Of a DNA stretch of 64,000 bases, positions 1 through 64,000 are shown piece after piece; the first letter of the stretch is position 1, and each line of letters opens with the position of its first letter. The translations under genes and the position numbers were made by a program. The notes under the pieces are model-generated. The model was given only the letters and a program-made list of their open reading frames with translations, was not told where the DNA came from and searched no databases. The stretch covers positions 310,001 to 374,000 of the forward strand of contig NZ_OCNE01000002.1 in assembly GCF_900230195.1 (NCBI RefSeq). The letters are read 5' to 3'. This stretch comes from Streptomyces zhaozhouensis. GTDB taxonomy: Bacteria > Actinomycetota > Actinomycetes > Streptomycetales > Streptomycetaceae.

Positions 1-2103
1 GAGACGGTCATCCCGCTGCTCGACACGGTGCTGGACGAGGCCGCCGGCGACAAGCTGGACGAGGCCGTCATCGGCATGGCGCACCGCGGCCGGCTGAACG
101 TGCTGGCCAACGTGGTGGGCAAGTCCTACGCGCAGATCTTCCGCGAGTTCGAGGGGAACCTCGACCCCAAGTCGATGCACGGCTCGGGCGACGTGAAGTA
201 CCACCTGGGCACCGAGGGCACCTTCACCGGTCTCTCCGGCGAGCAGATCAAGGTCTCGCTGACCGCGAACCCCTCGCACCTGGAGGCCGTCGACCCGGTG
301 GTCGAGGGCGTGGCCAGGGCCCAGCAGGACATCATCGGGCGGGGCGGCAAGGACTTCACCGTGCTGCCGATCCTGATCCACGGTGACGCGGCCTTCGCCG
401 GTCAGGGCGTGGTGGCCGAGACGCTCAACATGTCGCAGCTGCGCGGCTACCGCACCGGCGGCACCATCCACGTGGTGATCAACAACCAGGTGGGGTACAC
501 GGCCACGGCCGCCGCCGCGCGTTCCTCGACGTACTGCACCGACGTGGCGCGGATGATCGAGGCACCGATCTTCCACGTCAACGGCGACGACCCGGAGGCG
601 GTCTGCCGGGTGGCCAGGCTCGCGTTCGAGTACCGGCAGGCGTTCAACAAGGACGTCGTGATCGACCTGGTCTGCTACCGGCGGCGCGGGCACAACGAGA
701 CGGACAACCCGTCGTTCACCCAGCCGCTGATGTACGACCTGATCGACAAGAAGCGCTCGGTGCGCAAGCTCTACACCGAGTCGCTGATCGGTCGGGGCGA
801 CATCACGCTGGAGGAGGCGGAGCAGGCGCTCCAGGACTTCCAGGGCCAGTTGGAGAAGGTCTTCAAGGAGGTGCGGGACGCCACCGACGCCCCGGCCCCC
901 GCCGAGGTCCCGGTGCCGATGCCCGAGTTCCCGGTGTCCGTGGAGACCGGCGTCTCCGCCGAGGTGGTCAAGCGGATCGCCGAGTCCCAGGTCAACATCC
1001 CGGAGCGGATCACGGTCCACCCCCGGCTGCTGCCGCAGCTGCAACGGCGCGCGGCGATGGTCGAGGAGGGCGCGATCGACTGGGCCATGGGCGAGCTGCT
1101 CGCCGTCGGCTCGCTGCTGATGGAGGGCACCCCGGTCCGGCTGGCCGGCCAGGACAGCCGCCGCGGCACCTTCGGCCAGCGGCACGCGGTGCTGATCGAC
1201 CGGAAGACCGGCGAGGACTACACCCCGCTGCTCTACCTGGCGCCCGACCAGGCGCGGTTCAACGTGTACGACTCGCTGCTGAGCGAGTACGCGGCGATGG
1301 GCTTCGAGTACGGCTACTCGCTGGCCAGGCCCGAGGCGCTGGTGATGTGGGAGGCCCAGTTCGGCGACTTCGCCAACGGCGCCTCCACGGTGATCGACGA
1401 GTTCATCTCGTCGGCGGAGCAGAAGTGGGGCCAGACCTCGGGCGTCACCCTGCTGCTGCCGCACGGCTACGAGGGCCAGGGCCCGGACCACTCCTCGGCC
1501 CGGATCGAGCGCTTCCTCCAGCTGTGCGCGCAGAACAACATGACGGTGGCGGCCCCGACCCTCCCGTCGAACTACTTCCACCTCCTCCGTTGGCAGGTGC
1601 ACAACCCGCACCACAAGCCGCTGGTGGTCTTCACCCCGAAGTCCATGCTGCGGCTGAAGGCGGCGGCCTCCCGCGCCGAGGAGTTCACCAGCGGCGGGTT
1701 CCGTCCGCTGATCGGCGACGACGTGGCGGCCCCGGAGCGGGTCACCAAGGTCGTGCTGTCGGCCGGCAAGGTCCACTACGACCTGGCCGCCGAGCGGGAG
1801 AAGCGGAACGCGGACGAGGTGGCGCTGGTCCGGCTCGAGCGGCTCTACCCGCTGCCCAGCGACGAGTTGCGCGCCGAGCTGGCCCGCTTCCCGCACGTCG
1901 AGAGCGTGGTGTGGGCCCAGGAGGAGCCGGCCAACCAGGGCGCCTGGCCGTTCGTCGCCCTCAACCTGCCGGAGCAGGTCGAGATCCCCGGCGGCCGGCT
2001 GCGCCCGGTGACCCGCTCGGCCTCGTCCTCGCCCGCTGTCGGCTCGGCCAAGCGTCACCAGGCGGAGCAGCAGGCCCTGGTCAACGAGGTCTTCGACCTC
2101 TGA
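1..2103 (+). CDS. kgd: 2-oxoglutarate dehydrogenase E1 / multifunctional 2-oxoglutarate metabolism enzyme, 3' part
   Basis: Thiamine-diphosphate-dependent E1 (and in actinobacteria decarboxylase/carboligase) of the TCA cycle. The frame is open from base 1, so only about the last 700 residues of a roughly 1250-residue enzyme are present; the N-terminal acyltransferase-like part lies outside the window. Visible family signatures are IGMAHRGRLN, the TPP-binding stretch RRRGHNETDNPSF, the transketolase-like pyrimidine domain with SRRGTFGQRHA and EAQFGDFANGA, and a C-terminal end with SSPAVGSAKRHQ that corresponds to the ASPATG region of the family. A perfect palindromic terminator follows the stop codon. 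Identification is very secure; the gene is truncated only by the window edge. Confidence 0.97.
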   Translation, partial: ETVIPLLDTVLDEAAGDKLDEAVIGMAHRGRLNVLANVVGKSYAQIFREFEGNLDPKSMHGSGDVKYHLGTEGTFTGLSGEQIKVSLTANPSHLEAVDPVVEGVARAQQDIIGRGGKDFTVLPILIHGDAAFAGQGVVAETLNMSQLRGYRTGGTIHVVINNQVGYTATAAAARSSTYCTDVARMIEAPIFHVNGDDPEAVCRVARLAFEYRQAFNKDVVIDLVCYRRRGHNETDNPSFTQPLMYDLIDKKRSVRKLYTESLIGRGDITLEEAEQALQDFQGQLEKVFKEVRDATDAPAPAEVPVPMPEFPVSVETGVSAEVVKRIAESQVNIPERITVHPRLLPQLQRRAAMVEEGAIDWAMGELLAVGSLLMEGTPVRLAGQDSRRGTFGQRHAVLIDRKTGEDYTPLLYLAPDQARFNVYDSLLSEYAAMGFEYGYSLARPEALVMWEAQFGDFANGASTVIDEFISSAEQKWGQTSGVTLLLPHGYEGQGPDHSSARIERFLQLCAQNNMTVAAPTLPSNYFHLLRWQVHNPHHKPLVVFTPKSMLRLKAAASRAEEFTSGGFRPLIGDDVAAPERVTKVVLSAGKVHYDLAAEREKRNADEVALVRLERLYPLPSDELRAELARFPHVESVVWAQEEPANQGAWPFVALNLPEQVEIPGGRLRPVTRSASSSPAVGSAKRHQAEQQALVNEVFDL

Positions 2104-2128
2104 CGGGCGCCACGGCCGCGTAGGAGTC

Positions 2129-2174
2129 ACGCGGAAGGGGGCCACCGCCGATCGGCGGTGGCCCCCTTCCGCGT
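2129..2174. terminator. Bidirectional terminator hairpin
   Basis: A perfect 46-base palindrome (left arm from ACGCGGAAGG, right arm ending CCTTCCGCGT) lies between the convergent kgd and SDR genes. There is no long T-run, as is usual for Streptomyces terminators. Confidence 0.85.
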
Positions 2175-2210
2175 TCTCCGTGGTCCCCGCCCGGGTGGCG
2201 GCGGCTCAGG

Positions 2211-3215
2211 TCACGCGGCGGTCAGTTGCTCGCTCAACGCCCACAGCCGCTGGGCGGACTCGGGGTCCAGGGAGCGCGACATCACGGTGGAGACGGGTTC
2301 GACCGGGTCGAACGGCCGGTCCTCGTCGTCGAGTTCGGAGATGTCGCTGTTCCTCAGGTAGACGCCGCCGACGCCGGCGAGAAGCGGGCTGGCGGCGGCG
2401 AACACGATGGTGGCGGCGCCCTGCTCCGGCGTCTTGCGCTCCCTGGCGGGGTCGATGATCGGGCGGCCCTCCGCGTCGATCAGTCCCATGGCGCGCAGGC
2501 TCTCCTCGCCCGCGGCGCCGTTGAGCGCGGTGCCGACCACGATGCCGGGGTGCGGCGCGTAGCCACGGATGCCGTGGGGCGCCCAGCGGCGGTCCAGTTC
2601 GACGGTGAAGAGCACGTTGGCCGTCTTGGACTGGGCGTAGGCGAGGTGGGCCTCGTAGCCGGTGGTGAAGTGCGGGTCGTCCCAGCGGATGCCAGTGAGC
2701 CGCTGGGCGCCCGAGGTGACGTTGACGACGCGGGCGCCGCGCGCGGCGCGCAGCGCGGGCAGCAGGCCCCGGGTCAGCTGGAAGTGGCCGAGGTGGTTGG
2801 TCGCGAACTGCACCTCGTACCCCCGGGCGTCGACGGTGCGCTCCGGCGGTCCCGGGGCGCCCGCGCCGTTGACCAGGATGTGCAGCGGGCGGCCGGTGGC
2901 GAGCCAGCGGCCGGTGAACGCGTCGACGGAGGCCGGGTCGAGGAGGTCGAGCCGGTCGGTCGCGACCGTGCCGGGGGCGTCGCCGAGGGAGCCGCCGAGG
3001 CCCGCGAGGGCGCGAGCGGCGCGGTCCGGGTCGCGGGAGACGGAGGTCACCGAGGCGCCGGCCTCGACGAGGGCGGTGGTGACGGCCAGCCCGATGCCCG
3101 CGTGGCCACCGGTGATCACGACGTTCCGGCCGGCCAGGTCGACACCGGCGAGCACCTCCCGGGCCGTGGAGGCGGGGGTGAAGCCGGAGCCCAGAGGGCG
3201 CTGTTTCTCACTCAT
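2211..3215 (-). CDS. SDR family NAD(P)-dependent oxidoreductase
   Basis: Short-chain dehydrogenase of 334 residues, in the size class of the retinol-dehydrogenase/protochlorophyllide-reductase-like SDRs. The Rossmann motif TGGHAGIG is near residue 36, followed by an NGAGAPG segment, NHLGHF, a VTSGA serine and the catalytic YAQSK (YxxxK). The start at MSEKQRPLG was chosen because GAGGG lies just upstream; the frame stays open far upstream but that part is antisense to the AraC gene. It is divergent from the AraC-type regulator next door, which is the likely regulator. The substrate cannot be told from the sequence. Confidence 0.88.
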   Translation of the reverse strand: MSEKQRPLGSGFTPASTAREVLAGVDLAGRNVVITGGHAGIGLAVTTALVEAGASVTSVSRDPDRAARALAGLGGSLGDAPGTVATDRLDLLDPASVDAFTGRWLATGRPLHILVNGAGAPGPPERTVDARGYEVQFATNHLGHFQLTRGLLPALRAARGARVVNVTSGAQRLTGIRWDDPHFTTGYEAHLAYAQSKTANVLFTVELDRRWAPHGIRGYAPHPGIVVGTALNGAAGEESLRAMGLIDAEGRPIIDPARERKTPEQGAATIVFAAASPLLAGVGGVYLRNSDISELDDEDRPFDPVEPVSTVMSRSLDPESAQRLWALSEQLTAA

Positions 3216-3243
3216 GTCCCTCACGCTAGAAAACGCGCGACGG

Positions 3244-3262
3244 ACTGTGAATAATTGACAGT
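3244..3262. promoter_or_regulatory. Palindrome in SDR/AraC divergent promoter region
   Basis: ACTGT-N9-ACAGT inverted repeat in the 90-base gap between the divergent SDR and AraC genes. It contains TTGACA (3255-3260), a good -35 match for the AraC direction. A likely operator for the adjacent regulator; inferred only from position and symmetry. Confidence 0.4.
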
Positions 3263-3305
3263 TCACCTTTTCTTCGCGATCGTTCGGGCCATGCGGAGCG
3301 ACCCG

Positions 3306-4205
3306 ATGTCCGAGGTGCTCGACCTGGTCGCGGTCCAGGCCGTGATGACCAGTGGCTTCACCGCCCGGGGCGCGTGGGTGGCGCGGGGCGAGTTCGGCGA
3401 GATCCTGAAGTTCGTGGCGCTGGCGCGCGGCCGGGTCGAGTTGACGGCGGACGGCGCGGACGCGCCGCTCGTGCTGGGGGCCGGCGACGTGGCGGTGCTG
3501 AACGGCCCGGGACGCCTCGTGATGCGGGGCGGCCCGGCGGACGGCGTCCCCCGCGAGATCGACGTCGCCGACCCGCGGCACGCGCCCGTCGCCGAGGAGG
3601 GCGCGGACACGCTCCTCGGCGGCCATGTGGCGCTCAACGCGATCGGCCGCTCGCTGCTCGGCCAGGCCCTGCCGCCGGTGGCGCACATCAGGGCCGCGTC
3701 GACGGCGGTCCCGCTGCGCGCCCGGCTCGACCTGCTGCTGGCGGAGATGACGGCCGACCAGCTCGGCGCGGCGTTCGCGCTGCGCCAGCACGCCCAGTTG
3801 TTCGTGCTTGACCTGCTGCGCGTCCATCTCGGCCGGTCGGCGCTGCCCCCGGGCTGGCCCCGGCTGCTGACCGACGCACGGCTGCTGCCCGCGGTGCGGC
3901 TGATGCACGCGGAGCCGGGCACGGCGTGGCGGCTGGAGACGCTGGCGCGGGCGGCGGCCATGTCCAGGACCACGTTCGCCACCCGCTTCCGGGAGGTCGC
4001 GGGGGTGCCGCCGCTGACCTATCTCGTCCGCTGGCGGATGCTGCTGGCGCGGCGTGCCTTGCGCGAGGGCGAGGAGTCGGTGGGCGCCCTGGCCGCCTCC
4101 CTCGGCTACGCGTCGGAGAGCGCCTTCAGCACCGCGTTCCGCCGCGAGGTCGGCGAGCCGCCACTGCGCTACCGCGCGCACGCCCGGCGCGGGAGCGGCG
4201 CCTGA
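3306..4205 (+). CDS. AraC family transcriptional regulator (cupin N-terminus)
   Basis: DNA-binding regulator of 299 residues. The N-terminal half is an AraC-binding-type cupin (EFGEILKFVALARGRVEL region). The C-terminal ~100 residues hold two helix-turn-helix motifs, seen as LARAAAMSRTTFATRFREVAG and LAASLGYASESAFSTAFRRE. The ATG at 3306 has GGAG seven bases upstream; ATG 3291 and TTG 3255 are also in frame but lack a comparable ribosome site. It is divergent from an SDR oxidoreductase and probably controls it, a common arrangement in actinomycetes. The effector is unknown. Confidence 0.9.
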   Translation: MSEVLDLVAVQAVMTSGFTARGAWVARGEFGEILKFVALARGRVELTADGADAPLVLGAGDVAVLNGPGRLVMRGGPADGVPREIDVADPRHAPVAEEGADTLLGGHVALNAIGRSLLGQALPPVAHIRAASTAVPLRARLDLLLAEMTADQLGAAFALRQHAQLFVLDLLRVHLGRSALPPGWPRLLTDARLLPAVRLMHAEPGTAWRLETLARAAAMSRTTFATRFREVAGVPPLTYLVRWRMLLARRALREGEESVGALAASLGYASESAFSTAFRREVGEPPLRYRAHARRGSGA

Positions 4206-4219
4206 CGGGCGGCGGGCGC

Positions 4220-4261
4220 CTGGCGGCTGACGGCTCACGGCTGGCGGCTGGCGGCCGGCGG
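4220..4261. repeat. Heptanucleotide tandem repeat, six units
   Basis: Six back-to-back 7-base units CTGGCGG, CTGACGG, CTCACGG, CTGGCGG, CTGGCGG, CCGGCGG just after the AraC stop codon. A short variable-number type repeat in an intergenic gap. Confidence 0.85.
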
Positions 4262-4328
4262 TGCCGAGCGATGTCCCGGCCGGGAAAACCCCCGGCACGG
4301 CCGCCCGTCGGATCCCTACGATGGCCGG

Positions 4329-4763
4329 ATGGCAACGCTGAGACAGGTACAGATCACCTTCGACTGCGCGCGGCCCGAGCGCGTCGCGCGCTTCTGGTGC
4401 GAGGTGCTGGGATACGTCGTGCCGCCCCCGCCCGAGGGCTTCGCGTCGTGGGACGCGTACGACCGGTCGCTGCCGGCCGAGCAGCGGGGGGCGGCGTTCG
4501 CCTGCGTCGATCCGACCGGCGCGGGGCCGCGGCTGTTCTTCCAGCGCGTGCCCGAGGAGAAGGTCGCCAAGAACCGGCTCCATCTCGACGTGCGGGTCGG
4601 CACCGGGCTGGTCGGCGAGCAGCGGCTGGCGGCGCTTGAGGCCGAGTGCGCCCGGCTGCTCCCGCTCGGCGCCGAGCGCGTGCGGCTGCTGGAGGCCGAC
4701 GAGGAGAACGAGTCGTGCCTGGTGATGCGGGACATCGAGGACAACGAGTTCTGTCTGGACTGA
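4329..4763 (+). CDS. VOC family protein (glyoxalase-like)
   Basis: A 144-residue member of the vicinal-oxygen-chelate superfamily of the glyoxalase-like type common in Streptomyces. It shows the typical opening QITFDCARPERVARFWCEVLGY and the closing strand VMRDIEDNEFCLD, with one betaalphabetabetabeta module in each half. Metal ligands cannot be assigned with certainty. It stands alone between the AraC gene and the convergent end of the TIR/TPR gene (18 bases away). A catalytic or a binding/resistance role is equally possible. Confidence 0.85.
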   Translation: MATLRQVQITFDCARPERVARFWCEVLGYVVPPPPEGFASWDAYDRSLPAEQRGAAFACVDPTGAGPRLFFQRVPEEKVAKNRLHLDVRVGTGLVGEQRLAALEAECARLLPLGAERVRLLEADEENESCLVMRDIEDNEFCLD

Positions 4764-4781
4764 CGTCGGGCGCCCCCGGGC

Positions 4782-7700
4782 TCAGGTCAGCTGCGGCTCG
4801 AAGTCCCAGAAGGGGCGGACCCGCGCGCGGGCGCTGACCGTGTGGACGTGCTGCGAACCGAGGCTGCTGATCAGCCCGGAGAGCGCCTCCTGCTCCGTGC
4901 GGTCGGCGTCGGCGCGCTGCCGGAGGTTGCGCAGGTCGGTCGCGTGGGCGACCTTGCAGGAGAGCGTCAGCGGGTGGTCCCGCCCGAGCGAGCGGTGGGC
5001 CGCGGCCCGGCGGGCCGTGTCGCGGCTGAGGTCGGCGGCGCTCTCCACGTCGCCCGCGAGGTTCCGGTCGGCGCTGAGGTTGAGCGCGACGCCCAGCCGC
5101 CAGGGGTGGTCGGGGCCCAGCGCCTCCGTGATCCGGATCAGACACTGTTCGTTGAGGGCCAGCGCCTCTTCCCGTTCGCCGGCGGCACGCAGCAGCAGCG
5201 CGTGGTTGGCCAGGGTGCCGATGGTGTACGGGTGGTCGGGGCCCAGCGCGGCGCGGTAGCGGTCCACGACGCGCTCGCCGATGGCGCGCGCCAGGTCGAG
5301 CCGGCCGTGGGCGCGCAGCACGAACGCATAGCAGACGGCGATCCGTTGGGTCGCCGGCGAGACCTCGCCGAGCACCCGCTCGGCGCGCTCCAGCAGGTCG
5401 GCCAGCCGCTCGTTGGCGACCTCGCGCTCCCCCGAGCGCAACAGGCAGAGCGCCAGGTTGAGTTCGGCGCCGAGCGTCTGCGGATGGTCGGGGCCCATCA
5501 CGACCCGCTGCATCTCGACATTGGGCTCCTGGACCGACTGGGCCTCCGCGTACCGGCCGAGGAGGCGCAGGTCGATGGCGTGGTTGGTCTCGGAGGAGAG
5601 GGTCGAGCTGTTCCTGGCGCGCAGCACCTCGCGGCGGACCTGGAGGGTGCGGCGGTCCTCGCGGAGCGCGTCCTTGTACCGGCCGAGGAGGCGGAGGGTG
5701 ACGGCCAGGTTGTTGCGGGAGTTGAGGGTGCGGAAGTCCTCCTCGCCGATCATCTGCACGCGGCCGGCGAGCACCCGCTCGCTGGCCTCCAGGGCCTCCT
5801 CGTAGCGGCCGAGGCCGCGCAGGTCCGCGCCCAGGCCCTCCAGCACGCGCAGCACCTCCAGCGCGTCGCCCGCGTTCTCCCGCTCCAGGCGTTGCAGCAG
5901 GCCGCGGTTGATCCGCTCGGTGCGGGCGTACTCGCCGGTGGCGCGCAGCAGCGTGGCGTGCTGGGAGGCGAGCTCGCGCAGCAGCTCGTGCCCGTCGCCG
6001 TAGACCTCGCGCCAGGCGCGCTCGGTGCGCTCGGCGAGCTGGATGCCGGCCGTGTACTCGCCGGCCAGGTACAGGTAGCGCAGGCAGTTGGCGATGAGCC
6101 GGTGCATCTCGCCGTGCCGGCTGTGCAGCGCGCCCGAGGCGTCCAGGTGCGGCACGATCCTGGCGTACCTGGCCCAGTGCCGGGTGTCGGAGGGGACGGC
6201 GGGGTCCGCGTTGGCCAGCCCTCGGCGCACGGCGCGGGAGAACACCTCGCGGTCCGCCTCCGACATCCCGGAGCGGACGGTCTTGTGGACCATGCGGTGC
6301 AGATGGATGGTGCCGGCGGCCTCTGGGTTCTCGTCCGTGTTGGGCGGGTCCCACTGGATGACCGAGTACTGGACGAGCTTGTTGGTCGCCGTGTTCCACC
6401 GGAGGGGGTCGGACATCATCCCGGACAGCTGCTCCGGCAGATGCTCGGTGGGGATGTCGCGCAGCAGTTGCACGGGGATGGCGCCGGGGGCGAAGAACGC
6501 GCAGAGCCGCAGCAGCTCGACGGCCTCGGGGACGGCCTCCCGCAGCTTGTTGAGCATTATCGAGAAGGTCGTCGGATAGGTGACGTCGAAGTCGACGGCG
6601 ACCCGCAGCCCGGCCTCGATGTCCTCGTCGTCGCGCAGCAGGCCGACGTACTCCTGGACGGTCATGGTGGAGTCGCTGAGCCAGCCGGCCGTCTGGTCGA
6701 GGGCCAGCGGCAGGTCGCCGAGCGCCTCGGCGAGCAGGTTGGCGTCCTGGCCGCCGATGCGGGGCGCCCGGCGGCGGACGAACGCCACGGACTCCTCGCG
6801 GTCGTAGACGGGGACGGACAGCAGATGGGTGTTGTTGTACGCGCCCCACTCGCGGTTCTGCGAGGTGATCAGCACGTGGCCGGGGCCGGCGGGCACCAGG
6901 TCGTCGATGGTGTCGGGGCGGTCGGCGCCGTCCAGGACGACCAGCCAGCGGGAGTGCGGGTCACCCCTGCGCAGCGCGTCGCCGACGGCGCGCAGCCGCT
7001 CGCCGTACTCGTGGCCCGTGGTGAGGTCGAGCGCGGGCGCCAGCTCGGCGAGCCGCTGGCGGAGCGTGCCGCGCTGGTCGGCGGGGACCCACCACACCAG
7101 GTCGTAGGCGGAGGAGAAGCGCCACACGTACTCGGCGGCGACCTGCGTCTTGCCGACGCCGGAGAGGCCGAGCAGGGTGACGACCCCGGCGCCGGGCTCG
7201 GCGCCCTGCACCTGGTCGTGGATGGCCTGGAGCAGCCGCTCCCGGCCGGTGAACCGGGTGTTCCTGCGGGGGACGCCGCCCCAGACCCGGGGCAGCTCCA
7301 TCGGGAAGCGCGGGGAGCGCGCGCCGCTGAGGGTGTCGAGCGCCGGGTCGCGCGCCTCGATCACGCCGACCAGCTGGGCGAGGCGTCGCTCGGCCTCCCT
7401 GGCGCCCAGGCCCCACAGCTCGGTGGTGCCGCCGAACGCGGCCGAGGCGGTGGGCATCGGGGCGGTGGAGACGGAGACGGCGCGGAAACGGGCCGAGTTG
7501 GGGGCGACGACGGCGCGCAGCGCCTCGTTCCACTCCTGGTCGGTGCGCGGACCGAGCTTGAAGTACCAGTCGCTGAGCACCACCAGGATGCGTCCCTGGA
7601 CCAACAGCAGGTCGTTGAGCGCCTCGTGGACGGGCGTCCCCGACGGCAGGTCGAAGCGCTGGAACGCGACCTGCCAGCCGTAGCGCTCCAGCCGGTCGGC

Positions 7701-7796
7701 GATCCACACCGCCCAGGCGCGGTTGTACCCGGCGTGGCTGATGGTGATGCGGCGGTCCTCCGCCTGCGGGGGCGTGACACGAGCCGAACCTTGCAC
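4782..7796 (-). CDS. fxsT: FxSxx-COOH-system-type TIR / NB-ARC / TPR protein
   Basis: A 1004-residue STAND protein. Residues about 14-145 form a TIR-like domain (ITISHAGYNRAW, ILVVLSDWYF, then EWNEAL, where a TIR catalytic glutamate could lie). Residues about 180-470 form an NB-ARC NTPase with Walker A GLSGVGKT near 210, Walker B WLVVLDGAD near 285, and LPLALDQTAGWL. The rest is tetratricopeptide repeats (for example RYEEALEASERVLAGR). This matches the protein I know as the TPR component of FxSxx-COOH systems. The GTG start at 7796 was chosen for its GGAGG; an upstream GTG at 7832 has none. It is the last gene of the peptide-maturation cluster, 113 bases after the HExxH gene. TIR NADase activity is possible but unproven. 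Confidence 0.85.
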   Translation of the reverse strand: MQGSARVTPPQAEDRRITISHAGYNRAWAVWIADRLERYGWQVAFQRFDLPSGTPVHEALNDLLLVQGRILVVLSDWYFKLGPRTDQEWNEALRAVVAPNSARFRAVSVSTAPMPTASAAFGGTTELWGLGAREAERRLAQLVGVIEARDPALDTLSGARSPRFPMELPRVWGGVPRRNTRFTGRERLLQAIHDQVQGAEPGAGVVTLLGLSGVGKTQVAAEYVWRFSSAYDLVWWVPADQRGTLRQRLAELAPALDLTTGHEYGERLRAVGDALRRGDPHSRWLVVLDGADRPDTIDDLVPAGPGHVLITSQNREWGAYNNTHLLSVPVYDREESVAFVRRRAPRIGGQDANLLAEALGDLPLALDQTAGWLSDSTMTVQEYVGLLRDDEDIEAGLRVAVDFDVTYPTTFSIMLNKLREAVPEAVELLRLCAFFAPGAIPVQLLRDIPTEHLPEQLSGMMSDPLRWNTATNKLVQYSVIQWDPPNTDENPEAAGTIHLHRMVHKTVRSGMSEADREVFSRAVRRGLANADPAVPSDTRHWARYARIVPHLDASGALHSRHGEMHRLIANCLRYLYLAGEYTAGIQLAERTERAWREVYGDGHELLRELASQHATLLRATGEYARTERINRGLLQRLERENAGDALEVLRVLEGLGADLRGLGRYEEALEASERVLAGRVQMIGEEDFRTLNSRNNLAVTLRLLGRYKDALREDRRTLQVRREVLRARNSSTLSSETNHAIDLRLLGRYAEAQSVQEPNVEMQRVVMGPDHPQTLGAELNLALCLLRSGEREVANERLADLLERAERVLGEVSPATQRIAVCYAFVLRAHGRLDLARAIGERVVDRYRAALGPDHPYTIGTLANHALLLRAAGEREEALALNEQCLIRITEALGPDHPWRLGVALNLSADRNLAGDVESAADLSRDTARRAAAHRSLGRDHPLTLSCKVAHATDLRNLRQRADADRTEQEALSGLISSLGSQHVHTVSARARVRPFWDFEPQLT

Positions 7797-7909
7797 GGAA
7801 CCTCCCTCGGCGGTCGCCCGACCGACCCGCACGCTGCTGACGACTGGTGGTGTCCGGGGTCGCCCGACGCCTCGTCAGCTCCCCCGTGGAAACATACACC
7901 GCCGGACTG

Positions 7910-9268
7910 TCAGGTAACCGTGCCACGAGCGTGCTGCCGGGACCAGACGGCCCACGCGGTCTCCAGGTACGCCCTGGCGCGCACCAGATGGCCCCGGGGC
8001 GGCTCCGGCGAGGCCAGGCGCCGGTGCCGTTCGGCCATCGCCGCCAGGAACGTCCGTCCGTCGTCGGTGAGTCGGCGGGCGGCGCGCAGCGTGGGAAGCA
8101 CGGCGCCCACCTGGGTGTGGCAGCGGCAGTAGGCGGCCCACGCCCGGTCGCGCGCCCCCGGTTCCTCAAGACCGAGGGCGAGGGACTGCCAGAAGCCGGC
8201 GAGCGCCAGGTGCGCGTAGGCGCCGTGCAGCAGCCCGTCGAACGGGCGGGGGTCGGGGCGCCACGGCGCCCAGTGGCGGGGGGTGTCGTCCTGGTGGTGC
8301 AGCGGGTTGAGCGCGCCGACGGCCGCGAGCTTGGCGTGCTGCAACTCGTGGGTGAGCCCCGCGGCCAGCAGCGCGGCGCTGGGCGGGGTGCTGGCCAGCA
8401 CGGCGCCGAACGCGCCCGCGCTGGTGGAGCTGGTGTGCCCGCCGTGGCCGCCGGTGGGGCGCAGCAGCGGAACGATGCAGCTGAGCAGGGCGAGTTCGGC
8501 GGCGCGGGCCGCCCCGCCGAGGCGCAGCAGCGGCAGCGCCTCGTGCCACAGCCGGGACCAGTGGTCGCGTTCTGCGGGGCGCAGCGCGTGGCGCGGCGGG
8601 CCGTCCTCGGGGAGGGCGGCGCGGGCGGGCGCGGGACGCCCGGGGTCGAGGTCGTCCAGCAGCACGGGGCGGGGTCCGCCGTCCAGGGTGTGCAGGGCGC
8701 GCCAGCGGGGGTCGGTGGAGCGCCAGTGGCCGGCGGGGTCGGGGCGGAGGACGACGGGGGCCTCGCCGGGGAGTCGGACGGTCAACCGGTCGTGGCGGGC
8801 GGCCAGTTCGGCGTGGCCTGAGGTGGGCGTGTCGAGCGCGCCGAGGGTGGGCAGCGCGAGCCGGCCGCCGTCGACGGAGACGCGGACGCGGAAGTCGAGC
8901 CCGGCGCGGAGCGCGGCGGCGGCCGCCAGGCCCCCGAGGTGGGCGAGGTCGCGGGTGGCGTCCCGGCCGGCGCCGGTGGCCAGGCGGTGGGCGCAGCGTT
9001 CCGCCCAGCTGCCGGTCAGCGGGTAGAAGAGCACGCGGCGGGCGGCCTCGGGCGCGGCCCGCTCGGCGCCTTCGAGGAGCGCGGCGTGCTCCCCGGCGAG
9101 CGTGGCGGCGCGCGCCGGCGCGGCGGGCAGCGCGTCGAGCAGCACGCGCAACAGCAGCATCCGGTGGGTGTGTTGGCCGGCGGCGAGGGCGGCGAGGGTG
9201 GTGGGGGCGCCCTCGGTGCGGCCGAGCTGCGCCAACTGGTCGCCGTCCAGGGGCGCGGGCCCGGTCAC
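7910..9268 (-). CDS. HExxH motif-containing putative peptide-modification enzyme
   Basis: A 452-residue protein of the family annotated as HEXXH-containing peptide modification protein, more recently as aKG-HExxH-type peptide beta-hydroxylase. HELQH sits at about residues 307-311, followed by NPLHHQDD and a WAPWRPDPRPFDGLLHGAYAH region that could supply further metal ligands. The GTG start overlaps the TGA stop of the radical SAM gene (GTGA), so the two are translationally coupled. In related clusters this protein modifies the same precursor peptide as the radical SAM enzyme; beta-hydroxylation here is inferred from the family name. Confidence 0.82.
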   Translation of the reverse strand: MTGPAPLDGDQLAQLGRTEGAPTTLAALAAGQHTHRMLLLRVLLDALPAAPARAATLAGEHAALLEGAERAAPEAARRVLFYPLTGSWAERCAHRLATGAGRDATRDLAHLGGLAAAAALRAGLDFRVRVSVDGGRLALPTLGALDTPTSGHAELAARHDRLTVRLPGEAPVVLRPDPAGHWRSTDPRWRALHTLDGGPRPVLLDDLDPGRPAPARAALPEDGPPRHALRPAERDHWSRLWHEALPLLRLGGAARAAELALLSCIVPLLRPTGGHGGHTSSTSAGAFGAVLASTPPSAALLAAGLTHELQHAKLAAVGALNPLHHQDDTPRHWAPWRPDPRPFDGLLHGAYAHLALAGFWQSLALGLEEPGARDRAWAAYCRCHTQVGAVLPTLRAARRLTDDGRTFLAAMAERHRRLASPEPPRGHLVRARAYLETAWAVWSRQHARGTVT

Positions 9269-10443
9269 GGGGACACCGCCCGGTGCAGCGCGTCGGCCAC
9301 GTGCCGGATCAGGCGGGCCAGGTCGGCGCAGTAGACCGAGGGGTTGGCGAAGCCGTGGCCCGCGCGGTAGCGGTGGACGTGGTTGCCGCCGCCGCAGACG
9401 TCGAGGAGCGGGCAGGCGCGGCAGCTCGGGGCGAGCGCGTCGGGTCCCGACTGGCGGGCCGCGACGCCCGGGTGGCGCAGGGCGGCGTCGAACGGGTCGG
9501 TGGCGACGTGGAGTCCGGTGCCGGCGGCGCCCTGGTAGGCGGTCTTGAGCGCGTCGATCTGCTCGATGGAGCCGTCGGTCTCGACGACCACGGCGCTGAA
9601 CGGGTGCAGCCCGAACAGGCCGCCGGAGGTGGGCTGGCCGAGGAGGGCGGCAAGGCACTCGTCGAAGAGGGCGATCGGCACCCGGCGGTCGGACGCCCAC
9701 CAGCGGTCGAAGACGGCGATCAGCCAGTCGGCGTAGGGCGTGGGGCGCGCGGTGTCGGGACGGGCGCCTTCGAGTCCGGGGGGCGGTGCGGTCCAGTTGC
9801 CGTGGGGCAGGCGGAGGTCCAGCGCGGGCGGGTCGAGCGCCAGCAGCGACTGGTAGACCTCGATCGGGTCGCTTTCGGGATCGATCACGCTGAGCACGGC
9901 GGCGTAGCCGGGCCGGTGCTCCGGCGCGGCCAGCAGCCGGGCGGCGCGGCGCAGGGCGGGCCAGGCGGGGCGGCCGGCGTGGTCGACGCGGAGCCGGTTG
10001 TGGTGCGCGCGTCCGCCGTCCAGGCTGAGCCCGACGGCGATCCGGTGGGCGGCCAGCGCCCGCAGCCGCTCGGCGGTCAGCAGGGTGCCGTTGGTCTGCA
10101 CGGTGGCGAGCACCCGGCAGCCGGCGGGGACCAGGGCGCGGACGAGGTCGACGAACCGGCCCAGCTCGGCGGGGTCGGTGAGCAGTGGCTCGCCGCCGTG
10201 CAGCACCAGCGAGACGGCGGGCAGCCGGTGGGTCGCCGCGTGTTCCGCGACGCGCCGGGCGGTCCGGTCCAGGGTCTCGGGGGAGGCGCCGACGGGCTGC
10301 CGGCGCCAGCCGTCGTCGGCGGCGAAGTACATGTAGCAGTAGCGGCAGGCCAGGTTGCAGCGGCTGTTGACCTTGACGACGAACTGGCGGAAGGGCGCGG
10401 GCTCCCGCTCCGCCGGGCCGGGGGCCCGGGTCGTGGCCTCCAT
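9265..10443 (-). CDS. fxsB: FxsB-type radical SAM/SPASM peptide maturase
   Basis: A 392-residue radical SAM enzyme. The cluster-binding motif CNLACRYC gives C29, C33 and C36; GGEPLL follows as the SAM-binding GGE motif. The C-terminal SPASM-like region has SCRACPLLDVCGGG and a later YCADL cysteine for auxiliary clusters. FxsB-group maturases are known to form three-residue cyclophane crosslinks (triceptides) in ribosomal peptides. The ATG at 10443 has purine-rich GGAGGGAAGGGA upstream. The gene follows the precursor gene after a 156-base gap holding an attenuator-like hairpin, and overlaps the HExxH gene by 4 bases. Confidence 0.88.
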   Translation of the reverse strand: MEATTRAPGPAEREPAPFRQFVVKVNSRCNLACRYCYMYFAADDGWRRQPVGASPETLDRTARRVAEHAATHRLPAVSLVLHGGEPLLTDPAELGRFVDLVRALVPAGCRVLATVQTNGTLLTAERLRALAAHRIAVGLSLDGGRAHHNRLRVDHAGRPAWPALRRAARLLAAPEHRPGYAAVLSVIDPESDPIEVYQSLLALDPPALDLRLPHGNWTAPPPGLEGARPDTARPTPYADWLIAVFDRWWASDRRVPIALFDECLAALLGQPTSGGLFGLHPFSAVVVETDGSIEQIDALKTAYQGAAGTGLHVATDPFDAALRHPGVAARQSGPDALAPSCRACPLLDVCGGGNHVHRYRAGHGFANPSVYCADLARLIRHVADALHRAVSP

Positions 10444-10536
10444 GGGCGTCCCTTCCCTCCGGGCCTCGTGCCCTTCCGGGCCTCGTCCGTACCGGCCTCC
10501 CGTCCTGGAGGAAGACCCTTCCGAGGGAGGGCAGAA

Positions 10537-10566
10537 CAAAAACCCCACCGGTCGTTTCCGGTCGGG
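10537..10566 (-). terminator. Attenuator-like terminator between precursor and maturase
   Basis: On the minus strand a stem of CCGG/CCGG extended by CCC/GGG across a small internal loop is followed by TTTTTG. It lies in the gap between the precursor stop and the radical SAM start. Such partial terminators commonly make the peptide more abundant than its enzymes. A T-run this clear is rare in this window. Confidence 0.6.
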
Positions 10567-10599
10567 CAACGGTCGCAAGTGGACCGAAAGCGAGCGAAC

Positions 10600-10800
10600 T
10601 TACCAGTCCTGCCGTTTCGGCGCCTCGTCGAAGTCCCAGAGGGTCTCGCGAGGATGGGCCAGCCGCTCGCGCAGCTCCGCGAGGAGCGACTCCAGCACCG
10701 GATGATCCATCCGCCGCACCTCGGCCAGGCTCAACGCCAACAGATCGGGCAACTCGGGCAGTCCCCCCGAGGCCACCGCCTCCCGCGCACCCGTCGCCAT
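10600..10800 (-). CDS. fxsA: FxsA-like RiPP precursor peptide, variant C-terminus
   Basis: A 66-residue peptide with an ATG preceded by GGGGAGG at good spacing. The leader-like helix reads LPELPDLLALSLAEVRR, then DHPVLESLLAELRERL, matching the leader region of FxSxx-COOH precursors. The expected C-terminal Phe-x-Ser-x-x is absent. Instead the tail is ETLWDFDEAPKRQDW: Trp55 and Phe57 lie next to acidic residues, with a terminal Trp66. It sits directly upstream of the radical SAM and HExxH genes on the same strand. The role as substrate is inferred from position, size and leader similarity. Confidence 0.75.
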   Translation of the reverse strand: MATGAREAVASGGLPELPDLLALSLAEVRRMDHPVLESLLAELRERLAHPRETLWDFDEAPKRQDW

Positions 10801-10969
10801 GCCGCCTCCCCACGCCTCTGCCACGCCCGGACCCCCCAACGGGGATTCCCCGGCGCCCGGCGGAGGAAACGGGCCGGGCGCGGGGCGCGCGGCACGGCGG
10901 GTGGTCGCGGCGCGCGCCGGGCGCACGAGCGGGGCGCGGAGCGGGCCGGAACGGAGACGGCGGGCTGGC

Positions 10970-13900
10970 TCAGCGTTCCCGCAGCAGGGCCTCCAGCCGG
11001 GCGACGGTCTCCGCGCCCGACTTCTCCTCGTCCGGCAGCCGGCGCCACTGCTGGAGCGCCGCGCGGTAGGCGTCGCCGGCGGCCAGCGGCCGGCGGGCCG
11101 TCTCGAAGACGGCGCCGCGCTGGTGGAGCGCGGTGGCCGCCAGCCGCACCGGCTCCGCCGGGTCGACCGCGTCCGCCTCCGCCGCGCGGGCCGCGGAGGC
11201 GGCCGCGCGATACGCCTCGGCCGCCAGGTCGAGCCGCTCGAAGCCCCGGGTGTGCCGGAACACCCGGCGGTGGGTGTCCCCCAGCTCCAGCAGCGCGCGC
11301 GCCCTGGTCAGCGGCTCGCCGGCCCCCCGGGCCGCCCGCTGGAACAGGTGCTCCGCCTCCCGCAGGTCGACCATGTCCACCGCGTCCCGGTACCGGGTCG
11401 TCAACGCCCGCCCCAGCAGCAGCAGTCGCGCCGGCAGCCGGGGATCGTCGGCCGCCGTCTCCATCCGGCAGTCCCGCAGCACCCGCACCGCGCGCGAGAC
11501 GAACGGCGCGCCGTCCTCCCGGTCCGCGCGGCGCAGCAGCGCGGCGCCCCACTCCTCGATCAGCGCGCTGTACTCCGGGCGGTCGCGCGAGACCAGCCGG
11601 CCCGCCTTCTCGAACCTGGCCGCCGCCGCCTCCAACTCCGCGACCTGTCCGTCCCGTTCGAAGGCGCGGATCGCCAGCCGCCCCGCCCGGGTCAGACAGG
11701 CGGAACGCGTCGCCGGGTCGTCGGCCAGCCGCTCCGCCGCCTGGATCACCCCGTCCGCCTCGCGCCACTCCTGGTCGGTGCGCAGCAGCGCGTCCACCAG
11801 GTCCAGCAGCGCGCGCACCCGCACACGCGCCGGCGCGCGCTCGCTCTCCAACGCCCGACAGCCCTGGCGCAGCGAGTCGGCGGCCTGACCGGCGTGCACC
11901 CCGACCCGCTCCCCGCCGCGCGCCGCGTCGGCGAGCAGCAGCAGCGCCCGGCCGTGCGCGAGCCACAGCCCGCTGGGCTGCGGCTCGTCCGCCGGCCAGG
12001 CGTCGGCGACCGCCTCCACGATGCCCACGCTCTCCTGCAACAGCGCGCTGTCCCCTCCGAGCCGCCACTGCGCGGTCAGCACCTCGACCCGGTCCAGCGT
12101 GACGCCGAGCGCCGCCTCCCGGTCGAGCCCCGGCGTGGCCTGCACCGCGGCGAACTCCCGGTCCGCCAGCCGCCACAGCTCCAGCGCGCCCCTGGTGTCC
12201 CCGGCGGCCCGCCGCCGCCCGGCCGCCGCGTGCAGCACCCGGGCCAGCACCGTGCGCCCCCGGTGCGAGCCGGCGTGTGCGGCGGCCGTGCGCGCCGCCC
12301 GTTCCGCCTCCGCCAGCAGCTCCCCGTCGCGCTGGACCCGCCACAGCCGCAGCAGGCCCTCGGCCAGGTCGGCCCACAGCTCCGGATCCGGCCGCTCCGT
12401 CACCGCGTGCCGCAACAACCCGACGGCCGCCAGCAGATGGCGGACCTGGCCGTCCTCCTCGTAGGCGGCGGTCAGCTCCCTGGCGCGGCCGACCACCCGG
12501 GACGGCGTCTCCCGCTCCCGTCCCTCCTCGCGCGGCGGGAGCGGGGCGACCGGCAGGAAGCGGCGCAGCACCTTCGCCGCCACCTCGGCGAAGGGGCGGG
12601 GCAGCGCCGCCCCCTCCTCGTCCGCCCCGGCCGCCTCGGCGAGGGCGCGCGCCTCCCCGCTCTCCGCGCCGGACAACTGGGCCAGCGCCAGGGCCGGGAA
12701 GTTCGGCCCGGCGTCGCCGAAGCGCCTGGCGACATAGCCGGAGCAGTGCTTGAGCACCAGCAGGGCCTCGTCGTGGCCCAGTTCGGTCAGCAGCGCCTCG
12801 TGCACCCCGTCGACGAAGGTGAACCACAGCCCGTCCGAGGGCGAGCCGGGCGGCGGCTCGTCCAGCCGGCGCACCAGCCCGCCGAGCAGCACCTCGGAGA
12901 GCTCCGAGGGGCCGGAGTCGGGCAGCATGGTGCGCTGGATCAGCTGCATCACCGGCAGGAAGAGCGGCGCCGCCGCCAGATAGACGGCGAGCCTGACCGC
13001 GCCGGGCGAGGCCGAGGCGCGGAAGCGCGCCAGCGCCTCGGCCGCCGACCGGCCCCCGCCGGGGGCGCGCGGTCGGCCGGCCGCCGGCTGGTCGGCGCGG
13101 GCCCAGCCGACGGCGGCCGGCACCCGGCCGGGGCCCGTGCCGGCCAGCAGCCCGGCCCAGGCGCCGAGCGCCGCGGCCGTCGGCGGCAGCAGCGGCACCG
13201 GCACGGCGCGCGCGGGGACCGGGCGGGCGGCGGACAGCCCCTCGGCGAGGAAGCGCAGCCGGACCGAGCCGGCCGGCCCCGGCTCGCGCAGCAGCGTGCC
13301 GCTGCTGGCGGGCAGCCGGGTGCGCGGCCACAGCCGCTGGGGCAGCGGCTGCACCACCGCGACGGGCGCGTGCCGCGCCAGCCCGTACAGCAGCCGGTGC
13401 GCCGTGCCCTCCCGCCACAGCGGTCCGGCGCAGTCGCTGACCACCACGGTCAGCCGCCGGCCCGTCGGGTCGCCCAGCTGCCTGGCGGGGCGCAGCGCGG
13501 CGCCCTCCGGGTCGAACCTGCGGCTGACCGCCGGGCTGCCGTCGGGCGAACGGTGCAGATAGTGCACCTGGATGTCCCGGAACGCGCCCAACCTGCCGAA
13601 GACCTCGGCCAGTTCGCCCAGCATCCGCTGCCAGACGCGCATCGCGGGCGCGGCGTCCATCAGCAACTGGAGCTCGGTGTGCCCGCGCGGCTCGGCGCGG
13701 AAGACCGGCGTCAGCAGCCCCCCGGCGCGCGCGGTGCGCTGCGCCGTCTCCGGCTCGTCGAGCACCAGCCCCCGGTGCGGGCGGCGCGGCGGCCCGGTCG
13801 GCGGGGTGTAGCGGCGCAGCGGGCGCAGCGCGCGCTCCATGGCGAGCAGTCCCGGCAGCGCCCTGGCCTCGGGCACGCCGACGGGCAGCGCCTCGCCGCG

Positions 13901-14263
13901 CGGCCGGGCCGCGTCCCGGCGGGCGGGCTCCCCCGGGTCCGCGTAGAGCGAGACCGTCTCGTCGTCGGCGCGCGGCGGCCGGCCGGGGCCGGCGGGCCGC
14001 TCCTCCTCCCCGGCCTCCGACGGGCGCTCGTTCTCCGTCGTGCGCTCCTCCGCCTCCGTTCGCGCCCGCTCGCGCGCCGGCTCGTGCCCGTGGCGCGCAC
14101 TCCACCCGTCCCCCGGGTCCCCCGGCGCCTCCTCGGCGCCGCCCCGGGTGTACTGGGCCAGCCAGAGCGCGTCGGACAGGTCCTTCCACGTCGGGTCGAA
14201 CCCGGCGCCGCGCAGGGCGGCGACCAGGGACGCCAGTCGGTCGGGGCGGGCCGCGTGGGACAT
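10970..14263 (-). CDS. SAV_2336 N-terminal-domain-related protein with vWA-like and TPR-like regions
   Basis: A 1097-residue protein. The N-terminus (SLVAALRGAGFDPTWKDLSDALWLAQY) is the SAV_2336-type domain, followed by a low-complexity acidic/Arg-rich linker of about 80 residues. Residues about 185-340 have the pattern of a von Willebrand A-like fold: LLMDAAPAM in the position of a DxSxS motif, and a strand LTVVVSDCAGPLW. The MIDAS site would be degenerate. The C-terminal ~550 residues are helical and TPR-like. The ATG follows the MoxR stop by 6 bases, with AGGTAGG as ribosome site, so they are cotranscribed. It probably partners the MoxR ATPase. Confidence 0.78.
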   Translation of the reverse strand: MSHAARPDRLASLVAALRGAGFDPTWKDLSDALWLAQYTRGGAEEAPGDPGDGWSARHGHEPARERARTEAEERTTENERPSEAGEEERPAGPGRPPRADDETVSLYADPGEPARRDAARPRGEALPVGVPEARALPGLLAMERALRPLRRYTPPTGPPRRPHRGLVLDEPETAQRTARAGGLLTPVFRAEPRGHTELQLLMDAAPAMRVWQRMLGELAEVFGRLGAFRDIQVHYLHRSPDGSPAVSRRFDPEGAALRPARQLGDPTGRRLTVVVSDCAGPLWREGTAHRLLYGLARHAPVAVVQPLPQRLWPRTRLPASSGTLLREPGPAGSVRLRFLAEGLSAARPVPARAVPVPLLPPTAAALGAWAGLLAGTGPGRVPAAVGWARADQPAAGRPRAPGGGRSAAEALARFRASASPGAVRLAVYLAAAPLFLPVMQLIQRTMLPDSGPSELSEVLLGGLVRRLDEPPPGSPSDGLWFTFVDGVHEALLTELGHDEALLVLKHCSGYVARRFGDAGPNFPALALAQLSGAESGEARALAEAAGADEEGAALPRPFAEVAAKVLRRFLPVAPLPPREEGRERETPSRVVGRARELTAAYEEDGQVRHLLAAVGLLRHAVTERPDPELWADLAEGLLRLWRVQRDGELLAEAERAARTAAAHAGSHRGRTVLARVLHAAAGRRRAAGDTRGALELWRLADREFAAVQATPGLDREAALGVTLDRVEVLTAQWRLGGDSALLQESVGIVEAVADAWPADEPQPSGLWLAHGRALLLLADAARGGERVGVHAGQAADSLRQGCRALESERAPARVRVRALLDLVDALLRTDQEWREADGVIQAAERLADDPATRSACLTRAGRLAIRAFERDGQVAELEAAAARFEKAGRLVSRDRPEYSALIEEWGAALLRRADREDGAPFVSRAVRVLRDCRMETAADDPRLPARLLLLGRALTTRYRDAVDMVDLREAEHLFQRAARGAGEPLTRARALLELGDTHRRVFRHTRGFERLDLAAEAYRAAASAARAAEADAVDPAEPVRLAATALHQRGAVFETARRPLAAGDAYRAALQQWRRLPDEEKSGAETVARLEALLRER

Positions 14264-14269
14264 GGGTGC

Positions 14270-15343
14270 CTACCTGGGTTGGTCGAGGCGCTGGATCAGC
14301 ATGTCGGCCAGTCGGTCGCGGGTGGGCAGCTCGGCGTGGTGGGTGAGGTAGATGGCGTTCAGCAACTGGTCGGTGGCGAGCTGTTCGGTACGGGACCGCT
14401 CGAGGAAGCGGCTGATCAGATCCTCCCCGACCCTGGTCAGGTCATCCCCCAGATGCGCCCTGACCACCGTGGCCAGCCGCTCGTGGTCGGGCCGGCCCAA
14501 CCGCAGCGGGATGCAGCGGCGCAGCAGCGGCGCCGGGAAGTCCCGCTCGCCGTTGCTGGTCAGCACGACGAACGGGAAGGCGTGGCAGCGGACCCTGCCC
14601 TCCCGGACGGTGACCTTGGCGCCGTCGTCGGTCAGCACCTCGACCTCCGGCTCGCGCTCCGCGATCCGCTGGAGCTCGGGAAGGGTGAACTCCCCCTCCT
14701 CCAACACGTTCAACAGGTCGTTGGGCAGGTCGATGTCGCTCTTGTCCAGCTCGTCGATGAGCAGCACCCGCGGCTTCGCCGTGGGCAGCAGCGCCGTGCC
14801 GAGCGGGCCCAGCCGCAGATAGCTGCCGATGCCGCCGGGCACGGCGGCCGAGGAGAGCCCGGCGGCCCGTCCGCTCGCCGCGATCTGGGCGTCCTGGAGG
14901 CGGGCGATCGCGTCGTAGTGGTACAGCCCGTCCTCCAGCCGGCTGCGGCTGACGACCGGCCAGTGCAGCACCCGGCCCAGCCCCAGCTCGAACGCGACCG
15001 AGTGGGCCAGGGTGCTCTTGCCCGTGCCCGGGCTTCCGGTGACCAGCAGGGGGCGGCGCAGATAGAGCGCCGCGTTTATGATCTCCAGCTCCTCGGCGCT
15101 CGGCCGGTGCATCTCCGCCAGATGGCGGAACGCGCCCAGCCGGCGGGCCGAGACGCTGTCGGTGTCCGGTCCCGGCGCGACCAACGGGTGGCCGCCACCG
15201 TCGAAGTCACGCCACGGGGGCGGCTTCGGCAGCGCGCGGATGCCCTCGTGTCGCTCGCCCGTGCCCCGGTAGATCAGCCACTCGCCGCCCGCCGACTCGC
15301 GTCCGGCGGGACCTTCCTGACCGTTGGTTTCAGAGACTGCCAC
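14270..15343 (-). CDS. MoxR family AAA+ ATPase
   Basis: A 357-residue AAA+ ATPase. Walker A is GSPGTGKST, Walker B LLIDELDKSD followed by NDLLNVLEEGEF, sensor-1 VVLTSNGERDF, and the arginine-finger segment PLLRRCIPLRL. A GTG start with AGGAGG six bases upstream was chosen. MoxR ATPases act as chaperone-like remodelers that usually work with a vWA protein. Here the next gene encodes a vWA-like SAV_2336 protein and the gene upstream a protease-VMAP protein, which matches the vWA-MoxR-VMAP ternary arrangement described from comparative genomics. Confidence 0.9.
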   Translation of the reverse strand: MAVSETNGQEGPAGRESAGGEWLIYRGTGERHEGIRALPKPPPWRDFDGGGHPLVAPGPDTDSVSARRLGAFRHLAEMHRPSAEELEIINAALYLRRPLLVTGSPGTGKSTLAHSVAFELGLGRVLHWPVVSRSRLEDGLYHYDAIARLQDAQIAASGRAAGLSSAAVPGGIGSYLRLGPLGTALLPTAKPRVLLIDELDKSDIDLPNDLLNVLEEGEFTLPELQRIAEREPEVEVLTDDGAKVTVREGRVRCHAFPFVVLTSNGERDFPAPLLRRCIPLRLGRPDHERLATVVRAHLGDDLTRVGEDLISRFLERSRTEQLATDQLLNAIYLTHHAELPTRDRLADMLIQRLDQPR

Positions 15344-15472
15344 CGCGTCCTCCTCGTCGGTACTGGGCCGTGTCGTTGATCGCCCGGCCTCCGACGCTCC
15401 CGACCGTAGCCGGGGCGGGGGGCCGCGCCCAGGGGATGCGACCGGTTCGCGTCAACCTCGCCCGCCGGGCCG

Positions 15473-17569
15473 TCACGGCGCCTCCAGGAAATCCTCTTCG
15501 GGCATCTCGCCCTCCGGTTCGCCGTAGAGCAGGGCGAGGTCGCTCATCCAGGAGGGTGACGGCACCCCGTCCGGAGCGGTCCCGGCCGCCTCGCGCATCC
15601 GCCAGAGGCTCTCCAGCAGCCGGTCACACGCCCCGCCGCCGACCAACCTCGTCAGCGAGCCGTGGAGGTGTTCGCAGGAGGGATCGCGCGCGGCCAGCTC
15701 GCGCTGCCACAGGATCACGTTGAACCCGCTGGCCATGACCCGGTGCAGCGCGGCCGGCTCGCCGCCGACCGCCGGCGCCCGGCAGAGCACGGGAACCGTC
15801 GTCAACTCCCTGCCCAGCAGCGCCGCCCGCTCGGGCAGCGCGCGCGGCAGCCCGCCGTGGCAGTCGAGCACGTCCGCCACCAGCCGCCCCTCGTGCGCCG
15901 CGGCCCAGCGCGCCCGCCGGAGCGTCGCGAGCTCCTCCCCGTCCTCGGCGCCCGGCATCGGGTCGGTGCAGCGCACCACCACCGGCCTGACCTCCCCGAG
16001 GGTCGGCCCGTCCGGCGTCAACCGCCACTGGTCGAACGGGACCTGGAGCAGCGAGTACGGCACCGCCACCTGGAGCGGCACCGGCGAGCCCGGCTCGTCG
16101 CCCCGCCTGAACGCCTCGACCAGCGCCGCGAGCAGCCGCTCCGGGGGCCGCCTGAGGTCGCCCACCTCGGTCGCCCCGTCGATCGGGTCGTTCCGACCGC
16201 TCGGCCTGGCGCAGACCCGCCAGTCGTAGCCGTTCGCCTCCCAGAAACGGGAGTCCAGCTCCAGCACGGCGAGCGAGTCCAGCCGCACCACCGGGGCGGC
16301 GGCGTCCAGCCAGTCCACGTCCAACGGCTGGAGCGTGGCCGACCAGGGGTCCGCGCGGGCCAGCCTGGCCTCCTCCTCCAGCCGCAGCCGCGTGCGGACC
16401 CGGCGCGGCAGCGAGGGCGCGTCCTCCGCCACCGCGTGCACCCACTCCAGCAGCCGCTTCTCCGTGCCGGGCTTCGCCGGGTAGGGGCGCTCGTCGGTGG
16501 CCGCGTGGAGCGCGTAGCGCAGCACCGCCTCCAGCCCGGCGAACTCGCCCCGCAGCTCGTGGAGGAGGCCGAACCCGTCCCGCCAGCCACGCGGCGCGGG
16601 CAGCGCCCCCTCGTACGGCCGGCCGCGCAGCTCACCGACCAGCGCGTCAAGCCGGGGCGTCGAGACCGGCGGCGGCAGCGCCGCCAACAGGCCGAGCAGC
16701 TTGACCCGCTGTCCCGGGGTGAGGACACCGGGGGCACCGGGCAGCTGGTTCTGCGCGTCGGTCCAGGTGGGCTGGCCCGAGTCCGCGCCCAGATGGCGCT
16801 CGGCGTGGTGGGCGTCGTGGCCGTGGACGACGGCCTGGTAGAGGTCGTCCCCGACCCCGAGCACGGGTCCGGCCGGCGCCGGCAGCCGTCGCAGCTGGAT
16901 GACCGAGGTGGCCAGCCCGCCGTCCTGCCCGGCCCTGCGGCCCTTGACCACGCCGATCACCTCGCCGCGCGCGAGGTCGACCAGCGGGCCGCCGGAGATC
17001 CCGCGCAGCACCTCGTCCTCGTTGCCCAGGCGCAGCAGTCCCTCGGAGCCGAGCTCGCCCTTGACGGTGCACCGGCCGCTGACGTCCACCACCTGGCCCG
17101 CGACCTCCGCGGCCCCGAAGAAGGCGACCTCCTCACGGGTGAAGAGCCGGGCGGTGCGCTCGCTCAGCCAGACGCAGCCCGGCCCCTCGGGCGGCGGGGG
17201 CGGCGGCGCGTGAAGCCGGACCAGGGCCAGGTCGGGGGCCGGCCACATCCCGCCCTCCCACGGCGCCGCCTCGGGCCGGGCCCACTCCACACGGCCGGGC
17301 ACCGGGCGGTCCACACCTCTGAAGGTCAGCCCCACCTCGCGCCTCCCTCCCTGGGCGCCTCCTCCCGAGAGGGCCACATGGGCGCAGGTGAGCACCCACT
17401 CGGGAGCGACGAAGAACCCGCTGCCCCACGGGGGAGGCAGCGGCTCGCCCTCGGCATACCCGGTCGGCGGTGGATGGATGCGTACGGTGGCGGCGGCGAC
17501 GAGCGGCGCGAGGAGTTCGAAGGCGTTCTCGTCGTGGTGCCGTGCGCCCCCCTCGTCCCCCCATGTCAT
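15473..17569 (-). CDS. Trypsin-like serine protease with VMAP-like C-terminal region
   Basis: A 698-residue protein. Residues 1-220 are a chymotrypsin-fold protease with an intact triad: His64 in LTCAHVA, Asp113 in APDLALVRL, Ser192 in GISGGPLVD. There is no signal peptide, so it should act in the cytoplasm. The middle (residues about 260-370) is helical, resembling VMAP middle modules. The C-terminal half (FDQWRL, CHGGLPRALPERAALLGRELTTVPVLCRAPA, FNVILWQREL) fits the VMAP-C type. The ATG overlaps the Trypco1 stop (ATGA). The protease call is firm; the VMAP assignment is from pattern recognition and needs a profile search. Confidence 0.8.
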   Translation of the reverse strand: MTWGDEGGARHHDENAFELLAPLVAAATVRIHPPPTGYAEGEPLPPPWGSGFFVAPEWVLTCAHVALSGGGAQGGRREVGLTFRGVDRPVPGRVEWARPEAAPWEGGMWPAPDLALVRLHAPPPPPPEGPGCVWLSERTARLFTREEVAFFGAAEVAGQVVDVSGRCTVKGELGSEGLLRLGNEDEVLRGISGGPLVDLARGEVIGVVKGRRAGQDGGLATSVIQLRRLPAPAGPVLGVGDDLYQAVVHGHDAHHAERHLGADSGQPTWTDAQNQLPGAPGVLTPGQRVKLLGLLAALPPPVSTPRLDALVGELRGRPYEGALPAPRGWRDGFGLLHELRGEFAGLEAVLRYALHAATDERPYPAKPGTEKRLLEWVHAVAEDAPSLPRRVRTRLRLEEEARLARADPWSATLQPLDVDWLDAAAPVVRLDSLAVLELDSRFWEANGYDWRVCARPSGRNDPIDGATEVGDLRRPPERLLAALVEAFRRGDEPGSPVPLQVAVPYSLLQVPFDQWRLTPDGPTLGEVRPVVVRCTDPMPGAEDGEELATLRRARWAAAHEGRLVADVLDCHGGLPRALPERAALLGRELTTVPVLCRAPAVGGEPAALHRVMASGFNVILWQRELAARDPSCEHLHGSLTRLVGGGACDRLLESLWRMREAAGTAPDGVPSPSWMSDLALLYGEPEGEMPEEDFLEAP

Positions 17570-17979
17570 GTGGCGTCCCGGCCACGCGGCGGCGGGGGCG
17601 CGCCCTGCCAGGTGAGGGTGACCGTGAGGGCGCCCTTGGCCTCCCCCTCGGCCAACAGTCCGACGATCCGACCGGCCTTGGCCGTCAACTCGATGCCGAA
17701 GCTGACGCTGACCTCGTCGGGCCTGGCGTCCCGCAGCCCGTCGGCGACGGAGGCGGCGACGCCGCCGATCAGGTCGCGGAGGCTGTCCATCTGTGCGGCG
17801 GCCTGTGCCGCCGCGCGCTGGGCGAAGCCGCTGTCGACGAAGCCGGTGTCGACATAGCCGCCGCGCGGCTGCTGCTCGGGCACGGCCGCGGGCTCCGCGC
17901 CGGCGCCCGCGCCGGGGGAGATCCGGGCCCACACCGGTGTCCCGTCCGGGAGTGTGACCCTGGTGACCTCGCCGCTCAT
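17566..17979 (-). CDS. Trypco1 / CU044_2847 family protein
   Basis: A 137-residue protein of the trypsin-co-occurring domain 1 type. The core has VTLPDGTPVWARI at the N-terminus and VSVSFGIELTAKAGRIVGLLAEGEA followed by VTLTW at the C-terminus, with an Ala/Gln-rich middle helix. It ends with ATGA shared with the start of the trypsin-VMAP gene, so expression is coupled. The family is defined by its association with cytoplasmic trypsin-like proteases in conflict systems; it may serve as substrate, inhibitor or adaptor. It appears to be the first gene of the minus-strand run down to 4782. Confidence 0.83.
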   Translation of the reverse strand: MSGEVTRVTLPDGTPVWARISPGAGAGAEPAAVPEQQPRGGYVDTGFVDSGFAQRAAAQAAAQMDSLRDLIGGVAASVADGLRDARPDEVSVSFGIELTAKAGRIVGLLAEGEAKGALTVTLTWQGAPPPPRGRDAT

Positions 17980-18290
17980 GCTGACCCCCCGTCACTTCGT
18001 GTGCCGGCAGGTTACCGGCTGCCACCGACAGTTGCCTATCCTGGACAACCGCCTTCCCCTCCGGGCCGGCACCGGCGGGACGCACCGCGCCCGCCCGCCC
18101 CCGCCACGGGCGCGGGGGCCGCGCGAACACCCATGGGCCGGCGGGCGGTTCCCCACCACGACCGCCCCGGCGCCAAGCCGCCCTCCCCGGGAAGCGAGAC
18201 CCCGCTCACCCCCACCCCGCCGCGCTGTCGCAGACTTTCCCCGGCGGACCCACCCGCTCACCCGACGGAACCCTGGAGTTGGAGCACGAC
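17980..18290. other. Divergent intergenic region, Trypco1 / DUF6104
   Basis: A 311-base gap that must hold the promoter of the trypsin/MoxR/RiPP run on the minus strand and that of DUF6104 on the plus strand. On the minus strand TTGTCCAGGATAGGCAACTG near 18040 contains a plausible -10-like AGGATAGG. The middle is GC-rich (runs of CCCGCC) and I see no gene in it. Confidence 0.5.
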
Positions 18291-18473
18291 GTGTACTTCA
18301 CCGACCGAGGCATCGAGGAACTCGCCCAGCGGCGCGGCGGCGAGGAGGTCACCCTCGACTGGCTCGCCGACCAGCTGCGGACCTTCGTGGACCTCAACCC
18401 GGACTTCGAGGTGCCGGTGGAGCGGCTGGCGACCTGGCTGGCCCGGCTGGACGACGAGGACGACGACGCGTAG
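18291..18473 (+). CDS. DUF6104 family protein
   Basis: A small acidic protein of 60 residues beginning VYFTDRGIEELAQRRGGEEV and ending LARLDDEDDDA, matching the short DUF6104 family conserved in Streptomyces. The GTG at 18291 is preferred because GGAG lies six bases upstream; a TTG at 18279 in the same frame is too close to its own GGAG. The function is unknown. The protein is predicted helical with no membrane segment or cysteine. It is separated by about 210 bases from the downstream DUF4097 gene. Confidence 0.8.
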   Translation: MYFTDRGIEELAQRRGGEEVTLDWLADQLRTFVDLNPDFEVPVERLATWLARLDDEDDDA

Positions 18474-18594
18474 ACGCGCCGCGGGGGGGGGCGGACGGGC
18501 GGACGACACGACTGCCCGTGGTGTGCGCCCGGCGCACACGCAGGCGCGCGCAACCGTCCGCCCTCGTGAAGGCCGGGAAAGGCGGGTCCGCCCC

Positions 18595-18645
18595 TTGACG
18601 TTCCCCACACGCGATATATCGTCTTCGGAGGAATGCGATATATCG
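18595..18645 (+). promoter_or_regulatory. Promoter with twin CGATATATCG operators upstream of DUF4097-padR
   Basis: TTGACG at 18595-18600 is a -35 element; a -10-like TATCGT lies at 18617-18622, 16 bases on. The perfect palindrome CGATATATCG occurs at 18612-18621 (over the -10) and again at 18636-18645, 24 bases apart. This AT-rich pair stands out from its surroundings and is the likely binding site of the PadR regulator encoded downstream, which would give autoregulation. Confidence 0.65.
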
Positions 18646-18683
18646 GCCCGTTCGCGTGGGCCGGACCGAGGCGGGGAGGCGCG

Positions 18684-19544
18684 ATGGCGCGGAACGACGA
18701 GTGGTCCATCGCCGAGCCGAGGACGCTCTCCTTCAGCGACGACCCGGTCGCGGAGGTGGAGCTGCGCGTCATGGGCGGCACGGTCAACGTGGTGGGCACG
18801 GACGATCCGGTCGCCCGGGTCGAGGTCGGCGCGGTCTCCGGCCCGCCGCTGCTGGTCAGGCTGGACGGCGAGCGGCTGGTGGTGGGGTATCACGACCTTC
18901 CGTGGCAGGGTTTCCTGCCCTGGCTGGCGCACCGGCGGGGGCGCCGCTCCGTGGTGGTCTCCCTCTCGCTGCCCAGGGGTTGCCGGCTGACGGCGGGTTC
19001 GGTCAGTGCGGACGTGACGCTCGGCGGGCTGGCCGGGCCGGTCTCGGTGAGCACCATCAGCGGGGAGACGACCCTGGTCGGGCTCTCCGGCCGGGTCAGC
19101 GTGGACACGGTCTCGGGCGCCGTCGAGTCGCTCGGGCTGAGCGGCCCGCTGCGCGCCCAGTCGGTCTCGGGCTCGCTGGCCGTCGTCGACGGCACCTGCC
19201 CCTCGGTGCGCGCGGACACGGTCAGTGGCGAGTTGCTGGTGGAGCACGCCAGCGCCACCACCCCGCCCGACATCAGGTTGAGCACCATGTCGGGGCGGAT
19301 AGCGCTGCGGCTCCCCGAGCAGCCCGGCGCCACGGTCACCGGCAGCACCCTGAGCGGCGCGGTCACCTGCGCCCTGCCGGGACTGCGAGGCGGGTCCCGC
19401 GGCACCAGATCGCTCTCCGGCCGGATCGGCTCGGGGGCGGGCTCGGTCAGCCTGGCCTCCCTCTCCGGAGGGATCACGCTGCTGCGCCACCCCGGGTTCG
19501 CTCCCGAGCCCTCCGCCCCCTCCTCCCTGCGTAAGGACGTCTGA
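18684..19544 (+). CDS. DUF4097 family beta-strand repeat protein
   Basis: A 286-residue protein made of repeated short beta-strand units, seen as recurring VSVSTISGETTLVGLSGRVS, VDTVSGAVESLGLSG, and later STMSGRIALRL and STLSGAVTCAL. These form the parallel beta-helix-like DUF4097 fold. The ATG at 18684 has GGGGAGG upstream; an in-frame ATG at 18633 lies inside the operator and has a badly spaced ribosome site. It has no signal peptide. It is one base from the padR start, so it forms an operon with it; DUF4097-PadR pairs are frequent in Streptomyces, but the role is unknown. Confidence 0.86.
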   Translation: MARNDEWSIAEPRTLSFSDDPVAEVELRVMGGTVNVVGTDDPVARVEVGAVSGPPLLVRLDGERLVVGYHDLPWQGFLPWLAHRRGRRSVVVSLSLPRGCRLTAGSVSADVTLGGLAGPVSVSTISGETTLVGLSGRVSVDTVSGAVESLGLSGPLRAQSVSGSLAVVDGTCPSVRADTVSGELLVEHASATTPPDIRLSTMSGRIALRLPEQPGATVTGSTLSGAVTCALPGLRGGSRGTRSLSGRIGSGAGSVSLASLSGGITLLRHPGFAPEPSAPSSLRKDV

Positions 19545-19545
19545 G

Positions 19546-20466
19546 ATGCCCCCCGTCTTCGGCCACGGCCGGCTCCGGCTCTATCTCCTCAAGCTGCTCG
19601 CGGAGTCGCCCCGCCACGGCTACGAGGTCATCCGGCTGCTGGAGGAACGCTTCCAGGGGCTCTACGCGCCCTCGGCCGGCACGGTCTACCCCCGGCTGGC
19701 CAAGCTGGCCTCGGAGGGGCTGGTCAGCCACACCGAGGAGGGCGGACGGAAGGTCTACTCGCTGACCCCCGAGGGCGAGCGCGAGCTGGCCGGCCGCACC
19801 GAGGAGCTGACGGCACTGGAGCGTGAGCTGCGGGACTCGCTGAGCGCGCTGGCCGCGGGCCTCAGGGAGGAGGTCAGCGACTCGGTGCGCGAGTTGCGGT
19901 CCGAGGTCGGTCGGGCGGGCGCCGAGGAGTTCGCCGCCGGGGGACGGCGGAGCCGCCCGGGTCGCGCGGGCGCCGGCGCGACGACCGGTGCCGAGGAGGC
20001 CCGCGCGACGCCCGAGGGCCGGGAGTCCGAGGCGCCGAGCGGGGCGGAGTGGCCGGGGCAGGTCGGCCAGGAGCACTTCGAGCGGGCGGCCCGCCGCATC
20101 CAGGAGCGGGTGCGCTCCCGCGCCACGGCGGGCGACTGGCCGGGCGCGGTGCGGGCCGGGCTGGACGGGCTGAGCGCCGAGTTCTCCGGCTGGAAGAGCC
20201 CCGGCGAGCCGCGCGCCACGTGGGCCCCCGCCGGAGGCTGGTCCGCCGGGACGCCCGGAGCCGAGGATGCCTCGCCCGAGGGGGGCGAGGAGGCCGTCGC
20301 CGATCCCGCGCGGGAGTTGGAGCGGCTGCTGGACCGCTTCCGGGACGATGTGCGGGACGCTGCCAGGGACCACGGCGTCAGCCAGGAGCAGTTGCGCGAG
20401 GCGCGGCACCAGCTCTCGATAGCCTCCGCCCACCTGGCCGCCCTGCTGCGCTCCCCGCACGGCTAG
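19546..20466 (+). CDS. PadR family transcriptional regulator with long C-terminal extension
   Basis: A 306-residue regulator. The N-terminal ~90 residues are a PadR winged helix (LRLYLLKLLAESPRHGYEVIRLLEERF, then SAGTVYPRLAKLASEGLV, then GGRKVYSLTPEGERELA). The rest is an unusually long tail: a helical region, an Ala/Gly/Arg/Glu-rich linker and a final helical part (ERLLDRFRDDVRDAARDHG). PadR proteins are usually 110-200 residues. The start lies one base after the DUF4097 stop. It probably represses its own operon through the twin palindromes at 18612-18645. Confidence 0.9.
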   Translation: MPPVFGHGRLRLYLLKLLAESPRHGYEVIRLLEERFQGLYAPSAGTVYPRLAKLASEGLVSHTEEGGRKVYSLTPEGERELAGRTEELTALERELRDSLSALAAGLREEVSDSVRELRSEVGRAGAEEFAAGGRRSRPGRAGAGATTGAEEARATPEGRESEAPSGAEWPGQVGQEHFERAARRIQERVRSRATAGDWPGAVRAGLDGLSAEFSGWKSPGEPRATWAPAGGWSAGTPGAEDASPEGGEEAVADPARELERLLDRFRDDVRDAARDHGVSQEQLREARHQLSIASAHLAALLRSPHG

Positions 20467-20666
20467 CCGATCCCTTCGGGCCGCTGCCCCTCCCGACCGG
20501 GCCCTTCCAGCCTAACGTCCCGAGACACGCAACGCACCGCGCCCCGAAGCGAGTTGCCGGCCCCGGCGGCCCGGGCTCCGAGACCGCACGGTTCTATCGG
20601 CGCCTCGGCGCGGAGGCGGTCCAGGCGCGGTTCGGGCACGGCTCAGGCACGGTTCCGAGGCACGGT

Positions 20667-21629
20667 TCAGACGGTGAGGACCAGCTTTCCGAAGAGCTCG
20701 CCTCGCTCCATCCGGGCCAGCGCCTCGTCCGCGCGGTCCAGCGGCAGGGTCGAGTCGATCAGCGGCCTGACGCCCTTGGACCGGCAGAAGTTCAGCAGGC
20801 CCGCCAGCTCGTCACGGTCGCCCATCGTGGAGCCGACGACCCGCAGTTCAAGGAAGAAGACGCGGTTCAGCTCGGACTCGGGCAGCGCCTGCCCCGAGGT
20901 CGCGCCGGAGATCACCAGCGTGCCGCCCGGTCGCAGCGCGCGCACCGAGTGGCGCCAGGTGGCGGCGCCCACCGTCTCGAGCACCGCGTCCACCCGGTGC
21001 GGCGGGCGTTCGTCCGGTGCCAGCGCGACCTCGGCGCCCAGCGCCAACGCCCGTTCCCGCTTCGCCGGATCGCGGCTGGTGACCAGCATCCGCAGCCCCG
21101 CGGCCGCGCCCAGGATCACGGCGGACGTGGCCACTCCCCCGCCGGCGCCCTGGACCAGCACGCTGTCGCCGGGACGCACCGCGGCGCGGCTGAAGAGCAT
21201 CCGGTAGGCGGTCAGCCAGGCGGTGGGCAGGCAGGCCGCCTCGGCGAAGGTCAACTCCGGCGGCTTGGGCAGCAGGTTCCAGCGGGGCACGGCGACATAC
21301 TCGGCCAGCGTCCCCTGGTAGTGCTCGGAGAGCAGCGACCGGCGTTCGTCGGGCCCGACGCCGTGGCCGGTGGCGCCGATCACCGAGTGCACCACGACCT
21401 CGTTGCCGTCCTCGTCGACGCCGGCGGCGTCGCAGCCGAGGATCATCGGCAGCGCCTCCCGCCGGAGGCCGACGCCGCGCAGCGTCCACAGGTCGTGGTG
21501 GTTGAGGGAGGCGGCGGCCACCCGCACCACCGCCCAGTGCTCCCGCGCCTCCGGGCGGGGGCGTTCCCCCAACCGCAGCGCGTTCAGCGGTCGGTCGGCG
21601 TCGAAGTCGGCGGCATAGGCGGCGAACAT
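20667..21629 (-). CDS. Zinc-binding dehydrogenase / quinone oxidoreductase-like (MDR superfamily)
   Basis: A 320-residue medium-chain dehydrogenase/reductase. GroES-like N-terminal part (SLNHHDLWTLRGVG, LGCDAAG), then a Rossmann domain with the nucleotide motif VLVQGAGGGVATSAV near residue 160, and a C-terminal segment PLDRADEALARMERGELFGKLVL typical of quinone-oxidoreductase-like members. The structural zinc cysteine cluster is absent, so a zinc-independent reductase is likely. It is preceded by a plain 240-base gap and has no operon partner. Confidence 0.88.
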   Translation of the reverse strand: MFAAYAADFDADRPLNALRLGERPRPEAREHWAVVRVAAASLNHHDLWTLRGVGLRREALPMILGCDAAGVDEDGNEVVVHSVIGATGHGVGPDERRSLLSEHYQGTLAEYVAVPRWNLLPKPPELTFAEAACLPTAWLTAYRMLFSRAAVRPGDSVLVQGAGGGVATSAVILGAAAGLRMLVTSRDPAKRERALALGAEVALAPDERPPHRVDAVLETVGAATWRHSVRALRPGGTLVISGATSGQALPESELNRVFFLELRVVGSTMGDRDELAGLLNFCRSKGVRPLIDSTLPLDRADEALARMERGELFGKLVLTV

Positions 21630-21869
21630 GCCCGCACGCTAGCCGCCGCGCGCGCGGGGGACCAGCCCCCACACGCCGGTCGCGCCCGGGGCCGTCGGGC
21701 GCGGTCGCCGTTCCCGTCGCCGCCGTACGGTGGGAAGATGGCTCCTTCCGTTGGCTTTCCGGTGTCCGCCCGTGCGCCCCGCGCACGCGCGGACCGTTGA
21801 CGCGTAACCCGCGTCGACTCCGTGGGCCCCGAGGACTTCTGTGGCCCGGGGAGAATCAGGGGGACCGAG

Positions 21870-22409
21870 ATGGGCACGTTGTTTCTGCGCCGGTTGAGCC
21901 GGTGGCAGGCCGAGACGGAGCGCGAGCAGATCGCGGATCTGTACGCCGCCGCCCACCGCGATCCGTCGCCCGACGCCGCGCCGCCGGACCGCGCCGGCTT
22001 TCTGCGGCGCTTCGTCGACCACGACGTCCAGCGCCCCGAGTTCGACCTGATGCTGGCCGGCGACCCGGGGCCGGCCGGCTGCGCCTACGGCTTTCTCGCG
22101 GAGCGGGAGGACGACTGGTGGGACCGGTTCCGGGAACGCCCCGAGGCGCTGCCGCAACTGGCCGAGCACCGTCGGATCTTCGTGGTGACCGAGCTGCTGG
22201 TGCACCCCAGGCGGCGCGGCCAGGGCCTGGCGGGGCGACTGCAGCGGGAGCTGCTCTCCCGCGTCTCGGCCTCGGTCGCGCTGCTCCTGGTGGAGCCGGG
22301 CAACGGGCTGGCGCTCAGCGCGCTGCCGTCACTGGGCTGGAGCAAGGCCGGGGAGTTGACCCCGCCGGACGGCGCCGCGCTGGCGGCGTGGGCGATCCCG
22401 CTGGGCTGA
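21870..22409 (+). CDS. GNAT family N-acetyltransferase
   Basis: A 179-residue acetyltransferase. The acetyl-CoA loop is seen as VHPRRRGQGLAGRLQREL (RRGQGLA matching the Q/RxxGxG/A motif), after strand IFVVTELLV, and a C-terminal VALLLVEPGNGLALSALPSLGWSKAG. The ATG at 21870 has AGGGGGA upstream; a GTG at 21822 in frame has no ribosome site. The acceptor substrate is unknown. It stands alone between two minus-strand units. Confidence 0.86.
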   Translation: MGTLFLRRLSRWQAETEREQIADLYAAAHRDPSPDAAPPDRAGFLRRFVDHDVQRPEFDLMLAGDPGPAGCAYGFLAEREDDWWDRFRERPEALPQLAEHRRIFVVTELLVHPRRRGQGLAGRLQRELLSRVSASVALLLVEPGNGLALSALPSLGWSKAGELTPPDGAALAAWAIPLG

Positions 22410-22506
22410 GTCGCCGACGGCCCGCGCCCCGTGGGGCGCGGCCCCGGAACGAGCGGCGCGCCGGCGCCCGGGGCCGCGCACGGCCCGCTACCGGGCGCCG
22501 TTCGGA

Positions 22507-22570
22507 ACCGCGCGCCCGGACCACCACGCGTTCAGGGCACCGCGCGCCCGGAGCACCGCGCGTTCAGAGC
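22507..22570. repeat. Two tandem 32-base repeats
   Basis: Two adjacent 32-base copies, each starting ACCGCGCGCCCGGA and ending GCGTTCAG-GC, with four mismatches. They lie just beyond the 3' end of the ABC ATPase gene in the gap between convergent genes. Confidence 0.85.
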
Positions 22571-22579
22571 GCCTTGCCC

Positions 22580-23362
22580 CTAGAGCACCTTGGAGAGGAA
22601 CGCCCTGGTGCGTTCCTGACGCGGGTTGGCCAGCACCTCGCGCGGGTCGCCGGCCTCGACCACCATGCCGTCGTCCATGAAAACGAGGGTGTCGCCGACC
22701 TCCCTGGCGAAGCCCATCTCGTGGGTCACCACGATCATGGTCATGCCGTCCTCGGCCAGCGCCCGCATCACGTCGAGCACCTCGCCCACCAGCTCGGGGT
22801 CGAGCGCGGAGGTGGGCTCGTCGAAGAGCATCAGCTTGGGGTCCATCGCCAACGCCCGTGCGATGGCGACGCGTTGCTGCTGGCCGCCGGAGAGCTGCGA
22901 GGGGTAGCTGGCCATCCGGTCGGCGAGCCCGACCCGGGCCAGCAGCTCCTCGGCGCGCTGCCGCGCCTCGGCCCGCTTCAGGCCCTTGACCTGGACGGGC
23001 GCCTCCATGACGTTCTCGGTCGCCGTCATGTGCGGGAAGAGGTTGAAGCGCTGGAAGACCATCCCGATGTCGCGTCGCTGGGCCGCGACCTCGCGCTCGC
23101 GCATCTCGTAGAGCTTGTCGCCGCGCTGGCGGTAGCCGACCAGTTCGCCGTCGACCCAGAGCCGGCCGGCGTTGATCTTCTCCAGGTGGTTGACGCAGCG
23201 CAGCAACGTGGACTTGCCGGAGCCCGAGGGCCCCACCACGCAGCAGACCTCCCCCGGGCTGACCTCCAGGTCGATGCCCCTGAGCACCTGCACGGGGCCG
23301 AAGTTCTTGTAGACCCGCTCGGCCTTGACCATCGGGGACGAGGAGTTCGTCGTCGTGCCCAT
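22580..23362 (-). CDS. Amino acid ABC transporter ATP-binding protein
   Basis: A 260-residue GlnQ/GluA-type ATPase. Walker [12 protein letters not shown], signature [15 protein letters not shown], Walker [13 protein letters not shown] and the H-loop [11 protein letters not shown] are intact. It energises the import system made with the permease (gap 4 bases) and the lipoprotein upstream on the same strand. The family handles polar amino acids (glutamate, glutamine, arginine or cystine); the exact substrate is not readable. It is the last gene of the operon. Confidence 0.93.
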
Positions 23363-23366
23363 CGGC

Positions 23367-24347
23367 TCACACTCCTCCGGCCGGGCCGCGGCCCGGACGC
23401 TGTCGGCGCGGGCCGGTCAGCCACGCGCGGGCCCGCTGGAGCGGGGTGGGGGGCCGCACCCGTTCGTTGCCCCTGGCGAAGTACCGCTCCAAGTAGTACT
23501 GACCGATGCTGAACACCGTGGTCAGGATCAGATACCAGACCGTGACGACGATCAGCATCTCCATGACCGCGAGGTTTCGGGTGCTGATCGTGTTGCCGGC
23601 CCGGAACAGCTCGGTGTATTGGATCGCGTAGACCAGTGACGAGGTCTTCAGCATGTTGATGAACTCGTTGCCGGTCGGCGGGATGATGACCCGCATCGCC
23701 TGCGGGAGCACGATCCGCCGCAGCGTCCTGCCGTTGTTCATGCCCAGCGCGTGGGCGGCCTCGGTCTGCCCCCGGTCCACGGACTGGATGCCGGCCCTGG
23801 CGATCTCCGCCATGTACGCCGCCTCGTTGAGCCCGAGGCCCAGCAGGGCCGCGAGGAACGGCGTCATGAAGTCGTTCATCTCGTCCTTGTAGAAACCGAG
23901 GTTCACGGTCTCGAAGACGAACGACAGGTTGTACCAGAGGAAGAGCTGGACCAGCACCGGGGTGCCGCGGAAGAACCAGATGTACCCCCAGGCGACGCCG
24001 GAGAGCACCGGGTTGCCGGAGAGGCGCATGATCGCCAGGACCACGCCGAGGACGACGCCGAGCAGCATCGAGAGCAGCGTGATCCACAGCGTCTTGCCGG
24101 CGCCCTCGATGATGGTGTCGTAGGTGAGGAACTCCCCCACCACGTCCCAGTTGATGTCGGCGCCGCGGAACGCCTGGAAGAGCGCGGCGAGCAGTGCGAA
24201 CACCACCGCCACGCCGATCCAGCGGCCCCAGTGGCGCACCGGCACCGCGCGGATGGCCTCCGGCGGCACCCGCTCCTTCACGCCGCCGCCACCCGAACCG
24301 GGCTCGTCCGCCGGCTTCTTGGACAGGCTGTCGTGCGAATCTGACAC
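23367..24347 (-). CDS. Amino acid ABC transporter permease (HisM/GlnP type)
   Basis: A 326-residue membrane protein. After a cytoplasmic N-terminus come a first membrane helix ([18 protein letters not shown]) and the permease core with further helices ([22 protein letters not shown] and [20 protein letters not shown]). The EAA loop reads [26 protein letters not shown]. Only one permease gene is present, so it probably acts as a homodimer. The N-terminus is longer than usual for the family. It lies between the ATPase and the binding-protein genes in one operon. Confidence 0.92.
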
Positions 24348-24378
24348 GGGGATCGCCCTCGCTGGCTGTCGGTCGCGG

Positions 24379-25329
24379 TCACTCGCCGGCGTTGACGGTG
24401 GCCTCTTCGATGGCGCCGGCCTCGGCGCTCCACTCGGCCAGGACCTCGGCGTAGGCGCCGTTGTCGATGATCTCCTGGACGGCGGCCTGGAGCGCGTCGC
24501 GCAGCTCGGTGTTCTCCTTGGAGACGGCGATGCCGTAGGGCGCGGCGTCGATCTGCTCGCCGACCACGGTGAAGAGGTCGCCGCCGCCCGCCGTCAGCTC
24601 GTTGTAGAGCGCGACCGGGTAGTCGGTGACGACGACGTCGGCGCGGCCGTTCTGGAGCGCGGTGATCGACTCGCTGTCGACCTCGTTGATCACCGGCTCG
24701 ATCGGCTCGTCGCAGTTCTCCTGCGCGGCCTCGATCACGGCCTCGTTGGCGGTGCCCTGCTGCGCGGCGACGCTCAGCCCGCAGAGGTCGTCGACGGACT
24801 CGACGCCCTCCGGGTTGTCCGCGGCGACCAGGAGGGCGGAGCCGGCCTGGAAGTAGTTGACGAAGTCCGCGCCGCCCTCGGCGTCCTCGCTGACGCCCTG
24901 CTGGCGCTCGGCGGTGTCGGTCATCGCGGACATGATGACGTCGTGGCGGCCGTTGTTGAGGCCGAGGATCAGGCCGTCGAAGGTGCCGTTCTCGAAGACG
25001 AAGTCGACGCCGAGCACCTCGCCGAGCGCGGCGCCGATGTCGGGGTCGATGCCGGCGATCTCGTCGTTCTCGTCGATGAACTCGATGGGCGCGTAGGCGA
25101 TGTCGGAGCCGACCTTGATCTCGCCGGCGTCCTGGATGTCCTGCGGGAGCAGGTCGAACAGCTCGCCCGCCGCCTCACCCGACTCGCCGCCGCCACCGCT
25201 GCCGGAGCCGCCGGAGCCGCTGTCGGCGTCGTCGGTCTGGTCGCCGCAGGCGCCGAGGAGCAGTACGCCGGCCGCCGCGACGGCTCCGGCCGCCGCCAGA
25301 CGTGAGCGACGGGTAAGGCGAGCGGTCAT
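24379..25329 (-). CDS. ABC transporter substrate-binding lipoprotein (polar amino acids)
   Basis: A 316-residue extracytoplasmic binding protein. The signal peptide (RRSRLAAAGAVAAAGVLLLGAC) ends in a lipobox with the modified cysteine, followed by a Ser/Gly/Asp linker. The mature part has the family-3 pattern: EIKVGSDIAYAPIEFIDENDEIAGIDPDIG split over the first lobe, then DLCGLSVAAQQGTANEAVIE, and VVTDYPVALYNELTA. ATG 25329 was chosen because AGGAGG precedes it and the signal peptide starts there; an upstream in-frame start would bury the signal sequence. It is the first gene of the importer operon. Confidence 0.93.
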   Translation of the reverse strand: MTARLTRRSRLAAAGAVAAAGVLLLGACGDQTDDADSGSGGSGSGGGGESGEAAGELFDLLPQDIQDAGEIKVGSDIAYAPIEFIDENDEIAGIDPDIGAALGEVLGVDFVFENGTFDGLILGLNNGRHDVIMSAMTDTAERQQGVSEDAEGGADFVNYFQAGSALLVAADNPEGVESVDDLCGLSVAAQQGTANEAVIEAAQENCDEPIEPVINEVDSESITALQNGRADVVVTDYPVALYNELTAGGGDLFTVVGEQIDAAPYGIAVSKENTELRDALQAAVQEIIDNGAYAEVLAEWSAEAGAIEEATVNAGE

Positions 25330-25906
25330 GGCGTGTTCCTCCTGAAGCGGGGGTACCGAGGGGGCCGGGCACGCGTCGTCGGGTGTCACGACAGTCTGAG
25401 CGCCGGTCGCGCGTTCAGTGACAGGACATCTTGCCATCCGAATCCGAAACGGAACCGGTCGGTAGATCAAGATCGGATAACGGACAATGAACACCGGTGA
25501 TCGGAAAAGGACAACTTCGCTTCACTGAAGGTCGCTTGTGCCGCCTCCCGTTCCGGCTCGACGACCACTGAGACATGCGTCACGCGAGGACCCCGTTGAT
25601 CAGTCCCCACCAGGGTTCGGACGCCATCCGGTCGCCCGACGGACGCGCGCCGCAACCACCCTCGCTTCCACGACGTTTTCCAGCGGAAAGCGAAAGTGTT
25701 CGTCGGTGCGCCGCCTGATCGGGTAGAACCGTGCGGTACACCCCTCACCCGGGGACCTGGGCGCCTGTGCGAAGCGCCCGGCGTCCGCACCACGGCCGCG
25801 CCGACAGCCAACTGCCGGGGCGCACGGCGGACGCGGTGCCCGCCCGCGCTCCGACCGGAGAGCGGCCGCCCTCAGACGATGACGTTGGACAAAGGGGTTA
25901 CCCGAA
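25330..25906. other. 577-base divergent intergenic region
   Basis: The gap between the amino-acid importer (minus) and malic enzyme (plus). Bases about 25430-25530 are markedly lower in GC than the rest and probably hold the importer promoter. Near 25675 the sequence GTTTTCCAGCGGAAAGC has a small inverted repeat. On the plus strand GGTAGAACC near 25723 could be a -10 for malic enzyme. A 114-codon minus-strand ORF inside has no recognisable features and I do not call it. Confidence 0.5.
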
Positions 25907-27139
25907 GTGACATCGGAGCTCATCAACCCGCGCGGGCAGTTGCCGCGCGTCTCCCCGCGACCGCCCGCCGACGAGCTGCCGGAGCCCGGACTCGACCCGG
26001 TCTTCGCCCTGCACCGCGGCGGCAAGATGGAGGTCGCGGGCACGGTGCCGCTGCGCGACGCCGACGACCTCTCCCTCGCCTACACCCCGGGCGTCGCCCG
26101 GGTCTGCGAGGCGATCGCGGAACGACCCGAGCTGGTCGACGACTACACCTGGAAGTCCGGCACGGTCGCCGTGGTCACCGACGGCAGCGCGGTGCTCGGC
26201 CTCGGCGACATCGGCCCGGAGGCGTCGCTGCCGGTGATGGAGGGGAAGGCCATCCTCTTCAAGCAGTTCGGCGGCGTGGACGCGGTGCCGGTGGCGCTGG
26301 ACTGCCGCGAGGTGGACGAACTGGTCGAGACCGTCGCGCGGTTGGCGCCCTCCTTCGGCGGGATCAACCTGGAGGACATCTCGGCGCCCCGCTGCTTCGA
26401 GATCGAACGGCGGCTCCAGGAGCGGCTGGACATCCCGGTCTTCCACGACGACCAGCACGGCACGGCCGTGGTGACCCTCGCCGCGCTGCGCAACGCCGTC
26501 CGGCTCACCGGCCGTGACCTCGCCGCGCTGCGCGTCGTGATCTCCGGAGCCGGCGCCGCCGGCGTCGCCATCGCCCGCATCCTGCTGGGCGCCGGGGTCG
26601 ACGACGTCGTGGTCTGCGACCGGCGCGGCGTGGTCTCCCGCGACCGGGAGGACCTGACCGCGATCAAGCGCGAGCTGGCCGAGACCACCAACCCGAACGG
26701 CCGCACCGGCTCCCTCGCCGACGCGCTGGCCGGCGCCGACGTGTTCGTCGGGGTCAGCGGCGGCACCGTCCCCGAGTCGGCGGTGGCGACGATGGCGCCC
26801 GGCGCGTTCGTCTTCGCCATGGCCAACCCGAATCCGGAGGTGCACCCCGAGGTCGCCGCCCGGCACGCGGCGGTGGTGGCCACCGGGCGCAGCGACTTCC
26901 CGAACCAGATCAACAACGTGCTGGCGTTCCCCGGCATCTTCGCCGGGGCGCTCCAGGTGCGGGCGACCAGGATCACCGAGGGGATGAAGCTGGCGGCGGC
27001 CGAGGCGCTGGCCGCGGTGGTCGCGGACGAGCTGAGCCCGGAGCGGGTGATCCCCTCGCCGTTCGACGAGCGGGTGGCCCCCGCGGTGGCCGCGGCCGTG
27101 GCCGACGCGGCGCGGGCCGAGGGTGTGGCGCGGCTCTGA
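25907..27139 (+). CDS. NAD(P)-dependent malic enzyme
   Basis: A 410-residue enzyme that oxidatively decarboxylates malate to pyruvate, linking the TCA cycle to pyruvate. Malic-enzyme signatures are LAYTPGVARVCEAI, TDGSAVLGLGDIGPEASLPVMEGKA split over the N-terminal half, and the catalytic FHDDQHGTA. The nucleotide-binding VISGAGAAGVAIARILL is followed by FPNQINNVLAFPGIF. The length fits the short bacterial form without the phosphotransacetylase domain. GTG 25907 has AAAGGGG about nine bases upstream. A strong hairpin terminator follows. Confidence 0.95.
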   Translation: MTSELINPRGQLPRVSPRPPADELPEPGLDPVFALHRGGKMEVAGTVPLRDADDLSLAYTPGVARVCEAIAERPELVDDYTWKSGTVAVVTDGSAVLGLGDIGPEASLPVMEGKAILFKQFGGVDAVPVALDCREVDELVETVARLAPSFGGINLEDISAPRCFEIERRLQERLDIPVFHDDQHGTAVVTLAALRNAVRLTGRDLAALRVVISGAGAAGVAIARILLGAGVDDVVVCDRRGVVSRDREDLTAIKRELAETTNPNGRTGSLADALAGADVFVGVSGGTVPESAVATMAPGAFVFAMANPNPEVHPEVAARHAAVVATGRSDFPNQINNVLAFPGIFAGALQVRATRITEGMKLAAAEALAAVVADELSPERVIPSPFDERVAPAVAAAVADAARAEGVARL

Positions 27140-27147
27140 GGCCGTTC

Positions 27148-27180
27148 CGCGTGTCCCCCGGCCGGGCCGGGGGACACGCG
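27148..27180. terminator. Bidirectional terminator hairpin
   Basis: A perfect 15-base stem (CGCGTGTCCCCCGGC with its complement) and a 3-base loop between the convergent malic enzyme and methyltransferase genes. Confidence 0.85.
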
Positions 27181-27191
27181 GCGGCGGACCG

Positions 27192-27950
27192 CTACCGCAA
27201 GGCCAGCACCGTCATGTCGCTGAGGGAGGCCCACGCCGCCCGCGCCTCACGGAAGCCGGCCTCGCGCAGCACCCGCACGTGCCACTCCAGCGGGAACATC
27301 CGCCCGTCCGCGTGATCTCCCCGGGCCGGGTCGCCGTAGATCCGGAAGCGGGCGGCCGTCGCCTCCGCCAGCTCGGGGGCCGCGGCCGCCCGCGCCCACC
27401 AGTCGGCCCAGTCGTCCCTGCCGTCGGCCTTCTCCCGCTCCCGCCTGGCCGACTCGTACGCGGCGACGGCCGCCTCGATAGCGGGCGCCTCGCGGTGCGG
27501 CATGTGATCGGCGTTGAGGAAGACACCGCCGGGGCGCACCAGCGTGGCGAGCCGCCCGTAGAGCGCGCGCAGCGGCTCCTCGGTCAGCCAGTGCAGCGCC
27601 GTCGCCGTGAGCACCGCGTCGTAGGAGTCGTGCGGCAGCGCCCGCGCCCAGTCGGGGTCGGTGAGGTCGGCGGTGACGAAGGTCGCGCGCGGCTCGTCGG
27701 CGAAGGTGCCCTCGGCGATGGCCAGCAGCGCGGGGTCCAGGTCCACGCCGACGCTGACCGCGCCGGGGAAGCGGCGCAGCGCCCGCGCCGTGATGCTGCC
27801 CGTGCCGCAGGCCAGGTCGAGCACCCGGGGCCGGTCGCCCACCAGCGCCTCGACGGCGTCCAGCATCACCCGGAAGCGCTCCTCCCGGTCCGGCAGGTAC
27901 CACTCCTGCTGCCGGTCCCAACTCTTCTGCCAGATCGACCAGTCGGTCAT
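27192..27950 (-). CDS. Class I SAM-dependent methyltransferase
   Basis: A 252-residue Rossmann methyltransferase. Motif I is VLDLACGTGSITARAL near residue 43, then GVDLDPALLAIA (motif II acidic residue), TADLTD, and AVLTATALHWLTEEP, followed by LVRPGGVFLNAD. The ATG has GGGAGGGG upstream. A tryptophan-rich N-terminus (DWSIWQKSWDRQQEWYLP) is characteristic of this subgroup but does not reveal the substrate. It is divergent from the CGNR regulator across 111 bases. Confidence 0.88.
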   Translation of the reverse strand: MTDWSIWQKSWDRQQEWYLPDREERFRVMLDAVEALVGDRPRVLDLACGTGSITARALRRFPGAVSVGVDLDPALLAIAEGTFADEPRATFVTADLTDPDWARALPHDSYDAVLTATALHWLTEEPLRALYGRLATLVRPGGVFLNADHMPHREAPAIEAAVAAYESARREREKADGRDDWADWWARAAAAPELAEATAARFRIYGDPARGDHADGRMFPLEWHVRVLREAGFREARAAWASLSDMTVLALR

Positions 27951-28061
27951 CGCCCCTCCCTGAGGCCGTGGACGGCTGAGGCCAGCGGTAAGGGCCGACT
28001 TCGGAGGCGACCCATTACCATGGCCGATCACGACTATAGGTTCGCCGGGTAAGGAACACAA

Positions 28062-28730
28062 TTGGAACTGACCCATTACTCCGACTTCGCCGTCCGCCTC
28101 GTCAACACCGAGCAGCCGCACCGCGGCGCCGACGCGTTGACCTCGGTCGAGGCCGTGCGCGACCTCTTCGGCGAGGCCCGGCAGGCCGCGCGGCGGGCCA
28201 CCGAGGCGGACGTGACCCGGCTGCGCGGGGTACGCACCCGGCTGCGCGCGGTCTTCACCACCGCCGCCGACGGCGACGAGCGGGGCGCGGTCGACCTGCT
28301 CAACGCGCTGCTGCTGGAGTACCCGGTCAGCCCGCAGATCTCGGGCCACGACTTCCTCGACGACACCGGCCGCCCGCGCTGGCACCTGCACCTGGCCGAG
28401 CATCCGTCGAACGCCACCGCCGGCTACGCGGCGACCGCCTGCATGGGCCTCGCCGTGCAGCTCACCGAGCTGGGCGCCGACCGCCTCGGCATCTGCGAGG
28501 GGGACCCCTGCCGCAACGCCTATGTCGACACATCGACCAACCGTTCCCGGCGTTACTGCTCCGACCGCTGCGCCACCCGCGCCAACGTCGCCGCCTACCG
28601 GGCGCGCAAACGCCGCGAACGCGCCGTCAGCGGGCGCACCGCCGAGGGCAACCGCCCCAACGCGCCGGCCAACGCGCCCACGCGCCCCACCGCCGGCGCG
28701 GAGACCTCCGGCCCGGCGGGCGAGCGCTGA
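28062..28730 (+). CDS. CGNR zinc finger / ABATE domain regulator
   Basis: A 222-residue protein. The N-terminal part (YSDFAVRLVNTE, then LTSVEAVRDLFGEARQA) is the ABATE domain and the C-terminal part the CGNR zinc finger, with cysteines in GICEGDPC, RYCSDRC and the helix ANVAAYRARKRRER. The name-giving CGNR tetrad reads CATR here. TTG 28062 is used because AAGGA lies six bases upstream. A probable -10 TATAGG sits at 28035-28040. The 3' end overlaps the convergent sodX gene by 136 bases. Probably a transcription factor; the target is unknown. Confidence 0.86.
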   Translation: MELTHYSDFAVRLVNTEQPHRGADALTSVEAVRDLFGEARQAARRATEADVTRLRGVRTRLRAVFTTAADGDERGAVDLLNALLLEYPVSPQISGHDFLDDTGRPRWHLHLAEHPSNATAGYAATACMGLAVQLTELGADRLGICEGDPCRNAYVDTSTNRSRRYCSDRCATRANVAAYRARKRRERAVSGRTAEGNRPNAPANAPTRPTAGAETSGPAGER

Positions 28731-29023
28731 GCCAGCGGCGAACGCAGCCGCAGCACCGCCCTGGCCACCAGCAGCCCGTCGGGAACGGCTCCGAACTCCC
28801 GGCTGTCGTTGGTCACCGACGCGTTGTCGCCGAGCACCCACCACCCGGCGTCCCGCCGCTCGGCGGCGCGCTTGACGATCAGCAGATCGTGCTGGAACGG
28901 GTGACGGAGCACCACCACGTGTCCGGGCCGCACGCGCGCACCGTAGGCGAGCAGCAACTGGTCGCCCGGATACAGGGTGGGCAGCATCGAAGGGTTGTAG
29001 ACCTCCGCCAGCCCAAGCCTCAT
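28595..29023 (-). CDS. sodX: Nickel-type superoxide dismutase maturation protease
   Basis: A 142-residue S24/S26 (signal-peptidase-like) protease that trims the N-terminal propeptide of SodN so that His1 can bind nickel. The catalytic serine lies in YNPSMLPTLYPGDQLL and the lysine in LIVKRAAE, followed by WWVLGDNASVTNDSREFG. GAGGA precedes the ATG. It is divergent from sodN, the usual arrangement. The last ~45 residues (from SPLAQRSP) are Ala/Pro/Arg-rich and run antisense into the CGNR gene, probably because the frame lacks a stop there. Confidence 0.9.
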   Translation of the reverse strand: MRLGLAEVYNPSMLPTLYPGDQLLLAYGARVRPGHVVVLRHPFQHDLLIVKRAAERRDAGWWVLGDNASVTNDSREFGAVPDGLLVARAVLRLRSPLAQRSPAGPEVSAPAVGRVGALAGALGRLPSAVRPLTARSRRLRAR

Positions 29024-29256
29024 CGCGTCCTCACTCGTCGTTCCTGAGCCATGGTCCCCGCTGCCTCCGGTGATCGCATGTCCACCGCGCCCCCATCCTT
29101 CCCTCCCGTCACGCGCCGCCACCCTCCGCCCCGGGGCCCGGCGGGCCCCGGACTTTCGGCCTAGGCCCCACCGCGCGGATCGGGTCGGCCGAGAAAACCG
29201 CCCCTGCACGGAGTAACCTCGCCCGGGAGAAGACGATCACGAGGAAGGACAGCTCT

Positions 29257-29652
29257 ATGCTCTCCCGCCTGTTCGCCCCCAAGGTCAGCGTCAGCGCGCA
29301 CTGCGACCTGCCGTGCGGCGTCTACGACCCGGCCCAGGCCCGCATCGAGGCCGAGTCGGTCAAGGCCGTCCAGGAGAAGTACCAGGCCAACGACGACCCC
29401 CACTACCGCGCCCGCGCCACCGTCATCAAGGAGGAGCGCGCCGAGCTGGCGAAGCATCACGTCTCGGTGCTGTGGAGCGACTACTTCAAGCCCCCGCACT
29501 TCGAGAAGTACCCGGAGCTGCACCAGCTGGTCAACGAGACCCTGAAGGCCCTCAGCGCGGCCAAGGGCTCCACCGACCCGGCGACCGGCCAGAAGGCGCT
29601 CGACTACATCGCCCAGATCGACAAGATCTTCTGGGAGACCAAGAAGGGCTGA
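29257..29652 (+). CDS. sodN: Nickel superoxide dismutase
   Basis: A 131-residue precursor of cytoplasmic Ni-SOD. A 14-residue propeptide (MLSRLFAPKVSVSA) precedes the nickel hook HCDLPCGVY; after cleavage His1, Cys2 and Cys6 bind nickel. The four-helix part follows (ARIEAESVKAVQEKYQAN onward), ending in DYIAQIDKIFWETKKG. AGGAAGG lies upstream of the ATG. The adjacent sodX supplies the protease. I saw no clear Nur box in the upstream region. The terminator at 29673-29708 follows. Confidence 0.97.
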   Translation: MLSRLFAPKVSVSAHCDLPCGVYDPAQARIEAESVKAVQEKYQANDDPHYRARATVIKEERAELAKHHVSVLWSDYFKPPHFEKYPELHQLVNETLKALSAAKGSTDPATGQKALDYIAQIDKIFWETKKG

Positions 29653-29672
29653 CCGCCCCACGCCTTCCCACC

Positions 29673-29708
29673 CCCGCACCCGGCCCGCGTCCGCGCGCCG
29701 GGTGCGGG
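29673..29708. terminator. Terminator hairpin after sodN
   Basis: A 12-base perfect stem CCCGCACCCGGC / GCCGGGTGCGGG with a 12-base loop, followed by CGTTT in the plus direction. It lies between the convergent sodN and helD genes. Confidence 0.75.
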
Positions 29709-29752
29709 CGTTTCCGGGCCCCGCCCGCACCCCGTGGGACGGCCGCGCGTCC

Positions 29753-32182
29753 TCACTCCCCGTCGCGCACCTCCGTCAGCCCCGTCAGGCCGGCCGGCGC
29801 GGTGGCGGGCGCCCCGGGCGGGACCGGGTGGAGGAGCCCGAGGCGGCGGGTCGAGCGGGTGAGGGCGACATAGAGGTCGTTGAGTCCGCGCGGGGACTCC
29901 GCCACCATGCGTTCGGGGTCGACGACCAGGACCACGTCGAACTCCAGCCCCTTCGCGGTGCCCGGATCGAGCACCGCCACCTCCCCCGCCCCGGCCAGCG
30001 CCGCCACCGCGCGCCGCGTCACCGGCAGCAGCGAGCGGGGCACCAGCAGCGCGACGCGCCCCTCGGGCAGCGCCGCGTGTTCCGCCGCCGCCAGCGCGGC
30101 GCCGCGCGCGGCCAGGCCGGCCGGCGTGGCGTCCCCGGTCCGCCGCCACCAGGGCCGTTCGCCGCCGGACCGCACGGCGCGCGGCGCGCGGCGGGCCGGG
30201 TCGATCCTGGCCAGCACCCCGGCCGCGACCTCGGCGATCTCGGCGGGCAGCCGGTAGTTGACGCTCAGCTCGGCCAGCCGCCAGCGCTCCCCCACGTGCG
30301 GCGCCAGCACCGCGTCCCAGGAGGGCGCGCCCACCGCCTCTCCCGTCTGGGCGATGTCGCCGACCAGCGTCATCGACCGCGTGGGGCAGCGCCGCATCAG
30401 CAGCCGCCACGCCATCGGCGAGAGTTCCTGGGCCTCGTCCACCACCACGTGCCCGAACGCCCAGGTGCGGTCCGTCGCCGCCCGCCGCGCCGCGCTCCTG
30501 GTGTCGGTCTCGGCCTGCCGTTCGGCGAGCGCCTCGGCGTCCACCACGTCCCAGGCGGCCAGTTCCTCGGCCTCGTCCGCGTTCTCCGACTGGGCCTCGC
30601 GCGAGCCGTAGGCGACCTCCAGCGCCTCCCGCGCCAGCCGCACCGCCTCGGCGCGTTCCGCCTCCGCCGGGTCGGGGGCGCCCGGCGGCACGGGCCCCAG
30701 CAGCTCGGCGGCCTCGTCCAGCAGCGGAACGTCCGAGGCCGTCCAGCCGGCGGGCGCCTCCGGCCGGTGCAGCGCCGCGCGTTCGGCGGCCGAGAGCTCG
30801 GGCGCGGCGGCGGCCAGCCGCTCCTCGGAGGCGTAGAGCCCGGCCAGCAGCGCGGTCGGGGTGAGCGTGGGCCACAGCTCGTCCGCGAGCGCCGTCACGT
30901 CGGCGTCCTCGGCGAGTTCGGCGCGGATCTCGACCAGGTCGGCCTCGGTGAGCAGCGGCGCGTCGTCGAACACGTCCCGGCCGTAGCGGGCGGCGACCCG
31001 CTCGGCCAACGCGTCCAGCAGCAGCTTCCGGAAGAACGGCGCCGCCTCGTTGTGCCGGAGCCCCGACTCCCGCACCCGCGCGGCGATCCGGGCGCTCAGC
31101 GCGGCCGGGACGGTCAGCGGCTGCCGGTCGACGAGGAGCACGCGGTCCTCCCCAGGCGGTCGCCCCCGGTCGGCGACGGCCGAGGCCAGCACCTCGACCA
31201 TCGCCAGCCGCCCCTTGGTGACCGCACCCGCCGGGGACTCCGTCCGCCGGGCCGTCACCCCGGGGAAGAGCCGGTCGACGGTGGCCAGCAGCACGCCCGT
31301 CTCGCCCAGCGAGGGCAGCACGTCGCCGATGTAGGAGAGAAACGTGGGGTTGGGCCCGACGACCAGCACCGCGCTCCTGGCCAGCCGTTCGCGCCTGGTG
31401 TACAGCAGATAGGCCGCCCGGTGCAGCGCGACGGCGGTCTTGCCCGTGCCGGGGCCGCCCTGGACGACCAGCACCCCGGCGTGGTGGGCGCGGATCACCT
31501 CGTCCTGCTCGGCCTGGATGGTGGGCACGATGTCGCTCATCCGGTCGGTCCTGGCCGCGGTGAGCGCCTCCAGCAGGGCCGCGTCGCCGTTGACCTCGGA
31601 GGCGCCGCCGGAGAAGTCCTCGTCCCACACACCGGTCACCCGCCGCCCGCGCGAGCGGATGTGCCGGCGTCTGCGCACCCGGTCCGGGTGCAGCGCGGTG
31701 GCCACGTAGAACGGCCGCGCGGCGGGGGCGCGCCAGTCGATGAGCAACGGGGTGAACTCGCCGTCGTCGGCGCGAAGTCCGAGGCGGCCGACATAACGCC
31801 GTTCCCTGACCGGCACGGATTCCGCGCGGGTTTCGCCGGAGGCCGGGTGCGCGGTTCCGTGTGCGCCGGCGGCCCCCGTTTTGTCCGTGGCCGCGGATTC
31901 CTCGGTCGCGGTGCCGGACGAACCGGTGCCTTCGTCGTCCGCCAGGTCGAGCCGACCGAAGCACAGCCCGCTCTCGACGGCGTCGAGCCGGGCCAGCCCG
32001 GCGGCCAACTCGCTTGCCCGCAGATCGCGTTCGGCCAGGCCCTGATGGGTGAGACCGGTGCTGGCCAGGGTCGCGTCGAGGCGTTCCGCCGTCTCGTTCC
32101 GCAGGGTGTCGAGGCGGAGATAGAGGCCGTCGACATAAGCCTGTTCCGCCGCGATCTCCGGGCTTTCCGCGTCGCTTGACAA
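29753..32182 (-). CDS. helD: HelD-like UvrD-family ATPase / RNA polymerase recycling factor
   Basis: An 809-residue superfamily-1 ATPase of the actinobacterial HelD type. The N-terminal helical segment (residues about 1-90) would be the coiled-coil arm that enters RNA polymerase. Walker A is VVQGGPGTGKTAVALHRAAYLLY. Later motifs are VVDEAQELSPMAWRLLMRR and the C-terminal KGLEFDVVLVVDPE with LYVALTRSTRRLGLLHP. TTG 32182 has AGGGGG upstream. HelD proteins release stalled RNA polymerase and some protect against rifamycins; no resistance claim is made here. Its start codon lies inside a plus-strand promoter. Confidence 0.9.
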   Translation of the reverse strand: MSSDAESPEIAAEQAYVDGLYLRLDTLRNETAERLDATLASTGLTHQGLAERDLRASELAAGLARLDAVESGLCFGRLDLADDEGTGSSGTATEESAATDKTGAAGAHGTAHPASGETRAESVPVRERRYVGRLGLRADDGEFTPLLIDWRAPAARPFYVATALHPDRVRRRRHIRSRGRRVTGVWDEDFSGGASEVNGDAALLEALTAARTDRMSDIVPTIQAEQDEVIRAHHAGVLVVQGGPGTGKTAVALHRAAYLLYTRRERLARSAVLVVGPNPTFLSYIGDVLPSLGETGVLLATVDRLFPGVTARRTESPAGAVTKGRLAMVEVLASAVADRGRPPGEDRVLLVDRQPLTVPAALSARIAARVRESGLRHNEAAPFFRKLLLDALAERVAARYGRDVFDDAPLLTEADLVEIRAELAEDADVTALADELWPTLTPTALLAGLYASEERLAAAAPELSAAERAALHRPEAPAGWTASDVPLLDEAAELLGPVPPGAPDPAEAERAEAVRLAREALEVAYGSREAQSENADEAEELAAWDVVDAEALAERQAETDTRSAARRAATDRTWAFGHVVVDEAQELSPMAWRLLMRRCPTRSMTLVGDIAQTGEAVGAPSWDAVLAPHVGERWRLAELSVNYRLPAEIAEVAAGVLARIDPARRAPRAVRSGGERPWWRRTGDATPAGLAARGAALAAAEHAALPEGRVALLVPRSLLPVTRRAVAALAGAGEVAVLDPGTAKGLEFDVVLVVDPERMVAESPRGLNDLYVALTRSTRRLGLLHPVPPGAPATAPAGLTGLTEVRDGE

Positions 32183-32205
32183 AGCGACCCCCTATTCGCT
32201 AGAAT
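32176..32205 (+). promoter_or_regulatory. Strong sigma70-type promoter overlapping the helD start
   Basis: TTGACA (32176-32181), 18 bases, TAGAAT (32200-32205): near-consensus for a housekeeping promoter. It points toward the Nudix gene and its -35 box covers the TTG start codon of helD on the other strand. Transcription would begin near 32212 and give a leader of about 180 bases. Confidence 0.6.
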
Positions 32206-32392
32206 TTCCTCGGGAGTTGACATGTGTCCGCAATGCGAGCACACCAAACGACGCAATATAGCGAGGAATTCGCCGCATCCGCAAGGGGCGGCTTTTCTGT
32301 TCCCCCTTCGTTCCTCCCTTTGTTCCCCCCAGGCCGCCCCGGCCTGGGATAACCGCTCCCCTCCGGCCGCCCGCGCGCCCTACTGTGGGCGC

Positions 32393-32869
32393 ATGTCGCA
32401 GCCCCTGCCGCCCGCCGTCCAGTCCATGACGATGCTCGCCGCCGCCGTTCTCGTGCACGACCGCGCCGAGGGGCGGGTGCTGCTGCTGCGGCGGGGACCG
32501 CACGCCAAGTTCGCGCCCGGCGAGTGGGACCTCCCGGTCGGCAAGTGCGACCCGGGCGAGCCCGTCGCGACCGCCGCCGTGCGGGAGTTGCACGAGGAGA
32601 CCGGGCTGGTCGTGGACGAGTCGTCGCTGCGGATCGCGCACGTGCTGCACGCCGCGCGCGGGGCCGAGGCGCCCAACGGCTTCCTCACCGTGATCTTCCT
32701 GACCGAGACCTGGAGCGGCGAGGCGCGCAACGTCGAACCCGCCAAGCACTCCGAGGTGCGCTGGGTCGACACCCGCGCCCTGCCGGAGGAGATGGTCTTC
32801 CGCTCCGACCGCGTCATCGAGCGCTGCCTGAGCGGCGGGGTGGGGCTCACCCAGCTCGGGTGGGCGTGA
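32393..32869 (+). CDS. NUDIX hydrolase
   Basis: A 158-residue hydrolase with a complete Nudix box, GKCDPGEPVATAAVRELHEE followed by TGL, which fits GX5EX7REUXEEXGU. These enzymes cleave nucleoside diphosphates linked to another moiety, often for clean-up of oxidised or signalling nucleotides. The ATG at 32393 (MSQPLPPAVQ) is chosen on family length; the frame stays open up to an ATG at 32222, but the extra 57 residues look untranslated. The specific substrate is unknown. It lies between helD and the anti-sigma gene. Confidence 0.88.
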   Translation: MSQPLPPAVQSMTMLAAAVLVHDRAEGRVLLLRRGPHAKFAPGEWDLPVGKCDPGEPVATAAVRELHEETGLVVDESSLRIAHVLHAARGAEAPNGFLTVIFLTETWSGEARNVEPAKHSEVRWVDTRALPEEMVFRSDRVIERCLSGGVGLTQLGWA

Positions 32870-33140
32870 CACGGCGCCCCGGCGGGGCAGTACGATCAAC
32901 GACCACCGTGATGATCACGCACAACATCTGTCGCCGACAGGGGATTTGACGCCGCCTCACCGGGCACACTACGCACCGAGCGCACTACGATGAGTGATGC
33001 CGCTGAGGTGGTCAGGTCGGTCGGCCGCGTTCCCTGGCAGGCGACAGCGCGCGGTGGATCGCGGTAGCGTCGCAGGGCGGCCAGGGCACCGGACGGTGCC
33101 CGGGAACGCCCACGAACTGTGAGTCTCTGTGGAGGTGAGG

Positions 33141-33554
33141 GTGTCCCCATTCCCAGGTGAGCCCGGAACGCAGGACTTCGTCGAAGTCCGGCTGCCGGCC
33201 GCTGGTGCCTATCTGTCGGTGTTGCGCACGGCCACGGCCGGGCTCGCCGCCCGGCTGGACTTCACCCTCGACGAGATCGAGGACCTGCGCATCGCGGTGG
33301 ACGAGGCGTGCGCCATCCTGCTCCAGCAGGCCATCCCCGGCAGCGTTCTCGACTGCGTCTTCACGCTCGTCGGTGACGCCCTGCGGGTGACGGTCTCGGC
33401 CCCGACCACCGAGGGCCACGCCCCGGAGCGCGACACGTTCGCCTGGACGGTGCTCACCGCGCTCGCCGGCGAGGTCGAGTCGGCCGTCGCCGAGGACAGG
33501 ACGGTCAGCATCAGCCTGCACAAGAAGCGCGGCGCCGCCCCCGGAGCGCCGTGA
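33141..33554 (+). CDS. Anti-sigma factor (RsbW-type ATPase fold), partner of the next sigma gene
   Basis: A 137-residue GHKL-fold anti-sigma factor. The start TQDFVEVRLPAAGAYLSVLR and the N-box DEIEDLRIAVDEACAILLQQ, then LRVTVSAPTT, match the regulators (PrsH/UshX type) that hold SigH-like stress sigma factors in Streptomyces. GTG 33141 is chosen because GGAGG lies five bases upstream; GTG 33129 has none. Its TGA overlaps the GTG of the sigma gene (GTGA), giving coupled synthesis. Anti-anti-sigma proteins that would release it are not in the window. Confidence 0.9.
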   Translation: MSPFPGEPGTQDFVEVRLPAAGAYLSVLRTATAGLAARLDFTLDEIEDLRIAVDEACAILLQQAIPGSVLDCVFTLVGDALRVTVSAPTTEGHAPERDTFAWTVLTALAGEVESAVAEDRTVSISLHKKRGAAPGAP

Positions 33555-34486
33555 CCGGCGCCCAGGGGCCGCCACGGGACGAGGAGGCCGAGGTGAACGA
33601 GCTGGAGCAGACAGCGCGCGCGGCACGCCAGGAGCCGGCCGGCGCGACCATTCCGGGCCAGACCGATGTCGAGCACGCGCGCACGCACGTCGAGGCGTCG
33701 CAGCCGGCGCGCCGCAGGGTGGCGCCCGACCCCCACGACCGGAGCGCGGCGCGCGGCCTCTTCGTCGAGCTGCGCACCCTGCCCGAGGGCTCGGCGGAGC
33801 GCGCCGAGCTGCGCGACACCCTGGTGCGGATGCACCTGCCGCTGGTCGAGCACCTGGCCCGCCGCTTCCGCAACCGCGGCGAGCCGCTGGACGACCTCAC
33901 GCAGGTCGCCACCATCGGCCTGATCAAGTCGGTCGACCGCTTCGACCCGGATCGCGGCGTGGAGTTCTCCACCTACGCCACCCCCACCGTGGTCGGCGAG
34001 ATCAAGCGCCACTTCCGGGACAAGGGCTGGGCGGTGCGGGTGCCGCGCCGGCTCCAGGAGCTGCGCCTGTCGCTCAGCCAGGCCACCGCCGAGCTGTCCC
34101 AGCAGCACGGGCGCGCCCCCACGGTGCACGAGCTGGCCCAGCGGCTGAACATCTCGGAGGAGGACGTCCTGGAGGGGTTGGAGTCGGCCAACGCCTACAG
34201 CACCCTCTCGCTCGACGTCCCCGACACCGACGACGAGTCCCCCGCGGTCGCCGACACGCTGGGCGCCGAGGACGACGCCCTGGAGGGCGTGGAGTACCGC
34301 GAGTCGCTCAAGCCGCTGCTGGAGCAGCTGCCGCCCCGCGAGAAGAAGATCCTGCTGCTGCGCTTCTTCGGGAACATGACCCAGTCGCAGATCGCCCAGG
34401 AGGTCGGCATCTCGCAGATGCACGTCTCCCGGCTGCTGGCCCGCACCCTGGCCCAGCTCCGGGAGAAGCTCCTGGTGGAGGAGTAG
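33551..34486 (+). CDS. sigH: SigB/SigF-family stress sigma factor (SigH-like)
   Basis: A sigma-70 family factor of group 3 (sigma B/F). Region 2 reads LARRFRNRGEPLDDLTQVATIGLIKSVDRFDP with the -10-contacting part STYATPTVVGEIKRHFRDKGW; region 3 is VRVPRRLQELRLSLSQATAEL; region 4 is MTQSQIAQEVGISQMHVSRLL. The 5' end is uncertain: GTG 33551 overlaps the anti-sigma stop, while GTG 33593 (297 residues) has a better GAGGAGG. The position after the anti-sigma gene and near wblE fits sigH, an osmotic-stress and development sigma in S. coelicolor. The symbol is by synteny. Confidence 0.9.
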   Translation: MTGAQGPPRDEEAEVNELEQTARAARQEPAGATIPGQTDVEHARTHVEASQPARRRVAPDPHDRSAARGLFVELRTLPEGSAERAELRDTLVRMHLPLVEHLARRFRNRGEPLDDLTQVATIGLIKSVDRFDPDRGVEFSTYATPTVVGEIKRHFRDKGWAVRVPRRLQELRLSLSQATAELSQQHGRAPTVHELAQRLNISEEDVLEGLESANAYSTLSLDVPDTDDESPAVADTLGAEDDALEGVEYRESLKPLLEQLPPREKKILLLRFFGNMTQSQIAQEVGISQMHVSRLLARTLAQLREKLLVEE

Positions 34487-34498
34487 GCGCCGCCCGCC

Positions 34499-34930
34499 TC
34501 AGGCGGAGCGCGGTCCCACGCCGAGCGCCTCGGTCGCCGTCGGGCTCAGCAGACAGCCGAGCACCAGCAGTGCCGAGGCCGCCAGCGGCAACGCCGCCAG
34601 CACCCAGCCCCCGCCGCTGCCGAGCAGCGTGAACGCGATCGGCAGCGCCAGCAGCTGCGCCATCACCCCAGGCCCCCGGCTCCACCTGCGCAGCCGCCAC
34701 AGTCCGTGGCCGGCGACCAGCGGCACCACGGCGAGCGCCAGCAGCGTCACCGACCCGCCGATCGCCTGGGTGAGGTCTCCGGGGTCCCCGACGATCGCCA
34801 GCACCAGGATCACCGCCCCCACCGCGGCCAGCACCGCCCCCTGCGCCCCGCAGACGGCGGCGGCGACCGCCACCCTGCGTGGCCGTTCGGCGTCCGTCCG
34901 TTCCGTGTCCCGCGCGCTCGTCTCGCTCAC
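34499..34930 (-). CDS. Small integral membrane protein
   Basis: A 143-residue membrane protein of unknown function, with an N-terminal cytoplasmic stretch rich in Glu, Arg and Thr and four hydrophobic helices (VAAAVCGAQGAVLAAVGAVILVLAIV spanning the first; LTQAIGGSVTLLALAVVPLVAG; VMAQLLALPIAFTLLG; and GWVLAALPLAASALLVLGCLL). The GTG at 34930 lacks a strong ribosome site. It is convergent with the sigma gene (12-base gap) and divergent from the lipid kinase. An equivalent small membrane protein sits here in other Streptomyces. Confidence 0.75.
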   Translation of the reverse strand: MSETSARDTERTDAERPRRVAVAAAVCGAQGAVLAAVGAVILVLAIVGDPGDLTQAIGGSVTLLALAVVPLVAGHGLWRLRRWSRGPGVMAQLLALPIAFTLLGSGGGWVLAALPLAASALLVLGCLLSPTATEALGVGPRSA

Positions 34931-34990
34931 CCGGCCAGGGTATAAGGCACCCGCGCCGCGCCCGGGGCGCGACCTGGGTACCCTGCACCC

Positions 34991-35959
34991 ATGCGCGCTC
35001 TTCTCGTGGTCAACCCGGTCGCCACCACCACCAGCGCGCGGACCAGAGACGTACTCACCCACGCGCTCGCCAGCGATCTCAAGCTGGACGTGGCCGCGAC
35101 CGAGTACCGCGGCCACGCGCGGCGGCTGGCCCGCGAGGCGGCGGAGGCCGGCACCGACGTGGTGATCGCGCTCGGCGGCGACGGCACCGTCAACGAGGTG
35201 GTCAACGGCCTGCTGCACAACGGGCCGGACCCCGACGGCGACCTGCCGAGGCTCGCCGTGGTACCCGGCGGCTCGACCAACGTCTTCGCCCGCGCCCTCG
35301 GCCTGCCCAACCACGCGGTGGAGGCCACGGGGGCGCTGCTGGACGCGCTGCACGCCGGCTCCGAGCGCACCATCGGCCTCGGCCTCGCCGGCGGGACACC
35401 GGGCACGCGGGACGCGGAGGTGCCGAGCCGCTGGTTCACCTTCTGTGCCGGGTACGGGTTCGACGCGGGGGTGATCGGCCGCGTGGAGGGGCAGCGCGAG
35501 CGCGGCAAACGTTCCACACACGCCCTTTACGTGCGCCAGGCCATGCGGCAGTTCCTCGGCGACCGCCAACGCACCCAGGGCAGCATCGTGTTGCGCCGGG
35601 AGGGCCAGGAGCCGGTGGAGGGACTGGTGTTGTCGATAGTCTGCAACACGGCGCCCTGGACCTTCCTGGGCAACAAGCCGATGTACGCGGCCCCCCGCGC
35701 GTCGTTCGACACCGCGCTCGACGTCCTCGGCCTCTCCCGCCTCTCCTCCGCCGCCGTCACCCGCTACGGCACCCAGCTCCTGCGCTCAAGCCCGGATCGA
35801 GGCCCACATGGCCGACATGTGGTGTCGTTGCATGACGAAACGGAGTTCACCTTGCAATCGCAGGTGCCACTGCCGTTTCAGCTTGATGGTGACCACCTGG
35901 GACTGCGAAACAGCGTCTCCTTCACAGGCGTGCGCCGTGCACTGCGTGTGATTGTGTGA
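34991..35959 (+). CDS. Diacylglycerol kinase family lipid kinase
   Basis: A 322-residue lipid kinase. The N-terminal LLVVNPVATTTSARTRDVL, the catalytic loop VVIALGGDGTVNEVVNG and the later LAVVPGGSTNVFARALGLP are the DAGK/YegS hallmarks. The C-terminal beta-sandwich is present (ETEFTLQSQVPLPFQLDGDHLG). It probably phosphorylates diacylglycerol or a related lipid at the membrane. A long, low-GC gap follows before wblE. Confidence 0.92.
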   Translation: MRALLVVNPVATTTSARTRDVLTHALASDLKLDVAATEYRGHARRLAREAAEAGTDVVIALGGDGTVNEVVNGLLHNGPDPDGDLPRLAVVPGGSTNVFARALGLPNHAVEATGALLDALHAGSERTIGLGLAGGTPGTRDAEVPSRWFTFCAGYGFDAGVIGRVEGQRERGKRSTHALYVRQAMRQFLGDRQRTQGSIVLRREGQEPVEGLVLSIVCNTAPWTFLGNKPMYAAPRASFDTALDVLGLSRLSSAAVTRYGTQLLRSSPDRGPHGRHVVSLHDETEFTLQSQVPLPFQLDGDHLGLRNSVSFTGVRRALRVIV

Positions 35960-36294
35960 GCGGAAGCGCCAAAAGTCCTTGTAGTCGAACGTTTAGCGCA
36001 GACTCCACCCAAGGGAATTAGGGTTGTGAGCTAGGCGACACCAAGGATTCAAAAAAAACTTCTCGGAAGGGGTTGTATCCGCCGCCGAGGTTTGCGAGTC
36101 TCTTCATGGCGATCGGGACGGCCAAACCCCAAGGCCCCCTTGAGAGCCCGAATCCTTCCTCCTCGTCCTTCGGGATCGCAGTGAGGCCCTCACCCAGAGT
36201 GACGTTTGTCGACACTCTTCCCTCGTGGGGGGATTCGTGAAAGCGTTCACATTCACAAGCAATGTAACTGCCACATGCAGGAGATGGAGCAGAC
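35960..36294 (+). promoter_or_regulatory. 335-base upstream region of wblE
   Basis: No gene is seen here. The stretch is clearly less GC-rich than its neighbours, with an eight-A run at 36051-36058 and a palindrome-containing segment TTCACATTCACAAGCAATG near 36246. The length and composition suggest a long regulated promoter/leader for wblE. The gap before wblE is also long and conserved in relatives as far as I recall. Exact -10/-35 boxes could not be fixed. Confidence 0.45.
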
Positions 36295-36552
36295 ATGGAC
36301 TGGCGTCACAACGCCGTTTGCCGCGAGGAAGACCCCGAGCTCTTCTTCCCCATCGGCAACACCGGTCCCGCGCTGCTGCAGATCGAGGAAGCCAAGGCCG
36401 TCTGCCGCCGCTGCCCCGTGATGGAGCAGTGCCTGCAGTGGGCTCTGGAGTCCGGTCAGGACTCCGGCGTCTGGGGCGGCATGAGCGAGGACGAGCGCCG
36501 TGCGATGAAGCGTCGCGCCGCTCGCAACCGGGCGCGTAAGGCCACCGCCTGA
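36295..36552 (+). CDS. wblE: WhiB-family iron-sulfur regulator WblE
   Basis: An 85-residue WhiB-like protein. Four cysteines that bind a [4Fe-4S] cluster are C9, C37, C40 and C46 (CRRCPVMEQC); the GVWGG turn at residues 58-62 and a basic C-terminal tail (RRAMKRRAARNRARKATA) complete the family pattern. It regulates transcription by binding sigma region 4 and responds to redox state. The position next to the sigH-like and lipid-kinase genes fits wblE, the essential or near-essential member in Streptomyces. A strong terminator follows. Confidence 0.95.
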   Translation: MDWRHNAVCREEDPELFFPIGNTGPALLQIEEAKAVCRRCPVMEQCLQWALESGQDSGVWGGMSEDERRAMKRRAARNRARKATA

Positions 36553-36632
36553 CAGGCTCACCGCCACCACCTTCGCTGCCGCGAGCCGCAGCACCCGCAC
36601 CACCGTCGGTGCACATCGCGTAGGACGTGATG

Positions 36633-36674
36633 AGCCCCGGCGTCCGGCCGAACACCGGCCAGGACGCCGGGGCT
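36633..36674. terminator. Terminator hairpin after wblE
   Basis: AGCCCCGGCGTCC and GGACGCCGGGGCT pair perfectly, with an inner GGCC/GGCC extension, between convergent wblE and the sensor kinase. Confidence 0.85.
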
Positions 36675-36717
36675 TAGTGCTGCCCGCGCGATCCCCGGAC
36701 GGACGAATCCGACGCCA

Positions 36718-36797
36718 CGTCAACTCCACGCGCCCCGGCGACCGTCAACGCGGCGCCACCGGAAACCGTCAACGCGGCGCCTCGTCAACTCGGCGCC
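36718..36797. repeat. Short tandem repeat array around CGTCAAC-CGGCGCC
   Basis: Four units built on CGTCAAC followed by a GC-rich block: 36718-36734 (degenerate), 36741-36757 and 36765-36781 (identical ACCGTCAACGCGGCGCC), and 36783-36797 (one mismatch). They lie at the 3' end of the histidine kinase gene. Confidence 0.8.
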
Positions 36798-36810
36798 GGA
36801 TCTTCACCCT

Positions 36811-38295
36811 TCAGCGCTTCTCGGGTTGCAGCGGCAGATCGAGGATCACCCGGGTGCCGCCCCCCTCGGCCGGCAGCATGTCGAAGCGGCCGCCCAACTC
36901 CCCCTCGACCAGCGTCCGCACGATCTGGAGCCCGAGGTTGCCCCCGCCCCGCGGGTCGAACCCCTCCGGCAGCCCCCGGCCGTCGTCCTCGACGGTGACC
37001 AGCAGTCGGCTCGGTCCGCGCGGCACGTCGGTGCGGGAGGCCAGCACGTCGATGGCGCCCCGCTCCCCCGGGCCGAAGCCGTGCTCCAGCGCGTTCTGCA
37101 GCACCTCGGTGAGCACCATGGAGAGCGGCGTGGCGGTCTCCGCGTCCAGAATGCCGAAACGCCCGCTGCGGCGGCCCACCACCCGTCCCTCGGGGGAGAG
37201 TTCGGCGACCATCGCGATCACCCGGTCGGCGATCTCGTCGAACTCCACGCGCTCGTCGAGGTTCTGTGAAAGCGTCTCGTGCACGATGGCGATCGAGCCG
37301 ACCCGGCGCACCGCCTCCTCCAGCGCGGCCCGCGCGTTGGAGTCCCCGGCCGCGCCGATGCGGCGCGCCTGGAGGCGCAGCAGCGCGGCGACGGTCTGCA
37401 GGTTGTTCTTCACCCGGTGGTGGATCTCCCGGATGGTCGCGTCCTTGGTGATGAGTTCGCGTTCCCTGCGCCGCAACTCGGTCACATCGCGCAGAAGTAT
37501 CAACGAACCGATCCGTTCGCCTTTCGGCTTGAGCGGAATGGCGCGGAGTTGGATCACGCAGTCGGCGCCCTCGATCTCGGTCTCCCGAGGCGCCCAGCCG
37601 CTGGCCAGCTTCACCAGGGACTCGTCGACCGGCCCCCGGGTGGGGGCCAGGTCCGCGGTGGTCGGGCCGAGCGGCAGCCCCACCAGGTCGGCGGCGAGGC
37701 CCAGCCGGTGGTAGGCGGAGAGCGCGTTGGGACTGGCGTACTGCACGGTGCCCTCGGCGTCCAGCCGGATGAAGCCGTCGCCGACCCGGGGCGCCCGGTC
37801 CATCCCGACCTGCTGCCCGGGGAACGGGAACGCGCCGCCGGCGATCATCTGCGCGAGGTCGGACGCGCTCTGCAGGTAGGTGAGTTCGAGCCGGCTGGGG
37901 GTGCGCACGGTCAGCAGGTTGGTGTTCCTCGCGATCACCCCGAGCACCCGGCCCTCCCTGCGCACCGGGATCGACTCCACGCGCACCGGCACCTCCTCGC
38001 GCCACTCCGGATCGCCCTCGCGCACGATCCGTCCCTCGTCCAGCGCGACGTCCAGCAGCGGGCGCCGGCCCCTGGGGACCAGGTGGCCGACCATGTCGTC
38101 CTGGTAGGAGGTGGGACCGGTGTTGGGACGCATCTGGGCGACGGAGACGTAGCGGGTGCCGTCCTCGGTCGGCAGCCACAGGACCAGGTCCGCGAAGGAG
38201 AGGTCGGAGAGGAGCTGCCACTCGGAGACGAGGAGGTGCAGCCACTCCAGGTCTCCGGTCCCCAGGTCGGTGTGCTGACGTACGAGATCGTTCAT
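36811..38295 (-). CDS. PAS/GAF-domain sensor histidine kinase, PdtaS type
   Basis: A 494-residue cytoplasmic kinase. The N-terminal ~150 residues are a GAF-like sensor (LLSDLSFADLVLWLPTEDG), followed by a PAS domain (FIRLDAEGTVQYASPNALSAYHR, then LRAIPLKPKGERIGSLILLRD). The HisKA_2 phosphoacceptor is IREIHHRVKNNLQTVAALL, and the ATPase domain has VLTEVLQNALEHGFG and DDGRGLPEGFD. This kinase class pairs with an ANTAR-type response regulator, which is not in the window. ATG 38295 (MNDLVRQH) is chosen by similarity; GTG 38304 is possible. Confidence 0.9.
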   Translation of the reverse strand: MNDLVRQHTDLGTGDLEWLHLLVSEWQLLSDLSFADLVLWLPTEDGTRYVSVAQMRPNTGPTSYQDDMVGHLVPRGRRPLLDVALDEGRIVREGDPEWREEVPVRVESIPVRREGRVLGVIARNTNLLTVRTPSRLELTYLQSASDLAQMIAGGAFPFPGQQVGMDRAPRVGDGFIRLDAEGTVQYASPNALSAYHRLGLAADLVGLPLGPTTADLAPTRGPVDESLVKLASGWAPRETEIEGADCVIQLRAIPLKPKGERIGSLILLRDVTELRRRERELITKDATIREIHHRVKNNLQTVAALLRLQARRIGAAGDSNARAALEEAVRRVGSIAIVHETLSQNLDERVEFDEIADRVIAMVAELSPEGRVVGRRSGRFGILDAETATPLSMVLTEVLQNALEHGFGPGERGAIDVLASRTDVPRGPSRLLVTVEDDGRGLPEGFDPRGGGNLGLQIVRTLVEGELGGRFDMLPAEGGGTRVILDLPLQPEKR

Positions 38296-38399
38296 GGAGG
38301 GCACACCTGGAGCTTACCGGCGTACGCCTTGAGACGGTTCGGATGCGCCTTGTGATCAACTTGTGACGGGGAACGACGAAAACGGGCGGGAAGTCCGTT

Positions 38400-38570
38400 C
38401 AGAGCATGGACACATGGGAGCCGCGCGGTCCAGAATGAGGGAACCTCGGACTTCTGTCCTCCCCGCACAGGAGGGCAGAGCGGGGCCCGGCGCTCTCTGC
38501 CCTGACGGCGTCCCGGGCCCATATCGCTCCGGGCTGCGGTGCCAAGAGGGTTGAGGGTCCCTCTTCGGTG
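38400..38570. ncRNA. Structured intergenic RNA candidate (scr5239-like position)
   Basis: The gap upstream of the sensor kinase holds several strong helices. CTGTCCTCC (38454-38462) pairs with GGAGGGCAG (38470-38478); GGGCAGAG (38473-38480) can instead pair with CTCTGCCC (38495-38502), so the two are mutually exclusive. CCCGG/CCGGG (38512-38533) and AAGAGGG/CCCTCTT (38544-38565) follow. In S. coelicolor the sRNA scr5239 comes from the gap beside the orthologous kinase gene; identity and strand here are inferred. Confidence 0.4.
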
Positions 38571-38597
38571 CCGCGGCCCGTGGGTGGCCCCGGGGCA

Positions 38598-39230
38598 TCA
38601 CCCCGCCGGCGTCTCCGGCTCCTCCCGCAGCTCCGCCGGCCACGCGCGCATCGCGAGCTCCGCCACCGACCGCAGCTCCTCGGCGCCCGCGCCGTCCCGC
38701 GCCTGCTGGCTCATCCCCTGCATCACGGCCCCCGCGTAGCGGCCGAGCGCGTCGGCGTCGACGTCCTCGGGCAGCACGCCGGCGGCGATGTCCACCCTGA
38801 TCCGGGAGCTGAAGGCGCGGGCGTTCCCCTCGCGCACGACGCGCAGCTTCTCCGCGATCTCGCGGTCGGAGTCCTGGTAGTTGGTGGCGGCGGAGATGAT
38901 CAGACAGCCGGCGGGGCGGCCCGGCACGGCGTACTCGTCCGCCGCCCGGCGCAGCACCCGCTCCACGGCCCGGCGGGCGGTCGGCTCCTCCGCCATGGCC
39001 TGACCGACGAAGGAGCCGTAGGTCTCCACGTAGTGCGCCACGACCTCCTCGAAGAGGGTGCGCTTGTCCCCGAACGCCGCGTAGAGGCTGGGGGCCCCGA
39101 TGCCGAGGGCGGCGGTGAGGTCGGAGATCGAGGTGGCCCCGTAGCCGTGCCGCCAGAAGACATGGGTGGCCCGCTCCAGCGCGGTGTCGCGGTCAAAGGA
39201 GCGGGGGCGTCCACGCGATCGGGTGACCAT
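38598..39230 (-). CDS. TetR/AcrR family transcriptional regulator
   Basis: A 210-residue repressor. The N-terminal helix-turn-helix is clear: DTALERATHVFWRHGYGATSIS, then DLTAALGIGAPSLYAAFGDKRTLFEEVV. The C-terminal ligand domain (RPAGCLIISAATNYQDSDREIAEKL) is of the TetR_C type found beside SDR genes. It is divergent from an SDR oxidoreductase with paired inverted repeats between them, so it probably represses that gene and itself. Confidence 0.92.
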   Translation of the reverse strand: MVTRSRGRPRSFDRDTALERATHVFWRHGYGATSISDLTAALGIGAPSLYAAFGDKRTLFEEVVAHYVETYGSFVGQAMAEEPTARRAVERVLRRAADEYAVPGRPAGCLIISAATNYQDSDREIAEKLRVVREGNARAFSSRIRVDIAAGVLPEDVDADALGRYAGAVMQGMSQQARDGAGAEELRSVAELAMRAWPAELREEPETPAG

Positions 39231-39265
39231 GCGCCGAATTCTATAGCGCCTCTTCCAGAAGTGCT

Positions 39266-39309
39266 GCTACGGTTCTTTCTGTAGCGATCACTAGCTATTT
39301 CCAGGTAGC
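39266..39309. promoter_or_regulatory. Paired inverted repeats in TetR/SDR intergenic region
   Basis: GCTAC-N10-GTAGC (39266-39285) and GCTA-N8-TAGC (39294-39309) lie between the divergent tetR and SDR genes. The shared GCTA..TAGC arms suggest two half-related operator sites for the TetR protein. Confidence 0.5.
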
Positions 39310-39335
39310 GGGATTCCAGGGGAGAGGTGTGTCTC

Positions 39336-40091
39336 ATGAGCACGCTCAAGGGCAGGACGGCACTGGTCACGGGGGGCAGCCGGGGCATCGGACGGGGCAT
39401 CGCCGAGCGGCTGGCACGGGACGGGGCGCGTGTCGCGGTCCACTACGGGGAGCGGAAGGAGGCGGCAGAGAAGACGGTCGCGGCGATCGAGGCGGCGGGC
39501 GGCAGCGCGTTCGCGCTGCGCGCCCGGCTCGGGGAGCCGGGGGACGCCGAGGCGCTCTGGGCCGCCTTCGACCAGGAGGCCGACGGTCTGGACATCCTGG
39601 TGAACAACGCGGGTATCGCCGGCACGGCCGGGATCGCCGGCACCGATCGCGAGGAGTTCGACCGGCTGCACGCGGTCAACGTGCGGGCCCCGTTCTTCGT
39701 CATCCAGCAGGGGCTCTCCCGGCTGCGGGACGGCGGCCGGATCGTCACCCTCTCCTCCGGGGCGGCCCAGCGCCCCGGGATGATGCCCGACCTGGTCGCC
39801 TACACGATGACCAAGGCCGCCGTCGAGGCCCTGACGGCTGCCCTGGCAAGGGAGTTGGGCCCGCGAGGGATCACGGTCAACGCGGTCTCCCCCGGCATCG
39901 TCGACACGGAGATGAACGCACGGCTCGCTCTGGACGACCCGTCGAGCCGAGCGGCGATCGCGGAGCTGTCGCCGCTCGGCGAGGTGGGGAGCCCGGCACA
40001 CATAGCGGACGTGGTGGCGTTTCTCGCCTCGGCCGACTCCCGCTGGGTGACGGGCCAGTCGATCGACGCCACCGGAGGGACGCTGCTGTGA
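39336..40091 (+). CDS. SDR family oxidoreductase
   Basis: A 251-residue classical short-chain dehydrogenase. Cofactor motif TGGSRGIGRGIAERLA, NNAGIAG, the serine in VTLSSGAAQRPG, and the catalytic YTMTKAAVEALT are all present; the C-terminal end GQSIDATGGTLL is typical. An Arg in SRGIG followed later by HYGERKEA suggests NADPH preference. ATG 39336 was chosen; an in-frame GTG at 39327 lacks spacing. Likely controlled by the divergent TetR gene. Substrate unknown. Confidence 0.92.
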   Translation: MSTLKGRTALVTGGSRGIGRGIAERLARDGARVAVHYGERKEAAEKTVAAIEAAGGSAFALRARLGEPGDAEALWAAFDQEADGLDILVNNAGIAGTAGIAGTDREEFDRLHAVNVRAPFFVIQQGLSRLRDGGRIVTLSSGAAQRPGMMPDLVAYTMTKAAVEALTAALARELGPRGITVNAVSPGIVDTEMNARLALDDPSSRAAIAELSPLGEVGSPAHIADVVAFLASADSRWVTGQSIDATGGTLL

Positions 40092-40112
40092 CTCCTCCCG
40101 GGGCAGGCCGGG

Positions 40113-41165
40113 TCAGTGGGTCTCGGTGACCTTGGCCAGGGCGCGAGGGGCGTCGGGGTCCTGGCCCCTGGCCCGGGTCACCTCGTAGGCGAGAAGCTGG
40201 AGCGGCATGATCTCCAGGATCGGCTGGAGCTCCTCGGCAAGGTCGTCGGTCGGCAGCGCGAAGCCGGCCGACGCCCCGGTCAGCGCCTTCCGGGGACCGA
40301 CCACCATCAGGTCGGCACCCCGGTCGGTGAGCCGCTCCAGCACGGGGCGCAGCGCCTCGCCGGCGCGGCCGTCGGGGACCACCGCGATCACCGGGAAGAT
40401 GTTGTCCACCATCGCCAGCGGGCCGTGGAGCAGGTCGGCGCCGGAGTAGGCCAGGGCCGGCACATAGCTGGTCTCCATCAGCTTGAGCGCGGCCTCCCTG
40501 GCCGTCGGATAGCCGTAGCCGCGGGAGGTGAGGACCATGCGTTCGGCGAAGCGGTAGCGGGCGGCGAGCGAGCGCACCTCGTCCTGGCGGGCGAGGACCC
40601 GTTCGGCCAGCTCGGGCAGCCGGGCCGCGGCCAGGGTGCCGTCATCGCCGCCCAGGGCGGTGACGAAGAGATGGAGCGCCAGCAGCTCGGCCGTGTAGGT
40701 CTTGGTGGCGGGAAGCGCCTTCTCAGGTCCGGCGAGCACGTCGATGGCGTACTCGCTGGCGGCGACCAGCGGGGAGTCCGGGTTGTTGGTGACGGCGAGG
40801 GTGATGGCCCCGGCCTCGCGGGCCGCGGTGGTGGAGGCGACCAGGTCCGGCGAGCCGCCGGACTGGCTGACGGCGATCACCAGCACGTCGCGCAGGTCCG
40901 GCTTGGCGCCGTAGGCGGTGGTGGTGGACATGGAGGTGAGACCACAGGGGAGTCCCCGTTCGATCTCCAGGAGGTACTTGGCGTAGAGCGCGGCGTTGTC
41001 GGAGGTGCCACGCCCGGTGAGTTGGACGAAGCGCGGGCGACGCGCCGCGATGTCCCGCGCCACCTCGGCGATGCGGGGTGCGCCGTCTTGCAACAGGCGG
41101 CGCAGCACGGCGGGTTGTTCGGTCATCTCGGCGAGCATCAGCCGGCCTGGCTCGGTCGCGGACAT
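40113..41165 (-). CDS. SIS-domain sugar-phosphate isomerase/deaminase (GlmS/AgaS-like)
   Basis: A 350-residue protein with two SIS domains, recognised by TGRGTSDNAALYAKYLLE, VIAVSQSGGSPDLVAST (first domain) and VLTSRGYGYPTAREAALKLMETSY, HGPLAMVD (second domain). It resembles the isomerase half of GlmS without the glutaminase domain. Such proteins next to das genes act on glucosamine-6-phosphate or related amino-sugar phosphates as deaminase/isomerase, feeding chitobiose and GlcNAc into glycolysis. It is transcribed like the GH3 gene and is 117 bases downstream of it. Confidence 0.85.
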   Translation of the reverse strand: MSATEPGRLMLAEMTEQPAVLRRLLQDGAPRIAEVARDIAARRPRFVQLTGRGTSDNAALYAKYLLEIERGLPCGLTSMSTTTAYGAKPDLRDVLVIAVSQSGGSPDLVASTTAAREAGAITLAVTNNPDSPLVAASEYAIDVLAGPEKALPATKTYTAELLALHLFVTALGGDDGTLAAARLPELAERVLARQDEVRSLAARYRFAERMVLTSRGYGYPTAREAALKLMETSYVPALAYSGADLLHGPLAMVDNIFPVIAVVPDGRAGEALRPVLERLTDRGADLMVVGPRKALTGASAGFALPTDDLAEELQPILEIMPLQLLAYEVTRARGQDPDAPRALAKVTETH

Positions 41166-41282
41166 CGTGTGGTTCTCCCAGCCGGAGTGGTGCGGACGGA
41201 GTGCGGGAAGGGCAGGGGGCGGCGCCCCGCGCGCCCTGGAGCAGGGGCGCGGGGGCGGCAGCGGCTGCCGGGCGTGCGGGGC

Positions 41283-42854
41283 CTAACCGGGCAGGGCCGA
41301 GGGCGTCTCCTGGTCGGGTCGGTGACCGGTCAGGGCCTCGGCGGCGGCCTGGGCGCAGACGCGGGCCGCGCCGTAGGTGGCCAGATGGGTCGCGCCGACG
41401 GGCGCCGCGTGCGGGACGCCCATCTCCACGACGACGGTGTCGGGGCGGGCGGCGACGAGTTCGGTCACGGTGTCGGCCATCCAGGTGTGCCGGTGGCGGT
41501 CCCTGACGACCGCGACCAGATGACGCTCCCCCGCCGCCGCCAGCACCTCCTCGGCCAGCCCGGCCGAGCCGGCGCGCTGGGCGTCGGCGGCGGCGTGGGC
41601 GCTGACGGTGGTGCCGGGGAGCAGTCGGGTCAGTTCGGCGCCGGGGCCCCAGGGGGTCTCCTCCCCCACGGCGATGTTGGCCGCCGGGCTGAGGGTGGCC
41701 ACGTGGGCCGGCCCGGTCAGCGGCCGGAGCGGGCCGTCCTCGGCCCGGCTGATGCGCACCGCGCGGCGGGCGGCGGTCAGCCCGATGCCGCTCACCTCCG
41801 GGGCGGCGGCGGGGTGGGCGCGCGCGGTGGCGGTCCAGCGGCCGAGGGCGCGGACGCGCTCGGCCGCGTCGTGGAGACGCTCCTCGGGCAGTTGGCCGGA
41901 GCGGACGGCGTTGATCAGGGCGTCGCGCAGGCGCAGCACCTCCGCCTCGTCGGAGGGCGTGCCCCCGATGCACAGCGCGTCGGCGCCGGCCGCGACGGCC
42001 AGGACGCAGCCCTGCTCCAGGCCGTGGGTGCCGGCGACGGCCCGCATCTCGATGGCGTCGGTGTAGATCAGCCCGTCGAAGCCGAGGCCGCCCTCGGCGA
42101 CCGGGGCGCGCAGCAGGCCGCCCAGCACGGCGGGGCTCAGGGTGCCGGGGCGGTCGGGGTCGAGCGCCGGCACCAGGATGTGGGCGCTCATCACGCAGCG
42201 GCTGCCGGCGGCTATCGCCGCGCGGAAGGGCTCCAGTTCCCGCTCGTGGAGGGTGGTCAGGTCGATGTCGATGCGCGGCAGCGCGTGGTGCGAGTCGACG
42301 TTGGTGTTGCCGTGCCCCGGGAAGTGCTTGACGCAGGCGGCGACGCCGGCGGACTGGAGTCCCTCCACGTAGGCGACGGTGTGCCGGGCGACCAGGCCCG
42401 GCTCCTCGCCGAAGGACCGGACGCCGATGACGGGGTTCTCCGGGTCGGAGTTGATGTCGGCCGACGGCGCCCAGTTGACGTTGACCCCGCAGGCGGCGAG
42501 CCTGCGGCCGATCTCGGCGGCGACCTCGCGGGTGAGGTCCGGGTCGTCCACGCTGCCCAGCGCGTGGTTGCCCGGCACGGAGGAGCCGCCGTGCACGTCG
42601 AGACGGGTGACGTCCCCGCCCTCCTCGTCGACGGCCACCAGCACGTCGGGGCGTGCCTCGCGCAGGTGCGCGGTCAGTTCGGCGAGTTGCTCGGTGGAGA
42701 CCACGTTTCTGCCGAAGAGCCCGACGCCGGTCATCCCGTTCTCCAGCTGGGCCAGCAGCCAGTCGGGCGCGCGGTGGGTACCGGCGAAGGTGGGTTGCAG
42801 AACGGCCAGCGCGTCCCTGGTGAGGGTGTCGGAGTCGGGTACCACGGTGGTCAT
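41283..42854 (-). CDS. GH3 family beta-N-acetylhexosaminidase
   Basis: A 523-residue family-3 glycoside hydrolase of the NagZ type. The diagnostic motif KHFPGHGNTNVDSHHALP supplies the His/Asp pair for catalysis; VDEEGGDVTRL and FDGLIYTDAIEM (aspartate nucleophile) are also present. No signal peptide is seen, so it should cleave imported chitobiose or cell-wall amino sugars in the cytoplasm. It follows dasC by 6 bases and belongs to the das operon; in S. coelicolor the gene in this place has been called dasD. Confidence 0.9.
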   Translation of the reverse strand: MTTVVPDSDTLTRDALAVLQPTFAGTHRAPDWLLAQLENGMTGVGLFGRNVVSTEQLAELTAHLREARPDVLVAVDEEGGDVTRLDVHGGSSVPGNHALGSVDDPDLTREVAAEIGRRLAACGVNVNWAPSADINSDPENPVIGVRSFGEEPGLVARHTVAYVEGLQSAGVAACVKHFPGHGNTNVDSHHALPRIDIDLTTLHERELEPFRAAIAAGSRCVMSAHILVPALDPDRPGTLSPAVLGGLLRAPVAEGGLGFDGLIYTDAIEMRAVAGTHGLEQGCVLAVAAGADALCIGGTPSDEAEVLRLRDALINAVRSGQLPEERLHDAAERVRALGRWTATARAHPAAAPEVSGIGLTAARRAVRISRAEDGPLRPLTGPAHVATLSPAANIAVGEETPWGPGAELTRLLPGTTVSAHAAADAQRAGSAGLAEEVLAAAGERHLVAVVRDRHRHTWMADTVTELVAARPDTVVVEMGVPHAAPVGATHLATYGAARVCAQAAAEALTGHRPDQETPSALPG

Positions 42855-42860
42855 GGAGCG

Positions 42861-43673
42861 TTATCCCTTCACGGCCCCGGCGGAGAGCCCGCCGGTGACC
42901 CGTCGCTGGAGAACAAGGAAGACGATCAGCACAGGGACGGTGAACATCGTGGAGGCGGCCATGGTGGCACCCCAGTCGTTGCCGAAGTTGGTCTGGAACT
43001 GGGTGAGCCAGAGCGGGAGGGTGGCGGCCTCGGGGGACTTGTTGAGCACCAGCACCATGGCGTACTCGTTCCACGCCGCGATGAAGCCGAAGAGCGAGGT
43101 GGCCATCAGGCCGGGGGCGAGCAGCGGGAAGATGACCCGGAGGAAGGCCTGGGCACGGTTGCAGCCGTCGATCATGGCCGACTCCTCCAGTTCCTTCGGC
43201 ACGGCGGCGATGAAGCCGCGCAGCGTCCAGATGGTGAAGGGCAGCGCCATGACGAAGTAGATCAGCGTCAGGGTGACCAGGCTGTTGAGCATCTCGGCGT
43301 CCCTGGCGTTCAGGTAGACGACGATGATCAGGATCTCCCAGGGGGCCATCTGCGCCATCATCACCGCGATCACCATGCCCCGGCGGCCCCGGAACTCCAT
43401 CCGGGCGATGGCGAAGCTCGCGGCCAGCGCGACCAGGAGGGCCAGCAGCACGGCGCCGACGGTGACCACGAAGCTGTTGGCGACGTAGGTCCAGAAGAGG
43501 TCGACGCCGGTGGCCGTCGAGTAGTGGTCGAAGGTCGGCGTGAAGAAGAAGACCGGGTCCTTGGTGAGGACCTGGGAGTTGTCCTTGAAGGAGGTGCTGA
43601 GCATCCAGTAGACCGGGAAGATGAACAGCACGGACAGCACCAGGGCCGTGCCGTTGAGCCAGAGCTTCCTCAT
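42861..43673 (-). CDS. dasC: Chitobiose ABC transporter permease DasC
   Basis: A 270-residue inner-membrane permease with six predicted helices (ALVLSVLFIFPVYWMLSTSF first). The EAA loop is EESAMIDGCNRAQAFLRVIFPLLAPG. The ATG overlaps the dasB stop (ATGA). With DasB it forms the channel for N,N'-diacetylchitobiose; no ATPase gene is present, consistent with the shared ATPase MsiK being encoded elsewhere in Streptomyces. Confidence 0.92.
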   Translation of the reverse strand: MRKLWLNGTALVLSVLFIFPVYWMLSTSFKDNSQVLTKDPVFFFTPTFDHYSTATGVDLFWTYVANSFVVTVGAVLLALLVALAASFAIARMEFRGRRGMVIAVMMAQMAPWEILIIVVYLNARDAEMLNSLVTLTLIYFVMALPFTIWTLRGFIAAVPKELEESAMIDGCNRAQAFLRVIFPLLAPGLMATSLFGFIAAWNEYAMVLVLNKSPEAATLPLWLTQFQTNFGNDWGATMAASTMFTVPVLIVFLVLQRRVTGGLSAGAVKG

Positions 43674-44653
43674 GAGTTCTCCTTCTCCTGCTTGAGGATC
43701 AGCCGGAAGTAGAAGGACATGGCGATCATCAGGATCACCAGCGTCAGCACCGAGATCGCGGCGGCCATGCCGTACTGGTTCTGCCCCATGCCCTCGACGT
43801 AGGCCATGACGGGAAGCGTCTCGGACTGCCGGTCGGGTCCGCCGCCGTTCATCGCGTAGATCTGCGCGAACGCCTTGAAGACCCAGATGATCTCCAGGAA
43901 CGTGGTGATCATGAAGAAGGGCCGCATGATCGGCAGCAGGATGGACCAGAAGATCCGCGTCGAGGAGGCGCCGTCCATCCGCGCGGCCTCCCAGATCTCG
44001 CCGCTGACGGTGGTCAGCCCCGCGTAGAGGTTGAGGGCGACGAACGGGACGGACGTCCAGACGATCAGCAGGGTGACGATGGTCAGCGTGGAGAAGCCGC
44101 TGCCGAACCAGTTGTGCTGGTCGTAGCCGGAGAAGCCGAGGGTGCGCATCAGCCAGTTGGCGACGCCGAACTGGGTGTCGAAGAGCCAGCGGAAGACCGT
44201 GGTGGTGGCGATGACCGGCATCGCCCAGGCCGCGACCAGTGAGACCGCCAGGACCAGGCGCATCTTCTTGCCGAGCGCGTTGAGCAGCAGCCCCAGCAGG
44301 GTGCCGATGATCATGATCAGGACCACGTTGGCGGCCATGAAGAGGAACGTGCGGACCAGCGAGTCCCAGAAACGTTCGTTCTCCAGGACCGCCTTGTAGT
44401 TGTCCAGCCCGGTCCACTCGGTGGTGCGCGAGATCAGCTGCTTCCGGCCGAACTCCTGGAGGGAGATCAGCACGTTTCTGAACAGCGCGTAGCCGAGGAC
44501 CGCGAGGATCGCGATCACTGCGGGGGCGAGCAGCAGGTAGGGCACCAGGCCCGAGGGCACTCTCCGGCGCGGGGGGCGGCGGTCATCCCCGGAGCCCCGG
44601 GTGCCCTTGACCGGGGGTGGTGGTGCCGGTGCTTCCTCGATGTGCACGGTCAT
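43670..44653 (-). CDS. dasB: Chitobiose ABC transporter permease DasB
   Basis: A 327-residue permease. The N-terminus is a Pro/Arg-rich cytoplasmic tail, then helices starting VPYLLLAPAVIAILAVLGYAL; the EAA loop is EAARMDGASSTRIFWSILLP. ATG 44653 (MTVHIEEAPA) has GAGGGAAG upstream; a further upstream start is not supported. It pairs with DasC and receives sugar from DasA. The overlap with dasC indicates tight coupling. Sits 73 bases after dasA. Confidence 0.92.
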   Translation of the reverse strand: MTVHIEEAPAPPPPVKGTRGSGDDRRPPRRRVPSGLVPYLLLAPAVIAILAVLGYALFRNVLISLQEFGRKQLISRTTEWTGLDNYKAVLENERFWDSLVRTFLFMAANVVLIMIIGTLLGLLLNALGKKMRLVLAVSLVAAWAMPVIATTTVFRWLFDTQFGVANWLMRTLGFSGYDQHNWFGSGFSTLTIVTLLIVWTSVPFVALNLYAGLTTVSGEIWEAARMDGASSTRIFWSILLPIMRPFFMITTFLEIIWVFKAFAQIYAMNGGGPDRQSETLPVMAYVEGMGQNQYGMAAAISVLTLVILMIAMSFYFRLILKQEKENS

Positions 44654-44726
44654 GCGTGTCTTCCCTCGGGTGGCGAACAAGGGCGAGGGGTGCCGTCGGC
44701 GGACGACGGCACCCCCTGGGGTGGGC

Positions 44727-45986
44727 TTACTCGCGGTTGATGCGGTCGGTGATCTCGGAGTCGGCCTCGCCGGCGGCGGCCTGGTAGTCCTCGCCGTTGA
44801 GCGCCTTGGTCATGAGCTCCTTGATCGGGTTGGGGTCGGTCTCGACGTTGGCCCACCCGGTGGTCAGCGGCGGCAGGTAGCCGACGTCGGCCGAGGCGAC
44901 CATGGCCTCGGCGAAGCTGCCCTCCTCGGGCGTCGCGGTGACGTCGGTGCGGTTGGGCACCACGCCGCCGCCGTTGGCGTCGACGAACTTCTGCGCCCAC
45001 TCCTGGGAGGTGGCCATGGCCAGCCACTCGTTGGCCATCTCGGAGTTCCCGGCGCGGCCGGAGACGGCGAGGTTGGAGCCGCCGAGGAAGACGTGGCCCA
45101 GCTGGTCGGCGGTCTCGCCGGGGATCGGGAAGTAGCCGAAGTCGGCCTCGCCGCCCTGCTCCTCGATGGCCGCGACGGCGCCGGCGGCCTCCCAGCCGAG
45201 GCCGATCCAGGAGGCGACCTCGCCGTTGGGCACGATGTCGACGGACTGCTGGGGCTCGGCCTCGTCGATCTCGGCGGGGGCGTTGGAGAACTCCTGGAGC
45301 TGAGCGTAGAACTCCATGCCGGCCTGCGCCTCGGGGGTGGCCAGCGCGCCGGCCCAGCCGTCGCCGTCCTCGACGGCGAAGCTGCCGCCCTCGTCGGCGA
45401 CGAATCCGCCCATCACGTAGTAGCTCTGTCCTGGCAGGTAGATCGGTTCCGCATCGGTGTTCTCCTGGAGGGTCTCCAGCGCGGTGATCCACTCCTCGCG
45501 CGTGGTGGGCACCTCGGCGCCGGCCTCCTCCCAGATGCCCTTGTCATAGATCACCACGCGGTTGGCCCCGTACCACGGTGCCGCGTAGAGCGTGTCGTCC
45601 ACCTCGGCGGACTCCAGCATCGCCTCGTTCCACGGCTCGCCGGCCAGGTCGCCCAGCTCGGCGAGGCCGCCGGTGTTGGCGTAGCCGACCGTCTGGGTGT
45701 TGCCGATCTCCAGCACGTCGACGGTGCCGTCCTCGGAGAGCGCGGTGGTGACCCGGTCCTGGATGCCGTCCCACTGCTGGATCTCGACGTTGACGGTGAC
45801 GCCGTGCTCCTCCTCGAAGGCGGCGTTCAGCTCGTCGACCCACTCCTCGGGGGCCGAGCCGTCCATGAGCCAGACGGTGATGGCGTCGGAGCTGCCGCCA
45901 CCTCCGCCGTCGTCGCCGGAACCGCAGGCGGCGACCGTGGCCGCCATGGTGGCCACGCCGATAGCAGCGATCAGCTTGCGCTTCAC
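44727..45986 (-). CDS. dasA: Chitobiose-binding lipoprotein DasA
   Basis: A 419-residue extracellular solute-binding protein (family 1). Signal peptide [20 protein letters not shown] ends at the lipobox cysteine, followed by a Gly/Ser/Asp linker. The mature part shows [22 protein letters not shown] and later [29 protein letters not shown] 45986 has GGAGG six bases upstream and starts exactly at the signal peptide. It captures N,N'-diacetylchitobiose/GlcNAc oligomers, a key nutrient signal for Streptomyces development. Repressed by DasR through the dre sites upstream. Confidence 0.93.
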
Positions 45987-46050
45987 GTCACCCTCCTTCT
46001 CAGTGCCGGAACCCGTACACATGGTGGTGGCGCGGGGCGGCCGTCGCGAT

Positions 46051-46079
46051 AGTGGTGTAGACAAGAGGTTTAGACCAGT
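46051..46079. promoter_or_regulatory. DasR-responsive elements (dre) upstream of dasA
   Basis: AGTGGTGTAGACAAGA (46051-46066) and AGAGGTTTAGACCAGT (46064-46079) both resemble the dre consensus TGGTCTAGACCA; the second matches most positions of the 16-base palindrome. They lie between dasA and dasR, 65-93 bases before the dasA start. DasR binding is lifted by glucosamine-6-phosphate in S. coelicolor. Confidence 0.75.
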
Positions 46080-46260
46080 TGACCGGAGCCTGGACCAGAC
46101 CAGGAAGGGTGTCAAGGGCCGACGGCCCCCCGGGCGGGTCCGTTACCGGACCGACATCTGCCCTGGGGCGGCGGCTAGGACCGGCCCGTGCCACGATGTC
46201 AGCTGCGATCTTTCGGAGGAGCCGGTGACGGCAGAAAACAACGCGTCGGAGGGGTGGGAC

Positions 46261-47022
46261 ATGGCCAGCGAACCGGGTGCGACGGACGCCGCCGACCGGG
46301 TTCGGACGGCACGCGTCCCGAAGTACTACCGCCTCAAGCGTCATCTTCAGCAGATGACGGAGACCATGCCACCCGGCACTCCGGTGCCGCCGGAACGTTC
46401 ACTGGCGAGCGAGTTCGACACCTCCAGGACCACCGTGCGCCAGGCCTTGCAGGAGCTGGTGGTGGAGGGCCGCCTGGAACGCATCCAGGGCAAGGGCACC
46501 TTCGTCGCCAAGCCCAAGGTCTCGCAGACCCTGCAACTCACCTCCTACACCGAGGATATGCGCGCACAGGGCCTGGAGCCCACCTCCCAGCTGCTGGAGA
46601 TCGGCTACATCAACGCGGACGAGCGGCTGAGCCGCCTGTTGGGTCTACCCGAGGGCGGGCGTGTCCTGCGGATCGAGCGGCTGCGGCTGGCCAGCGGCGA
46701 GCCGATGGCCATAGAGACCACCCATCTCTCGCAGGAGCGCTTCCCCGCGCTGCGTCGGAGCCTGGTGCGCTACACCTCGCTGTACACCGCGCTCGCCGAG
46801 GTCTACGACGTCCATCTGGCGCACGCCGAGGAGACCATCGAGACCTCGCTGGCCAACCCGCGCGAGGCCGGGCTGCTGGGCACGGACGTCGGGCTGCCGA
46901 TGCTCATGCTCTCGCGGCACTCCCGGGACACCGGCGGTGAGCCGGTCGAGTGGGTGCGTTCCGTCTACCGGGGGGACCGCTACAAGTTCGTCGCCAACCT
47001 GGAGCGCCCGACGCCCTCCTGA
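46261..47022 (+). CDS. dasR: GntR/HutC family regulator DasR
   Basis: A 253-residue global regulator of amino-sugar use, development and antibiotic production. The winged helix reads [41 protein letters not shown], split by the recognition helix; the UTRA effector domain follows ([21 protein letters not shown], then [22 protein letters not shown], and [17 protein letters not shown]). ATG 46261 gives the length of S. coelicolor DasR and has GGAGGGG six bases upstream; GTG 46225 is an alternative. It is divergent from dasA. Confidence 0.95.
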
Positions 47023-47154
47023 GCCGCCCGCGCCCGCGCGCCGCCCGCACGGACGCGCACGGAGCGCCGCACACCCCATGGTCAACGGGGCTCGCGTGGC
47101 CTAGATTCCCGCATCAGTCAGGCAGAACCGGCCGGTAGACGCGGGAGAGTAAAC

Positions 47155-49422
47155 GTGCAACTCCTCAGGCAGGCGGCGCGCCAGGCGCGACCACGTTCGA
47201 TCGTCATCTGGAGCGTCGTCTCCGTCGTCGCCGCGATCGGCTGGGCCATGCTGGCCCTCGCCCGCGGGGAGGACGTCTCCGCGGCCTGGATGGTGGCCGC
47301 CGCGCTCGGCTCGTACGCGATCGGGTACCGCTTCTACTCCCGCTTCATCCTCCGCCGGGTGCTGCGGGCCGACCACACCAGGGCCACCCCGGCCGAACGG
47401 CTGGAGGACGGGCTCGACTACCAGCCGACCGACCGGCGGGTGCTGCTCGGCCACCACTTCGCCGGGATCTCCGGCGCGGGACCGCTGGTCGGTCCGGTGC
47501 TGGCGGCGCAGATGGGCTATCTGCCGGGAACGATCTGGATCATCGTCGGCGTGATCTTCGCCGGCGCCGTCCAGGACATGGTGGTGCTCTTCTTCTCCAC
47601 CCGCAGGGACGGCAAGAGCCTCGGCCAGATCGCCCGCGAGGAGATCGGCCCGGTGGGCGGCGTGGCCGGGGTCGTCGCCATCTTCAGCATCATGATCATT
47701 CTGCTGGCGGTGCTGGCGCTGGTCGTGGTGCAGGCGCTCGCCGAGTCGCCGTGGGGCACGTTCTCGGTCGGCATGACCATCCCGCTCGCCCTCTTCATGG
47801 GCGTCTACCTGCGCTATCTGCGCCCCGGGCGGGTCTCGGAGGTCACCGTCGTCGGCGTCTCGCTGCTGCTGTTCGTCATCGTCGCCGGCCGCTGGGTCGC
47901 CAACTCGGGGATGGCCGACACGTTCACCCTGTCGCCGCGCACCCTGGTCGTCTGGCTGGTGATCTACGGCTTCGCCGCCTCGGTGCTGCCGGTGTGGCTG
48001 CTGCTGGTGCCGCGCGACTACCTGTCGACGTTCATGAAGATCGGCACCATCGGGCTGCTGGCGCTGGCCCTGGTCTTCACGCTGCCGACGCTCCAGATGG
48101 AGGCGGTCACCGACTTCGCCGGCAACGGGGAGGGGCCGGTCTTCGCCGGCTCGCTCTTCCCGTTCGTCTTCATCACGATCGCCTGCGGCGCGCTCTCCGG
48201 GTTCCACGCGCTGATCTCCTCGGGCACCACGCCCAAGATGATCCAGAAGGAGACCCAGGTCCGCAGCATCGGCTACGGCGCGATGCTGATGGAGTCCTCG
48301 GTGGCGGTCATGGCGATCACCGCCGCCTGCGTGCTGGACCCGGGGGTCTACTTCGCGATGAACGCGCCCCCGGCGGTCATCGGGGACACCGTGCAGGCGG
48401 CGTCGGAGACGATCACGTCCTGGGGCTTCGTGGTCACACCCGAACAACTGACCGCCGCCGCCGAGTCCGTGGAGGAGGGTTCGCTGCTCTCCCGGACGGG
48501 CGGGGCGCCCACGTTGGCGCTCGGCCTGGCCGCGATCTTCTCGGACATCCTCGGCGGCGAGGCCATGATGAGCTTCTGGTACCACTTCGCCATCATGTTC
48601 GAGGCGCTCTTCATCCTGACCGCCATCGACGCCGGCACCCGGGTCGGCCGCTTCATCCTCCAGGACGCGCTGGCGAGCACCCACCCGAAAATGAGCCGCT
48701 TCCGCTCCACCGGCTGGCTGCCCGGCATCCTGCTGACCAGCGCGGCGGTGGTGGGCCTGTGGGGCTGGCTGCTGTGGGTCGGCGTCAACGACCCGCTGGG
48801 CGGCATCAACACGCTCTATCCGATCTTCGGTATCTCCAACCAGTTGCTGGGCGCGCTGGCGCTGGGGCTGTGCACGGTGCTGCTGATCAAGTCCGGCCGG
48901 CTGAAGTACGCCTGGGTGACCGCCGTGCCGATGGCGTGGGTGGCCGTGGTGACGCTCACGGCCAGTTGGCAGAAGGTCTTCTCCGGCGACCCGGCCGTCG
49001 GCTTCCTGGCCCGCCGCGACCAGTACCAGGAGGGCATCGACTCCGGTCAGCTGCTGCCGGGCGCCTCCGACATGGGCGAGATGCGGACCATCGTCAACAA
49101 CGCGACGCTCGACGCCGTCCTCACCGGCACGCTGGCGCTGCTGGTGGTGGTCGTCTTCCTCGACGCCTTCCGGGTCGCGCTGAAGGCGGTCAGCTCGCCG
49201 GAGACGGTGCGGCTGCACGAGGCGCCCTACGTGAGGTCCCGGCTGGTCGCGCCGGCCGAACTCGTCGCCACCAGGGAGGAGAAGGCCGAGCTCGCGCGCG
49301 CCGGCCTCGGTCCTGGCGGCGGCTTCCCCGCGGAGCCCGCCGGGGACGCGCCGGACGCCGAGGACGGCGGAACGGGAGGCGCCGGCACGGGGCGCGCGGA
49401 CACGAGGGAGGACGGGCGATGA
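47155..49422 (+). CDS. cstA: CstA family carbon-starvation / pyruvate or peptide transporter
   Basis: A 755-residue polytopic membrane protein with many hydrophobic helices. Family signatures are HHFAGISGAGPLVGPVLAAQMGYLPG, FAGAVQDMVVLFFSTRRDGKSLGQIA (split) and SGTTPKMIQKE. The family imports pyruvate or peptides during starvation. The cytoplasmic tail (residues about 690-755) is Ala/Gly/Glu-rich and longer than in E. coli. GTG 47155 follows GGAGAG. The stop overlaps the next start, forming a cstA-ybdD pair. Confidence 0.93.
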   Translation: MQLLRQAARQARPRSIVIWSVVSVVAAIGWAMLALARGEDVSAAWMVAAALGSYAIGYRFYSRFILRRVLRADHTRATPAERLEDGLDYQPTDRRVLLGHHFAGISGAGPLVGPVLAAQMGYLPGTIWIIVGVIFAGAVQDMVVLFFSTRRDGKSLGQIAREEIGPVGGVAGVVAIFSIMIILLAVLALVVVQALAESPWGTFSVGMTIPLALFMGVYLRYLRPGRVSEVTVVGVSLLLFVIVAGRWVANSGMADTFTLSPRTLVVWLVIYGFAASVLPVWLLLVPRDYLSTFMKIGTIGLLALALVFTLPTLQMEAVTDFAGNGEGPVFAGSLFPFVFITIACGALSGFHALISSGTTPKMIQKETQVRSIGYGAMLMESSVAVMAITAACVLDPGVYFAMNAPPAVIGDTVQAASETITSWGFVVTPEQLTAAAESVEEGSLLSRTGGAPTLALGLAAIFSDILGGEAMMSFWYHFAIMFEALFILTAIDAGTRVGRFILQDALASTHPKMSRFRSTGWLPGILLTSAAVVGLWGWLLWVGVNDPLGGINTLYPIFGISNQLLGALALGLCTVLLIKSGRLKYAWVTAVPMAWVAVVTLTASWQKVFSGDPAVGFLARRDQYQEGIDSGQLLPGASDMGEMRTIVNNATLDAVLTGTLALLVVVVFLDAFRVALKAVSSPETVRLHEAPYVRSRLVAPAELVATREEKAELARAGLGPGGGFPAEPAGDAPDAEDGGTGGAGTGRADTREDGR

Positions 49423-49625
49423 GTGTGCTGGCCGTTCCGCGCCGGGCGCTGTCCTGGGTGCGCTGGTATGTCACCGAGCTGACCGGCGAGAACGCCTACG
49501 CGCGCTACCGGGAGCGCGCCGAGCGCGAGGACCCGGGGGCGAAGGTGCTCAGCCGCCGCGAGTTCGAGAAGTGGCGGACGGACCGCAAGTACGCGGACCC
49601 CACCGCGCACCACGGCTGCTGCTGA
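49419..49625 (+). CDS. YbdD/YjiX family small protein
   Basis: A 68-residue protein of the YbdD/YjiX family that always travels with CstA-type transporters. It reads WVRWYVTELTGENAYARYRER, then LSRREFEKWRTDRKYADP, and ends HHGCC. The ATG overlaps the cstA stop codon (ATGA). Family members are needed for full activity of the linked transporter. The C-terminal cysteine pair is a family trait. A terminator follows. Confidence 0.9.
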   Translation: MSVLAVPRRALSWVRWYVTELTGENAYARYRERAEREDPGAKVLSRREFEKWRTDRKYADPTAHHGCC

Positions 49626-49634
49626 CCCGGCCCG

Positions 49635-49669
49635 CCCGGCCCCCGGACCGCCCCGGTCCGGGGGCCGGG
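49635..49669 (+). terminator. Terminator hairpin after cstA-ybdD
   Basis: A 15-base perfect stem CCCGGCCCCCGGACC / GGTCCGGGGGCCGGG with a 5-base loop, 10 bases after the ybdD-like stop. Confidence 0.85.
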
Positions 49670-49735
49670 GCGCGCGCGGGGCCCCCGCTGTCCTAGCGTT
49701 CGTCCTGGCGGGATCGGGAGGGCGAGGGAACGGGC

Positions 49736-51157
49736 ATGGCGACCATCGAGCGGCAACGGGCGGACGCGGTCGGCGCGGAGCGGCCGGCGCGGGCGGGCGC
49801 ACGTGACCCGTACGTGCTGGCCGGCGTGCTCTTCGCGGTCTACGCGGTGCTCTCCGTCGGCCGCTACCGCGACCTGCGCACCCGCTCCTGGGACCTCGGG
49901 ATATTCGAGCAGGCCGTGCGGTCCTACGCCGAGCTGCGGCGGCCGGTGGCCGACCTCAAGGGCGCCGACTTCCTCATTCTGGGCGACCACTTCAGCCCGG
50001 TCACCGCGCTGCTCGCCCCGTTCTACCGGGTCTTCCCGTCCCCGGTGACGCTGCTGGTGGCGCAGGCGGCGCTCTTCGCGCTCGCCGCGGTGCCGGTGAC
50101 CAGGGCCGGCGTCCGGCTGCTCGGCCGGGTGCGCGGGCTGACCGTCGGCGTGGTCTTCGGGCTCTCCTGGGGCGTGCAGCGCGCCGTGGACTTCGACTTC
50201 CACGAGATCTGCTTCGCGGTGCCGCTGATCGCGTTCTCGCTGGAGGCGCTGCTGCGCGAGCGGTGGCGGGCGGCGCTGCTGTACGCGTTGCCGCTAGTGC
50301 TGGTGAAGGAGGACCTCGGGCTCACCACGGCCGCGATCGCGCTGGTGGTCGCGTGGCGGGCGCGCGGGCGGGCGCCCCGGGCGGCGCGCGCCGCGTGCGG
50401 GGTGGCGGCACTCGGCGCGGCGCTGTGCGCGCTGACGCTTGGGGTGCTGATCCCCTCGTTCAACACCTTGGGCGGCTACGACTACTGGACCAAGCTCAGC
50501 GAGGACGGCGGCGGGGGCGGCCCGTGGGCGGCGCTGTGGGCCGGCGCCGGCACGAAGGCGGAGACGCTGCTGTGGCTGCTGCTGCCGACCAGCGGGCTGC
50601 TGGCGCTGCGCTCCCCGCTGCTGCTGGTGGCGCTGCCGACGCTGGGCTGGCGCTTCGTCTCGCACGAGGCGCACTACTGGGGCACGGACTTCCACTACAG
50701 CGCGGTCCTGATGCCCGTGCTGGCCCTGGCGCTGGTCGACGCGCTGGCCTCGGTGGAGGGCGCGCCGACGCGTTGGCTGCGGGACTACGCGCGCTTCCTG
50801 CCGGCGGGGCTGCTGGGGGCGACATTGGCGCTGCTGCCCTCGCTGCCGGCCGCGCAGCTGACCGAGGCGGAGACCTGGCGCCCGGGCGCGGTGGCCGAGG
50901 AGGGCGACCGGGTGCTCCGGGCGGTGCCCGACGGCGCGGAGGTGGCGGCCAACGTCCGGCCGATCGCGCGACTCACCGGGCGCTGCCGGGTCTTCTGGAT
51001 CGGCGACCCCGGCGTCGCCGCGCCCGAGTATCTGGCGTACCACGACCCCGGCAGGACGGGGGACGGCATGGTGCGACGGGCCGCGCAGCTCTACCCGGAG
51101 GCCCGTTACACCGTGCTCGCCGAGGGCGCCGGGTACTTCGTGCTCCGGCGGGAGTGA
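49736..51157 (+). CDS. DUF2079 domain membrane protein (GT-C-like)
   Basis: A 473-residue polytopic membrane protein. DUF2079 members resemble GT-C glycosyltransferases. Helices include VLAGVLFAVYAVLSVG and TLLVAQAALFALAAVPV; an acidic loop after the first helix reads SWDLGIFEQAVRSY, and DFDFHEICFAVPL plus VKEDLGL are family marks. The C-terminal ~100 residues form a soluble domain (VPDGAEVAANVRPIARLTGR). No partner gene is adjacent. A role in lipid-linked glycosyl transfer is possible but unproven. Confidence 0.85.
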   Translation: MATIERQRADAVGAERPARAGARDPYVLAGVLFAVYAVLSVGRYRDLRTRSWDLGIFEQAVRSYAELRRPVADLKGADFLILGDHFSPVTALLAPFYRVFPSPVTLLVAQAALFALAAVPVTRAGVRLLGRVRGLTVGVVFGLSWGVQRAVDFDFHEICFAVPLIAFSLEALLRERWRAALLYALPLVLVKEDLGLTTAAIALVVAWRARGRAPRAARAACGVAALGAALCALTLGVLIPSFNTLGGYDYWTKLSEDGGGGGPWAALWAGAGTKAETLLWLLLPTSGLLALRSPLLLVALPTLGWRFVSHEAHYWGTDFHYSAVLMPVLALALVDALASVEGAPTRWLRDYARFLPAGLLGATLALLPSLPAAQLTEAETWRPGAVAEEGDRVLRAVPDGAEVAANVRPIARLTGRCRVFWIGDPGVAAPEYLAYHDPGRTGDGMVRRAAQLYPEARYTVLAEGAGYFVLRRE

Positions 51158-51275
51158 CCCGGCCCCGGCGTGTCGCCCGCGCGGCCCGTCGCAACCGCAC
51201 ACGCCGCCCGGCGCCCGGGCGGCACGGAGCGGCCCGAGCGTTCGCAGGGAACTCACCGTTGCAACGAGACAGACA

Positions 51276-51322
51276 ACACAACATATGGGGCTGCTCGTTG
51301 AACGCGACACAAGATGTATGCT
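51276..51322 (+). promoter_or_regulatory. Two NrdR boxes at the nrdAB promoter
   Basis: ACACAACATATGGGGC (51276-51291) and ACACAAGATGTATGCT (51307-51322) resemble the NrdR box consensus (acaCwAtATaTwGtgt) and start 31 bases apart, the spacing usual for paired NrdR sites. TATGCT in the second box is a likely -10. NrdR is the ATP/dATP-sensing repressor of ribonucleotide reductase genes. Confidence 0.65.
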
Positions 51323-51330
51323 CGACCTCG

Positions 51331-51441
51331 CTGTCACGCAGGGGAATCCGGTGCGAATCCGGAACTGTCCCGCAACGGTGTGTCATGGCCTGCTTCGTGC
51401 TGCCCTGACGAGTCCGAGTGCCTGCCGACGGCTGATCACGT
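51331..51441 (+). ncRNA. Cobalamin (B12) riboswitch upstream of nrdAB
   Basis: The core GGGAATCCGGTGCGAATCCG, then GAACTGTCCCGCAACGGT, and the later GAGTCCGAGTGCCTGCCGACG match the B12-box aptamer closely. Downstream, CGTCC/GGACG (from about 51439) and a long GAGGGACG/CGTCCCTC hairpin could act as terminator or expression platform before the nrdA start at 51559. In S. coelicolor a B12 riboswitch shuts off the class I reductase operon when cobalamin is present, favouring the B12-dependent class II enzyme. Confidence 0.93.
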
Positions 51442-51558
51442 CCAAGCCCCGAGGGCTGGGCCGAGGGACGCGGTGCGGTTGAGCCATGCCTGGCACAGCC
51501 GTGCCCGCATGTCGCTCGTCCCTCCCGCGGAGCCAACCGATCCGAGGGAGAGCACCGA

Positions 51559-53946
51559 GTGACCATCGCACCCGCCGCCCCCGCAGAGCCGGCCTCAGCG
51601 GCACTGACCCGCACCCTGGCCGACCTCACCGCCGACCTTCCGGCCACCGACCCCGCGCGGGTCGACGCGGCCGTCGCCCGGGGCCGCCATCCCGGCTCCG
51701 ACGCGGCCGAGTCGCGGGAGTTGGCCATCGAGGCCGCGGCGGGGCTGATCGCCGAGGAGCCCTCGTACTCCCGGCTGGCCGCTCGGCTGCTCACCCTCGC
51801 GATCCGCGAGGAGGCCGCCGGCCAGGGCGCGGTGACCTTCGCCGAGTCGGTGGCGGTCGGCCACCGGGAGGGGCTGATCGGGGACACCACCGCGGCGTTC
51901 GTGCGCACCCACGCCGAGGAGTTGAACGCGCTGCTGGCCCGCACCGTGGCCGAGGGCGCGGACGACCGCTTCGGCTACTTCGGGCTGCGCACCGTCCAGT
52001 CGCGCTACCTGCTGCGCCACCCGCTGCACCGCAAGGTGATCGAGACCCCCCAGCACTTCCTGCTGCGCGTCGCCTGCGGCCTGGCGCCGGACGACTCGGC
52101 CGACGCGCTGGCGCAGGTCGCCGAGTTGTACCGGCTGACCAGCTCGCTGGCGTATCTGCCGTCCTCCCCGACGCTGTTCAACTCCGGCACCCGACACCCG
52201 CAGATGTCCTCGTGCTATCTGCTGGACTCCCCCGCCGACGAGCTGGACTCGATCTACGAGCGCTACCACCAGGTCGCCCGGCTCTCCAAGCACGCCGGCG
52301 GCATCGGCCTCTCCTACACCCGGGTGCGCGCCCGCGGTTCGCTGATCCGCGGCACCAACGGCGCCTCCAACGGCATCGTGCCGTTCCTGCGCACGCTGGA
52401 CTCCTCGGTCGCCGCCGTCAACCAGGGCGGCCGGCGCAAGGGCGCGGCCTGCGTCTACCTGGAGACCTGGCACGCGGACATCGAGGAGTTCCTCGAACTG
52501 CGCGACAACACCGGCGAGGAGGCCAGGCGCACCCACAACCTGAACCTGGCGCACTGGATCCCGGACGAGTTCATGCGGCGGGTCGACGCCGACGCCGACT
52601 GGTCGCTCTTCTCCCCCGTGGACGTGCCGGAGCTGACGGACCTGTGGGGCGAGGAGTTCGACGCCGCCTACCGCGCGGCCGAGGCGAAGGGGCTGGCGCA
52701 GCGCCAGGTGCCGGCGCGGCAGCTGTACGCGCGGATGATGCGGACCCTGGCGCAGACCGGCAACGGCTGGATGACCTTCAAGGACGCCGCCAACCGCACC
52801 GCCAACCAGACCGCGAGGCCGGGCAACGTGGTGCACAGCTCCAACCTGTGCACCGAGATCCTGGAGGTCACCGACGACGACCAGACCGCCGTCTGCAACC
52901 TGGGCAGCGTCAACCTGGCGGCGCACCTCGGCGACGACGGCGGGATGGACTGGGAGCGGCTGGACGCCACCGTGCGGACCGCGGTGCTCTTCCTGGACCG
53001 CGTGGTGGACATCAACTTCTACCCGACCGAGCAGGCGGAGAACTCCAACTCCCGCTGGCGGCCGGTCGGCCTGGGCGTGATGGGCCTCCAGGACGTCTTC
53101 TTCCGGCTCGGGCTGCCGTTCGACTCACCGGCCGCCCGCGAGCTGTCCACCCGGATCGCGGAACGGATCATGCTCGCCGCGTACGAGACCTCCGCCGAGC
53201 TGGCCGAGCGCCACGGCCCGCACCCGGCGTGGGAGGACACCCGCACCGCGCGGGGTGTGCTGCACCCGGACCACTACGCCGACGCGAGCGCCGGCTGGCC
53301 TGAGCGCTGGGAGGCGCTGCGCGAGCGGATCGGCCGGGTGGGGATGCGCAACTCGCTGCTGCTGGCGATCGCGCCGACCGCCACCATCGCCTCGATCGCC
53401 GGCGTCTACGAGTGCGTCGAGCCGCAGGTCTCCAACCTGTTCAAGCGCGAGACGCTCAGCGGCGAGTTCCTCCAGGTCAACACCTACCTGGTCGCCGAGT
53501 TGAAGCGGCTGGGCCGCTGGGACGAGGCGACCCGGCAGGCGCTGCGCGCCGGCAACGGCTCGGTGGCCGAGGTGCCGGGGCTGCCCGACGAGGTGCGGGA
53601 GCTGTACCGCACGGCGTGGGAGATCCCGCAGCGCGCGCTGATCGACATGGCGGCCGACCGCACCCCGTACCTGGACCAGAGCCAGTCGCTGAACCTCTTC
53701 ATGGCCTCGCCGACCATCGGCAAGCTCAGCTCGATGTACGCGTACGCCTGGAAGCGCGGCCTGAAGACCACCTACTACCTGCGGTCGCGGCCGGCGACCC
53801 GGATCGCGCAGTCCGCGCGTTCCGCCGCCACGACGGCCCCGCCGCCCACCCCGGTCGCCGCCGCCGGCGGCGACCCGCTTCCCGTCCCCGAGCAGGCCGT
53901 CGCCTGCTCCCTGGAGAACCCCGAGTCCTGCGAGGCGTGCCAGTGA
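51559..53946 (+). CDS. nrdA: Class I ribonucleotide reductase large subunit
   Basis: A 795-residue alpha subunit that reduces ribonucleotides for DNA synthesis. Landmarks are an N-terminal ATP-cone-like region, the first active-site cysteine in MSSCYLLDSPADELD, VNQGGRRKGAACVYLETWH, the catalytic region NLCTEILE and CNLGSVNLAAH, and the C-terminal redox pair in SCEACQ. GTG 51559 follows GAGGGAGAG. It is under the B12 riboswitch and NrdR boxes. The GTG of nrdB overlaps its stop (GTGA), so the two are coupled. Confidence 0.95.
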   Translation: MTIAPAAPAEPASAALTRTLADLTADLPATDPARVDAAVARGRHPGSDAAESRELAIEAAAGLIAEEPSYSRLAARLLTLAIREEAAGQGAVTFAESVAVGHREGLIGDTTAAFVRTHAEELNALLARTVAEGADDRFGYFGLRTVQSRYLLRHPLHRKVIETPQHFLLRVACGLAPDDSADALAQVAELYRLTSSLAYLPSSPTLFNSGTRHPQMSSCYLLDSPADELDSIYERYHQVARLSKHAGGIGLSYTRVRARGSLIRGTNGASNGIVPFLRTLDSSVAAVNQGGRRKGAACVYLETWHADIEEFLELRDNTGEEARRTHNLNLAHWIPDEFMRRVDADADWSLFSPVDVPELTDLWGEEFDAAYRAAEAKGLAQRQVPARQLYARMMRTLAQTGNGWMTFKDAANRTANQTARPGNVVHSSNLCTEILEVTDDDQTAVCNLGSVNLAAHLGDDGGMDWERLDATVRTAVLFLDRVVDINFYPTEQAENSNSRWRPVGLGVMGLQDVFFRLGLPFDSPAARELSTRIAERIMLAAYETSAELAERHGPHPAWEDTRTARGVLHPDHYADASAGWPERWEALRERIGRVGMRNSLLLAIAPTATIASIAGVYECVEPQVSNLFKRETLSGEFLQVNTYLVAELKRLGRWDEATRQALRAGNGSVAEVPGLPDEVRELYRTAWEIPQRALIDMAADRTPYLDQSQSLNLFMASPTIGKLSSMYAYAWKRGLKTTYYLRSRPATRIAQSARSAATTAPPPTPVAAAGGDPLPVPEQAVACSLENPESCEACQ

Positions 53947-54992
53947 GTGTCCCCACCCAGAACCCCGAACAGCCGAACGCGGCCGCCGGCCGGAAGAACC
54001 TGCTGGACCCCGGCTTCGAGCTGACGCTGCGCCCGATGCGCTACCCGGACTTCTACGAGCGCTACCGGGACGCCATCAAGAACACCTGGACGGTGGAGGA
54101 GGTCGACCTCCACTCGGACGTGGCCGACCTGGCCAAGCTCTCGCCGGGGGAACAGCACCTGATCGGGCGGTTGGTGGCGTTCTTCGCGACCGGTGACTCG
54201 ATCGTCGCCAACAACCTGGTGCTCACCCTCTACAAGCACATCAACTCCCCGGAGGCGCGGCTGTACCTGTCGCGGCAGCTCTTCGAGGAGGCCGTGCACG
54301 TCCAGTTCTATCTGACGCTGCTGGACACCTATCTGCCCGACCCGGACGAGCGGGCCGCCGCGTTCGCCGCGGTGGAGAACATCCCGTCGATCCGGGAGAA
54401 GGCGGAGTTCTGCTTCCGCTGGATCGACTCGGTGGACGACCTGACGCGGCTGGAGAGCAAGGCGGACCGACGGCGTTTCCTGCTCAACCTGATCTGCTTC
54501 GCGGCCTGCATCGAGGGGCTGTTCTTCTACGGTGCCTTCGCCTACGTCTACTGGTTCCGCTCGCGCGGCCTGCTGCACGGGCTGGCCACCGGCACCAACT
54601 GGGTGTTCCGGGACGAGAGTATGCACATGGAGTTCGCGTTCTCCGTGGTGGACACCGTGCGCCAGGAGGAGCCGGACCTCTTCGACGAGGAGCTGGGCGA
54701 GCAGGTCACCGAGATGCTGCGCGAGGCGGTCGACGCCGAGTTGCAGTTCGCGCGTGACCTGTGCGGCGACGGGCTGGCCGGGATGAACACCGAGTCGATG
54801 CGCGAGTACCTGGAGTGCGTGGCGGACCAGCGGCTGGCGCGGCTGGGGCTCAAGCCGATCTACGGCTCGCGGAACCCGTTCTCGTTCATGGAGTTGCAGG
54901 ACGTCCAGGAGTTGACCAACTTCTTCGAGCGGCGCCCCTCGGCCTACCAGGTCGCCGTGGAGGGCAACGTCTCCTTCGACGACGACTTCTGA
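53943..54992 (+). CDS. nrdB: Class I ribonucleotide reductase small subunit
   Basis: A 349-residue beta subunit holding the di-iron tyrosyl-radical centre. Metal ligands are visible in EEAVHVQFY (ExxH) and RDESMHMEF, with ACIEGLFFYGAFAYVYWF in between. The C-terminal FFERRPSAYQVAVEG and the acidic end DDDF form the tail that docks on NrdA. The start is the GTG overlapping nrdA. The third gene nrdS (AraC-like) known in S. coelicolor is not seen here. A perfect-stem terminator follows. Confidence 0.95.
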   Translation: MSVPTQNPEQPNAAAGRKNLLDPGFELTLRPMRYPDFYERYRDAIKNTWTVEEVDLHSDVADLAKLSPGEQHLIGRLVAFFATGDSIVANNLVLTLYKHINSPEARLYLSRQLFEEAVHVQFYLTLLDTYLPDPDERAAAFAAVENIPSIREKAEFCFRWIDSVDDLTRLESKADRRRFLLNLICFAACIEGLFFYGAFAYVYWFRSRGLLHGLATGTNWVFRDESMHMEFAFSVVDTVRQEEPDLFDEELGEQVTEMLREAVDAELQFARDLCGDGLAGMNTESMREYLECVADQRLARLGLKPIYGSRNPFSFMELQDVQELTNFFERRPSAYQVAVEGNVSFDDDF

Positions 54993-55043
54993 GAACCCCG
55001 GCCTCCGAGGACCCCGGCCTCGGAGAGCCCCGACCGTCGAACG

Positions 55044-55083
55044 GGCCGTGCGGCCGGCGTGAGGTCACGCCGGCCGCACGGCC
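55044..55083. terminator. Bidirectional terminator hairpin after nrdB
   Basis: A 19-base perfect stem beginning GGCCGTGCGGCCGGCGTGA with a 2-base loop, between the convergent nrdB and carboxypeptidase genes. Confidence 0.9.
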
Positions 55084-55130
55084 GTTCTCGTCCCGTCGGC
55101 CCGCCGGGGCCCCTCGGGGCGCGGCGTGGC

Positions 55131-55865
55131 TCAGATGCCGCAGCTGGGAGCCGACCAGAAGCGGCCGCTCTGGGTGCCGAGGTGGGCGTGGTCGTTGTGA
55201 CCGGGGTAGCCCGGGCCCAGGATCTCGTTGAAGCCGTGGTAGCGCGCCTGCTGCACGATCTGGCAGAAGGTCGGCGAGCCGACCAGGTCGATGCCACGAC
55301 CGTAGAGGTGGTTGCTGTTGGAGGCGCCGCCGGCCGCGCTGTTGCACGCGTAGGAACGGAAACCGCTGCTGGTGTTCAGCGGGCGGTCGCCGAGGGCGTG
55401 GCGCAGGGCCTCCAGCTTCCACATGGCCTGGAGCGCGTTGTTCCTGGCCGCGCTGGCGCTGACCGCGCCGCCTGACCAGTCGGAGTTGCACCGGTTCATC
55501 TCACCCCAGGTGAAGTGGATGGGGGTGCAGTCGTTGTCCTGCAACGAGTAGATCTTGCTGAAGGTCTGGTTGCCGGCGATGCCGTCGGCACCCAGGCCGT
55601 ACGCCTGCTGGAAGCGGGTGACGGCGGCGGCCGTGGCCGGGCCGTACTCGCCGTCGATGGCCAGGACGGAGCCGTAGCCGGGGTATCCGGCGACGCGGAT
55701 CTGGAGCTGTCGGACGTCCTCGCCGCTGCTGCCCTGGCTGAGGGTGCGGTTCCAGGTGTAGCAGCCGTCGGCCTGCGCCGTTCCGGCCGTCGCCACGGTA
55801 CCGACCAGCGCTGCTGATGCGATCATGACAACGGTGAGAACGACTCTCACCATGCGTCTGAACAT
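55131..55865 (-). CDS. Secreted zinc D-Ala-D-Ala carboxypeptidase (M15)
   Basis: A 244-residue exported protein. A signal peptide (VVLTVVMIASAALVGTVATAGTAQA) precedes a peptidoglycan-binding domain (GEDVRQLQIRVAGYPGYG, then DGEYGPATAAAVTRFQQAYG). The C-terminal half is an M15 zinc peptidase with SNHLYGRGIDL (HxxGxxxD) and DHAHLG as metal-site motifs. It resembles the Streptomyces albus G carboxypeptidase. Cysteines throughout should form disulfides outside the cell. GGAGG precedes the ATG. Role: cell-wall trimming. Confidence 0.92.
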   Translation of the reverse strand: MFRRMVRVVLTVVMIASAALVGTVATAGTAQADGCYTWNRTLSQGSSGEDVRQLQIRVAGYPGYGSVLAIDGEYGPATAAAVTRFQQAYGLGADGIAGNQTFSKIYSLQDNDCTPIHFTWGEMNRCNSDWSGGAVSASAARNNALQAMWKLEALRHALGDRPLNTSSGFRSYACNSAAGGASNSNHLYGRGIDLVGSPTFCQIVQQARYHGFNEILGPGYPGHNDHAHLGTQSGRFWSAPSCGI

Positions 55866-56086
55866 GCTGCCTCCGAGAAGGAAGTGTGGAGAGACGCAAC
55901 GAGAGTGCCCCAGCGGTCAACGCGCGTCAACTCCCTCCGGGGCGCCGATGGTTGAACAACCGCGGACGCCCCGGAAGCGGAAGGAACGGTACCGCCCGAA
56001 GCCCCCCGATCAGTCCCGTTCCGCCCCCTCAGGACGCCACCGCGCGCGCCGCGCCGGTCGCGTCCGACGCGGGGCACCACTCGGCT

Positions 56087-56154
56087 CTCGGCCGCCCGGC
56101 CCTCGGCCAGCCCAGCTCTCGGCCAGCTCAGTTCTCGGCCGCTCAGCTCTCGTT
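56087..56154. repeat. 15-16-base degenerate tandem repeat downstream of def
   Basis: CTCGGCC recurs at 56087, 56102, 56118 and 56134, with a degenerate CTCGTTG at 56148, i.e. every 14-16 bases. The last unit falls in the 3' end of the peptide deformylase gene. Confidence 0.75.
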
Positions 56155-56766
56155 GGGCACGGTCTCGTAGCGGGGGGTGCCCTCGGCCATCTGCTTCAGG
56201 GCGTTCTTGCGCTCCCGCTTGGAGAGCCGGTCCAGGTACAGCCGGCCGTAGAGGTGGTCCGTCTCGTGCTGCAGGCAACGGGCGAAGTATCCCGTGCCGC
56301 GCACCAGGATGGGCTTGCCGCTGGTGTCCTGGCCGCGCACCACCGCGTAGTCCGGCCTGGCCAGCTCGGCGTAGGCGGTCGGGACCGAGAGGCAGCCCTC
56401 GTTGTTGTCGTCCAGCACCCGGCGCTCGGCGGGCAGTTCCTCCAGGACGGGGTTGCAGACGACGCCGACGTGGCGCACGCCCTCGTCGTCCTCGCAGTCG
56501 TAGACGAAGACCTTGAGGTCCACCCCCACCTGGTTGGCGGCCAGGCCGACGCCCGACGCGGCGCGCTGGCTGGCGAACATGTCGTCGACCAGCGCGGCGA
56601 GACCCTCGTCGAACTCGGTGACATCGGCGCACTCGCGGTGCAGCACCGGGTTCCCCACCACCGTGATGGGCCGGACCGTCCCCCGCTCCCGGTGCGCCCG
56701 CTCGCGTTCACCGGCGTCCTGGGTGTCGTCGATGAACTCGCGCTCGTCGGTCTCTTGCTCCGCCAT
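56143..56766 (-). CDS. def: Peptide deformylase
   Basis: A 207-residue metalloenzyme that removes the N-formyl group from new proteins. All three motifs are present: [19 protein letters not shown] and QHETDHLYG (HExxH). An N-terminal tail of about 30 charged residues ([20 protein letters not shown]) is longer than in the classical enzyme. ATG 56766 was chosen for length and because the codons upstream are unlike def. It may be one of several Streptomyces paralogues. No partner (fmt) is adjacent. Confidence 0.93.
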
Positions 56767-56895
56767 GGTCCGCCGTTCGCCTCTCGGTGTCGCCCGCGGG
56801 GCCCTCCCCCGCACTGCCGGGACAAGCTTACGGCGCGCGGGACGGTGCCGCTCCGCTCCCCGGGACGGGCGGCGGGAGCGTCCCAACGGGCGGGC

Positions 56896-57888
56896 TCAGC
56901 AGACCTCTTCGAGATCCCGCCAGGTCCGCGCCTCCGGCCGGTCGTTAACCCAGCCGTCCAGCAGCCCGCGCACCAGACCGCTGGGCGCGGCGATCCCGCA
57001 CTCGCGCTCGGGCGACCACAGGGCGCCCGCTCCGGTGTGGCCGAGCGGCCCGGGGCGGCCGGGAACGCTGTGGTCGTGCGGGTCGTGCTGGGCCATGCCG
57101 TCGCCCTCCTCGCTCGGCATCCGGCTCTCCGAACACGACCGGCACAGCAGCCGGACCGACGACGACCAGTCCTCGGCCGCGTATCCCGCGTCGGCGGCCA
57201 GCCGCTCCAGGGCGTCCCGGTCCTCCTCGGTGGCCGCCTCGATCAGCACCACCCAGGTCGGGACGGCGGAGGGCGCCCAGAGCTCTATCTCGTCGAAGAC
57301 GGGGAAGACGGCCGAGCCGCCGCCCACCCCCGTGGTCCGCTCGCCGCGCGGCACGCCGTCGTGGAGCACCACCTCGCCCCAGCGGCGGCCGGAGGACGGC
57401 AGCGGGATGTTCCGCACCTCGATCCTGGCCGGGTCCAGGCGCCGGCCCCAGACCACCTCGGCCTCGCCCTCGGGCGAGAGCCGCACGGCGGCGCCGCCCA
57501 GCTCCATCCCGCGCGGCTCGTCGGCGACGGACGAGCCGGCCGGCACCGGCAGCCCGTACGCCTGCCAGGCGCGGCGGGCCAGCGGCCAGTCCTGGAGCGC
57601 GGTCGCGGCGATGCCCACGTTCCACCAGTCAGGAGCGCCCGCGTCCCGCTCCAGCAGCGCGACGGCGCGCAGCCCGGCGGAGCGGGCCTGCTCCCAGTCG
57701 TGGCGGAACTTGTGGAGCAGCGCGAGGTTGAACCAGGACTCCGACAGCCACGGCTCCAGGTCGGCGGCGCGGGTCAGCAGCGCGTCCGCGTCCTCGTAAC
57801 GACCGTCGTCGATGAGGGTGAAAGCCCGGTTGGTGGCCAGCCGCCAGTCCGTGGACGGACGCTGCCGCACCCTGCCGAAGATCCTCAC
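56896..57888 (-). CDS. TPR-containing hypothetical protein
   Basis: A 330-residue cytoplasmic protein. The first ~110 residues carry about two TPR-like units (LATNRAFTLIDDGRYEDADALLTRAADLEP, and ESWFNLALLHKFRHDWEQARS); the middle is beta-rich and contains RRWGEVVLHDGVPRGE. Near the C-terminus RLLCRSCSESRMP and a Trp/Glu-rich end occur. I do not recognise a function. It sits between def and the rsrA terminator; homologues sit near sigR in other Streptomyces as far as I recall. Confidence 0.75.
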   Translation of the reverse strand: MRIFGRVRQRPSTDWRLATNRAFTLIDDGRYEDADALLTRAADLEPWLSESWFNLALLHKFRHDWEQARSAGLRAVALLERDAGAPDWWNVGIAATALQDWPLARRAWQAYGLPVPAGSSVADEPRGMELGGAAVRLSPEGEAEVVWGRRLDPARIEVRNIPLPSSGRRWGEVVLHDGVPRGERTTGVGGGSAVFPVFDEIELWAPSAVPTWVVLIEAATEEDRDALERLAADAGYAAEDWSSSVRLLCRSCSESRMPSEEGDGMAQHDPHDHSVPGRPGPLGHTGAGALWSPERECGIAAPSGLVRGLLDGWVNDRPEARTWRDLEEVC

Positions 57889-58063
57889 GGTGTCCCGCCT
57901 GATTCCCGCCTCGTAGCCTGCACTTCACAGTTCTCCTGTCCGTCCCGCACCGCATCCAACCATGGGGGGAGTGCCGCCTGCTCACAGCATGGGTCAGCGA
58001 GCGGTCTCGCGCGAGACGGCGCAGGGGGGCGGAAGTCCAGCGGGGTGACCGGGACCGAACGCC

Positions 58064-58103
58064 GCCCGCCCGGGGCGCGCGGTCGTGCGCGCCCCGGGCG
58101 GGC
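58064..58103. terminator. Terminator hairpin after sigR-rsrA
   Basis: A 17-base perfect stem GCCCGCCCGGGGCGCGC with its complement and a 6-base loop, 36 bases downstream of the rsrA stop. Confidence 0.85.
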
Positions 58104-58139
58104 ATGGGATCTAAGGGTCTCGGGGCCTCGGACCGGGGG

Positions 58140-58463
58140 CTACGCCTCCTGGCGGTTCTGGGCCTCCCGGCAGTCCGGCTCCCCGTCCGGCTCCGCCGCG
58201 CGCCGCTCGTCGTCCCTGATGGCGTCGATCCGCTCCAGCACCTTGGCCCGGAGATCGGAGGGCACGTCGTCCTGGCCGCAGCAGCGCTTCACCAACTGCT
58301 TGACCGCCTGCTCCAGTCCGTACTTCTCCAGGCACGGAGAGCAGTCGTCGATGTGCTCGCGCATCTTGTCGCTGTCCCCGTCGGGCATCTCGTGGTCGAG
58401 ATACTCGTAGAGGTGGTCGAGCACCTCCGAGCAGTCCGAGGGACGCGGCTCCTCGCCGGTCAT
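58140..58463 (-). CDS. rsrA: Redox-sensing zinc anti-sigma factor RsrA
   Basis: A 107-residue ZAS-family anti-sigma factor. Cys11, His37, Cys41 and Cys44 (HIDDCSPC) are at the positions known for S. coelicolor RsrA. Disulfide stress oxidises these cysteines, ejects zinc and releases SigR. The acidic tail is typical. ATG 58463 overlaps the sigR stop (ATGA), giving equal synthesis of sigma and anti-sigma. Confidence 0.95.
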
Positions 58464-59290
58464 GACTCCGAACCCTTCTGCGCCCCGGCGGGAACCAGGC
58501 CGCGCTCCCGCGCGTAGTCCTGGAGCATGTCGCGCAGCTGTCGCCGGCCACGGTGCAGCCGGGACATCACCGTGCCGATGGGGGTACCCATGATGTCGGC
58601 GATCTCCTTGTACGCAAAGCCCTCGACATCCGCGAGATAGACCGCGATGCGGAACTCCTCGGGGATCGCCTGGAGGGCCTGCTTCACGTCCGAGTCCGGC
58701 AGGTGGTCGAGGGCCTGGGACTCGGCGGAGCGCAGGCCGGTCGACATGTGCGACTCGGCCCTGGCCAGCTGCCAGTCCTCGATGTCCTCGGCCGCGCTGC
58801 GCTGCGGCTCGCGCTGCTTCTTGCGGTAGGAGTTGATGAAGGTGTTCGTGAGGATGCGGTACATCCACGCCTTGAGGTTGGTGCCCCGGCGGAACTGGTG
58901 GAACGAGCCGTACGCCTTGGCGTAGGTCTCCTGGACGAGATCCTCGGCGTCGGCCGGGTTGCGCGTCATGCGCAGGGCCGCCGAGTACATCTGGTCCAGG
59001 TAGCCGAGGGCGTCGCGCTCGAACCGCGCGTTACGCTCGGCCTCGGACTCCTCGGCCGCCGCTGTCTCCCGGGACACGCCGTCGTCGGTGCCGGTGACCT
59101 GACCCACCTCCCTCGTGTAGGCGCCGAGCCCGAACGCGGGCTCGCCCGACTGGGAGGATAGACGACGAACCGGTCCATCCGCCGACGCGGAGGCCCCTTC
59201 CGCGGCGAGCCGCAGCGTCGCCCAGTCGACCTCGCTGGCGCGCGGGGTGCGCTGCTCGGCGGGACGTGACGGGCAGGCGATGGAACCCAT
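58460..59290 (-). CDS. sigR: Disulfide-stress ECF sigma factor SigR (long form)
   Basis: A 276-residue ECF sigma factor. Region 2 is [33 protein letters not shown], split by the -10-binding part, and region 4 is [41 protein letters not shown], split over two helices. The core begins near [11 protein letters not shown]; the ~60 residues before it would be the unstable longer SigR' made from the upstream ATG, as in S. coelicolor. A shorter product could start at GTG 59107. Its own promoter (59350-59375) gives autoinduction. Controlled by RsrA. Confidence 0.93.
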
Positions 59291-59349
59291 CTGGCGGTCT
59301 CCCTCTCTCGCCCTCGGGCGAGGCTCGGGTGCGGTCGGTCCCGCACGTC

Positions 59350-59375
59350 AACGCCGAACCCGCCCGGGGTATTCC
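59350..59375 (-). promoter_or_regulatory. SigR-dependent promoter of sigR
   Basis: On the minus strand GGAAT (59375-59371), 18 bases, then GTT (59352-59350). This exactly fits the SigR consensus GGAAT-N18-GTT, 60 bases before the long-form start. It should correspond to the autoregulated sigRp2 promoter. Confidence 0.85.
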
Positions 59376-59463
59376 GCGGCCCCGGACGGGACCGCCCCCG
59401 CCCGGCCCGCGCGGCTCGCCTGCCCCGCGCGTCACTGACCCGCGCGTCGCCGGCCCGCGCGGG

Positions 59464-60282
59464 TCAGAAGAGGGTGACCTCCTCGGGGCCCGGCAGCTCT
59501 GCGACCAGCTCGGGGCCGTTGTTCCGCACGTTGCTCACGTCCGTGGAGACCGGGTAGGCGCGGAACGAGCCGGGCGGCGGCGGGGCCAGCAGCGGGCGTA
59601 TCGCCTCCGGCTCCCTGGCGGCCGGGTCCAGCCAGGCGTCCCAGCGGTCCGGCGGCAGGGCCAGCGGCATCCTGGGGTGGATGTCGGCCAGGGTGCGGGG
59701 CCCCTCGTCCCCCTCGGCGCGGCCCGGCAGCGGGGCGCCCTCGGCCTCCGTGGTCACCACCGTGCAGGTCGCCCACCAGGCCGACGGGTGGTCGTCGGGC
59801 AGGGTGCCGTCCCGCCAGAACTCGTAGAGCCCGGCGAGCGCCATGACCGCCCCGTCCACCGGGGTGACGAAGTACGGCTGCTTGCGCGGGCGCTTGCGCT
59901 TCCCCTTCTCCTCCTCCGTGCGCTCGGCGTCACCGGTCACCCACTCGTAGTAGCCGTCGGCCGGGAGCAGGCAGCGGCGGGCGGCGAAGGGGCGGCGGTA
60001 GGACGGCTTCTCGTGGACGGTCTCGGCCCTGGCGTTGATCATCCGGGCGCCGCCCTCGGGGGACTTGGCCCAGGAGGGGACCAGCCCCCAGCGCAGCTTG
60101 CGCAACTGGCGCACCGGCTCGGGGCCGCGCTCGCGCACCGGACGCTCCAGGACGGCGTACACCTCCTTGGTGGGCGCCACGTTCCAGTCCGCCGGGAGGG
60201 GCTCGCCCGGGTCCACCAGCCCCACGTCGAAGAGGCCGGCCAGGTCCTCGGGCCGTCGGCTCGCCGCATACCGTCCACACAT
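59464..60282 (-). CDS. SOS response-associated peptidase (SRAP/HMCES, YedK-like)
   Basis: A 272-residue SRAP-domain protein that crosslinks to abasic sites in single-stranded DNA. The catalytic Cys2 is exposed after Met removal (MCGRYAAS); WNVAPTKEVYAVLER, RWGLVPSWAKSPEGGARMINARAETV (in part) and FAARRCLLPADGYYEW follow, including the conserved Asn and Glu. ATG 60282 is chosen over one upstream so that Cys2 follows Met. A Lys/Arg-rich insert (EEKGKRKRPRKQPYF) is in the middle. It is 173 bases from the sigR start. Confidence 0.93.
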   Translation of the reverse strand: MCGRYAASRRPEDLAGLFDVGLVDPGEPLPADWNVAPTKEVYAVLERPVRERGPEPVRQLRKLRWGLVPSWAKSPEGGARMINARAETVHEKPSYRRPFAARRCLLPADGYYEWVTGDAERTEEEKGKRKRPRKQPYFVTPVDGAVMALAGLYEFWRDGTLPDDHPSAWWATCTVVTTEAEGAPLPGRAEGDEGPRTLADIHPRMPLALPPDRWDAWLDPAAREPEAIRPLLAPPPPGSFRAYPVSTDVSNVRNNGPELVAELPGPEEVTLF

Positions 60283-60517
60283 GGCGCCCAAGGGTAGCGG
60301 CGGGGTCCGACAATCGGTCCCGGGCGCCCTGGACCGCCCCCGGAGGGTGGGCGGCGACCGGCCTGCGCGGCGGGACGCGGAGAACGGCGGTATGCGGAGA
60401 AGGAGTTGACGGCTGAGGGGGCTCGCGTGGCCGTTTCGTCGCCGTCCCGTGGACGCGCTTCCACGACGCTAGGGTGTTCGAAACCCCCACTGGTCCATCG
60501 CAACGAAACGGGGAGCC

Positions 60518-61345
60518 ATGGACTACTGCGAGACGTGTCGCCGCCACATCAACGGCGCGCTGATCTGCCCCGGTTGCGGGGAGTTGGCCGCGTGGCCGGG
60601 CAGGGCGGACGAGGCCGGCGCGGACCGCGCCGCCGCCACCGAGCCCGCCGCCGTCCCGCCGGCGACCGGCGGGCGCCGGGAGCGGCGCGAACGCGCGCGG
60701 GCCGGCGGCGAGACCGCCGCGCCGCCCACCGCCGCCGGCGAGGAGGCCGGGGGCGCGCCCGCAGGGCGCCCGCGCCGGCGCGCGAGCCATGCGGCCAGCG
60801 GCCCGGGGCGCCGCCGCTATCTGATAGCCGGCGTGCTCGGCCTGGTGGTGCTGGGCGTGGCCGTGGCCGAGGTCGGCGAGGTGGTGATGCCGACCAGCGA
60901 GTCCGAGCGGGAAGAGGTGGAGGCGCGGGACTCGCCGTCGGCCTCCGAGTCGGAGTCCGCGCCGGACGACGACCCGTCGAGCCCCGAGGCCGGCGGTCCC
61001 GCGGACGGCGGGACGGAGGACGCCACCATCGACGCCGCCGCGTCGGACGCCACCGAGAGCCGGGACGAGGACGAGGAAGAGGAGCGGACCGCCGCCGAGG
61101 AGCCCGGTGAGGAGAGCGAGGAGGAGTCGGAGGAGCCGCCCCCGACCGAGCACGGCGGGACCGTCGAGCCGACCGACCCCACCGACGCCCCCGAGGACCC
61201 CGGCCCCGGCGACCCGGGCGAGGGCGACGGCGACCCGACTCCCCCGCAACCCGACCCGACCACGCCCCCGGACGACGGCGGCGAGGACCCGGGTGAGGGC
61301 GGCGGCGAGGACGACGACTCCTGCGTCCTGTGGTGGTGCTGGTGA
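60518..61345 (+). CDS. SCO2400-like zinc-ribbon, membrane-anchored acidic protein
   Basis: A 275-residue protein. The N-terminus has a cysteine pair arrangement (YCETCRRHINGALICPGCGE) like a zinc ribbon, then an Ala/Arg/Glu-rich linker. One membrane helix (YLIAGVLGLVVLGVAVAEVG) near residue 110 is followed by ~150 residues almost entirely Asp, Glu, Pro, Ser and Gly, which should lie outside the membrane. The last residues read DDSCVLWWCW, with a Trp/Cys cluster. It resembles the SCO2400 family of Streptomyces. Function unknown. A strong terminator follows. Confidence 0.75.
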   Translation: MDYCETCRRHINGALICPGCGELAAWPGRADEAGADRAAATEPAAVPPATGGRRERRERARAGGETAAPPTAAGEEAGGAPAGRPRRRASHAASGPGRRRYLIAGVLGLVVLGVAVAEVGEVVMPTSESEREEVEARDSPSASESESAPDDDPSSPEAGGPADGGTEDATIDAAASDATESRDEDEEEERTAAEEPGEESEEESEEPPPTEHGGTVEPTDPTDAPEDPGPGDPGEGDGDPTPPQPDPTTPPDDGGEDPGEGGGEDDDSCVLWWCW

Positions 61346-61376
61346 CACCGAGGCGCCCGTAGCGCCGCGCGAAGGA

Positions 61377-61412
61377 AGCGGGGGCGCGCGCCAGTTGGCG
61401 CGCGCCCCCGCT
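61377..61412 (+). terminator. Terminator hairpin after the SCO2400-like gene
   Basis: A 16-base perfect stem AGCGGGGGCGCGCGCC / GGCGCGCGCCCCCGCT with a 4-base loop, followed by TTT. Confidence 0.9.
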
Positions 61413-61425
61413 TTGGTGCGCGAGG

Positions 61426-61461
61426 CCGAGGGCCCTGGTGCGCTCTCACCAGGGCCCTCGG
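61426..61461. terminator. Second hairpin in the SCO2400-like/GH48 gap
   Basis: A 15-base perfect stem CCGAGGGCCCTGGTG / CACCAGGGCCCTCGG with a 6-base loop. It lies 14 bases after the previous hairpin and about 210 bases past the GH48 stop; the rest of this 326-base gap holds only a weak three-unit repeat (about 61566-61640) and no gene. Confidence 0.75.
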
Positions 61462-61671
61462 TGGTACGTGGAGCCGGTGGGGACCGGGGCACGCGGGCGC
61501 GTCCCGTCCCCCGCCGGCTACACCTCCGTCAGAGAGGCTACGCCGCTCGGAGCCGGTTCATGCCTCGTTCCGTCACTTACCCGCTCCGTTCGGCGACTTA
61601 CCGCGCTCGGACCGCGACGTACCCGGTCGCTCCGGACGCCGCCGCGGGCGCCCGCGGCCCGCCGCGCTCCG

Positions 61672-63744
61672 CTACGCCTCCTCGCCGAAGAGGTTGGTGT
61701 AGGTGGCCAGCGCGATCGCGATGTCCGCCTGCGCCCAGAAGCGGTGGTAGGTGAACGTCGGCGCCTCGCCGCCGTTCAGGTACTCCTCCACCTGCGGCCA
61801 GTCCGGGTCGTCCTGGTAGAAGGAACGCAGCGACTCGAAGGTCGCGCCCGGCTCGATCACGTCGCCGTTCGGCATCGTGCCGCTGAAGTCGGACGGGATG
61901 TGCACCTCGTCGCCGAAGCGGCTGAAGTCCTCCCGCGTCTCCTCGGTGGCCACCCCGATGTCGTCGGAGTTGGCCAGCAGCGCGTCCAGCAGCCCGGCCG
62001 CCGTCTCCTGGGCCGCCGTGTCCCCGCTCGCCGCGGCGTAGAAGGCCAGCGCGTTCGCCAACGAACCGGCCACGCCCACGTCCTGCGAGTGCCCGACGAC
62101 CTCGACGTGCAGGCCGGCGTTGTCGCCCGGGTTCGCCGGGTCCCAGGTGTCCGGCTGGCCGGACCAGGAGAGCGTCGCCGGGATGGCGAAGTCCGCGCCG
62201 TTGCCCACGGTCACCTCGGGCAGCACCCAGGCGACCCACTTGTCGAGCACCTCGCCGGCCAGCTCGTCGCCCGACTCGTAGTAGTACTCGGCCAGGCGCT
62301 GCATCGACCACGCCTGCATACCGAACCACTCGTTGGACGGCGGGTCGTGGTAGACCGGGTCCTCGTCGTACCACATGCCGTAGAACGTCGAGGTGTCGGC
62401 CGGGGGCTCGCCGTAGGCGCCGTCCCAGCTGTTGTTGGCGCCACCGGCGATGCCGCCCTCGGCGGACTGGAGCCAGCGGTAGAACTCGACCATCCGGTCC
62501 AGGCTCGCGCCCCAGTCCTCGCCCGCGCTCGGCGAGTCGGGAACCAGCGCCTCGTCCGAGGAGAGCGCGTAGGCGGCGAGCGGATTCTGGTAGCCGAAGT
62601 GGTTGAAACTGGAGCCGATCCGCCAGGACCAGCCGGCGGACGTGTCCAGCGCGCCGCCCCAGGCGTAGTACCAGGACATCAGGTACTGCGAGCTGTTCTT
62701 GCCGCTGCCTGCCGGGCACTCGGTCGGGCCGACGCAGTCACCGACCTGCTTGAAGTACTTGTCGTACATCGAGTACCGCAGATAGTCGCCCAGTTGAGCC
62801 GCCTTCTCCACGGTCTCGGCGACCTGCGCCTGGTTGCCCTGCTCCGAGGCCCACTGGTTGGCCCAGTAGGCCGCCTGCACGGCGCGGGCGTCGGCGTCCG
62901 GCGCGTTGGTGTACCGCCACTGGGTGGCGTACGCCGCGTCGTCGGTGAACAGGTCGAGATAGCCGTTCTCGCCACCGAAGCTGAAGTCGTCGCAGGACGG
63001 GTGCGGAACGGTCTCCCACACCGACTCCTGCGGACCGCGCTGGAAGGTGTTGATGAACGACGGCCCCTCGGCGTTGCCGCCGCACGGGTCGCCCGGGGTG
63101 TTGCCGTAGCCATAGACGTTGTCCACGTCCTGGAGCCAGTGCATCCCGTAGATGTCGTCCGTGCCGTAGGTGGACGACAGCTCGTTCGCCAACGGGTCCT
63201 CGCCGACGGGGACGTTGGGGTCCAACGGCGCCGGGTAGTTCGAGGGGTCGTTGGACTCCGGCGCGTAGGTCGCCGGGGACGAGGGGTCGTAGAAGCTGTT
63301 GGTCGGCTGATCCGCGGCGCCGGGGATCATGTACTCCTCCATCAGCGCCCAGGAGTCGTTGAACGGCCCCCAGTCGCCGGTGACCTGGCCGTACTGCGCC
63401 TCCAGCCAGATCAGATAGGAGTAGGCCTCGGACGTGGTCTCGTGACCGTGGTCCGGGGCCTCGATGATCAGCGTCTCGACCGCGTGATAGGGGATGCCCT
63501 CGGCCGAGAAGTACCCGCTGGCCGGGTCCTTGATCTTCTCGTACAACTCCAGGAACTCGTCCTCGTACTGCGTCGTGCCGACGCCGTCCCCGGCGGCCGA
63601 CGGGCTGGCGTTGCTGTTGCCCGCGGCGGTCAGCCCGAGCGGCAGGGACAGGGCCACGGCACCCGCGACCCAGAGGCGGCGGCTCTTCTTGCGTGATCTC
63701 GCTCTTGTTGAAGTCCCGATGGGAGATCCACGGTGGATTCGCAT
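61672..63744 (-). CDS. GH48 reducing-end cellobiohydrolase
   Basis: A 690-residue exported cellulase, typically the main exocellulase of cellulolytic actinomycetes. The N-terminus carries RRLWVAGAVALSLPLGLTAAG with a preceding basic stretch, a possible Tat-type signal. The GH48 domain fills the rest: YEDEFLELYEKIKDPASGYFS, GIPYHAVETLIIEAPDHGHE, YGMHWLQDVDNVYGYG, and ending YHRFWAQADIAIALATYTNL. No CBM2 is present, whereas many Streptomyces GH48 proteins carry one. ATG 63744 follows AGGAGG. A CebR/CelR-type box lies upstream. Confidence 0.92.
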   Translation of the reverse strand: MRIHRGSPIGTSTRARSRKKSRRLWVAGAVALSLPLGLTAAGNSNASPSAAGDGVGTTQYEDEFLELYEKIKDPASGYFSAEGIPYHAVETLIIEAPDHGHETTSEAYSYLIWLEAQYGQVTGDWGPFNDSWALMEEYMIPGAADQPTNSFYDPSSPATYAPESNDPSNYPAPLDPNVPVGEDPLANELSSTYGTDDIYGMHWLQDVDNVYGYGNTPGDPCGGNAEGPSFINTFQRGPQESVWETVPHPSCDDFSFGGENGYLDLFTDDAAYATQWRYTNAPDADARAVQAAYWANQWASEQGNQAQVAETVEKAAQLGDYLRYSMYDKYFKQVGDCVGPTECPAGSGKNSSQYLMSWYYAWGGALDTSAGWSWRIGSSFNHFGYQNPLAAYALSSDEALVPDSPSAGEDWGASLDRMVEFYRWLQSAEGGIAGGANNSWDGAYGEPPADTSTFYGMWYDEDPVYHDPPSNEWFGMQAWSMQRLAEYYYESGDELAGEVLDKWVAWVLPEVTVGNGADFAIPATLSWSGQPDTWDPANPGDNAGLHVEVVGHSQDVGVAGSLANALAFYAAASGDTAAQETAAGLLDALLANSDDIGVATEETREDFSRFGDEVHIPSDFSGTMPNGDVIEPGATFESLRSFYQDDPDWPQVEEYLNGGEAPTFTYHRFWAQADIAIALATYTNLFGEEA

Positions 63745-63806
63745 CGAACCTCCTCGCGGCTCGGAGGGGGAAGAAGGTGCCCGTCGGGGTGACGCGCACA
63801 GGCCAG

Positions 63807-63820
63807 TGGGAGCGCTCCCA
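63807..63820. promoter_or_regulatory. CebR/CelR operator upstream of GH48
   Basis: TGGGAGCGCTCCCA, a perfect 14-base palindrome identical to the known LacI-family CebR/CelR box, 63 bases upstream of the GH48 start. Cellobiose relieves repression at such sites. Confidence 0.9.
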
Positions 63821-63950
63821 AGAATCCGAGCATTACCTGAACACGTCAACCCCCCGGGAAAACCCCATGATGAAGCGGCAGGTCAGCGGCGAATTCTTGA
63901 ACGACCCCTTGGCGAGAGGGGGTTGATTGCCCTACGGTCCCTTCAACCAG

Positions 63951-63964
63951 TGGGAGCGGTCCCA
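63951..63964. promoter_or_regulatory. Second CebR/CelR-like operator
   Basis: TGGGAGCGGTCCCA, 13 of 14 bases matching the palindrome, 144 bases from the first box. It may serve a divergent cellulase gene starting beyond the window end. Confidence 0.75.
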
Positions 63965-64000
63965 AGCCGATCGAGGCGCCGAGGACGGGCGCCGGACGAA

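Follow-up and report, generated by a model that had tools for sequence, protein, structure and literature searches.

Block inheritance of an eight-gene unit resembling FxSxx-type VMAP ternary conflict systems at a fixed chromosomal site in Streptomyces

Gene content of the unit and its chromosomal site

The window analyzed here, a 64-kb stretch of Streptomyces zhaozhouensis DNA (NZ_OCNE01000002.1), carries a run of eight minus-strand open reading frames between positions 17979 and 4782, all of which were confirmed. The run opens with Trypco1 (trypsin-co-occurring domain 1; 17566..17979, 137 aa; PF19493 at 73 bits against a cutoff of 24.6, and NF041216), whose gene shares an ATGA overlap with that of a trypsin-like peptidase fused to VMAP-C (15473..17569, 698 aa; PF13365, and PF20028 at 126 bits). 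After a spacing of 129 bp comes a MoxR-type AAA+ ATPase (14270..15343, 357 aa; AAA_5/AAA profiles and Walker motifs) and, 6 bp further on, a SAV_2336-type vWA protein with a helical C-terminal region (10970..14263, 1097 aa; NF041121 at 471 bits, cutoff 200). The widest spacing within the run, 169 bp, separates this gene from that of an FxsA-like precursor peptide of 66 aa (10600..10800; TIGR04268 at 26.6 bits, cutoff 28), which has a homologous ORF at the same place in relatives. The FxsB radical SAM/SPASM maturase (9265..10578 as the longest ORF; TIGR04269 at 415 bits, cutoff 370) shares a GTGA overlap with an aKG-HExxH-type peptide beta-hydroxylase homologue (7910..9268; TIGR04267 at 148.8 bits, cutoff 40), and after about 77 bp the run closes with a TIR-NB-ARC(STAND)-TPR protein of 1016 aa (4782..7832; the 'FxSxx-COOH system TPR protein' profile NF040586 at 862 bits, cutoff 300, together with PF13676 TIR_2 and TPR_12). 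The longest FxsB frame begins at a TTG at 10578, but homologues point to the ATG at 10443 as the likely start. A weak terminator-like site lies at 10562-10547, in the FxsA/FxsB interval; promoter and terminator scans are ill-suited to high-GC Streptomyces DNA and decide nothing.

An earlier, sequence-only reading of this stretch had described eight same-strand genes with ATGA/GTGA overlaps and a largest gap of about 170 bases, which the confirmed frames, overlaps and 169-bp gap bear out, and the profile searches agree with its domain calls, for instance for Trypco1 (PF19493), VMAP-C (PF20028), the vWA protein (NF041121), FxsB (TIGR04269), the HExxH protein (TIGR04267) and the TIR-STAND protein (NF040586). 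Some calls stood only in part: the FxsA-like peptide is related to TIGR04268, but it scores just below the cutoff of this FxSxx-COOH family and lacks a terminal FxSxx; the MoxR protein is an AAA+ ATPase with intact Walker A and B motifs, but a diverged one for which the bpMoxR profile PF20030 stays under its cutoff; and the SAV_2336/vWA call is backed by NF041121 and a vWA-like predicted fold, but by no Pfam match. Since identical genes in identical order recur across the genus, the pattern lies far from chance.

The unit is single-copy and chromosomal, and it occupies a fixed site between kgd (2-oxoglutarate dehydrogenase E1 part; 28..2103, plus strand; PF00676, PF02779, PF16870) and a DUF4097 gene (18633..19544, plus strand; PF13349) with an adjoining PadR-like regulator (19546..20466, plus strand; PF03551), all of them conserved flanks. 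In the window's genome, the PF20028 profile gives a single VMAP-C match. The kgd gene is convergent with the unit in 36/36 distinct loci carrying both, and DUF4097 is divergent from it in 32/33. A search of plasmids revealed no close copies of the unit, and neither did a search of viral contigs, which was run with a single-sequence query and would detect only closely related copies. Profile searches found no exporter or leader peptidase families among the eight genes or the examined flanks, and PADLOC returned nothing specific to the unit, merely general rSAM, AAA+ and TIR similarities.

Motifs of the enzymes and of the precursor peptide

The computed gene identities come with intact catalytic motifs. 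The trypsin triad His64/Asp113/Ser192 is invariant in 41 homologues, and the MoxR protein shows Walker A (GSPGTGKS), Walker B (DE), sensor-1 (SN) and R275/R276 as invariant features across 42 homologues. The S1 region of the trypsin is not conserved among homologues and predicts no cut site; on the same ground, the idea of leader cleavage after Lys/Arg found no support. The SAV_2336-type protein has no Pfam match, yet its model suggests a vWA domain: the top match of the predicted fold (a moderate model, mean pLDDT 65.6) is Rea1-MIDAS (6qta) with a Z of 8.8, near the quoted noise level of the tool, and the top rows of the fold search are mostly vWA domains, midasin and NorD included. In the window, the MIDAS reads D-A-A-P-A; a complete DxSxS motif is absent, the serines having been lost while D203 and D277 are retained. 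These metal-site aspartates are invariant in the 43/43 homologues readable there, and among units with FxsB (FxsB+) the serine loss is confined to the window's clade. Kaur et al. (2020; PMC7159879) name the vWA aspartates alone and note that these, too, are missing from certain related vWA domains; because no complete MIDAS is required there, the loss of the serines is a departure rather than a disqualification. The features of a VMAP ternary system are found here side by side, namely VMAP-C, MoxR and vWA together, Trypco1 next to the trypsin version, and both vWA aspartates.

FxsB, with conserved CX3CX2C and SPASM cysteines and a match to ChlB (PDB 9gm3) at E 2e-70, is probably a cyclophane-forming maturase of the TIGR04269 family. 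The HExxH motif of its neighbor is invariant in 44 homologues, and the protein matches the HExxH part of PDB 22nu (E 7e-32) and ChlH (8s5f; E 1e-7). This homology points to an aKG-dependent peptide beta-hydroxylase homologue rather than to a metallopeptidase. The precursor has a strongly conserved leader (LPDLLALSL..HPVL) and a drifting tail, and its core reads WDFDEAPKRQDW-COOH. In the window's clade, 12/12 precursors carry F-x-[Q/E] followed by a tail of 3-11 residues; other FxsB+ precursors carry F-x-[S/N/A] and 2-3 residues. The clade-specific core would predict a new cross-link, from Phe to Gln/Glu. Units without FxsB retain a precursor as well, in which a W is invariant (21/21 read) and the F-x-S core is absent. 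This W was considered as the target of the HExxH enzyme, but in one FxsB+ subgroup (L077, L079, L081, L082, L085) NAF replaces it, and the idea is kept as a lead.

In the TIR-STAND protein, the motif E100-W-N lies at the predicted catalytic Glu position. We take the offset of E100 to be that of the catalytic Glu of NAD-consuming bacterial TIRs. The residue is retained in 33/35 FxsB+ and 5/6 FxsB-less homologues. A sequence search of the PDB with the TIR alignment gave no match, but the fold comparison succeeded, with BtTir (7uxr) as the top match (Z 10.9) and AbTir (8g83) at Z 9.5. The modeled fold, together with the conserved Glu, predicts a catalytic TIR NADase.

Inheritance of the unit among relatives

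The sequence-only reading had joined a RiPP cluster, a TIR-STAND protein and a protease-MoxR-vWA module into one unit, and had named rarity of the two halves as neighbors as what would count against the link. The RiPP/TIR half and the Trypco1-VMAP-MoxR-vWA half proved adjacent in 44/44 Streptomycetaceae loci examined, with a gene order identical or simply rearranged in all of them, within the limits of contig ends; the common tree split and the distance correlation likewise support a single unit. The site between kgd and DUF4097/PadR exists in three states: occupied by a unit with FxsB, occupied by one without it, or empty. FxsB+ and FxsB-less versions form a single split, with support 100, in the TIR-STAND, MoxR, vWA and HExxH trees, whereas on the tree of the adjacent kgd they require 5 changes, at least 4 of which are forced by strongly supported branches. 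The clean split in four gene trees from both halves, set against the 5 changes on the kgd tree, indicates that the unit is swapped or lost as a block. Moreover, distances between vWA proteins track those between TIR-STAND proteins (r=0.98, and 0.86 as a partial correlation once the kgd signal is removed). Computation hence shows both inheritance as a block and a coupling of the vWA and TIR-STAND proteins.

All 11 genomes of the window's clade in the kgd tree carry the unit, which tracks kgd there and so behaves more like a core gene than like a mobile defense island. Outside this clade, presence, absence and version change frequently among close relatives (16 changes on 47 rows). One genome (G069, locus L067) has undergone a partial deletion between DUF4097 and vWA, lacking Trypco1, VMAP-trypsin and MoxR and retaining vWA, precursor, FxsB, HExxH and TIR-STAND, so that the protease may not be essential. 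Because empty sites, two versions and one partial deletion occupy the same chromosomal place, close relatives among these harmless soil bacteria offer ready-made comparisons. Beyond Streptomycetaceae (L025-L032, L034), FxsB occurs without MoxR/VMAP, mostly with HExxH and often with a TIR-STAND/TPR protein nearby. The fixed site, the version swapping and the altered peptide of the clade, all established by computation, look new.

Proposed role and comparison with known systems

Predicted conflict systems of the VMAP ternary kind are widespread in multicellular bacteria, and we know of no worked-out mechanism for them. We propose, at a probability of about 0.5, that the unit is an FxSxx-type VMAP ternary conflict system, of the class of Kaur et al. 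(2020), in which a modified peptide links the gated trypsin to the TIR-STAND protein. The point-by-point match of gene families and order to that type favors this reading, as do the recurrent gene order, the block split, the vWA/TIR-STAND correlation, the conserved catalytic motifs and the matches to NAD-consuming TIRs, ChlB and ChlH. The L067 deletion, the variable S1 region of the trypsin and the core-gene-like behavior in the window's clade speak against it. We infer from family and motif that FxsB would form a three-residue cyclophane in the precursor core, most likely F57-D58-E59, and from ChlH that the aKG-HExxH enzyme would hydroxylate a neighboring residue, perhaps Asp56 or Asp58. The modified precursor would remain cytoplasmic, since the unit encodes no dedicated leader peptidase or exporter, and the VMAP trypsin would be the sole protease of the unit, given that the HExxH protein is a hydroxylase homologue. 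The vWA-MoxR-VMAP assembly may then sense a trigger, and ATP-driven remodeling could enable the trypsin either to release the modified C-terminal peptide or to destroy it. The TPR/NB-ARC part of the TIR-STAND protein would read the changed state of the peptide, whereupon the TIR domain would degrade NAD+ and stop the cell.

The same anatomy would also fit a guard arrangement, in which the modified peptide restrains the TIR-STAND protein until the MoxR-gated trypsin destroys it upon phage or stress tampering, freeing the TIR. We consider this rather unlikely: a highly conserved leader with a drifting tail suits a retained rather than an exported peptide, but the FxsB-less precursors, with their invariant W and no F-x-S core, argue that the cyclophane is not universally needed. 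Developmental or physiological signaling in mycelial Streptomyces, with the peptide as an intracellular signal and no role in immunity, appears unlikely as well. It would be in keeping with the fixed site, single copy and vertical inheritance in the window's clade, with plasmids and (for the single-sequence query) viral contigs free of close copies, and with the divergent DUF4097/PadR flank, but not with the 16 changes outside the clade or the architecture of a TIR-STAND effector.

More speculatively, and with a good deal of doubt, the locus might serve immunity or kin discrimination through whole-unit 'alleles' at one site, the clade-specific cross-linked peptide acting as a password between the vWA-MoxR-protease sensor and the TIR-STAND executioner; the change from F-x-S to F-x-Q/E plus tail would then have gone with the MIDAS serine loss because it is at the vWA site that the modified peptide is read. 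It is improbable that a VMAP ternary module and an independent fxs RiPP/TIR module are merely neighbors. FxsB without MoxR/VMAP outside Streptomycetaceae, and the Streptomyces locus L067 without VMAP/MoxR genes, could be so explained, but the invariable adjacency, the block split shared by gene trees from the two halves and the partial correlation of vWA with TIR-STAND argue otherwise. We see hardly any room for an exported antibacterial or signaling RiPP with neighboring genes providing self-immunity; RiPP enzymes do accompany the precursor, but exporter and leader peptidase families are absent from the eight genes and examined flanks. Returning to the conflict-system reading, the modified peptide, gated protease and TIR-STAND protein appear here as one inherited block, and, if the peptide is indeed the intracellular link from sensor to TIR, a RiPP would act as an immune second messenger.

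The sequence-only reading had known of no assigned function for the combination. However, Kaur et al. (2020; PMC7159879) had already predicted this layout from genomes, describing it as FxSxx-type peptide processing joined to a VMAP ternary conflict system, with the peptide proposed as a toxin or signal that amplifies the core system; we found no experimental test of such a unit in the literature. Like the systems described there, the unit combines Trypco1-trypsin-VMAP, MoxR and a vWA protein fused to helical repeats alone, without AP-ATPase, with a precursor, an rSAM-SPASM enzyme and an HExxH protein, followed downstream by a TIR-AP-ATPase-TPR protein encoded as a gene of its own. Unlike them, the precursor of the window's clade lacks the terminal FxSxx and the vWA domain its MIDAS serines, and the HExxH protein, there a metallopeptidase, is taken here as an aKG hydroxylase. 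A fixed site and haplotype swapping do not appear in the consulted passages of that paper. ChlB and ChlH, to which FxsB and the HExxH protein are respectively homologous, belong to the cyclophane systems in which rSAM and aKG-HExxH parts are fused (Morishita et al., 2024, as presented in PMC12636437), whereas in the window the two enzymes are encoded separately and linked to a predicted conflict unit. Stand-alone fxs systems (FxsA/FxsB or fused FxsBH, FxsC, FxsT) likewise pair an FxsB-family maturase with an FxSxx_TPR protein, but lack the MoxR-vWA-VMAP module (loci L025-L032, L034). The TIR domain shares its fold and the position of its conserved Glu with BtTir and AbTir; unlike these, it is fused to NB-ARC and TPR, and its NADase activity is predicted.

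Inheritance of the two halves

All eight minus-strand open reading frames (17979-4782), with the overlaps and gaps proposed in the sequence-only reading, were found in the window, and their catalytic motifs are intact. Profile searches matched Trypco1, trypsin plus VMAP-C, AAA+ (MoxR) and the SAV_2336 N-terminal domain in one half (17979-10970), and FxsB, the TIGR04267 HExxH protein and FxSxx_TPR with a TIR domain in the other (10800-4782), where the FxsA-like peptide scores slightly under the profile cutoff; the genome carries one FxsB and one VMAP-C. A Pfam search of the SAV_2336 protein returned no match; a structure predicted for residues 1-520 (mean pLDDT 65.6) has vWA domains as its best fold matches, headed by the Rea1/midasin MIDAS domain (Z 8.8), with NorD ranking lower.

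The vWA gene adjoins the precursor gene in all 24 Streptomycetaceae loci with an FxsB relative that came from a genome-contig search, and in all 20 GTDB-genus loci selected solely for FxsB near a TIR-STAND gene, some loci being cut by contig ends; the halves are thus not rare neighbours in other genomes. Six of the 20 FxsB-negative genomes examined carry, at the same chromosomal place, an FxsB-less unit of Trypco1, VMAP, MoxR, vWA, precursor, HExxH and TIR-STAND genes. In the TIR-STAND, MoxR, vWA and HExxH trees, which sample genes of both halves, FxsB+ and FxsB-less units are separated by one fully supported split; on the tree of the adjacent kgd gene the same labels need five changes, at least four of them forced. 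The correlation of vWA with TIR-STAND distances is 0.98, falling to 0.86 once the kgd signal is removed. Adjacency, block inheritance and distance correlation all show the RiPP/TIR and protease-MoxR-vWA halves to be one co-inherited unit. Outside Streptomycetaceae, nine loci contain FxsB and lack MoxR/VMAP, and one Gandjariella locus holds nearly the whole unit, though no precursor ORF was detected in it. Within Streptomyces, L007 (Streptomyces sp. 7-21) has a rearranged unit in which FxsB and HExxH lie opposite in strand to FxsA, vWA, MoxR and TIR-STAND. In L035 (Streptomyces specialis; 10606-13842) the FxsB match is split into two pieces, and an insert of ~1.4 kb apparently interrupts the HExxH gene between its residues 320 and 354.

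States of the kgd-DUF4097 site

The unit lies between kgd (28-2103) and DUF4097/PadR (18633-20466), a fixed chromosomal site that was also read in loci L109-L126. The TIR-STAND gene is convergent with kgd in 36/36 distinct loci having both, and the two genes are only ~77-207 bp apart in 25 of 36 such relatives; in the window, a short-chain dehydrogenase gene (minus strand) and a glyoxalase-like gene (plus strand) stand in between (2211-4763). The other end of the unit is divergent from the DUF4097 gene, followed by the PadR regulator, in 32 of 33 loci. Some relatives (L119, L124, L125) have an empty site, with kgd and DUF4097 464-687 bp apart, and others carry alternative versions of the unit. 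A kgd tree of 47 genomes requires 16 changes among FxsB+, FxsB-less and empty sites, but these genomes, being chosen partly by state, do not give state frequencies; the window's clade is FxsB+ throughout. Genome G018, scored as empty, has FxsB-less HExxH and TIR-STAND genes ~10 kb off kgd in a different arrangement, and an FxsB-less HExxH relative is present in ~23 of 150 sampled genomes. Repeated loss and exchange at one site fits these states best; duplication with differential loss may instead have produced them. In the source texts available to us, we found no earlier description of this site and haplotype behavior.

Peptide, enzymes and a possible circuit

In the window's clade, all 12 precursors have an F-x-[Q/E] core followed by 3-11 residues, as in the window (WDFDEAPKRQDW), S. 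sedi (WDFEEAPKSKPQRPDW) and S. hoynatensis (FNQFSQFSSSSLPS), the last having three F-x-x repeats. The core is F-x-[S/N/A] in all 32 other precursors, with Y replacing F in one of them, and the tail is just 2-3 residues in 31. Loss of the vWA MIDAS serines (DAAPA, DAASA, DATPA, DTTSA, DAASP), with both aspartates retained, is confined to the window's clade among FxsB+ units. Since a single ancestor may have acquired both changes, their co-occurrence counts as one event and not as a statistical association. Precursors upstream of FxsB (~9640-9810) in L005 and L008 carry up to three consecutive F-x-[QSN] repeats (FNQFSQFSS / FNQFSSFNQ), which suggests several cyclophanes per peptide. FxsB-less precursors (L107, L112, L115, L116, L122, L126; further L127-L148) have a common leader, LPDLtdvDLRTLR..DD.., an invariant W at near-constant distance and a variable tail lacking an F-x-S end. 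No FxsB over the family cutoff occurs anywhere in the genomes of the first six of these loci, so the HExxH enzyme of FxsB-less units presumably acts without an FxsB-type cyclophane maturase.

Kaur et al. (2020; PMC7159879) read the HExxH protein as a metallopeptidase cutting the precursor. This identity is corrected by the homology of the window's protein to ChlH (PDB 8s5f) and to a radical SAM protein (22nu) over the HExxH part of the latter, and by the current NCBIfam name of the domain, aKG peptide beta-hydroxylase. Evidence for HExxH-type proteins hydroxylating a pre-formed cyclophane peptide has been summarized, and one HEXXH enzyme is reported to cleave the backbone oxidatively (PMC12636437). 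As the protein is a hydroxylase homologue, the VMAP trypsin is the sole ordinary protease in the unit; across 41 aligned homologues its triad is invariant and its S1 region variable.

The closest fold to the TIR model is BtTir (Z 10.9), with other bacterial TIRs, including AbTir, also matching. The conserved E100 sits at the offset of the catalytic glutamates in BtTir and AbTir. Given these fold matches and the position of E100, we favor an intracellular peptide-sensor-protease-TIR circuit. We infer that it would run from the modified precursor and the vWA-MoxR-VMAP sensor, through a protease step that would either release an activator or destroy a guard, to the TIR-STAND protein and NAD+ loss. 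An essential role of the protease is opposed by L067 (genome G069; 6676-6999), a natural partial deletion that has removed Trypco1, VMAP-trypsin and MoxR from the interval separating DUF4097 from vWA and has spared vWA, precursor, FxsB, HExxH and TIR-STAND.

Relation to described VMAP systems

The sequence-only reading, which knew of no function given to the unit as a whole, was half right: literature searches found no experimental study of it, but its gene combination is described by Kaur et al. (2020; PMC7159879). There, a peptide-processing system is assigned to about 20% of the VMAP ternary systems in actinobacteria, and the FxSxx type adds an rSAM-SPASM gene, has TPRs alone on the vWA protein and places a TIR-AP-ATPase-TPR gene downstream; in NCBIfam the TIR protein is listed as 'FxSxx-COOH system TPR protein'. 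That text also describes rSAM-free types, RxD or acidic, in which vWA is fused to the AP-ATPase; the FxsB-less units match neither as described, because their TIR-STAND gene is separate. The unit is a well observed example of a predicted kind, with a clade-specific peptide variant.

Follow-up and report, generated by a model that had tools for sequence, protein, structure and literature searches.

The window, which is the whole stretch of 64,000 nucleotides analysed from Streptomyces zhaozhouensis, carries on its forward strand, at 38451-38571, a match to the small RNA scr5239 (Rfam RF02605; 96.6 bits by cmscan, gathering score 64), one of two Rfam matches that reach the gathering score in the window. 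The sRNA diverges from the gene of the histidine kinase PdtaS (36811-38304, reverse strand; domains GAF_PdtaS with 192 bits, HisKA_2 and HATPase_c), which is SCO5239 in S. coelicolor (PMC9739842), and converges with the gene of a TetR-family regulator (38598-39230, reverse strand; TetR_N and TetR_C_13). A 35-base stretch of the window is common to S. sedi, S. triticirhizae and Streptomyces sp. NBRC 109706. The first-pass annotation had proposed a structured RNA in this gap and pointed to scr5239 beside the orthologous kinase; both points are borne out by the covariance-model match, the kinase domains and the covariation found across relatives.

The sRNA scr5239, rated by the authors of PMC7025569 as the best characterised streptomycete sRNA, has been described in S. 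coelicolor as a 159-nt RNA with a five-stem structure, including P4, probed in vitro (PMC4365011, PMC7025569). The RNA of the window resembles it in the full-length match to the covariance model (positions 1-158), in the stems P1, P2 and P5, in its place beside pdtaS and in the tandem seed GCUCCGG-GCUGCGG (38527-38539), which contains the GCUGCGG motif described for the P4 seed (PMC4365011). Conversely, the P3 region, about 37 model positions, is missing, so that the copy lacks one of the five stem-loops (a descriptive trait of scr5239, not an Rfam criterion), the DasR operator (dre) is gone, and the RNA diverges from pdtaS, whereas in S. coelicolor the two are codirectional. By comparison, the window copy is the known sRNA in a short form, without P3 and without the DasR operator.

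Among 392 sampled Streptomyces genomes, 389 had a match to RF02605, 387 of them over the cut-off, as against none of 14 control genomes; the literature puts the share of Streptomyces genomes with scr5239 at about two thirds (PMC4365011). Matches were found in 181/197 genomes and 2/6 genera of an order-wide sample, and in 36/61 genomes and 1/14 genera of a sample of relatives. For the comparison of loci, 169 were chosen, the best-scoring ones plus those of small-genome, low-scoring, motif-lacking or two-match genomes, and the fractions given for this non-random sample are not frequencies. Three entries (L147, L177, L178), each the second part of a split copy, were dropped. Of the 169 loci, 38 lack the P3-loop string CGCACA. 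In three genomes (L144, L169, L170), inserts that share sequence (GGGCCTGCCTTTTGGAAC...) interrupt scr5239 between P3 and P4, and the P4-P5 part lies further on, after the insert. One genome without an Rfam match retains a remnant (L148) with dre, P1 and a long 3' hairpin, in which P2, P3 and the usual seed are absent.

Upstream of the sRNA, TGGACA (38407-38412) and CAGAAT (38431-38436), 18 nt apart, form a promoter-like pair on the forward strand. It is the sole promoter-like site found in 38250-38700 (the shuffles gave a mean of 0.0), and the pair is conserved in relatives. In most of the loci inspected, about 18 nt separate TGGACA from CA[CG]AAT, and the DasR operator TGGTCTAGTC(CA) forms the end of this spacer; the pattern GGTC[CT]AGTCCA[CG]AAT was detected in 352 of 392 genomes, almost always as a single copy, and its backward control in none. 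Three loci (L122, L131, L132) have such a hexamer pair, with CACAAT or CACCAT, upstream of the operator. The operator upstream of scr5239 is reported to be conserved and bound by DasR (PMC4398421), and scr5239 expression to depend on DasR (PMC7025569). In the window its left half is lost, and no dre within three mismatches was found near the sRNA. Allowing at most two mismatches within 250 nt, the operator is absent in 16 of the 169 loci, 13 of which keep the hexamer pair, the window being among both; 126 of the 153 operator-bearing loci match the hexamer pattern and 27 do not. Since the operator is gone and the -35/-10-like pair is kept, the window copy has probably escaped repression by DasR. 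In S. coelicolor, scr5239 is reported to start where the Rfam model begins, and a dre-less reporter was still active, indeed more so (PMC4365011, PMC7025569). The activity of this dre-less reporter fits a start downstream of the proposed promoter. Elsewhere in the window, a cluster of DasR-type sites (46053-46102) lies between the gene of a GntR/UTRA regulator (46261-47022), which we take to be dasR from its position beside das-type genes, and a divergent solute-binding protein gene; this is likely the dasR-dasA gap.

Fold stability by itself is weak evidence for structure, with z = -1.93 for 38451-38571 (8/200 shuffles equally good) and z = -1.40 for 38400-38570 (19/200). Covariation was examined in an alignment (A1) of 64 of the 116 distinct 5' parts, the window included; sequences lacking the P2 loop, near-copies and several sequences with a P1 of altered length were omitted. 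Stem P1 (38452-38480; 38452-38462 with 38470-38480) is paired in 93.4% of the cells, 57 cells are changed on both sides, and its covariation of 0.335, against 0.207 when shuffled, was reached by 0 of 500 shuffles, a strong signal across relatives. Stem P2 (38483-38520), predicted by folding, has an apical CUGCCC loop, and its loop string CTCTGCCCT is present in 120 of 130 loci. The P1 loop holds CCGCACA in 136 of 140 loci, and CGCACA recurs in the P3 region of 110/140: could these loops be a second interaction site? The motif CCGCACA is also complementary to UGCGG of the seed, a kissing candidate, both being nearly invariant. Targets of ANTAR proteins are described as two stem-loops with hexanucleotide loops that have A at position 1 and G at position 4 (PMC8164766); with a P1 loop of 7 nt, a CUGCCC loop on P2 and a P5 loop of 8 nt, we rejected an ANTAR-target RNA by eye on the fold.

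The seed region, UCGCUCC-GGGCUGCGG-UGCC (38525-38543), corresponds to the published P4 target-binding site (PMC4365011). It pairs as a 5' arm with the 3' arm GGUGCCGCGGCCCG-U-GGGUG (38567-38586), and the covarying P5 hairpin (38544-38566) is the apex of the resulting long hairpin. The first-pass annotation, whose region ended at 38570, had the switch followed by two more hairpins. This picture is incomplete: the structure continues beyond that position through the pairing of 38525-38543 with 38567-38586, which encloses P5. The Rfam model stops at 38571, five bases into the 3' arm. In the flank past this point, CCG[CT]GGCCC was present in 139/139 loci with a P5 anchor (140 were tried, and L144 lacked the anchor); it is followed by a majority GCGGGUGUUUCC, and conservation fades about 19 bases beyond CCG[CT]GGCCC.

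A second alignment (A2) comprised 81 of 132 distinct sequences, with near-copies, L104, L111 and L112 omitted. Here, the 26-pair hairpin is paired in 95.3% of the cells; changes on both sides affect 10 pairs and 87 cells, and 0 of 500 shuffles showed covariation as high. The double changes fall mostly in P5 (77 cells); eight belong to the five outermost pairs of the long stem, each unpaired in 2 to 27 of the 81 sequences, and two to the 13 inner pairs between seed and arm. These inner pairs alone are paired in 1052 of 1053 cells (4/500 shuffles as high), and in 38.7 to 54.0% when slid. Covariation inside the seed stem is slight because both arms hardly vary; in this comparison, the stem appears to be supported by near-perfect pairing with few, mostly pair-keeping changes, rather than by rich covariation. 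Among 167 loci, including ones omitted from A2, 54 inner-stem cells are off consensus, of which 40 are paired and 14 unpaired, five of the latter belonging to a single locus (L173) that was compared without gaps; CUACGG seeds (L057, L149, L151) stand opposite CCGUGG arms. Of 392 genomes, 318 have the exact two-arm pattern, and the backward control was found in none. Eight of the 169 loci failed the regular expression for the arms: in four (L158, L166, L173, L174) bases are changed and the long hairpin still folds, three (L144, L169, L170) are broken before P4, and one from another genus (L146) has one mismatch.

The long hairpin and the published small P4 hairpin are mutually exclusive. RNAalifold picks the former, and in the P4 mini-hairpin cells with double changes are wholly absent, as is covariation. 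Opening nine seed bases in the window costs 7.0 kcal/mol when the RNA stops at the Rfam end and 24.6 kcal/mol with the arm and tail; over 153 loci the medians are 6.9 and 24.7 kcal/mol, and the smallest difference is 1.4. No U-run follows the long hairpin in the window copy, and a consensus terminator scan of 38250-38700 found no terminator, so that a terminator role is something we infer; the long hairpin would probably be scr5239's own terminator. Hairpin 13 of RNAIII in Staphylococcus aureus is a terminator hairpin that doubles as a target-pairing site; scr5239, unrelated to it in sequence, would likewise use a terminator hairpin for target pairing. Pairing at the sRNA terminator stem-loop is also reported for AsxR with FnrS and ChiX with chbBC, where it destabilises the sRNA (PMC4104026); in scr5239 a terminator arm would instead be the proposed seed.

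As regards targets, the published scr5239 sites are at +7 to +30 of metE and in the initiation region of pck (PMC4365011, PMC7025569). Complementary sites for both repression targets are present in the window genome, as read from its sequence: metE is over the cut-off with CCGCAGC at codons 4-6, and the start of pck is preceded by GGAGCGA, to which UCGCUCC in the seed region is complementary. All 30 chosen genomes have pck over the cut-off, and 15 of them metE; since metE reaches it in just half of the genomes, it was rejected as the sole cause of seed conservation. Of 17 metE starts, the window's included, nine have CCGCAGC by automatic search, two more (L183, L184) by reading the printed sequence, where the script had missed the start motif, and six are without it. 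The Shine-Dalgarno sequence of pck and the 5' half of the seed match in GGAGCGA/UCGCUCC and GGAGCAA/UUGCUCC combinations, with misfits, e.g., in G271, G008 and G339; this matching is suggestive and confounded by clade. The energies computed for duplexes between P4 and metE or pck did not surpass those of shuffles (fractions of shuffles as low, 0.378 and 0.49), a comparison that is uninformative at such GC. In one genome (G012; L195, L198-L200), metE occurs only in pieces and the seed is changed to CUACGG.

On this evidence, we favour, with reasonable but incomplete confidence, the reading of the window RNA as a trans-acting member of scr5239 whose seed is buried in its own long 3' hairpin and which is probably free of DasR here. 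Transcription would run on the forward strand from TGGACA-N18-CAGAAT, starting near 38443 and diverging from pdtaS, and would end after the long hairpin (38525-38586), in which the seed is the 5' arm and P5 the apex. In such a full-length transcript the seed would be buried, and its binding to metE mRNA, and probably to pck, would require that the 3' arm first be removed or invaded. With the operator lost in the window lineage and the -35/-10-like pair retained, repression by DasR would probably have disappeared.

An ordinary scr5239 as published, ending at the Rfam end with its seed in the small P4 and with a 3' complementarity that acts as terminator or at the DNA level and does not influence the seed, is a tentative alternative that we consider quite possible. 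It agrees with the published 159-nt size and with the probing, EMSA and reporter data from S. coelicolor (PMC4365011, PMC7025569). However, the published end falls inside the stem of the long hairpin, and a primary end within a stem of 13-19 bp would be odd; moreover, the 3' arm is conserved like the seed throughout the 139 loci and stays with the sRNA in either orientation, and covariation is lacking in the P4 mini-hairpin.

The orientation of the sRNA is variable. Tblastn searches with the window neighbours placed pdtaS downstream on the sRNA strand in 97 of the 169 loci and divergent in 72. In both groups, the TetR, SIS and glycosidase genes found within the 1.5-kb flanks lie upstream of pdtaS on the pdtaS strand, and the SDR gene lies upstream on the other strand, with no exception among 236 observations. 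The neighbours being collinear in both groups, it is the sRNA cassette that changed direction and not they. On the pdtaS tree, we counted six orientation changes, at least five of them forced by well-supported branches (bootstrap range 5-7, not fully settled); with 142 loci there were again six changes, five forced (bootstrap range 6-6). This comparison suggests that the scr5239 gene repeatedly flipped between its neighbours, loss and re-insertion being a possible alternative to a true flip. Flanking inverted repeats were rejected as the cause, since they did not exceed chance (mean longest arm 6.3, against 6.0 with one side shuffled, 155 loci), and so were tandem opposite copies as inversion intermediates, as two-match genomes hold one split copy in a single orientation. 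A motif search also found a nagB-type gene after the sRNA, on the same strand, in 13 of 140 loci (e.g., L109-L112), several of which have a DasR-type site, TGGTATAGACCA, between the two; this is possibly the older gene order.

The gap had also been proposed as the 5' region of the kinase, with a possible cis role. We consider a cis-acting leader or attenuator of pdtaS very improbable. The RNA is indeed codirectional with and upstream of pdtaS in the 97 loci, and a homolog in S. ambofaciens was first found among UTRs (PMC8388888). However, a cis leader would lie upstream on the same strand, within the mRNA, whereas in the window, as in the 72 divergent loci, the sRNA and pdtaS occupy opposite strands. 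Furthermore, in 169/169 loci, whichever way the sRNA points, the pdtaS start codon is preceded at 3-9 nt by TANN[C/G]T (control windows further upstream 4/845); in the window, TAAGCT shortly before GTG indicates a promoter of the leaderless type, and the S. coelicolor kinase transcript is reported as leaderless (PMC4365011, S5 Fig legend). From these motifs, the kinase probably does not have its 5' UTR in the intergenic gap.

The remaining proposal, a switch in which GGGCAGAG (38473-38480) alternates between P1 and CTCTGCCC (38495-38502) in the P2 loop, is hardly credible. The complementarities exist at these places: AGGGCAGAG/CTCTGCCCT, perfect over nine bases, is the sole listed inverted repeat of at least nine bases in 38290-38620, and among the 130 of 139 loci tried in which both loops were recognised, the alternative helix could form 8-9 pairs in 34. 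However, it could form 6-7 in 59 and just 4-5 in 37, while P1 reaches at least nine in 125. In A1 the alternative helix is paired in 85.0% of the cells, with two cells changed on both sides and a covariation of 0.077, equal to the shuffled value, and in the window it is 6.7 kcal/mol worse (6.0 with the predicted leader), with pairing probabilities of at most 0.0001 against at least 0.82 for all P1 pairs save the outermost. Mutually exclusive structures are better supported, in these alignments, at P4 versus the long 3' hairpin.

Returning to the favoured reading, a seed buried in the long 3' hairpin, it can be taken further: the precursor would be inactive, with the terminator hairpin locking the seed until cutting or trimming of the 3' arm arms it, and the cassette of promoter, sRNA and terminator would be an autonomous unit, flipped in place at least five times in Streptomyces and in this lineage also escaped from DasR. 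We regard this whole extended model as rather unlikely. If the precursor part were true, RNA processing (e.g., by RNase III), and not DasR alone, would set scr5239 activity. With the seed as the 5' arm of its own terminator, the published structural and binding data for the 159-nt RNA would describe a processed form, and 3'-end processing would become a testable control point. Recurrent inversion in place would separate the trans function from the position beside pdtaS, and lineages without the DasR operator offer natural experiments on the contribution of DasR control. What we consider new here is the long hairpin between the seed and the 3' flank, the cassette inversion, and a copy without P3 and dre that has a -35/-10-like pair; in a limited literature search, neither the long hairpin nor the inversion was found in print.

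Elsewhere in the window, an AdoCbl-II riboswitch (51325-51431, 39.8 bits) lies directly upstream of the gene for the large subunit of ribonucleotide reductase (51559-53946).
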